A stretch of DNA of 26,832 nt, from positions 1 to 26,832 of the forward strand of contig NZ_JALRNF010000057.1 of assembly GCF_030272895.1 (NCBI RefSeq), written 5' to 3'. The notes beneath the pieces are model-generated. The model had not been told where the DNA came from. It saw only the letters and a program-made list of their open reading frames with translations, and did not search any database. The DNA comes from Pseudomonas sp. BGr12 (lineage in GTDB: Bacteria > Pseudomonadota > Gammaproteobacteria > Pseudomonadales > Pseudomonadaceae). Both the position numbers and the translations under genes were made by a program. Of this stretch, positions 1-26,832 are shown in pieces; position 1 is the stretch's first letter; every line of letters starts with the position of its first letter.

Positions 1-8
1 ATCATCTT

Positions 9-79
9 GTAGGAGCGGGCTTGTCCCGCGATTGTGGCTTCCCTGCCACACCGCGATCGCGGGGCAAGCCCGCTCCTAC
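9..79. repeat. REP palindrome (pair of inverted REP arms), copy 1
   Basis: Outer arms GTAGGAGCGGGCTTG and CAAGCCCGCTCCTAC are perfect inverted repeats. The inner part has the GCGATTGTGG / CCACACCGCGATCGC segment. This is the typical pseudomonad REP pair (REPIN). It is bordered directly by sequence of the ADH gene end on both sides. Confidence 0.9.
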
Positions 80-89
80 CCCCCCCCGT

Positions 90-190
90 TCAGGGCTTGA
101 GGGAGGCCATGTCGATCACGAAGCGGTATTTCACATCGTTCTTCTCCATGCGTGCGAACGCCTGGTTGATGTCCTGGATGTCGATCATCT
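90..190 (-). pseudogene. Detached 3' fragment of the Zn-alcohol dehydrogenase gene
   Basis: On the minus strand this 101-bp segment repeats the last 33 codons (including stop) of the intact ADH gene ending at 271. It differs at four positions: three are synonymous (Ile ATA/ATC, Asp GAC/GAT, Tyr TAC/TAT) and one changes Val to Ala. It has no start codon and abuts a REP element, so it is not a gene. The bias to synonymous change suggests that it descends from a functional, slightly diverged allele rather than having decayed after a local duplication. That point is inference. Confidence 0.88.
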
Positions 191-191
191 T

Positions 192-260
192 GTAGGAGCG
201 GGCTTGTCCCGCGATTGTGGCTTCCCTGCCACACCGCGATCGCGGGGCAAGCCCGCTCCT
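192..260. repeat. REP palindrome, copy 2
   Basis: Identical to copy 1 from the left arm through CGCTCCT, then runs straight into an 8-C tract without the final A. It sits 10 bp downstream of the stop codon of the intact ADH gene (minus strand). A transcript from the minus strand would form a long hairpin here, so it may act as 3'-end stabiliser or terminator. Confidence 0.9.
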
Positions 261-270
261 CCCCCCCCGT

Positions 271-1320
271 TCAGGGCTTGAGGGAGGCCATGTCGATCAC
301 GAAGCGGTACTTCACGTCGTTCTTCTCCATGCGTACGAACGCCTGGTTGATGTCCTGTATGTCGATCATCTCGCAGTCCGGCAGCACCTGGTGCTCGGCA
401 CAGAAATCCAGCAGTTCCTGGGTCTGTTGCAGGCCGCCGATCAAGGAGCCGGCGATGGAGCGGTTGTTGATCGCCAGCAAGGCGCCGTGGATCGGCTCCA
501 GCGGCTCAAGTGCGCCCACCAGCACCAGCGTGCCCTGGCGGCCCAGGAGCATCAGGTAGGGGTTGACGTTATGGCCGCGCGGGATGGTGTCGAGCATCAG
601 GTCGAAGCTGTTGGCCGCGTCTTTCATCGCCTGCGGATCAGTGGACAACAACACATGGTGCGCGCCCAGGGCGCGGGCATCCTCGGCCTTGCCCGGCGAG
701 GTGGTGATCACCGTGACCCGGGCGCCCAGCGCCACGCCCAGCTTGACCGCCATATGCCCCAGGCCGCCCAGGCCGACCACGGCCAGGCGCGTGCCGGCCT
801 TCACGCCATGCTCGCGCATCGGCGTCCAGACGGTAATGCCCGCACACAGCAGCGGGCCGGTGTAGCGCGGATCCAGCGCCGCCGGCACACGCAGGACGAA
901 CGGCTCACGGACCACGATGTGCTGGGCATAGCCACCGAGGGTGACCTCGCCGCTGATGCGGTCCAGGCCGTTGTAGGTCGGCGTCATGCCCTGGGTGCAG
1001 TGGGGTTCCTGGTGCTGCTCGCAGGCCGGGCAGCCCTGGCAGCTGTCGACCAGGCAACCGACGGCGACCCGGTCACCGACCCGGTAGCGGCTGACGGCCG
1101 GCCCCACGGCCGTGACCCTGCCGATGATTTCGTGGCCGGGAACGCAGGGAAAGCGCGTGGTGCCCCAGTCGTTGTGGACGTAGTGCATGTCCGAATGGCA
1201 GACGCCACAGTAGTCGATCGCAATGGCGACATCGTCGTCGCGCAGCGCACGGCGTTCTATGCGCAGGGGCTCAAGGGGCGCGTGGGCTTCATGGACGCCG
1301 TAGGCGAGGCAGGTGCTCAT
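271..1320 (-). CDS. Zinc-dependent alcohol/aldehyde reductase (cinnamyl-alcohol-dehydrogenase / YahK type)
   Basis: Medium-chain zinc dehydrogenase, 349 residues, usual length for the family; cytosolic NAD(P)H-linked interconversion of aldehyde and primary alcohol. Seen: catalytic zinc site Cys41 (CGVCHSD), His63-Glu64 (PGHE) and Cys159 (LLCAG); four structural zinc cysteines at about 94, 97, 100 and 108; Rossmann motif GLGGLGH near 183-189. The start at 1320 is chosen over the longer frame to 1383 because AAGGA lies 6 bp upstream and the protein begins with the conserved MSTCLAYGV. It is the last gene after luxE-like and luxC-like genes (31-bp gap), so its likely partner is the aldehyde handled by the LuxC homologue. 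Substrate chain length cannot be read from sequence. Its 3' end is duplicated downstream at 90-190. Confidence 0.93.
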   Translation of the reverse strand: MSTCLAYGVHEAHAPLEPLRIERRALRDDDVAIAIDYCGVCHSDMHYVHNDWGTTRFPCVPGHEIIGRVTAVGPAVSRYRVGDRVAVGCLVDSCQGCPACEQHQEPHCTQGMTPTYNGLDRISGEVTLGGYAQHIVVREPFVLRVPAALDPRYTGPLLCAGITVWTPMREHGVKAGTRLAVVGLGGLGHMAVKLGVALGARVTVITTSPGKAEDARALGAHHVLLSTDPQAMKDAANSFDLMLDTIPRGHNVNPYLMLLGRQGTLVLVGALEPLEPIHGALLAINNRSIAGSLIGGLQQTQELLDFCAEHQVLPDCEMIDIQDINQAFVRMEKNDVKYRFVIDMASLKP

Positions 1321-1351
1321 GGGAATTCCTTTACTGTCAGGGGTACGGGGG

Positions 1352-2809
1352 TCAGATAGAGGGGCGCAGCCAGGGCGCGGCACTGGTTTGCGGCGAAGCG
1401 ATCTGGTTGGAGATCCACTTGCCCATGCGCCGCATCGGCTCGATGGCGTCCTGGGGCGCGGCGAACTTCATCGCCGCGGCATAGCCCAGCGAAACGATGC
1501 GCTGGGCGCCATACAGCGGCAGCACATCCTTGAGCTGGTCCTTGATGCTTTCCGGATACACCCCCACGGTCTGGGTGTAGGCATCGACCGCATCGAGCAT
1601 TTCGCTCAGCTCGTCCACCGGCACCAGGTTGGCGGTGCGGTCATCCAGGCTGGCGGCAAAGGACACCGGCTCCGGCAGCTGCGAGCAGATGATCGCGCCC
1701 TCGCCGTCGCGGCCACCGATGACCCTGTACCACTCGTCATCCAGGCGCAGGGCATCGACGTGGGCCTTGAGGTGCTGGTCGTACTGCTTGGGCCGGGTAC
1801 TGAGGGTATTGGGCAGGCCAAGCATGGCTTCATGCACGTAGTGGCCGAAGGTGTTGAGGCGCGCCAGGCCCTGCTCGTCGGTGCCGCTCTGCACATAGAC
1901 CACCCGCGCGCACACGCAGCCCTTCTGGTTGATCGCACCGATATCGGCGGCCAGGCGCACGGCGGCGTCGCGCATGCTCGCCTCGCTGGCGAAGGCGGCT
2001 TTGCCGATAATGCTGGCGCTGCGCTTGGGGTCCAGGGAGATCAGTTCCAGGCCCGGCTGGATATAGCGGGTGACGTGCTTGATCGAGGCAAAGCCGCCCC
2101 AGGCGACGATCTTCTCCAGGTTCTGCGGCTGGTACAGGCGCTGCTCCAATGCTTGATCGCCGCCCTTCCAGTAGGCGACGCTCAGGTGCCGGGTCAGCGG
2201 ATGGTCCGGGGCCATGTCGACCATGGTGCGGGCGATGGCCAGCGCGGTGAACGGGTCGTTGGACGGCGCCTTGATGATCGCGTCGCTGCGCAGCACCATG
2301 TTGCGGATGATGGTCCACAGCGACAGCGACACCGCATTGCCGGCGACGATGTGCAGCGTACGCGCGCCGAAGCAACGCACTTCAAGCTCGGTGCCATCGA
2401 GCAGGGTCTGCGGCACCCAGCCTTCCAGGTACTTGACGCCTACTGTGGTTTCCACCATTTCGCGGATGAATTCCCGCGAGAGCAGGTGCTGCAGGCCCAT
2501 GTAGGAGCCTTTGACGATGCTCGGGGTAGTCGGCGCAGTCAGGTATGACAGCTCGCAGGCTTCCTGCAGGTAGGGGTTCTTGTCCAGGGCCAGGCGCTGG
2601 CCGAGTTCCACCGCATAGTCGAGGATGTCCTCGAAACTCAGGCTGTACAGGTCGGCAAGCCTGGCCGGGTTGCCCAGCGGCAGCCGGTCGATGTACTGGT
2701 TGGCGTCTGGAGTGAGGAACCGCAGGTCGCCACCGCGTCCGCCCGCTTCAATCAGGTTGTCGGTAATCACCTGGCCACGGATGACCATCGGTGCGATCGG
2801 ATGAGTCAT
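1352..2809 (-). CDS. luxC: LuxC-family long-chain acyl (acyl-CoA) reductase
   Basis: 485 residues, matching the LuxC family, the NADPH-dependent reductase subunit of the fatty-acid reductase complex, which passes an acyl group through an active-site cysteine to give a fatty aldehyde. Seen: aldehyde-dehydrogenase-like fold signatures (HIVAGNAVSLS near 153-163, KAPSNDPFTA near 180-189) and a cysteine pair Cys298/Cys300 in NQKGCVCARV at the place expected for the nucleophile. It starts 3 bp after the stop of the LuxE-like gene and is followed after 31 bp by a zinc ADH, so the three are almost certainly one operon. No luciferase or luxD gene is in the window, so light production is not the role. 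It could also run in reverse, oxidising aldehyde to an acyl group. The symbol is a family name, not proof of orthology. Confidence 0.85.
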   Translation of the reverse strand: MTHPIAPMVIRGQVITDNLIEAGGRGGDLRFLTPDANQYIDRLPLGNPARLADLYSLSFEDILDYAVELGQRLALDKNPYLQEACELSYLTAPTTPSIVKGSYMGLQHLLSREFIREMVETTVGVKYLEGWVPQTLLDGTELEVRCFGARTLHIVAGNAVSLSLWTIIRNMVLRSDAIIKAPSNDPFTALAIARTMVDMAPDHPLTRHLSVAYWKGGDQALEQRLYQPQNLEKIVAWGGFASIKHVTRYIQPGLELISLDPKRSASIIGKAAFASEASMRDAAVRLAADIGAINQKGCVCARVVYVQSGTDEQGLARLNTFGHYVHEAMLGLPNTLSTRPKQYDQHLKAHVDALRLDDEWYRVIGGRDGEGAIICSQLPEPVSFAASLDDRTANLVPVDELSEMLDAVDAYTQTVGVYPESIKDQLKDVLPLYGAQRIVSLGYAAAMKFAAPQDAIEPMRRMGKWISNQIASPQTSAAPWLRPSI

Positions 2810-2812
2810 GCT

Positions 2813-4243
2813 TCAGCCCTCCAGAGTGTTGAGGAAATCCATCGCCTCGCGATGGGATTGTTCCGACGCGGCGCAGGTGATCTTGTCGTCGCCACCGTTC
2901 TTCTCGCTGTAGCGCTGGATGGCGCCGACCACGTAACGGCTATGGCGCCCGCAGGTGCAGGGCTGGTCCCAGTCGATGGTGACCTCGTCGCCGGTGATGA
3001 AACCGCCCCAGTGGATGTCCGCCCCCAGGTCGAAGAACGCCGCCCGCCCGGTCTGCCGGCCCTGGCGCGGCAGCGGCTTGCTGGTCTGCGGATCGAGCAG
3101 GAAGGGAATGGCGGTGTGCGCGAAGTGGTAGTTGCCCGCCTCGCACTTGATGTGCGAACCGCTGACCACCTCCGACATGGCGTAGGACTCGTGGATCACC
3201 CTGGCGCCGGTGAAGCGCATCACCTCCTCTCGCCAGTTCTGCGGTGGCACCACGCCTTTGGCGCCGCCCGTGGTGGCGATATAGGAGTCGGCATGGAAGA
3301 CCCCTTCCAGGCCACGCTCAAGGCCGGCGGTGGCCATGTTGTGCAACAGGTTCCAGGTGCCGCCGATGTACACCCGCTTGCCCTTCAGGCGCGTGGCGAT
3401 GTCATCGAAAAAGGCCGCCAGGTGTTGGGGCATCTCGGCCTGCTGCTGGTCGAAGGCTTTCTTCTTGGCCAGCAGTTCCGGGGCCACCACCAGCCGGTCC
3501 AGGGTGCCCTTGGCATGGGCCGCGCGCAGCCTGGCGCCCAGGTGCAGCACGTCGCTGGACAGGGTCGAGGGATAGGCCGGGTGAAAGTGCGCAAGGTTCG
3601 GCAGCAGCACCTTGTTCAGCGCACCTACGCCGCGCAGGTGGCTCAGGTAGCCTTTACGGTAGTAGGGATACGCAGTGTGCAGCTCGGGGTCGGGGGTATC
3701 TATGCCTGCCATGTGCCAGGCGTAGAGCTTGCGCACCTGCGCGGCCTTTTCGAACTCACGGGTGCTGCAGGGCAGGAACGACAGCGTGCCGGAGGTGCCC
3801 GAGGTATGGCTCAGGCACAGCGCCGGGACTTCGCGGTCCATGGTCTCGAACCAGTCGTCCAGGCCTGCGCAGGCGCTGACATCGACGGCAGCGATCTGCT
3901 CGGCAAGCTCGGGCACCACCAGTTTGCCGAGCCAGCGGTTGATGGCGGCGAAGTTGTTCTTTTCCAGCAGCGACGGCGGATAGGACTTGAACAGCGTGTG
4001 CTCGAACAGCAGCGGCACCACGTCATCCAGTTGCTCGATGCGCTCGATACCTTCGGCGTCCGCCAGTTTCTTCAGCACCGCGATGCGCTCGCGCAGCTGT
4101 GCAAACCGACGCTTGAGGCCGGCCAGTTGCAGGGTGTCGATTCGCGAGGCGGGCATCTGCTGCCAGGTGTGCAGGTCATGCTCCACCAGCGCCACCGGGT
4201 CACTCAACAGCAGCTCGACCTGTTCTTCTATTGTTTTTGTCAC
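2813..4243 (-). CDS. luxE: LuxE-family acyl-protein synthetase / acyl-activating enzyme
   Basis: 476 residues, longer than classical LuxE (about 370), of the LuxE/acyl-protein synthetase family within the adenylate-forming enzymes. Family role: fatty acid plus ATP gives acyl-AMP, then the acyl group is transferred to a cysteine and on to LuxC. Seen: ATP-binding loop SHTSGTSGT at 145-153, an aromatic/Gly-rich region YIATTGGAKGVVPPQNW, the motif HESYAMSEV, and a C-terminal CTCGR...GGDDKI segment (about 429-455) like the adenylate-forming C-terminal hinge. The additional ~100 N-terminal residues are of unknown role. It is first of the luxE-luxC-adh operon, 140 bp downstream of the tetR gene. A role in acyl activation is confident; the natural substrate is not known. 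Confidence 0.83.
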   Translation of the reverse strand: MTKTIEEQVELLLSDPVALVEHDLHTWQQMPASRIDTLQLAGLKRRFAQLRERIAVLKKLADAEGIERIEQLDDVVPLLFEHTLFKSYPPSLLEKNNFAAINRWLGKLVVPELAEQIAAVDVSACAGLDDWFETMDREVPALCLSHTSGTSGTLSFLPCSTREFEKAAQVRKLYAWHMAGIDTPDPELHTAYPYYRKGYLSHLRGVGALNKVLLPNLAHFHPAYPSTLSSDVLHLGARLRAAHAKGTLDRLVVAPELLAKKKAFDQQQAEMPQHLAAFFDDIATRLKGKRVYIGGTWNLLHNMATAGLERGLEGVFHADSYIATTGGAKGVVPPQNWREEVMRFTGARVIHESYAMSEVVSGSHIKCEAGNYHFAHTAIPFLLDPQTSKPLPRQGRQTGRAAFFDLGADIHWGGFITGDEVTIDWDQPCTCGRHSRYVVGAIQRYSEKNGGDDKITCAASEQSHREAMDFLNTLEG

Positions 4244-4383
4244 GGGACAGTCTCCTGGGCTTCAACGGCCTTGATGGCTGAGCCAGTGTAGGGCCGCGCG
4301 GGGCAATATCATTTCCGCATTCCGCAACCCTGGAAGAGCATATAACTAACTGTTTTTATTTATTTTTATTTGAGAAGGTCGAG
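4244..4383 (-). promoter_or_regulatory. Promoter/operator region upstream of luxE-luxC-adh
   Basis: 140-bp gap between the tetR stop and the luxE-like start. It contains an AT-rich island (about 4341-4372) that stands out against the GC-rich surroundings, and a perfect tandem 7-bp repeat TTCCGCA at 4313-4319 and 4320-4326. On the minus strand TTCCAG and TGATAT, about 18 bp apart, form a weak possible -35/-10 pair. A TetR operator is plausible here but no clear palindrome was recognised, and no hairpin-plus-T-run terminator was seen after tetR. Confidence 0.4.
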
Positions 4384-5076
4384 TTATCGAGAGGGCTGTT
4401 CCGGGTCTGCCGTGGTCAGCAGCGCATGGAGCATGCGCGCCAGCAGGCGCACGGTGTCGTCTTCGAGCAGGTAGTGCGGTTTTTCGATCAACAGCGCCCG
4501 GGGCAAGGCGGTGACCGCCTGGTAGGCGAGAAAACCGGCCTTTTCCCGGTCACGCACCACGACCTGGTCGCTGAAGCGCTCCACCAGCGCCGGGATCACC
4601 CTGGAAATCCAGAAGCGCTCCGGCTTGACGATCTCCAGGCGCACCAGCTCGCCGTGGTAGGCGGACTTGATGCTCAGTTGCGAGTCGATCTGCAACCAGC
4701 GATGCAAGGCACCGAGGCCCGTGCGCAGGACCATCTCGATGCCGTCATAGAGCGTCGCCGAAGCCGGCAGCGCGTGGATGTTGGCGATTGTTTGCAGGCG
4801 CACGTCGGCGCGGTAGTCCTCGAAGATTGCGCCGATCAGCGATTCGATGGTGGGGAAATACTCATAGATCGAGCTGATCGCCACCCCGGAATAGTCGCTG
4901 AGGCGGTAGATGCTCAGGGCCTCGCGCCCTTCCCGTTCGAGCACTTCGCGCCCGGCTGTTTTCAGCGCCTCGACCAGCGCCACCGAGCGCGCTTGCTTCG
5001 GCTGCTTGCGCGGGCGGGCCGGCAAGCTCACCACGACGCTGTCGTGGCTGCCGCGCCCGCCCGATGATGCCCCCAT
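4384..5076 (-). CDS. TetR-family transcriptional regulator
   Basis: 230 residues. The N-terminal helix-turn-helix of the TetR family is seen at about residues 25-80 (RKQPKQARS..., YSGVAISSIYEYFPTIESLIGAI), with a variable ligand-binding C-terminal part. The gene starts 5 bp after the stop of the alkyl sulfatase gene, so it is co-transcribed with it, and it precedes the luxE-luxC-adh operon. The simplest idea is a repressor answering to an alkyl alcohol, aldehyde or acyl-CoA and controlling both flanking units; this is inferred from position. The ATG at 5076 has only a weak GAG upstream; internal GTG codons near residues 14-16 are alternative starts that would trim a low-complexity Gly/Ser/Arg leader. 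Confidence 0.88.
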   Translation of the reverse strand: MGASSGGRGSHDSVVVSLPARPRKQPKQARSVALVEALKTAGREVLEREGREALSIYRLSDYSGVAISSIYEYFPTIESLIGAIFEDYRADVRLQTIANIHALPASATLYDGIEMVLRTGLGALHRWLQIDSQLSIKSAYHGELVRLEIVKPERFWISRVIPALVERFSDQVVVRDREKAGFLAYQAVTALPRALLIEKPHYLLEDDTVRLLARMLHALLTTADPEQPSR

Positions 5077-5081
5077 GGCGC

Positions 5082-7055
5082 TCAGGGGGTAACGATGTTG
5101 AAGGTGGGCTGGAAACTCGCCAGCATGCCGAGCATCGACTTGAAGCGCTGGGCGTCGCCCTCGATCCTGATATCGCCCTGCTTGATCGCCGTCGGGAAAT
5201 CCAGTTGGCGCAGGCTGATGAGGTCCAGCGCCGCCTTGCTCATCGTCACCGTGGCGTCGGCTTGCGGATGACTGGCGTGTTCGCGCCAGGTCAGTACGCC
5301 ATTGCGCAAGGTCAGGGCAAAGTGCTGGTCGAGGTCGTCGAAGTTCCAGTTCAGGGTCATGTCGTGGCCCTGGGCCTTGTCCGAATCCATGCGCACGGCC
5401 AGCACATCCATGAACATCGCCGGCGTCGCCGCACGCACCAGGTCGGCAATGGCGCGGCCACCCTGGGGGATCCCGACCTTGCGCAACTCATGCGCGCCGG
5501 TCAGGTAGATGTTGCGCCAGATCGCCGATTCGCTGCGGTAGCCCAGTTGCTCCAGGGCATCGGCCTGGGCCTCGCGGGCGGCCTGGTTGTCGGGCTCGGC
5601 GAACACCAGATGATTGCCCAGTTGCGTCGCCCAGCGATAATCGCCCTGCTCCATCGCCGTGCGCATCAGCGTCAATACCTTGTCCGCGCCGCCCAGCGCC
5701 TGGACATAGCGCTTGCCCGCCTGCTGCGGCGGCAGCGGGTCGAGGTTGGCCGGGTTGCCGTCGTAAAAACCCAGGTAACGCTGGTACACGGCGCGGCTGT
5801 TGAAGCTCAGGGTGCCGTAATAGCCCCGGGCGTACCATTTATGCGCGAGCTCGCCGGGCAGGGTCTTGATCGCATCGGCGATTTCCAGTGGCGTCAGGCC
5901 CTGGTTGAGCAGGTGCAAGGTGCGGTTATTGAGGAAGGCGTACATGTCACGCTGGTCGGCCAGCAGGGTGCGGATGCCGTCGGCGCCCCAGGTCGGCCAG
6001 TTGTGCTGGGCGAACATGACCTTGGCCTTGTCGCCGTAACGCACCAGGCTGTCGTCGATAAACTGTGACCAGGCTTTGGCGTCCCGCACCTCCGCGCCCC
6101 GCGGCGTGAGCACGTTGTGCATCGACATCACCGCGTTCTCGGCCATGCACAGCGCCTGCAGCTGCGGCAGGTACAGGTTCATCTCCGCCGGTGCCTCGGT
6201 GCCGGGTGTGAGCTGGAATTCCACCTGGACGCCGGCGATGTCGTGGCTTTCCAGGGGCTGGACGATCAGGTCGGTGGGCGCGATCAGGCTGATGCTGCCG
6301 CCCACCGGCACGCCCTTGCCGATGCCGGTGTCCACTTGCCCGCGTTCGCCTTTGGCCACCGTGCTGCCGCTCTGGTACATGCCGCGGCGGAACATCGCGG
6401 TGCCGGCCAGCACGTTTTCCTGGATGGCATGTTCCATGAAGCCGTGCGGAGCATAGATCCTCACCTTGCCGGCCTTGACGTCCGCCTCGTCGACCACCCC
6501 GCGCACGCCGCCAAAATGATCGGCATGGCTATGGGAATAGATGACCGCCACCACCGGCTTGCGCGGGCGGTGCTGGTAGTACAGCTCAAGCCCCGCCCTG
6601 GCGGTCTCGGTGACATAGAGCGGGTCGATGACGATCAGCCCGTCGTCGCCTTCGATGAGGGTCATGTTCGCAAGATCGATGCCGCGAATCTGGTAGACCT
6701 TGTCGGTGACCTCGAACAGCCCGGCGTTGGCATTGAGCTGCGCCTGGCGCCACAGGCTGGGGTTGACCGTGTCGGGGGCCTGGGCCTGCTTGAGGAAGTC
6801 ATACCGCTGCGACGACCACACCGGCTTGCCCTCGGCATTCTTCACCTCACCCTCGAAGGCCGCCACCAACCCGCGGCGGGCGGCGTCGTAGTCGGCGCGG
6901 TCCTGGAACGGCAGCTGCTTGAGCACGTCCTGGTTGCTGGCGGCGGTGGTCGGGCTGGCGGCCTTGGCCAGGTCGCCTGACGGGGTGTCTGCGGCCCAGC
7001 ACGGGGCGCTGGACAAGGCAATGGCAGTGAACAGAGCACACAGGCGATAGCGCAT
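5082..7055 (-). CDS. sdsA: Exported alkyl sulfatase (SdsA / BDS1 family, metallo-beta-lactamase fold)
   Basis: 657 residues, the length of the SdsA1/BDS1/Pisa1 alkyl sulfatases, which hydrolyse alkyl sulfate esters such as dodecyl sulfate to alcohol and sulfate. Seen: N-terminal signal peptide (about 1-21, cleavage near CWA/ADT); zinc-binding HSHADH at 175-180; the family segment MHNVLTPRGAEVRD; FAQHNWPTWG; the dimerisation region with YYGTLSFNSRAVYQRYLG and DGNPANLDPLPP; and a C-terminal SCP2-like domain (last ~130 residues). The start is supported by AAAAGGA about 6 bp upstream. It should act in the periplasm. It heads the minus-strand run and diverges from an iron-type ADH, both fitting use of the released alcohol. 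Whether it prefers primary (retention) or secondary (inverting) sulfates is undetermined. Confidence 0.92.
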   Translation of the reverse strand: MRYRLCALFTAIALSSAPCWAADTPSGDLAKAASPTTAASNQDVLKQLPFQDRADYDAARRGLVAAFEGEVKNAEGKPVWSSQRYDFLKQAQAPDTVNPSLWRQAQLNANAGLFEVTDKVYQIRGIDLANMTLIEGDDGLIVIDPLYVTETARAGLELYYQHRPRKPVVAVIYSHSHADHFGGVRGVVDEADVKAGKVRIYAPHGFMEHAIQENVLAGTAMFRRGMYQSGSTVAKGERGQVDTGIGKGVPVGGSISLIAPTDLIVQPLESHDIAGVQVEFQLTPGTEAPAEMNLYLPQLQALCMAENAVMSMHNVLTPRGAEVRDAKAWSQFIDDSLVRYGDKAKVMFAQHNWPTWGADGIRTLLADQRDMYAFLNNRTLHLLNQGLTPLEIADAIKTLPGELAHKWYARGYYGTLSFNSRAVYQRYLGFYDGNPANLDPLPPQQAGKRYVQALGGADKVLTLMRTAMEQGDYRWATQLGNHLVFAEPDNQAAREAQADALEQLGYRSESAIWRNIYLTGAHELRKVGIPQGGRAIADLVRAATPAMFMDVLAVRMDSDKAQGHDMTLNWNFDDLDQHFALTLRNGVLTWREHASHPQADATVTMSKAALDLISLRQLDFPTAIKQGDIRIEGDAQRFKSMLGMLASFQPTFNIVTP

Positions 7056-7213
7056 ACGAATCCTTTTAATCGGCCCAAGGCATGGATAACAGCAGCAGAG
7101 TAAGCCCCTGTGCGGGCAACCGCCCCCCCTCGATGGGAGGGGTATGCCACCGGCGGCTAGCGCCTAACGTCTGTGGGCATCGTCCACCCACGGCCATTCA
7201 CGGGAAACACCAC
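7056..7213. promoter_or_regulatory. Divergent promoter region between sdsA and the iron-type ADH gene
   Basis: 158 bp separating two divergently read genes. An inverted repeat CCCCTC-(5 bp)-GAGGGG lies at 7126-7142 in a C-run/G-run context and could be an operator or simply G/C-rich. A longer reading frame from 7082 into the ADH gene exists but lacks family similarity in its first 44 codons, so this stretch is taken as non-coding. No convincing -35/-10 pair was found by eye. Confidence 0.4.
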
Positions 7214-8368
7214 ATGACACGCCGCCTGCTGTTCAACACCACCCGCTCGATCATCATTGAACGCGGCGCCGCCGCCCGCCTGGCCGAACAGGTGCAATCC
7301 ATGGGGCATCGTTCCGTGCTGCTGGTCACCGATGCCGGGGTGCTCGCCGCCGGCTTGCTGGCACAGGTGGAACCGGGCTTTGCCCGCGCAGGTATCGCCC
7401 TGCGGGTGTTCGCCGAGGTGCAGGCCGATCCGCCGGAGTCGGTGATCCTGGCCGCCGTGCAGGCGGCACGCGGCTGCGGCGCCGAGTGTGTCATCGGTTT
7501 CGGAGGCGGCAGTTCGCTGGACGCCGCCAAGCTCACCGCCCTGCTGGCCCGCAGCGAGGAATCGCTGGCCGATATCTACGGCATCGACCGCAGCAATGGC
7601 CGGCGCCTGCCGCTGATCCTGGTGCCGACCACGGCCGGTACCGGCTCGGAAGTTACCGCCGTGTCGGTGGTGACCACCGGCGAAGGCCAGAAGAATGTCG
7701 TGATTTCGCCGGCGTTGTTGCCTGATGTCGCCGTGCTGGACGCCGATCTCACCCTGGGACTGCCCAGGGCCGTCACCGCGGCCACCGGTATCGACGCCAT
7801 GGTCCATGCCATCGAGGCCTATACCACCCGGCACTTGAAGAACCCGATTTCCGATTGCCTGGCCCGTGAAGCCCTGCGCCTGCTGGGCGACAACCTGGTG
7901 GCGGTCTGCGACGACGGCAGCGACGCCCAGGCCCGTGAACAAATGCTGCTCGGCGCGTGCCTGGCCGGCATGGCCTTTGCCAATGCGCCGGTCGGTGCGG
8001 TGCATGCCCTCGCCTATCCGCTGGGGGCGCGCTTTCATGTGCCGCACGGGCTGTCCAATGCCCTGGTACTGGCGCCGGTGATGCGCTTCAACCTGGACGC
8101 GGCGGCGCCGCTCTATGCCGAACTGGCCGCTATTGTGCTGCCGCAGGTCGAGGGCTCGGACGTACAGCGGGCATCGGCGCTGATCGACCACCTGCAGGCG
8201 TTGCCGGCCCGGCTCGGGCTGCCCACCCGCCTGCAGGAAGTGGGGATTGCCCGCTCCGACCTCGACGCACTGGCCCATGACGCGACCCTGCAGACCCGCC
8301 TGCTCGGCAACAACCCGTGCGAACTGAGCCTTGAAGACATCCGCTCGATCTACCGGCAGGTGCTCTGA
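7214..8368 (+). CDS. Iron-containing (type III) alcohol dehydrogenase
   Basis: 384 residues, normal size for iron-containing ADHs, which interconvert primary alcohols and aldehydes with NAD(P). Seen: nucleotide-binding GFGGGSS (95-101) followed by LDAAK; the signature VPTTAGTGSEVT (138-149); metal ligands Asp194 and His198 (GIDAMVHAIEAY), His264 and His278 (GAVHALAYPLGARFHVPHG). The start at 7214 gives the conserved N-terminus MTRRLLFNTTRSI, while the upstream extension from 7082 does not look like protein of this family. A weak GGGAAA lies about 7 bp upstream. Divergence from the sulfatase gene suggests that it oxidises the alcohol freed by that enzyme; this is inference from position. Confidence 0.92.
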   Translation: MTRRLLFNTTRSIIIERGAAARLAEQVQSMGHRSVLLVTDAGVLAAGLLAQVEPGFARAGIALRVFAEVQADPPESVILAAVQAARGCGAECVIGFGGGSSLDAAKLTALLARSEESLADIYGIDRSNGRRLPLILVPTTAGTGSEVTAVSVVTTGEGQKNVVISPALLPDVAVLDADLTLGLPRAVTAATGIDAMVHAIEAYTTRHLKNPISDCLAREALRLLGDNLVAVCDDGSDAQAREQMLLGACLAGMAFANAPVGAVHALAYPLGARFHVPHGLSNALVLAPVMRFNLDAAAPLYAELAAIVLPQVEGSDVQRASALIDHLQALPARLGLPTRLQEVGIARSDLDALAHDATLQTRLLGNNPCELSLEDIRSIYRQVL

Positions 8369-8473
8369 GCCTTGCAGGCCCCTTGCCGCTTGGCACGCCC
8401 GGCGGTACTGGGCTTTACTTCAATAGATGTACCCAGAAGTCTCTTCGCGACATTCACTTGCGGGAGCCCTGCC

Positions 8474-8836
8474 ATGAACAGGTCTGTTTTTGCGCTGGTC
8501 GCGGTACTCTCGGTGGTAGCCGGTTGTTCGTCCGACAAGGATGCCTATCGCAACCAGCCACTGGTAGCCCGGGTCGAGACGGGCATGACCAAGGAACAGG
8601 TCCGGCAAATTGGCGGCCAGCCCCTGCTGGAGTCCGACCGCACGGTGGAGCCTGGCAGCTGCTTTGACTACATGCTCGTGCAGGCGGGCATGCAGCAGCC
8701 TTACTACGTCAGCTTCGACATGGCCGAAACAGTCGACCGCACAGGTTTCATGACCTGTGCGCAGTGGAGCAACGCCCAGCAGAAATCCAGGGAAGCGCCT
8801 TCCAGTATGGGCGGCATGGGGGGCTCGGGTTACTAG
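8474..8836 (+). CDS. osmE: OsmE-like outer-membrane lipoprotein (SmpA/OmlA family)
   Basis: 120 residues. Seen: lipoprotein signal peptide with lipobox VVAGC (Cys18), then a BamE/SmpA-type domain with VETGMTKEQVRQIGGQP and the OsmE-like ending DRTGFMTCAQ. Two further cysteines (in GSCFDY and MTCAQ) may pair as a disulfide. GGAG lies 7 bp before the ATG, which decides this start over the longer frame from 8372. The C-terminus is a short Gly/Met/Ser tail. OsmE proteins are osmotic- and stationary-phase-induced; whether this one is regulated that way is not visible. It ends just before a REP element. Confidence 0.85.
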   Translation: MNRSVFALVAVLSVVAGCSSDKDAYRNQPLVARVETGMTKEQVRQIGGQPLLESDRTVEPGSCFDYMLVQAGMQQPYYVSFDMAETVDRTGFMTCAQWSNAQQKSREAPSSMGGMGGSGY

Positions 8837-8841
8837 CGGTA

Positions 8842-8927
8842 GTAGGAGCGGCGGTTCGACGCCTCGACTTGCCCCGCGATTGCGGCCTGGCAGTCACACC
8901 GCAATCGCGGGGCAAGCCCGCTCCTAC
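8842..8927. repeat. REP palindrome, variant with an extended left arm
   Basis: The left arm reads GTAGGAGCGG followed by the additional block CGGTTCGACGCCTCGA and then CTTGCCCCGCG; the right arm is the ordinary CGCGGGGCAAGCCCGCTCCTAC. The same insert is found in the copy at 11678-11763. It lies between the convergent ends of osmE and the small membrane protein gene, where it could act as a bidirectional transcript end. Confidence 0.88.
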
Positions 8928-8937
8928 AGGTATTGGC

Positions 8938-9066
8938 TCAATCCTTGCGCTTGCGCGGGTTTTCACGATCGCGCCGGCGTGCCAGGGCCGCGCCCCAGGC
9001 CAGGATGGCGGCAGAAGCGATCAGCATCGCCGCCAGCATCACGTAGCCCCAGGGTACGTCGTTCAT
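8938..9066 (-). CDS. Small single-span membrane protein, unknown function
   Basis: 42 residues: a short N-terminus (MNDVPWGY), one hydrophobic helix (about residues 9-29) and a strongly basic tail (ARRRDRENPRKRKD), the layout of a small inner-membrane protein with a cytoplasmic C-terminus. I do not recognise the family. GGAG is only 1 bp from the ATG, so translation signals are poor, but a good minus-strand -10 (CTATACT) lies about 95 bp upstream. The frame remains open further upstream to 9183, but that portion looks random. Confidence 0.55.
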   Translation of the reverse strand: MNDVPWGYVMLAAMLIASAAILAWGAALARRRDRENPRKRKD

Positions 9067-9157
9067 GCTCCAACACCCGGGGCATCGGCCATGCCCTGAT
9101 TGAGAGAAATAGGCTGGAGCCACGCGTTCATGCCAGGCGTGCCAGTACGGTAATAGC

Positions 9158-9187
9158 AGTATAGAAGCACTCTGGACAGCCATCTAA
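9158..9187 (-). promoter_or_regulatory. Candidate promoter for the 42-residue membrane protein gene
   Basis: On the minus strand the -10 hexamer TATACT (9158-9163), preceded by C, matches the CTATACT form favoured by stationary-phase sigma S. TTAGAT lies about 18 bp upstream as a possible -35. Predicted start of RNA near 9151 gives an ~85-nt leader. Read by eye only. Confidence 0.4.
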
Positions 9188-9211
9188 CGGGGTTTCCCAA
9201 CATTCCACCCG

Positions 9212-9236
9212 TCGAAATACGTTAATACCCTTTCGA
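9212..9236. promoter_or_regulatory. Inverted repeat TCGAAA-N13-TTTCGA upstream of nspC
   Basis: A 6-bp perfect inverted repeat with an AT-rich centre (ATACGTTAATACC) lies 63 bp before the nspC start. It could be an operator or part of the promoter. The short arms make chance occurrence quite possible. Confidence 0.3.
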
Positions 9237-9299
9237 TATGCGGTCAGTGAAGGCACAATGCGTGTCCTTTTTTTGGCTGGCCAAGCCCGGGGCCTGGAA

Positions 9300-10397
9300 A
9301 TGATCAATACGCCGTACTACCTCATCGATAAACAAAAGCTGCTGCAGAACATGCAGAAGATCGCCTATGTGCGCGAGAAGTCCGGGGCCAAGGCCCTGCT
9401 GGCACTCAAGTGCTTCGCCACCTGGTCGGTGTTCGACCTGATGCAACAGTACATGGACGGCACCACGTCGTCGTCGCTCTACGAGCTCAAGCTCGGCCGC
9501 CAGAAGTTCGCCGGCGAAACCCACGCCTACAGCGTGGCCTGGGCCGATGACGAAATCGGCGAGATGATCGAGAACTGCGACAAGATCATCTTCAACTCCA
9601 TCGGCCAGCTGCAGCGCTTTGCCGAGCAGACCGAAGGCACCGTGCGCGGCCTGCGGGTCAACCCGCAAGTGAGCAGCTCGGACTACCTGCTGGCCGACCC
9701 GGCGCGTCCGTTCAGCCGCCTGGGCGAATGGGATCCGGTGAAAGTCGAAGGCGTGATCGAGCAGATCTCCGGCTTCATGTTCCACAACAACTGCGAAAAC
9801 GCTGACTTCGACCTGTTCGACAAGATGCTCGGACACATCGAGGAGCGCTTCGGCCACCTGCTGCACAAGGTCGAATGGGTCAGCCTGGGTGGCGGCATCC
9901 ACTTCACCGGCGACGACTATGCCCTGGACGCCTTCTGCGCGCGCCTGAAGGGTTTCTCCGAGAAATACGGCGTACAGGTCTACCTGGAGCCGGGCGAAGC
10001 GGCCATCACCCAGAGCGCCTCGCTGGAAGTCACCGTGCTCGACACCCTGTACAACGGCAAGCACCTGGCCGTGGTCGACAGCTCCATCGAAGCGCACATG
10101 CTGGACCTGCTGATCTACCGCCTCAACGCCAAGATGGCCCCCAACGACGGCGAACACACCTACATGGTGTGCGGCAAGTCGTGCCTGGCCGGCGACATCT
10201 TCGGCGAGTATCAATTCGATCGTCCGCTGGCCATCGGCGATCGGCTGTCGTTCGTTGACGCAGCGGGTTACACCATGGTCAAGAAAAACTGGTTCAACGG
10301 CCTGAAAATGCCGTCCATCGTAGTGAAACAACTCGACGGTAGCGTTGAAGTGGTTCGCGAGTTTGGTTTCGAAGACTACTTGTCCAGCCTGTCTTGA
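9300..10397 (+). CDS. nspC: Carboxynorspermidine / carboxyspermidine decarboxylase
   Basis: 365 residues, the size of NspC. It is a PLP-dependent fold-type III (alanine-racemase-like) decarboxylase that converts carboxynorspermidine or carboxyspermidine to norspermidine or spermidine. Seen: PLP lysine Lys37 in LLALKCFATWS; the GGGIHF phosphate-binding region near 192-197; the active-site segment CGKSCLAGD; the C-terminal GYTMVKKNWFNGL. The start at 9300 (MINTPYYLIDK) matches the family N-terminus; an in-frame ATG at 9258 would add 14 residues that look non-family, and neither start has a strong ribosome site. It is followed after 27 bp by the dehydrogenase that makes its substrate. Confidence 0.92.
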   Translation: MINTPYYLIDKQKLLQNMQKIAYVREKSGAKALLALKCFATWSVFDLMQQYMDGTTSSSLYELKLGRQKFAGETHAYSVAWADDEIGEMIENCDKIIFNSIGQLQRFAEQTEGTVRGLRVNPQVSSSDYLLADPARPFSRLGEWDPVKVEGVIEQISGFMFHNNCENADFDLFDKMLGHIEERFGHLLHKVEWVSLGGGIHFTGDDYALDAFCARLKGFSEKYGVQVYLEPGEAAITQSASLEVTVLDTLYNGKHLAVVDSSIEAHMLDLLIYRLNAKMAPNDGEHTYMVCGKSCLAGDIFGEYQFDRPLAIGDRLSFVDAAGYTMVKKNWFNGLKMPSIVVKQLDGSVEVVREFGFEDYLSSLS

Positions 10398-10424
10398 GCT
10401 GGCAGTAAAGGAGAGAAAGAGAAA

Positions 10425-11660
10425 TTGAAGAAGAACGTTCTTATCATTGGTGCAGGAGGTGTCGCCAAGGTGGTGGCCCACAAGTGCGCGCAGCACAACG
10501 ACGAACTCGGTCGTATTGCCATCGCGTCGCGCAACATCTCCAAATGCCAGGCCATCATCGACAGCGTCAAGGCCAAGGGCAGCCTCAAACAGCCCGCTGA
10601 AATCGCCGCTTACGCGCTCAATGCGCTGGATGTCGAAGCGACCAAGGCGCTGATCCGCGAGACCGAATCGCAGATCGTCATCAACGTCGGCTCCGCCTTC
10701 CTCAACATGTCGGTGCTGCGTGCCTGCATCGATACCGGCGTGGCCTACCTGGACACCGCCATCCACGAAGAGCCGGGCAAGATCTGCGAGACGCCGCCGT
10801 GGTACGGCAACTACGAGTGGAAACACCTCGAGGAATGCCAGCAGAAGAACATCACCGCCATTCTTGGCGTGGGCTTCGACCCGGGCGTTGTAAACGCCTA
10901 TGCAGCCCTGGCAAAACAACAGTATTTCGACCGCATTGATTCGATCGACATTCTCGACGTCAATGCCGGATCCCATGGCAAGTACTTCGCCACCAACTTC
11001 GACCCGGAAATCAACTTCCGCGAATTTACCGGGCAGGTGTGGAGCTGGCAGAACAGCCAGTGGACCAGCAACACCATGTTCGAAGTCAAGCGTACCGATG
11101 ACCTGCCGGTGGTAGGCTCGCAGAACCTGTACCTGACCGGCCACGACGAAGTGCACTCGCTGTCCAAGAACCTGGACGTGCCCAACGTGCGCTTCTGGAT
11201 GAGCTTCGGCGAGCACTACATCAACGTGTTCACCGTGCTGAAGAACCTTGGCCTGCTCTCCGAGCAACCGGTCAAGACCGCCGAAGGCCTGGAAGTGGTA
11301 CCGCTCAAGGTGGTCAAGGCCGTGCTGCCGGATCCGGCCTCGCTGGCTCCTGGCTACACCGGCAAGACCTGCATCGGCGACCTGGTCAAGGGCACCAAGG
11401 ACGGCCAGCCGCGTGAGGTGTTCATCTACAACGTCGCCGACCACGAGGAAGCCTACGCCGAGACCGACAGCCAGGGTATTTCCTATACCGCTGGCGTGCC
11501 GCCGGTAGCCGCCGCCCTGCTGGTCGCCCGTGGCGAGTGGGATGTGCAGCGCATGGTCAACGTCGAGGAGCTGCCAGCCGAGCCGTTCCTCAAGGCGCTG
11601 GACGTGATGGGCCTGCCGACCCGCGTCAAGGACGAGAACGGCGATCGTCCCTGGAACTGA
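10425..11660 (+). CDS. Carboxynorspermidine synthase (saccharopine-dehydrogenase-like)
   Basis: 411 residues. Family role: NADPH-dependent reductive condensation of aspartate semialdehyde with diaminopropane or putrescine to carboxynorspermidine or carboxyspermidine, the substrate of the upstream decarboxylase. Seen: Rossmann motif VLIIGAGGVAKVVAHKC at the N-terminus, GVGFDPGVVNAYAALA in the middle, and the C-terminal AGVPPVAAALL. The start is TTG at 10425, with a strong AAAGGAGAG ribosome site at 10408-10416; no ATG fits the conserved N-terminus. The decarboxylase-first gene order is worth noting. Some databases call this family lysine 1-dehydrogenase, but the coupling to nspC favours the polyamine role. 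Confidence 0.9.
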   Translation: MKKNVLIIGAGGVAKVVAHKCAQHNDELGRIAIASRNISKCQAIIDSVKAKGSLKQPAEIAAYALNALDVEATKALIRETESQIVINVGSAFLNMSVLRACIDTGVAYLDTAIHEEPGKICETPPWYGNYEWKHLEECQQKNITAILGVGFDPGVVNAYAALAKQQYFDRIDSIDILDVNAGSHGKYFATNFDPEINFREFTGQVWSWQNSQWTSNTMFEVKRTDDLPVVGSQNLYLTGHDEVHSLSKNLDVPNVRFWMSFGEHYINVFTVLKNLGLLSEQPVKTAEGLEVVPLKVVKAVLPDPASLAPGYTGKTCIGDLVKGTKDGQPREVFIYNVADHEEAYAETDSQGISYTAGVPPVAAALLVARGEWDVQRMVNVEELPAEPFLKALDVMGLPTRVKDENGDRPWN

Positions 11661-11677
11661 TTGACTGACGGTCCCCG

Positions 11678-11763
11678 GTGGGAGCGGCGGTTCGACGCCT
11701 CGACTTGCCCCGCGATTGCGTGTGTTCAGGCACAACGCGATCGCGGGGCAAGCCCGCTCCTAC
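11678..11763. repeat. REP palindrome, variant with an extended left arm (second copy)
   Basis: The left arm begins GTGGGAGCGG and carries the same CGGTTCGACGCCTCGA block as the copy at 8842; the right arm is ordinary. It lies 17 bp after the dehydrogenase stop and before the nap promoter region, where it separates the two operons. Confidence 0.88.
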
Positions 11764-11794
11764 ATTTGAATACGCGCTAAGTCCCACCTCAACC

Positions 11795-11836
11795 TTGATC
11801 TGGCGCAAGTTGCCGCCGGTCGTAATACGCCACTCT
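11795..11836 (+). promoter_or_regulatory. Candidate ANR/FNR-type box and promoter for the nap operon
   Basis: TTGAT-CTGG-CGCAA at 11795-11808 fits the ANR/FNR consensus TTGAT-N4-ATCAA in 8 of 10 defined positions. A TAATAC -10-like hexamer follows at 11823-11828, about 70 bp before napE. Anaerobic control by ANR or DNR is known for pseudomonad nap/denitrification genes in general; here it is inferred from one imperfect site. Confidence 0.45.
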
Positions 11837-11896
11837 CTTCAAGCCACTCCAAATGCGTGATCTACGCTGAACCAAGGCTCGGCTGGAGATAGTTCA

Positions 11897-12064
11897 ATGT
11901 CATTGGCTGAAGAACAAAAAACCGTGCGCCGCAAGGAAGGCCGGCTGTTCATCTTTCTTGTCGCCTGCCTCTTTCCCCTGCTCTCGGTCGCCATTGTCGG
12001 CGGCTACGGCTTCATTGTCTGGTTCCTGCAGATGATCTACGGTCCGCCCGGGCCACCCAACTGA
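11897..12064 (+). CDS. napE: NapE, small membrane protein of periplasmic nitrate reductase operon
   Basis: 55 residues: a charged N-terminus (MSLAEEQKTVRRKEGR), one transmembrane helix (about residues 19-46) and the ending YGPPGPPN, the typical NapE layout. Its exact function is unknown in the family. GGAG (11885-11888) lies 8 bp before the ATG. It is the first gene of the operon, 22 bp before napD. Confidence 0.88.
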   Translation: MSLAEEQKTVRRKEGRLFIFLVACLFPLLSVAIVGGYGFIVWFLQMIYGPPGPPN

Positions 12065-12086
12065 CTTTGTTTATCGGAGCCCGCCC

Positions 12087-12347
12087 ATGGATGACGCTCT
12101 GCATATTGCCAGTCTTGTCGTACTTGCCCGTCCGGAACTGTTAAACGCAGTCAAGGCCAACTTGCGCCTGCTCGACGATGTCGAACTGCATCAGGAAAGT
12201 GCAGCCGGAAAGTTGGTGGTGGTACTTGAAGCCCGGCACGAGCAACAGATCCTGCAACGCATCGAACAGATCAACAACCTGCCAGGCGTACTCAATGCCG
12301 CGTTGATCTACCACGAACTCCTCGACTCCGCAGGAGAGCAACAATGA
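12087..12347 (+). CDS. napD: NapD, chaperone for NapA
   Basis: 86 residues, ferredoxin-like fold family that binds the Tat signal peptide of NapA and holds it until the molybdenum cofactor is inserted; cytosolic. Seen: the N-terminal [20 protein letters not shown] and the C-terminal [16 protein letters not shown] typical of NapD. GGAG lies before the ATG, and its stop overlaps the napA start (ATGA). Confidence 0.92.
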
Positions 12348-14848
12348 GCATGACCCGCCGTGAATTCGCCAAGGCCCAGGCCGCGGCCATTGCCGCAGCT
12401 GCCGCCGGGCTGCCGATCTACACCACCGCCAGCAACCTGATCACCGAAGCGGACATGGTCAGCCTGGACTGGAACAAGGCGCCCTGCCGCTTCTGCGGCA
12501 CCGGTTGCAGCGTGATGGTGGCCACCCGCGACAACCGCGTGGTCGCCACCCACGGCGACGTCAAGGCCGAGGTCAATCGCGGGTTGAACTGCGTCAAGGG
12601 CTACTTCCTGTCGAAGATCATGTATGGCGTCGACCGCCTGACCCAACCGCTGCTGCGCATGAAGAACGGTGAGTACGACAAACAGGGCGAGTTCCAGCCG
12701 ATCAGCTGGGACAAGGCCTTCGACATCATGGCCGCCAAGTACAAGGAGGCCCTGAAGAACAAAGGCCCCGGGTCGATCGGCATGTTCGGCTCCGGGCAAT
12801 GGACGGTGTGGGAAGGCTACGCCGCCAACAAGCTGATGAAGGCCGGTTTTCGCAGCAACAACATCGACCCCAACGCCCGCCACTGCATGGCCTCGGCGGT
12901 GATGGGCTTCATGCGCACCTTCGGCATGGACGAACCCATGGGCTGCTACGACGATATCGAAGCCACCGACGCCTTCGTGCTCTGGGGCTCGAACATGGCC
13001 GAGATGCACCCGATCCTCTGGAGCCGGGTCACCGACCGGCGCCTGAGCCAGCCGCAGGTCAAGGTCGCGGTGCTGTCGACCTTCGAGCACCGCAGCTTCG
13101 AGCTGGCCGACATCCCCATGGTGTTCAAGCCGCAGACCGACCTGCTGATCCTCAACTACATCGCCAACCACATCATCCAGAGCGGCGCGGTGAACAAGGA
13201 CTTCATCAGCAAGCACACCCGCTTCGCCAAGGGCGCCGACGACATCGGCTACGGCCTGCGCCCGGGCAACCCGCTGGAGACCGCGGCCAAGAACGCCGAC
13301 AAGGCCAACACCTGGAGCGATATCGATTTCGACCAGTTCGCCGCCTTCGTCCGGCCCTACACCCTGGAGCGTGCGGCCAAGGAGACCGGCGTACCCGCCG
13401 AGCGCCTCAAGGCCCTGGCCGAGCTGTATGCCGACCCCAAGCGCAAGGTCGTGTCGTTCTGGACCATGGGCTTCAACCAGCACACCCGCGGGGTCTGGGC
13501 CAACAACCTGATCTACAACATCCACCTGCTCACCGGCAAGATCAGCGAACCGGGCAACAGCCCCTTCTCGCTTACCGGCCAGCCATCGGCCTGCGGCACC
13601 GCCCGCGAAGTCGGCACCTTCTCGCACCGCTTGCCGGCCGACCTGGTGGTGACCAATCCCAAGCACCGCGCCACGGCCGAGAAGATCTGGAAACTGCCCG
13701 CCGGGACCATCCAGGAAAAAGTCGGTTTCCATGCCGTGCAACAGAGCCGCATGCTCAAGGACGGCGTACTCAACGTGTACTGGACCCAGGCCAGCAACAA
13801 CATGCAGGCAGGTCCGAACATCATGCAAGAAGTGCTGCCGGGCTGGCGCAAGCCGGAGAACTTCGTGATCGTTTCCGATGTGTACCCCACGGTATCGGCC
13901 CAGGCCGCCGACCTGATCCTGCCCAGCGCCATGTGGGTGGAAAAGGAAGGCGCCTTCGGCAACGCCGAGCGCCGGACCCAGTTCTGGCACCAACTGGTCA
14001 GTGCGCCGGGCGAGGCCCGCTCGGACCTGTGGCAACTGGTGGAATTCTCCAAGCGCTTCACCACCGATGAAGTCTGGCCCGCCGAGCTGCTGGCCAAGGC
14101 CCCCGAGTACAAGGGCAAGACCCTCTTCGAGGTGCTGTTCAAGAACGGTCAGGTCGACCAGTTCCCGGTCGAGCAGCTGGAAGCGGGCTTCAAGAACGAT
14201 GAAGCCAAGGCCTTTGGCTTCTACCTGCAAAAAGGCCTGTTCGAGGAGTACGCCCAGTTCGGTCGCGGCCACGGCCATGACCTGGCGACCTTCGACCTGT
14301 ATCACCGCGAACGCGGGCTGCGCTGGCCGGTGGTCGACGGCAAGGAGACACGCTGGCGCTACCGCGAGGGCCTGGACCCCTATGTCGAAGCCGGCAGTGG
14401 CGTGCAGTTCTATGGTTACCCGGACAAGAAGGCGATCATCTTCGCCCTGCCCTACGAGCCGCCGGCCGAAGCGCCGGATGCCGAGTACCCGTTCTGGCTC
14501 AGCACCGGCCGGGTGCTGGAACACTGGCACACCGGCAGCATGACCCAGCGGGTCGAGGAGCTCTATCGCGCCGTGCCGGATGCCCTGGTGTACATGCACC
14601 CGGAGGATGCCAAGGCCATGAATGCCCGGCGTGGCAGCGAGGTGAAACTGGTCAGCCGCCGTGGCGAGATGCGCGCGCGCATCGAAACCCGTGGGCGCAA
14701 CAAGCCGCCCCGCGGCCTGGTGTTCGTGCCGTTTTTCGACGCCAACAAGCTGATCAACAAGGTCACCCTCGACGCCACCGACCCGATCTCCAAGCAGACC
14801 GACTACAAGAAATGCGCCATCCGTATCGAGCTGATCAGCGTGGCCTGA
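12344..14848 (+). CDS. napA: NapA, catalytic subunit of periplasmic nitrate reductase
   Basis: 834 residues, full length. It reduces nitrate to nitrite in the periplasm at a molybdenum bis-MGD centre. Seen: Tat signal with TRREFAK at 4-10 followed by an Ala-rich hydrophobic stretch; [4Fe-4S] ligands Cys48, Cys51, Cys55 and Cys83; the molybdenum-coordinating Cys181 in NARHCMAS; conserved HTRGVWANN and the C-terminal molybdopterin-binding domain ([16 protein letters not shown]). Electrons should come from NapC through NapB, encoded immediately downstream. The start codon overlaps the napD stop, implying translational coupling. Confidence 0.97.
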
Positions 14849-14859
14849 GGAGCGCCGTC

Positions 14860-15348
14860 ATGACTATTCGAATCCTGCCGTTGCTCCTGTTCGCCGTCAT
14901 TGGTGCGGTGATCGCCGCCGATGTCGACTATCCGCTCGATGCCCCGGGGCCCGACGGACGTCGCCCCGGCGGCACACTGACCCAGAGCATGCCGGCGCCA
15001 CCGCTTGCCAACGACGAAAACAAGGACCTCAAGCGCGAGCGCAACTACCCCGACCAGCCGCCGACCATTCCCCACGCGATCCGCGGCTACCAGATCGATA
15101 CCAACAGCAACAAGTGCCTGTCCTGCCATAGCCGCGCCAACAGTGCGCGCAGCCAGGCGACCATGATCAGCATCACCCACTACATGGACCGCGACGGCCA
15201 GGCCCTGGCGGCGGTGTCACCGCGTCGCTATTTCTGTACGCAGTGCCATGTGCCGCAAAAAGAAGTGCAGCCGCTGGTGGGCAACAGCTTCGAAACCATC
15301 GACAAGATCCTGCAGGACGACGCCGAAGCCGCAGGCAAGCAACCTTGA
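14860..15348 (+). CDS. napB: NapB, di-heme cytochrome c subunit of nitrate reductase
   Basis: 162 residues, exported by an N-terminal signal (about 1-19). Two heme c sites are seen, CLSCH (86-90) and CTQCH (126-130). It passes electrons from NapC to NapA. The start at 14860 is chosen because GAGG lies just upstream and the signal peptide begins MTIRILPLLLF; the longer frame from 14812 overlaps napA. It lies 11 bp after napA. Confidence 0.96.
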   Translation: MTIRILPLLLFAVIGAVIAADVDYPLDAPGPDGRRPGGTLTQSMPAPPLANDENKDLKRERNYPDQPPTIPHAIRGYQIDTNSNKCLSCHSRANSARSQATMISITHYMDRDGQALAAVSPRRYFCTQCHVPQKEVQPLVGNSFETIDKILQDDAEAAGKQP

Positions 15349-15357
15349 GGAGGCGCC

Positions 15358-15954
15358 ATGAAAGCACTGTTCGCCCTGCTTAAGGAGTACTGGGGCATCC
15401 TCTGTCGGCCCAGCGTCTACTTCAGCCTGGGGTTCCTGACCCTGGGCGGGTTCATCGCCGGGATCATCTTCTGGGGCGGCTTCAACACCGCCCTGGAGAT
15501 GACCAACACCGAGAAGTTCTGCGTGTCGTGCCATGAGATGCGTGACAACGTCTTCGTCGAGCTCAAGGAGACCATCCACTACACCAACCGCTCCGGCGTG
15601 CGCGCCAGTTGCCCGGACTGTCACGTGCCCCATGAGTGGACCCACAAGATCGCGCGCAAGATGCAGGCGTCCAAGGAGGTGTGGGGCAAGATCTTCGGCA
15701 CCATCGACACCCGCGACAAGTTCCTCACCCTGCGTCGCGAGCTGGCCGAGCATGAATGGGCCAGGCTCAAGGCCAACGACTCGCGCGAGTGCCGCAACTG
15801 TCACAACTTCGAGTTCATGGACTTCACCCGCCAGAGCAAACGGGCCGCGGCAATGCACTCCACCTCGCTGGCCAAGGGCGAGGCGACCTGCATCGATTGC
15901 CACAAGGGGATCGCCCACAAGTTGCCGGACATGCACGGCGTCAAGGGCTGGTGA
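15358..15954 (+). CDS. napC: NapC, tetraheme quinol-oxidising cytochrome c
   Basis: 198 residues, NapC/NirT family. One N-terminal membrane anchor (about 20-40), then four heme c sites: CVSCH (55-59), CPDCH (85-89), CRNCH (145-149) and CIDCH (178-182). It oxidises membrane quinol and feeds NapB/NapA. GAGGCGCC precedes the ATG, 9 bp after napB. It ends the operon; a REP follows immediately. Confidence 0.97.
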
Positions 15955-15956
15955 CG

Positions 15957-16026
15957 GTAGGAGCGGGCTTGCCCCGCGATGGCGTGCAGTCAGCCACATC
16001 GCATCGCGGGGCAAGCCCGCTCCTAC
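15957..16026. repeat. REP palindrome after napC
   Basis: Standard form: GTAGGAGCGGGCTTGCCCCGCGAT ... ATCGCGGGGCAAGCCCGCTCCTAC as inverted arms (the full arms extend over about 24 bp). It begins 2 bp after the napC stop and lies between convergent genes, so it probably forms the 3' end hairpin of the nap transcript. Confidence 0.92.
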
Positions 16027-16065
16027 AAACCGTTGTTTGCCTTGGTCGATGAGCGGGTTCGCTGG

Positions 16066-16515
16066 TCAAGGCGTTACCTGATACCCCTTGCCCTGCATGC
16101 AGCTGGTATAAGCGGTGGCGGTGTTCGACTCGTTGGTACGGCGCTGCTCACGGCGCTCCTGGCGTTGCCTTGAGCCACCGACCACAGCGCCGGCGGCTGC
16201 GGTTTCCTTGGCGCGGTTCTGCCGGTAATCCTGCTTTACATCGTCATCCACGCGGTCGTACAGCTCATCGTGTTGATTGCCCCGTACCTGGGCGCCCACC
16301 GCACCGGCCGCCGCCCCCACGGCCGCGCCCTTGATCCGGCCACCGGACGGCGTCGAGGTGCTGGCGGTACTGTTGGCAATGTTGTGACACTCGTTCATAT
16401 CGGCCTGGACCTGTTGTGAACTCTGGCCCTTGAGCGGCGTGACGGTTTGGGCGCTTGCAAAGCCTGCGCCCAACGACAACGCCATGCACACAGCGGTTAG
16501 CGAGAACCTGAACAT
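16066..16515 (-). CDS. Exported glycine-zipper protein
   Basis: 149 residues. Signal peptide (about 1-22, ending ASA/QTV), then a polar region and a glycine-zipper stretch IKGAAVGAAAGAVGAQVRG around residues 61-79, followed by a second Ala/Gly segment (AAAGAVVGG), an Arg/Gln-rich part and a C-terminal YTSCMQGKGY. Such YMGG/glycine-zipper proteins are found at the envelope; the function is unknown. Two cysteines (in NECHN and TSCMQ) may form a disulfide. AGGAGTCC lies before the ATG. Confidence 0.85.
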   Translation of the reverse strand: MFRFSLTAVCMALSLGAGFASAQTVTPLKGQSSQQVQADMNECHNIANSTASTSTPSGGRIKGAAVGAAAGAVGAQVRGNQHDELYDRVDDDVKQDYRQNRAKETAAAGAVVGGSRQRQERREQRRTNESNTATAYTSCMQGKGYQVTP

Positions 16516-16580
16516 GATAACGGACTCCTCGCCCGGAACGGTTCATTCAGTGTAGCCCCGGGCGCGGAGCCAGGGTGGGA

Positions 16581-16898
16581 TCAGTGGTCGGCAATCGCCT
16601 CGGAACCGGTCAGGATCGCGCTCGCCAGTTCTTCATCGCTGGCCTGCAGGCCGGGGTTTTCCTGGCGGATGCGCTGCATCAGCGACTCCAGGTAGACACC
16701 GCGAATGGCGCCACCTGTGGCAATGAACGACGACGCATCGTCATGGGCCGGGATGATGCGCTTGTCATCCTTGAAGGTGGAATACAGCGAAGCCGAAACG
16801 CCCGCCGAGGTGGCCACATCACCGGCATCGACATCGGCCAGGACCGAGCCGAACGGCAAGCACAGAACAAGCGAAGTAGCGATCAGAATGCGGCGCAT
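16581..16898 (-). CDS. DUF2388 family exported protein
   Basis: 105 residues. Signal peptide (about 1-21, ending VLA/DVD), then the family's conserved SAGVSASLYSTFKDDK, DDASSFIATGGAIRGVYLE and a C-terminal helix. This is a Pseudomonas-restricted family, often small periplasmic proteins found in paralogous copies; the function is unknown. GGAGG lies about 8 bp before the ATG at 16898, which decides the start against the longer frame to 17039. Confidence 0.85.
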   Translation of the reverse strand: MRRILIATSLVLCLPFGSVLADVDAGDVATSAGVSASLYSTFKDDKRIIPAHDDASSFIATGGAIRGVYLESLMQRIRQENPGLQASDEELASAILTGSEAIADH

Positions 16899-16983
16899 GG
16901 TGGTGCCTCCGGAAATAAGGTTCCTACACCAGTTAGGATGCCTGGCGCCGCACAGGAGTTCCCCGCCACTGCCGGAGCGTCGA

Positions 16984-17139
16984 CTAGTCGTTGGGCAGCG
17001 GCATGTCCTTGTCGTCGGGGTACTGCTCCGGATAGTCACCTTTGTCGGGTGTCTGCTGATCAGAAGCAGGCTTGCCCGATCCGGGTTGTGGCTGGGGTGG
17101 GGTCGAGGCCTGGTGCTGGCCCCTTGTTTTGTCAGACAT
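16984..17139 (-). CDS. Small hydrophilic protein, unknown function
   Basis: 51 residues (begins MSDKTRGQHQAS, ends DKDMPLPND), rich in Pro, Gln and Asp, with no hydrophobic helix; probably disordered. A good ribosome site GAGGTG lies 5 bp before the ATG. I do not recognise the family. It lies 85 bp upstream of the DUF2388 gene on the same strand. Confidence 0.6.
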   Translation of the reverse strand: MSDKTRGQHQASTPPQPQPGSGKPASDQQTPDKGDYPEQYPDDKDMPLPND

Positions 17140-17215
17140 AGGCACCTCGGTTACTTTCTCGGTGGAACAGCCACACTCCAGTTAGCGCCACTTACAGGCA
17201 AAGCACAACCGATCC

Positions 17216-17244
17216 GTCACCCCTTGGCGTAAATGGCCTATACC
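17216..17244 (+). promoter_or_regulatory. Candidate promoter of the potE-like gene
   Basis: CTATACC (-10 TATACC at 17239-17244) resembles a sigma-S-type extended -10. The -35 region (GTCACC) is weak. RNA would start near 17251, 28 bp before the ATG. Found by eye. Confidence 0.3.
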
Positions 17245-17278
17245 CAATAAGCCGGAAAGCACTTAACAAGGGGCGGAT

Positions 17279-18616
17279 ATGGCCGAGTCGAAGAAAATGA
17301 GCCTGGTCGGGCTCACCACCCTGGTGACCGTCAACATGATGGGCTCCGGGATCATCATGCTGCCCACCAGCATGGCCCAGTTGGGGGCGGTGTCGCTGTT
17401 GTCCTGGGGGGTTACGGCGATCGGCTCGATGGCGATTGCCTACAGCTTCACCCAGTGCGGGGTGTTCTGCACCCGCCCCGGCGGCTTGTCGGCCTACACC
17501 GAGGAAGCCCACGCCAAGTCGGGGTTCTTTCTCTGCTCATACCTGTATTTTTTATCCCTGGCGATTGCCAATGTCGCGGTGGCGATTTCCGCGGTCGGCT
17601 ACATGACCGCCTTCCTACCCTGGCTGGGCAGCAGCGCCATGGCCCTGTTCATCGGCACGGCCGGGCTGATCTGGCTGACCATCCTGGCCAACTTCGGCGG
17701 ACCGAACATCACCGGCCGGATCGGCGCGATCACGGTCTGGGGGGTGATCATCCCGGTGGCCGGCCTGAGCGTGATCGGCTGGTACTGGTTCAGCCGCGAT
17801 GTCTTCATCCAGGCCTGGAACCCCAATGAGCTGCCCCTGTGGGAAGCCATCGGCAAGACCATCCCCCTGACCCTCTGGGCGTTCCTGGGCATGGAGTCCG
17901 CCGCCCAGGCCAGCGACGCGGTGGAGAATCCCAAGCGCAACGTGCCCCTGGCCTGCCTGTTCGGCACCCTGGGGGCGGCGGTGGTGTACGTGCTGTCGAC
18001 CACAGTGATCCAGGGCATCGTGCCCAATGCCGAGCTTGCCAACGCCTCGGCGCCCTTTGCCCTGGTCTACGCAAAGATGTTCTCCCCCCTGGTCGGCAAC
18101 ATCATCATGGCCCTGGCGGTGATTGCCTGCATCGGCTCGTTGCTGGGCTGGCAATTCACCCTGGCGCAAACGGCCAAGGTGACAGCCGACCAGGGTTTGT
18201 TTCCGCGGCTGTTCTCCAGGGTCAGCGCCCTGAACGCGCCGATCCTCGGCATGGTGGTGTGTGGCGTGCTGCAAACGCTCATGGCCCTGTCGACCATCTC
18301 GCCCAACGCCAGCGCCCAGTTCGGCAAGCTGGTGAGCCTGGCGGCGGTGACCAACCTGATCCCCTACGTCACCGCCCTGACCGGCCTGCTGGCGATCATG
18401 TACAAGGCCCGGGTCAGCCCGGCGGTGTACACCCGCAATACCCTGGTGCTGCTGGTGGCGGTGGGTTATTCGCTGTATGCCCTGTATGCCTGCGGCATGG
18501 AAGCGGTGCTCGGGGGTGCGCTGGTGTTGGCCTTCGGTTACCTGCTCTATGGTTTTCTGGCCAAGCGTTTCATTCTTCAGCAAGCCGCTGGGCGGGGGGC
18601 TGGCTATGAAGGCTAA
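17279..18616 (+). CDS. potE: PotE-like putrescine/ornithine antiporter (APC superfamily)
   Basis: 445 residues with about 12 membrane helices. It matches the E. coli PotE pattern closely: VNMMGSGIIMLPT near the N-terminus, SLAIANVAVAISAVGY, ANFGGPNITGRIGAITVWGV, TLWAFLGMESA, GSLLGWQFTLAQ and the C-terminal YSLYALYACGMEA. Expected role: exchange of putrescine and ornithine, or putrescine uptake, at the inner membrane. No ornithine decarboxylase gene is adjacent, unlike the enteric speF-potE pair. GGGGCGG precedes the ATG. Its end overlaps the next gene by 11 bp. Confidence 0.88.
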   Translation: MAESKKMSLVGLTTLVTVNMMGSGIIMLPTSMAQLGAVSLLSWGVTAIGSMAIAYSFTQCGVFCTRPGGLSAYTEEAHAKSGFFLCSYLYFLSLAIANVAVAISAVGYMTAFLPWLGSSAMALFIGTAGLIWLTILANFGGPNITGRIGAITVWGVIIPVAGLSVIGWYWFSRDVFIQAWNPNELPLWEAIGKTIPLTLWAFLGMESAAQASDAVENPKRNVPLACLFGTLGAAVVYVLSTTVIQGIVPNAELANASAPFALVYAKMFSPLVGNIIMALAVIACIGSLLGWQFTLAQTAKVTADQGLFPRLFSRVSALNAPILGMVVCGVLQTLMALSTISPNASAQFGKLVSLAAVTNLIPYVTALTGLLAIMYKARVSPAVYTRNTLVLLVAVGYSLYALYACGMEAVLGGALVLAFGYLLYGFLAKRFILQQAAGRGAGYEG

Positions 18617-19481
18617 GCTGGCCTGTGTACTGGCCCTACTACCGCTTTTCGCCAACGCCGCCACCCTGGAGCGCGTGCGCGAAAGCCACACCCTGACCCT
18701 CGGCTACCTGCCGGACTTCGCCCCGTTCAGCGCGCAGGACGGCGAACAGGCCAAGGGCTATGCCATCGACCTGTGCCGCAAGATCGCCGGCCAGGTTGGC
18801 ACGACGCTGGCCCTGCCCGACCTGCAGGTGCGCTATCTGCCGGTGACACTGGCGGAAGAGATCAGCGCAGTCAGCAGCGGCAAGGTCGATATGGTCTGCA
18901 CGCCGACCGTGGCCACCCTTGAACGGCGCCGGCAGGTGAGCTTCTCGGTGCCGGTGTACACCGCTGGTGTTACCGCCGTGCTGCGCAGCGATGCGCCGCA
19001 GCCCCTGCTCAATGTGCTCAACGGCAAGCAAGCCCACGAGGGCCCGACCTGGCGGGCCTCGCTCAACCGCGGCCTGGCCAACCAGACCTTTGCCGTGGTG
19101 GCGGGTGGAGTGACCGAGCAGTGGGTGCGCCAGCAATTGCGCAGCCTTGGGGTGATTACCACGGTGGTCACGGTGCCTGGCAATGATGCCGGGCTTGACC
19201 TGGTGGCCCAGGGCAAGGCCGATGCATTCTTTTCCGAACGGATGCTGCTCAAGAACCTGCTGGCCGGGCGTGACAGCGGGTTGATGCTGGTCGAACGGGT
19301 TTACGAGTACGCGCCGGTGTCGATGGTGGTGCCGCGTGAAGACGAGGATTTTCGCCTGCTGGTCGATACGGTGATCAGCCAGATGTACCGCTCGGGGGAA
19401 ATCGAGCAGGCCTATGCCACGCACCTGGGCGGCACGACCAAGGCGATCAGGAAACTGTTCAAGCTGTATGCATTGCCTTGA
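18606..19481 (+). CDS. Periplasmic amino-acid-type solute-binding protein (family 3)
   Basis: 291 residues. Signal peptide about 1-18 (FANA/ATLE), then the family-3 binding-protein fold: LTLGYLPDFAPFSA, GYAIDLCRKIAGQ, GKVDMVCTPTVATLERRRQVSFSVPVY and GKADAFFSERMLL. The start at 18606 lies inside the end of the potE frame, so translation is likely coupled. No ABC permease or ATPase follows. It may supply a transporter encoded elsewhere or assist the antiporter; this cannot be decided from sequence. Confidence 0.87.
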   Translation: MKAKLACVLALLPLFANAATLERVRESHTLTLGYLPDFAPFSAQDGEQAKGYAIDLCRKIAGQVGTTLALPDLQVRYLPVTLAEEISAVSSGKVDMVCTPTVATLERRRQVSFSVPVYTAGVTAVLRSDAPQPLLNVLNGKQAHEGPTWRASLNRGLANQTFAVVAGGVTEQWVRQQLRSLGVITTVVTVPGNDAGLDLVAQGKADAFFSERMLLKNLLAGRDSGLMLVERVYEYAPVSMVVPREDEDFRLLVDTVISQMYRSGEIEQAYATHLGGTTKAIRKLFKLYALP

Positions 19482-19504
19482 GGGCCCCATCGCCGGCGTT
19501 GCTG

Positions 19505-19745
19505 GCTCCCACAGTGACCTGGCAGCCCCCCATGCCACCTGTGGGAGCAACTGTCTTTGTGGGAGCAGGCGAAGCCTGCGATCGACTGCGATCGACTGCG
19601 CAGCAGTCGCAATCCGGCCACCTCATTGGCTCAGATGAACTGAGGCTGATTTTACCGCCGCTTCACGCCCGATCGCAGCCTATCGGCAGCTCCCACAGAG
19701 TCCGGGGCATGCCTGGGACCCTTGTGTGGAGCTGGCGAAGCCTGC
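19505..19745. repeat. Cluster of a second REP-like family, with nested hairpins
   Basis: Non-coding segment between convergent genes. It has GCTCCCACAG (19505-19514) facing CTGTGGGAGC (19539-19548), and a second pair GTGGGAGCAGGCGAAGCCTGCGATCG (from 19559) facing CGATCGCAGCC...GGCAGCTCCCACAG (to 19698). A third partial copy, GGAGCTGGCGAAGCCTGCGAC, follows near 19727. Nested inside are a perfect hairpin GCAGGC-GAA-GCCTGC (19565-19579), a tandem 10-bp duplication ATCGACTGCG (19581-19600) and a hairpin CGACTGC-GCA-GCAGTCG (19593-19609). It may end both flanking transcripts. Confidence 0.75.
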
Positions 19746-19751
19746 GACGGG

Positions 19752-21011
19752 CTACTCGCGCTTGCGTTGCTCGCGTCCCAGCCAGGCCCCGGTCAGGGCC
19801 CAGACCAGGGCGATGCCGGCACCGATGAACATCGCCAGCGCCGGGTGGTCACCCAGCAGGTCCAGCCCGCGCTTGACCCAGCCACTGAGGGCATCGCCGC
19901 CGCGATACACCACGGTGTCGGTGAAGTTCTTGGCCTTGTACTTCTGCTCCGGCAGCACCACGGTGTAGAGCATCTCGCGCCCCGGCCGCACCAGGGCGTA
20001 CTCGCCCACCCGACGCACCACCATCACCAGCACGAACAGAACGAACACGGGCGCCACCGCCAACAGCAGGAACCCGACCACCATCAGCAGCGGTACCGCC
20101 ACCAGCAGTATCCCGACCCCCAGCTTGCGCGCCAGGTGCCCGGTGATGAACACCTGGGTGAGGATCGACAGGAACTGCACCAGGCTGTCGATCAGGCCGA
20201 ATACCTGGGTCTGCTCGGTGCGGCTGGTGAAGTGCGCAGCCACCAGGCGTGCCTGCTCGAAATAGAGGAAGGTGCTGACACTGGCCAGCAGCACCACGAA
20301 TACGGCGATCCCCAGCAGGTACGGGGTGCGCAGCACTTCGCTGGCACCGGCAAAGGGATTGCCGCCCAGCGGCCGTGACCGGGGCATTTCGATGTCTGCC
20401 GGCAAGGGGTGACGATCCCGATAGCCTTGCAGGTACCCCGCGGCAAGCACACTCCCCAGCAAACAGGCGGTCGCCAGCAATACCAGCCCGGCATGGCCGA
20501 TCACCCCGACCAGCATAGTGCCCAGCAGCGGCCCCACCAGCCCGCCCAGGCTCGCTCCCCCCGCCAGCAGGCCGAACAGGCGCTTGGCCTGCTCGTTGGA
20601 GAGCAGGTCGGCGAGCACGCTCCAGGCCAGGGAGATGCTCAGCAGGTTGAACATCGACAGCCAGATGTAGAACGCCCGGGCGCTCCACAGGTTGTCCGGC
20701 TGCCAGGCAAACAGCCCGGCGAACACCAGCAGGTTGCTGGCCAGAAAGCCGTAGGTCCAGGGCAGTATGCGTCGCCGCCGGACCTTCGAGGCCAACCAGC
20801 CGAACAGCGGCAAGGCGATCAGGGTGACCACGAAGGTGCCGGTGAACAGCCACTGCAGGTTTTCCACGCCGCCCGCCACACCCATGGTCTCGCGCACCGG
20901 GCGCAGCATGAAATAGCCGGCGAACAACAGGAAGAACAGCGCAAGCCCCGCCACCACCAGCGGCATTTCCCCTTCGCGAACATTGAACAGGCGCGTCGCC
21001 AACGGGGTCAT
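19752..21011 (-). CDS. Multi-pass transporter (MFS-like / NTP-NDP exchange type)
   Basis: 419 residues with about 12 membrane helices. The N-terminal MLRPVRETMGVAGGVENLQWLFTGTF and the middle FEQARLVAAHF resemble the group variously annotated as MFS or NTP/NDP-exchange (AAA/TLC) transporters in Pseudomonas. Also seen: KVRRRRILPW loop, VRPGREMLYTVV, and YKAKNFTDTVVYRGGDALSGW. The substrate is unknown; nucleotide exchange is not implied for a free-living cell. It starts 10 bp after the stop of the upstream aldo/keto reductase gene, so the two are co-transcribed. Confidence 0.78.
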   Translation of the reverse strand: MTPLATRLFNVREGEMPLVVAGLALFFLLFAGYFMLRPVRETMGVAGGVENLQWLFTGTFVVTLIALPLFGWLASKVRRRRILPWTYGFLASNLLVFAGLFAWQPDNLWSARAFYIWLSMFNLLSISLAWSVLADLLSNEQAKRLFGLLAGGASLGGLVGPLLGTMLVGVIGHAGLVLLATACLLGSVLAAGYLQGYRDRHPLPADIEMPRSRPLGGNPFAGASEVLRTPYLLGIAVFVVLLASVSTFLYFEQARLVAAHFTSRTEQTQVFGLIDSLVQFLSILTQVFITGHLARKLGVGILLVAVPLLMVVGFLLLAVAPVFVLFVLVMVVRRVGEYALVRPGREMLYTVVLPEQKYKAKNFTDTVVYRGGDALSGWVKRGLDLLGDHPALAMFIGAGIALVWALTGAWLGREQRKRE

Positions 21012-21021
21012 GGGCCGCGCC

Positions 21022-21942
21022 TCAGGCGAACTGTTCGATCAACTGCTTGCGCTGCCCCTCGGTCAACAAGACGCCATGCCCGGCCTTGAGCTGGTCCAGT
21101 TGACGCTCCGGTCGGCTGGTGGCCGGGATCACCGTGGTCACCGCCGGATGGCTGATGGCGAACTTTAGAAACAACTGCGCCCAGCTGCCGATCCCCGCTT
21201 CCGCGGCCCAACCCGGTAACGCCAGGCCCTGGACCCTGGCAAACAGCCGGCCGTCATCGAAGGCGCGGTTGATCAGCACCGCCACGCCCTTGTCCTGGGC
21301 CAACGGCAGTACGGTACGCGCCGCTGCCGGGGCATTGACCGAGTAGTGAATCTGGATGAAGTCCAGCGGCTCCTGGCGCAGGATGGCCTCCATCTCCTCC
21401 AGGCCGCTGTCGATGTAGTGGGTGATGCCGACATAACGGGTCAGCCCCCGGGCCTTGAGTTCGCGGGCATAAGGCAGCTGGCGCTGCCAGTCGCGCAGGT
21501 TGTGGATCTGCAGCAGATCGACCTTGTCGGTGCGCAGGCTGCGCAAGGTGCCGGCCCATTGCGCCTCGGCGGCGGCGCGGCTGTCGGCGGCGATCTTGGT
21601 GGCCAGGAAGGTCTTGCTGCGCCAGCCCCCCTCCTCCAGCAACTGGCCCAGCACGGCATCGGCACCACCATAGTTGGGCGAGGTGTCGATCACCTGGCCA
21701 CCACCGGCGAAGAACACCTTGAGCACCTGGTGGAGCTGCTGGTACTGCGTCGAGTCGGGCTCCACCTCGAAACTGCCGGAGGTGCCCGCGCCAATCACCG
21801 CCAGCGCCTCGCCGCTGGACGGCACCTTGCGCGTGAGCATGGCGCTGCCGGACTGGGCCAAGGCCTGGCCGGCGAGGCCCAGGCAGCCAAGGCCGGCGGC
21901 AAGGGTGGCGCTGGCGGCGAGAAAATCGCGACGTGTCGGCAT
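21022..21942 (-). CDS. Tat-exported aldo/keto reductase
   Basis: 306 residues. The aldo/keto reductase tetrad is visible: Asp86 and Tyr91 (DTSPNYGG), Lys116 (ATKI) and His147 (IHNLRDW). The N-terminus MPTRRDFLAASATLAAG is a Tat-type twin-arginine signal with AQS cleavage region near residue 30, which implies export of a folded, cofactor-loaded enzyme. NADPH is normally not available in the periplasm, so the electron donor is unclear. The start at 21942 is supported by GGGAGCC upstream; the longer frame to 22014 lacks support. The substrate is unknown. Confidence 0.87.
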   Translation of the reverse strand: MPTRRDFLAASATLAAGLGCLGLAGQALAQSGSAMLTRKVPSSGEALAVIGAGTSGSFEVEPDSTQYQQLHQVLKVFFAGGGQVIDTSPNYGGADAVLGQLLEEGGWRSKTFLATKIAADSRAAAEAQWAGTLRSLRTDKVDLLQIHNLRDWQRQLPYARELKARGLTRYVGITHYIDSGLEEMEAILRQEPLDFIQIHYSVNAPAAARTVLPLAQDKGVAVLINRAFDDGRLFARVQGLALPGWAAEAGIGSWAQLFLKFAISHPAVTTVIPATSRPERQLDQLKAGHGVLLTEGQRKQLIEQFA

Positions 21943-22040
21943 GACTGGGCTCCCGGACGAATGCGTAGGCCAGAGAAAAAGCTTAGCCCTGCCCCCTCCC
22001 GCTTGCCCCGGCAATCGTTACCGTGTGTGTAAAACAAGCA

Positions 22041-22060
22041 AGGAGTACATTTGTACTCCT
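22041..22060. promoter_or_regulatory. Perfect 9-bp inverted repeat, candidate operator
   Basis: AGGAGTACA-TT-TGTACTCCT. It lies 99 bp before the aldo/keto reductase start and 128 bp before the pqiA1 start, between divergent genes. The core AGTAC-N4-GTACT is close to the LexA2-type box AGTAC-N4-GTGCT described in P. putida, with one mismatch, but other regulators bind similar palindromes. There is no T-run after it, so it is not a typical terminator. Confidence 0.55.
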
Positions 22061-22147
22061 GCCCATTCAAACCTCATCGGCCACCCCTTGGCCGTCGTAT
22101 CGGACTGTGACTGAAGGAAAAATCCGTAGCCTTGTGCGCACGCCGTC

Positions 22148-22153
22148 TATATT
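22148..22153 (+). promoter_or_regulatory. Possible -10 element of the pqi operon
   Basis: TATATT 35 bp before the pqiA1 ATG; no good -35 at 17 bp. Weak call. Confidence 0.25.
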
Positions 22154-22187
22154 GAGCTTGTCCCCGCCCGCAGCTTGAGCGCGCACC

Positions 22188-22787
22188 ATGCTCGATACCG
22201 GTCAACTGATCATTTGCGAACACTGCGACAGCGTGTACCACAAGGTCACCCTCGGCAAACACCAGAAGGCCGTGTGCGTGCGCTGCGGCGCCGTCCTGCA
22301 GCGCTACAACGGCCTGACCCTGCAACAGCGCCTGGCCCTGAGCATCACCGCCGGCGTGGTGTGGATCCTGGCCAACTTCTACCCGGTGATGAGCATCAGC
22401 CTGCAGGGATTTTCCAACAGCGCCACCCTGTGGGATTCGGTGCGCGCCCTGGCCAGCGGGCCGATCACCTTCATTGCCCTGGTGGCGGCAATTTCCATCA
22501 TCATCGCGCCGATGTTCCAGTTGCTGATCCTGATCTGGGTGCTGCTGTTCGCCCTCGCCGGCCAGCGCTCCCCGGGTTTTCGCTTTTGCATGCGCTGGCT
22601 GGAGACCCTGCGGCCCTGGAGCATGCTCGAAGTCTGCCTGCTCGGCGCCCTGGTGGCGGTGTTCAAGCTGGCCGGCATGCTCGATGTGTTGCCCGGCATC
22701 GGCCTGCTGGCCCTGGGCGCCTTGAGCCTGTTGATCATCCGCGTCGCCGGGCGTGACGTGCGCGAACTCTGGGATACCCTGCCATGA
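22188..22787 (+). CDS. pqiA: PqiA-like protein, N-terminal half type
   Basis: 199 residues with a zinc-ribbon-like start (CEHC at about 10-13, CVRC at about 30-33) and four hydrophobic segments. PqiA proteins are inner-membrane partners of MCE-domain PqiB in lipid or hydrophobic compound transport between the membranes. Here PqiA is split into two separate genes; in E. coli it is one fused protein. Its stop overlaps the next start as ATGA. Confidence 0.88.
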   Translation: MLDTGQLIICEHCDSVYHKVTLGKHQKAVCVRCGAVLQRYNGLTLQQRLALSITAGVVWILANFYPVMSISLQGFSNSATLWDSVRALASGPITFIALVAAISIIIAPMFQLLILIWVLLFALAGQRSPGFRFCMRWLETLRPWSMLEVCLLGALVAVFKLAGMLDVLPGIGLLALGALSLLIIRVAGRDVRELWDTLP

Positions 22788-23428
22788 GCCTGCCGCCGCT
22801 GGCCTCGGAGCTGAACCTGGTGCTGTGCCACGCCTGCGGCAAGGTCTGCGATGCCAGCGTGGCGGTGCATCACTGCGACCGCTGCGGCGCCCCGGTGCAC
22901 GCGCGCAAGCCCGACTCGCTGACCCGCACCTGGGCCTACCTGATCGCTGCACTGGTGTTCTATGTGCCAGCCAACCTGCTGCCGGTGATGAACACCACGA
23001 TGCTCGGCAAAGGTGACGACAGCACCATCATGAGCGGGGTGATCGAGTTCTGGTCCCATGGCGCCTGGGACATCGCCCTGATCATTTTCATCGCCAGTAT
23101 CGCCGTGCCGGCGACCAAATTCGTAGCCCTCGGCCTGTTGCTGATCACCGTGCAGCGGGGCAGCCACTGGGCGCAACGGGAGCGATCCACGCTTTACCGC
23201 TTCGTCGAGCTGATCGGTTACTGGTCGATGCTCGACGTCCTGGTGGTGGCGCTGGTCGCCGCCCTGGTCAAGTTCCAGGCCCTGGGCGATATCGAGCCGC
23301 GCGCGGGCATCCTGTTTTTCGGCCTGGTGGTGGTCTTCACCATGCTCTCGGCCATGAGTTTCGATCCCCGGATGATCTGGGAAAGCCGTCAACCCAAGGA
23401 GCGCACGGATGAAGTCAGCAGCCACTGA
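22784..23428 (+). CDS. pqiA: PqiA-like protein, C-terminal half type
   Basis: 214 residues: CHAC near 15-18 and CDRC near 31-34 (zinc-ribbon pairs), then about four membrane helices, with YVPANLLPVMNT and FWSHGAWDIALIIF typical of PqiA repeats. It begins inside the stop of the first PqiA gene (4-bp overlap), and its end overlaps pqiB by 20 bp, so all are translationally coupled. Confidence 0.88.
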   Translation: MSLPPLASELNLVLCHACGKVCDASVAVHHCDRCGAPVHARKPDSLTRTWAYLIAALVFYVPANLLPVMNTTMLGKGDDSTIMSGVIEFWSHGAWDIALIIFIASIAVPATKFVALGLLLITVQRGSHWAQRERSTLYRFVELIGYWSMLDVLVVALVAALVKFQALGDIEPRAGILFFGLVVVFTMLSAMSFDPRMIWESRQPKERTDEVSSH

Positions 23429-25064
23429 AGAGCCCTCAGTGCCAGGACCGCAAACGGTCAGGACCCGACGCTTCAGCATCTCGCTGGTGTGGATCGTGCC
23501 CATCGTCGCGGTACTGGTGGGCATCTCCCTGGTCGTGCACAGTTGGTTGCAGGAAGGCCCGACCATTCATATCACCTTCAAGACCGGCGAAGGGCTGACC
23601 GCCCACAAGACCTCGGTCAAGTACCGCAACGTGGTGATCGGCGAGGTCACCACCGTGGAGCTGAGCCCGGACCAGAAAAGCGTCACGGCCACCGTGAAGC
23701 TTGAGAAACAGGCCGAGAACTTCACCCGTGAGGATTCGTCGTTCTGGGTGGTCCGCCCGCGCATCGGCGCCGGCGGTATCTCCGGCATCGATACCCTGCT
23801 CTCCGGCGACTTCATCGGCGCCGACTCCGGGCAGTCCAACAAGCGCGCCAAGAACTTCAAGGGCCTGGAAGTACCGCCACCGATCACCTATGGCGAGCCC
23901 GGCAAGCGCTTTACCCTGCACACCGACGACCTCGGCTCGCTGGGCGTCGGCTCGCCGGTGTACTACCGCAAGATCCCGGTGGGCCAGGTGGTGTCCTACG
24001 AGCTGTCCAAGGACGGCAAGGGCGTGGACATCGAAATCTTCGTGCACGCCCCCAACGATGCCTTCATCACCGACAACACCCGCTTCTGGAATGCCAGCGG
24101 CATCGACGTCGAGGTCGGGGCCAATGGCTTTGCCGTACGCACCGAGGCGCTGTCATCCCTGCTGGTGGGCGGCATCGCCTTCCGCGCCCCGCAATACAAC
24201 CCCGACGACCAGGTGGCGGCCGAAGACAAGGTCTACGAGCTGTTTGAAAACGAGCAGACCGCCCTCGCCCCGCCCAGCGGCCGGGCCCAGTACCTGGCCC
24301 TGCGCTTCGAAGAGTCGCTGCGCGGCCTGAAAGTCGGTGCCCCGGTGGAATTCCTCGGGGTGGAAATCGGCCGGGTCGTCTCGGTCAACCTCGACTTCGA
24401 TGCCGAGAAGCGTTCCTTCCCGGTCAATGTCGGCATCGTCATTTATCCGCAGCGCCTGGGCAAGGCCCACACCAAGCTGCTCAAGGCCTTGAGCCACGAC
24501 CCCGACGACGAACAGAATGCCGCGCTGATCCTCGGCACCTTCATCGACAACGGCCTGCGTGCCCAGGCCCGCAGCGGCAACCTGATCACCGGCCAGCTGT
24601 ACATTGCCCTGGAGTTCGACCCCAAGGCGCCGAAAGTGGTCTTCGACCCCAAGGCACGACCCATCACCATCCCCACGGTGCCGGGCAGCCTGGAGCAGTT
24701 GCAGGAAAAACTCCAGGCCATGCTCGAACGGATCAACCGCTTGCCGATCGAGCGCATCGCCAACAACCTGGACGCCAACCTGGTGGAGCTGCGCAAGGGC
24801 CTGGCACAGTTCAACAGCCGCACCCTGCCTGGTGTGCAGGGCACCCTGCAGGAAGTCAGCAAGACCTTGCAGTCGGCCAACTCGACCCTGGCCGACGACT
24901 CGCCCCAACGTGAGCAACTGACCCAGACCCTGGACGAGCTGGGGCGCATGTCGCGGTCGCTGCGTGAGCTGGCCGACTACCTGGGGCGCAACCCCGAATC
25001 CCTGGTACGCGGCCGACCCAAGGACGCCCCGGCCGAGAACCTGAAACCTTCGTCGCGCAATTGA
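23409..25064 (+). CDS. pqiB: PqiB, MCE-domain intermembrane transport protein
   Basis: 551 residues, PqiB length. One N-terminal membrane anchor (about 23-46), three MCE/MlaD domains starting near residues 52, 164 and 292 (each with a GLxxGxxVxYR-like core such as LGVGSPVYYRKIPVGQV and LKVGAPVEFLGVEIGRV), and a C-terminal helical, probably coiled-coil tail (about 430-530) that in E. coli PqiB forms a hexameric needle reaching the outer membrane. Role: movement of lipids or other hydrophobic molecules across the periplasm. The start overlaps pqiA2. Confidence 0.93.
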   Translation: MKSAATEEPSVPGPQTVRTRRFSISLVWIVPIVAVLVGISLVVHSWLQEGPTIHITFKTGEGLTAHKTSVKYRNVVIGEVTTVELSPDQKSVTATVKLEKQAENFTREDSSFWVVRPRIGAGGISGIDTLLSGDFIGADSGQSNKRAKNFKGLEVPPPITYGEPGKRFTLHTDDLGSLGVGSPVYYRKIPVGQVVSYELSKDGKGVDIEIFVHAPNDAFITDNTRFWNASGIDVEVGANGFAVRTEALSSLLVGGIAFRAPQYNPDDQVAAEDKVYELFENEQTALAPPSGRAQYLALRFEESLRGLKVGAPVEFLGVEIGRVVSVNLDFDAEKRSFPVNVGIVIYPQRLGKAHTKLLKALSHDPDDEQNAALILGTFIDNGLRAQARSGNLITGQLYIALEFDPKAPKVVFDPKARPITIPTVPGSLEQLQEKLQAMLERINRLPIERIANNLDANLVELRKGLAQFNSRTLPGVQGTLQEVSKTLQSANSTLADDSPQREQLTQTLDELGRMSRSLRELADYLGRNPESLVRGRPKDAPAENLKPSSRN

Positions 25065-25081
25065 CCGCAGGAGCACCGACC

Positions 25082-25633
25082 ATGGCGCACGCCTCCAAAT
25101 TCGCACTGCTGGGCCTGGCTCTGCTGCTGGCTGCCTGTCGCAGCGATCCGATCCATTACCACACCCTGATCCCGCAACAACCGGCCCCGCCCAGCACCGT
25201 GGATGTGCAACTGGAGCGGGTCAGCGTACCGCCCCAGGTCGACCGGCCGCAGGTGGTGGTGCGCCAGGGCAACAGCGGCCTGGCGATCCTGGAGACCGAA
25301 TGGTGGGGGGCGAGCCTTGCCGATGAGCTGCAGAACGCCCTGGTCACCCAGTTCGCCAGCAGCAACGCGCAGCCGCGGCTGGGCCTGCGCGTGGATGTGC
25401 AGCGCTTTGACTCGGTGCCCGGCCAGTACGCCCTGTTCGATGCCCAGTGGCGGCTGCGCCCTGCCAACGGCACGGACATCGCCACCCTCAACTGCCGCAG
25501 CGTGATCCAGACCCCCGCCGGTGCTACCATCGACGACCTTGTGCTGGCCCATCAACAGAACCTCAAGCGCTTCACCGAGCTGGTCAGCCAGGCCGCACGT
25601 GTCGGTGGCAGCCGCTGCCCGGCCATGCGTTGA
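25082..25633 (+). CDS. pqiC: PqiC, ABC-type transport auxiliary lipoprotein (DUF330)
   Basis: 183 residues. Lipobox LLAAC (Cys19) followed by RSDPIHYHTLIP, the PqiC/YmbA pattern; then DUF330 with LAILETEWWGASLADELQNAL. It is an outer-membrane lipoprotein thought to dock the PqiB needle. GCAGGAGC lies before the ATG at 25082; the frame from 25061 starts earlier but has no ribosome site. It lies 17 bp after pqiB. Confidence 0.9.
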   Translation: MAHASKFALLGLALLLAACRSDPIHYHTLIPQQPAPPSTVDVQLERVSVPPQVDRPQVVVRQGNSGLAILETEWWGASLADELQNALVTQFASSNAQPRLGLRVDVQRFDSVPGQYALFDAQWRLRPANGTDIATLNCRSVIQTPAGATIDDLVLAHQQNLKRFTELVSQAARVGGSRCPAMR

Positions 25634-25660
25634 ATCATCCATTTGCCAAGGAGCCCTTTC

Positions 25661-26752
25661 GTGGCCGAAAACCGACCTATTCAACTGGGCAACGCCCGCG
25701 AACTGCTGGACGTGCTGATACGTGCCGGCCTGATTGCGGTGCTGGTCATGTTCTGTTTCGAGATCTTCCAGCCATTCCTGAGCCTGATGCTCTGGGCGGT
25801 GATCCTGGCGATCACCCTCTACCCCTTGAACCAGCGTCTGGCGGCCCTGCTGGGTGGCCGTCCCGGCTGGTCGGCTGCCTTTCTGGTGCTGGTGGGCCTG
25901 GCCTGCCTGATCGGGCCGTTGAGCCTGCTGGGTACCTCGGTGGCCGAGTCGGTCAAGCTCGGTATCAATACCTTCGAGAACCAGGCCATCGAAATTCCGC
26001 CACCGCCAGCGAACGTGCAGGACTGGCCACTGATCGGCGCACCGCTGTTCGGCATCTGGTCCCATGCAAGTTCCGACCTGACCTGGGCGCTGACCCAGGT
26101 CGCACCGCACCTCAAGGGCGTGAGCAAGACCCTGCTCACCCAGATGGCCGGCGTCGGTACCGGCATCCTGGTGTTCGTCCTGGCCCTGATCGTGGGCGGG
26201 GTGATCATGGCCAAGGGTGAAATCGGCCATCGCACGGGCGTGGACATTGCCACGCGTATTTCCGGTCCCCAACGTGGGCCGCAACTGGCCGCGCTGTGCA
26301 CCGCGACCATCCGCGCCGTGGCCCAGGGCGTGGTCGGCATCGCCTTTATCCAGATGCTGCTGGTGGGTATCGGCCTGGTGGTCATGGGCGTACCTGCCGC
26401 CGGGGTACTGGCCCTGATGGTGTTGCTGCTGGGGATCACCCAGTTGCCGGTGCTGCTGATCACCCTGCCGGTGGTGATCTATGTGTTTGCCCATGACGGC
26501 GTGGGCGTCGGCACCATCGTCTTTGCAGTCTGGACCCTACTCGCCGGCCTGTCCGACAACGTCCTCAAACCCCTGCTGCTGGGTCGTGGCGTGGCCGTGC
26601 CGATGCCGGTGGTGCTGATCGGCGCCCTGGGCGGGATGCTGACCAACGGCATCATCGGCCTGTTCATCGGCCCGGTGTTGCTGGCGGTGGGGTATGAGTT
26701 GTTCATGAGCTGGGTCAAGCAACCGCTGGCGGCAGAGGAATCGCAGCGATAG
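25661..26752 (+). CDS. AI-2E family membrane permease
   Basis: 363 residues with about eight membrane helices, of the AI-2E (PerM/YdiK) transporter family: FEIFQPFLSLMLWAVILAITLYPL near the N-terminus and GALGGMLTNGIIGLFIGPVLLAVGYEL at the C-terminus. Substrates differ between members and cannot be read here. The start is taken as GTG at 25661 because AAGGAG lies 8 bp upstream (25648-25653); the TTG at 25643 overlaps that ribosome site. It lies 27 bp after pqiC and is probably co-transcribed; a functional link to PqiABC is possible but unproven. Confidence 0.85.
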   Translation: MAENRPIQLGNARELLDVLIRAGLIAVLVMFCFEIFQPFLSLMLWAVILAITLYPLNQRLAALLGGRPGWSAAFLVLVGLACLIGPLSLLGTSVAESVKLGINTFENQAIEIPPPPANVQDWPLIGAPLFGIWSHASSDLTWALTQVAPHLKGVSKTLLTQMAGVGTGILVFVLALIVGGVIMAKGEIGHRTGVDIATRISGPQRGPQLAALCTATIRAVAQGVVGIAFIQMLLVGIGLVVMGVPAAGVLALMVLLLGITQLPVLLITLPVVIYVFAHDGVGVGTIVFAVWTLLAGLSDNVLKPLLLGRGVAVPMPVVLIGALGGMLTNGIIGLFIGPVLLAVGYELFMSWVKQPLAAEESQR

Positions 26753-26753
26753 G

Positions 26754-26802
26754 CACTACGACCGCTTCGCGGTCGATCGCAGCCTGGCGGCAGCTCCCAC
26801 AG
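26754..26802. repeat. REP-like element of the second family, right edge
   Basis: Contains a perfect hairpin GACCGC-TTC-GCGGTC (26760-26774) followed by GATCGCAGCCTGGCGGCAGCTCCCACAG, the same right arm as in the cluster at 19670-19698. It follows the AI-2E gene by 1 bp and probably forms its transcript end. Confidence 0.7.
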
Positions 26803-26832
26803 ATACCCTTACAATCGCATGACAACTGTAGG

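Follow-up and report, generated by a model that had tools for sequence, protein, structure and literature searches.

In this study, we analysed a 26,832-nt stretch of DNA from Pseudomonas sp. BGr12 (contig NZ_JALRNF010000057.1, positions 1 to 26,832; this whole stretch is called the window below) and suggest, with a probability of about one half, that it encodes a non-luminous LuxE/LuxC-type acyl module, which belongs to a small dedicated regulon and acts in breaking down a hydrophobic compound other than SDS, which probably carries a secondary sulfate or a hydroxyl group. The sulfatase, the alcohol dehydrogenases and the luxEC pair form a single conserved and probably co-regulated unit, and the module probably joins the aldehyde to the activated-acyl level in the breakdown of hydrophobic compounds. 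Bioluminescence is the setting in which LuxE and LuxC are mainly known, and the pair described here is a conserved, sulfatase-linked and promoter-defined unit in pseudomonads that look non-luminous. If our reading is correct, dark LuxE/LuxC pairs gain a metabolic role, the regulon is delimited by a promoter element open to direct testing, a natural sulfate ester yet to be recognised is pointed to, and a two-protein carboxylate/aldehyde system becomes available for biocatalysis. The features concerned are as follows.

271 to 1320 (open reading frame opens at 1383), minus strand: Zn-dependent alcohol dehydrogenase/aldehyde reductase of the Ahr/YahK/CAD type (PF08240, PF00107)
1352 to 2809, minus strand: LuxC-type acyl-thioester (acyl-CoA) reductase (PF05893; PDB 7xc6, E 6e-32)
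2813 to 4243, minus strand: LuxE-like protein with a predicted PaaK-type large adenylating domain, the mobile C-terminal domain apparently missing and a near-invariant Cys457 in the tail
4285 to 4323, minus strand: promoter footprint conserved ahead of luxE, GGAATGCGGAA-N22-TACACT, with this one match in the window
4384 to 5076, minus strand: TetR-family regulator (PF00440)
5082 to 7055, minus strand: exported alkylsulfatase of the metallo-beta-lactamase type, from a luxEC-linked group related to Pisa1 (PF14863, PF14864 and PF00753, Lactamase_B)
7082 to 8368 (alternative start 7214), plus strand: alcohol dehydrogenase of the iron type, transcribed divergently to the sulfatase gene (PF00465, PF25137)

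The six genes are genuine, and they stay linked in relatives. A first-pass annotation had described adh(Zn)-luxC-luxE-tetR-sdsA on the minus strand with a divergent iron-type dehydrogenase gene, and all six were found at about the coordinates it gave; it spoke of six genes and listed five for the minus strand, the iron-type dehydrogenase being the sixth. The sulfatase gene and tetR are separated by 5 nt, tetR and luxE by 140 nt, and luxE and luxC by 3 nt. The lack of luxA, luxB and luxD, which had also been pointed out, is borne out for the 19 window proteins run against Pfam, none of which matched these families. For the Zn-dependent dehydrogenase, the ATG at 1320, giving 349 aa, is the likely start, since the opening at 1383 overlaps luxC. 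Its best-scoring NCBIfam model is Ahr, with 311 bits against an equivalog cut-off of 470, and its nearest PDB relative is YahK; for the iron-type enzyme no PDB chain was found at E 1e-70.

The identification of LuxC stands. The protein scores 128.9 bits against PF05893 (gathering score 21), it is 25% identical to a lux-operon LuxC, and its QKGC motif, the cysteine of which we take to be the acylated one, aligns with QRAC in the lux-operon LuxC and with QQAC in 7xc6; on the equivalog model for luminous long-chain LuxC, NF052251, it reaches 130.9 bits and thus stays under the cut-off of 750. The neighbouring protein, which had been called LuxE outright, is only a distant relative. It has no match in Pfam, with PF04443, the LuxE model, silent even at E 10, and no sequence relative in the PDB at E 0.1, and public sources label it mostly "hypothetical protein". 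Among more distant relatives, P0228 passes PF04443 (27.2 against 24.9 bits) and P0177 is just under it (24.3), and the profile of the LuxE-like protein aligned by hhalign with that of true LuxE over 128 columns (85.6%, E 5.5e-6). Cys457, about 20 residues before the end, is present in 92 of 93 and in 19 of 19 sequences, and in the reference LuxE a cysteine lies about 11 residues before the end, outside the hhalign region; the C-terminal cysteine of LuxE is presumably the acyl acceptor. The predicted fold is that of the large domain of ANL/PaaK adenylating enzymes, and alignments to the PaaK family stop near residue 330-370, after which the LuxE-like protein has only about 26 residues. The name LuxE for the 2813 to 4243 product has only indirect evidence behind it, and we regard the protein as a distant LuxE relative, which, though below the LuxE family model, looks able to work like LuxE.

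The sulfatase has the Lactamase_B, dimerisation and C-terminal domains of a type III alkylsulfatase, together with a signal peptide as judged by eye. Its nearest PDB sequence is the sec-alkylsulfatase Pisa1 (913 bits, compared with 614 for SdsA1). In a tree that took in 12 linked sulfatases, and in which Pisa1 sits on a long branch, these form one group (support 98/96) that is separate from Pisa1, and so outside a Pisa1 subgroup, and also from the second copy in the genome. The group holds even for rearranged loci, in which the sulfatase gene lies convergent beyond adh.

Conservation was followed in 33 close loci, the window included, which come from Pseudomonas and one Caballeronia plasmid and were fetched with about 10 kb on each side. 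The genes for the LuxE-like protein, LuxC and the Ahr-type dehydrogenase are contiguous in 32 of them, with adh directly downstream of luxC; in the exception, G014, some 10 kb separate adh from luxC, and adh has its own copy of the footprint. An iron-type dehydrogenase homologue is found within the stretch in 18 loci, and the alkylsulfatase in 13, being absent from the stretch in the other 20. In a sample of 398 genomes of the family, 15 carry a close luxC (at least 81% identity); a sulfatase match (E 1e-240) lies at most 10 kb from luxC in 11 of these and is not nearby in the other four. Under random placement with two sulfatases per genome this would correspond to a P of about 1e-21, a rough guide only because the genomes are related. 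Absences in these genome searches are soft, since only the best few first-look candidates were scored (3-4 per genome for luxC, the sulfatase and the TPP and GlcD-like enzymes, up to 20 for the permease). Loss of the linkage in relatives had been named beforehand as a refutation of the first-pass annotation, and the linkage is kept; the overall interpretation offered there is partly supported. A LuxC match was also found in 45 plasmid records, seven of which were inspected. The flanks in relatives hold DUF1302, BNR and MMPL genes as well as genes for acyl-CoA dehydrogenases, a CoA ligase, an SDR, an SCP2-type thiolase and an enoyl-CoA hydratase.

The promoter footprint upstream of luxE is new in this analysis. 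The full pattern has one match in the window and none in 100 shuffles, the window genome has one exact copy, and the core AATNCGGAA lies upstream of luxE in 32 of the 33 loci, with one mismatch in L055. The pattern occurs in 7 of 8 luxC-bearing genomes of the genus compared with 1 of 17 luxC-lacking ones, the latter being G013 (P 1e-4), a comparison that is partly circular because the pattern was derived from luxE sites; the reversed pattern gave no match in 25 genomes and one in 22. Of the other copies in genomes, nine were inspected, and each lies ahead of a gene for an ADH, a permease, a TPP-decarboxylase-like enzyme or a GlcD-like oxidase, which suggests that the footprint-bearing genes form a small regulon. 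These nine copies are independent of the circular genome count. The footprint is absent at the permease gene in G145, G127 and G299. It is uncertain whether the TetR protein regulates the operon. The fetched stretches of 31 of the 33 loci include a tetR homologue, and L028 and L033, which have none, keep the footprint; a perfect palindrome with 7-nt arms is moreover missing in 19 of 23 upstream stretches, and we do not claim TetR as the footprint binder.

The other candidate members of the regulon are less evenly spread. Three of 398 genomes, each of them luxC-bearing, encode the TPP enzyme with at least 76% identity (P 4e-5, with a cut-off chosen after the matches had been seen), and relatives at 53-55% occur in four genomes without a close luxC. 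Of the 15 luxC genomes, 10 have the permease, compared with 3 among 65 selected luxC-lacking ones (P 4e-7), and only 7 of the 10 have it on the same contig as luxC, at a distance of up to about 40 kb. GlcD at E 1e-150 was found in 2 of 398 genomes, both without luxC, and it is counted in the regulon because of a footprint in G398 and adjacency in L039. The window genome has a single permease match, on another contig (61%), and neither a TPP nor a GlcD match at E 1e-150. A bolder proposal, which we consider rather unlikely, is that LuxE and LuxC form an ATP-linked hub between aldehyde and acyl level in a so far undescribed pathway resembling alpha-oxidation, in which an organic-acid permease, a secondary sulfatase, the GlcD-like 2-hydroxyacid oxidase and the TPP enzyme, which resembles benzoylformate decarboxylase, would convert acids that are sulfated or hydroxylated, and possibly branched or isoprenoid, to aldehydes shorter by one carbon, LuxC and LuxE would activate these for beta-oxidation with an SCP2-type thiolase, and one promoter element would be common to Pseudomonas and Caballeronia.

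For the catabolic module that we favour, the sequences show the gene content, the kept linkage, the sulfatase group, the common footprint, the predicted fold of the LuxE-like protein and its conserved cysteine, whereas we infer the following reactions, along with their oxidative direction, the regulator and the substrate. The exported sulfatase would release an alcohol, which the iron-type and the Ahr-type dehydrogenases would interconvert with the aldehyde. LuxC would interconvert the aldehyde and an acyl thioester on its cysteine, and the LuxE-like protein, through its C-terminal cysteine, would link this thioester to acyl-AMP and free acid or pass it on to CoA. The acyl unit may then enter branched-chain-type beta-oxidation, the genes for which lie on either side of the operon in certain relatives; the genome of the window itself has only partial matches to this extended cluster, on other contigs, and it is therefore not claimed for this genome. 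Counted against this module are the ATP-driven chemistry of LuxE, which normally favours reduction, the luxC genomes without a nearby sulfatase, the patchy occurrence of the TPP, GlcD and permease genes, the permease genes that lack the footprint, and the single exact footprint in the window's genome. The same proteins might instead form a reductive module for alcohols or waxes, in which the LuxE-like protein would activate a free acid with ATP, LuxC would yield the aldehyde and the Ahr-type enzyme the alcohol, to be esterified or excreted, and the sulfatase would merely recover alcohol from sulfate esters. The LuxE-LuxC chemistry of luminous bacteria is reductive, the aldehyde reductase Ahr is the top named model for the dehydrogenase, although below its cut-off, and WS/DGAT-type genes lie close to regulon genes in L011, L159 and L160. 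However, beta-oxidation genes flank the operon in several relatives and the Caballeronia WS/DGAT query, run at E 1e-15, had no match in any further locus of the blast survey, and we consider a reductive role possible but doubtful.

That the sulfatase only scavenges sulfur, and that it and luxEC-adh are functionally separate neighbours by history, seems improbable to us. The 20 stretches without such a sulfatase would fit this idea, as would the surveyed loci, none of which showed a footprint directed into the sulfatase gene; however, a single sulfatase group stays with luxEC across a rearrangement, and the intergenic gap next to the start of the sulfatase gene holds the footprint in G141 and G153, where it points away from that gene into the permease gene. 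Type I sulfatases, furthermore, occur nearby in 5 of 33 loci where about one is expected (binomial P 0.005, post hoc), a linkage that is weak. Degradation of SDS or other primary alkyl sulfates, in the manner of slfCHSL of Psychrobacter, is very improbable, although the classes of steps (sulfatase, ADH, aldehyde oxidoreductase, acyl activation) are those which PMC10779009 gives for SLF. The detergent role put forward in the first-pass annotation is not supported: PMC6107682 reports that Pseudomonas umsongensis DSM 16611 is unable to degrade SDS, and this strain, the one cluster carrier for which an SDS phenotype was considered, is locus L028, in which sulfatase-luxE-luxC-adh is present and the adjacent tetR is missing. 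SDS is therefore an unlikely substrate, and it was rejected as the main explanation. Pisa1, to which the window sulfatase is closer than to SdsA1, is likewise reported as inactive on SDS in PMC3920027, whereas two other Pisa1-like enzymes hydrolyse it according to PMC6107682, SdsAP1 and SdsAP2 being described as clustering with Pisa1 and hydrolysing SDS.

In our searches of the open-licence literature we found no paper tying luxC and luxE to a sulfatase or joining a LuxC acyl-CoA reductase with steroid, and on non-luminous luxC and luxE nothing beyond engineered luciferase work; among the matches listed, none named both luxC and alkylsulfatase. Among the closest known systems is the luxC-luxE fatty acid reductase of luminous bacteria, with which the window shares adjacent genes, a LuxC above the Pfam cut-off with an aligned cysteine, and a partner whose fold is predicted to be adenylating and which has a cysteine close to its C-terminus. 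In contrast to the luminous pair, the LuxE-like protein is about 100 residues longer and lacks a PF04443 match, LuxC scores 131 against 750 bits on the luminous NCBIfam model, and the operon is tied to an ADH and a sulfatase, with no luxA, luxB or luxD family among the proteins tested. Pisa1 of Pseudomonas sp. DSM 6611 has the same domains and a similar length and is the best PDB match of the sulfatase, which nevertheless falls into the separate luxEC-linked group (98/96). The slfRCHSL cluster of Psychrobacter plasmid pP62BP1 (PMC10779009) is a similarly compact set of sulfatase, alcohol dehydrogenase, aldehyde oxidoreductase, acyl activation and regulator, but, in the part of that source consulted, has an AraC/XylS-type regulator and a fatty-acid-CoA synthetase, and luxC is not mentioned there. 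The SdsA/SdsA1 and laoABC pathway for SDS in Pseudomonas likewise couples an alkylsulfatase to alcohol and aldehyde oxidation, whereas the window sulfatase is of a different subgroup and one carrier of the cluster reportedly does not degrade SDS. Finally, the AmeABCD hydrophobe exporter of Castellaniella, as portrayed in PMC6394551, combines an RND transporter with outer-membrane and periplasmic partners and so resembles the DUF1302/BNR/MMPL flanks of the relatives, but it is tied to monoterpene metabolism, and such genes are absent beside the window operon.

The best reading of the operon, in which we infer direction, regulator and substrate alike, is that the LuxE-like protein and LuxC would belong to a dark acyl module within a small regulon for the catabolism of hydrophobic compounds. 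The window is the entire contig C233 (26,832 bases) of a 5.63 Mb assembly in 280 contigs. The gene set claimed in the first-pass annotation, five minus-strand genes and a divergent Fe-ADH, was confirmed by coordinates and Pfam searches:

271 to most likely 1320, minus strand: Zn-ADH; best NCBIfam model aldehyde reductase Ahr, score below cut-off
1352–2809, minus strand: luxC; Pfam model score 128.9 bits, above the threshold of 21
2813–4243, minus strand: LuxE-like gene
4384–5076, minus strand: tetR
5082–7055, minus strand: alkylsulfatase
7082 or 7214 to 8368, plus strand, opposite to the operon: Fe-ADH

The sulfatase and tetR are separated by 5 nt, tetR and luxE by 140 nt, and luxE and luxC by 3 nt. 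LuxC is the single LuxC-family match in this genome and scores 131 with the luminous NCBIfam LuxC model, against a cut-off of 750. On the right, the operon is followed by a BamE-domain lipoprotein gene, polyamine-type genes and nap genes, and on the left by the contig end. At that end (1–376), segments of 85 and 116 bp, comprising a REP-like hairpin and the 3' end of the ADH gene, are repeated at a spacing of 181–183 bp with 95–99% identity, the outer ADH end being truncated; this is either a true tandem duplication or an assembly edge effect. The two plus-strand genes at 9258–11660, which share one frame, encode a PLP-dependent decarboxylase (PF00278) and a saccharopine-dehydrogenase-like protein, and are probably a carboxynorspermidine pair; an 837-aa ORF on the minus strand across from them is in all likelihood spurious. 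The periplasmic nitrate reductase genes napA-napB-napC lie at 12344–15954 (plus strand).

LuxC matches were found in 8 of 25 genus genomes. Of the 398 sampled family genomes, 16 had one at E 1e-50, and in 15 of these it was close (≥81% identity). A scan of named genome contigs gave 24 luxC loci, two within one genome, and here the close relatives of the window were Pseudomonas without exception. Together with the window, seven loci from the sampled genomes (L051–L055, L059, L061) and one from Caballeronia (L011), these make 33 close loci, five twice-fetched stretches (L056, L057, L058, L060, L062) having been dropped. The proposed linkage of luxEC-adh with its neighbours is kept across many species: luxE adjoins luxC in all 33, and the ADH directly follows luxC in 32, lying about 10 kb off in L051 (G014). 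Homologues of tetR, the Fe-ADH and the sulfatase occur in 31, 18 and 13 of the 33 stretches, respectively, all lower bounds as some stretches stop at contig ends. In L032 (about 9186–14067), tetR, luxC and adh were each matched as two pieces, reflecting frameshifts or sequencing errors. A LuxE-like neighbour was also present at all nine of the more distant luxC loci examined (L012–L016, L063–L066), where the other surrounding genes differ, with a polyketide synthase in Pseudonocardia and glycolate-oxidase-like genes in Novosphingobium. On the Pseudonocardia plasmid (L014, 1035–13685), LuxC and the LuxE-like gene adjoin a type I polyketide synthase and a P450, and a role in a biosynthetic cluster is possible. 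In alignment A2 of LuxE-like proteins, C367, H373, C429 and C431 (window numbering) are invariant in 93 of 93 sequences and may possibly form a zinc site, although not all are retained among the more distant relatives (alignment A1).

The putative promoter footprint AATNCGGAA stands upstream of luxE in 32 of the 33 close loci, with one mismatch in L055, and in most it precedes a NANACT box by 21–22 nt. Its full window form has one match in the window and none in 100 shuffles. The pattern GAATNCGGAA-N21/22-NANACT matched 7 of the 8 genus genomes with luxC, always beside luxE itself; among the 17 that lack luxC it matched one (G013). Read backwards it had zero matches in these 25 genomes; since it was derived from luxE sites, the matches there are not independent evidence. 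It was also found in 19 of 22 further genomes or records carrying the locus (backwards control, one). Once second copies in the gap upstream of luxE are set aside, nine sites remain that are away from luxE. In G014 the site precedes the ADH, which is itself followed by a permease and a TPP enzyme. Sites precede the permease in each of G401, G403, G141 and G153, and the TPP enzyme in G237, Caballeronia and G398; another G398 site is followed by a GlcD-like oxidase. In nine loci (L038, L040–L046, L049) the gap between the divergent luxE and Fe-ADH genes contains a second AATCCGGAA copy, some 86 nt upstream of the footprint at luxE.

The permease is similar to galactonate and HpaX transporters but scores below those model cut-offs. 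It is present in 10 of 15 luxC genomes versus 3 of 65 chosen genomes without luxC, and 7 of those 10 have it on the same contig as luxC, no more than about 40 kb away. A search allowing one mismatch found no footprint beside the permease in G145, G127 or G299. For the TPP enzyme, the nearest PDB entry is benzoylformate decarboxylase, and its score exceeds the cut-off of NCBIfam PRK07586 ('acetolactate synthase large subunit'). It was matched in 7 of 398 genomes (E 1e-150): at 76–79% identity in three, each of which has luxC on that contig too, and at 53–55% in four, none with a close luxC. Neither the TPP enzyme nor the GlcD-like oxidase had a match in the window's genome at E 1e-150, which, like the missing footprints of G145, G127 and G299, counts against the regulon.

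At E 1e-240 the sulfatase was found in 49 of 398 family genomes. It lies within 10 kb of luxC in 11 of the 15 close-luxC genomes and elsewhere in the genome in three (G014, G019, G295), and G017 has no match at this threshold. A midpoint-rooted tree was built from Pisa1, the sec-alkylsulfatase of Pseudomonas sp. DSM 6611, 12 linked sulfatases and 20 unlinked sulfatases, the latter from 19 loci plus the second copy of the window's genome. Omitted were the thirteenth linked enzyme, L054 (a near-copy of L036 and L055), and unlinked matches without a fetched locus. A branch with support 98/96 has all 12 linked enzymes on the same side, among them L036 and L055, in which the gene lies past adh in convergent orientation. 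Pisa1, whose branch is long, and the second copy lie outside this group. Pisa1 is the nearest solved structure to the window enzyme by sequence (913 bits, against 614 for the SDS alkylsulfatase SdsA1). The second copy (contig C212, 256–2205, minus strand; 65% identity to the window's) scores 921 bits with Pisa1, so that the substrate of the window enzyme cannot be read from the bit score by itself. Type I sulfatases were seen near 5 of the 33 loci (L011, L032, L039, L048 and the G141 locus), where about one would be expected from the 7–16 copies per Pseudomonas genome searched; that of L011 adjoins a formylglycine-generating enzyme gene.

The detergent reading initially proposed is unlikely. 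One paper reports that two Pisa1-like enzymes hydrolyse SDS and also that P. umsongensis DSM 16611, whose genome (NIWU, L028) carries sulfatase-luxE-luxC-adh, is unable to degrade SDS (PMC6107682), a result with the caveat that L028 has no adjacent tetR; in another, Pisa1 is reported as inactive on SDS (PMC3920027). In several relatives (L027–L031, L034, L035, L037, L052, L053, L061) the genes around the operon include all or some of a set made up of DUF1302, BNR and MMPL genes, DUF1254/DUF1214 genes and genes for two acyl-CoA dehydrogenases, a CoA ligase, an SDR, an enoyl-CoA hydratase and a thiolase whose nearest match is SCP2-thiolase; these genes are absent beside the operon in the window, which on its left reaches the end of the contig. 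The DUF1302/BNR/MMPL flanks resemble an RND set of Castellaniella that is reported to export monoterpenes (PMC6394551). This likeness and the flanking genes suggest a hydrophobic, perhaps alpha-methyl-branched, substrate. SLF of Psychrobacter is an example of a sulfatase-ADH-aldehyde oxidoreductase-acyl ligase module (PMC10779009); compared with it, LuxC and the LuxE-like protein would here take the roles of the aldehyde oxidoreductase and the acyl ligase.
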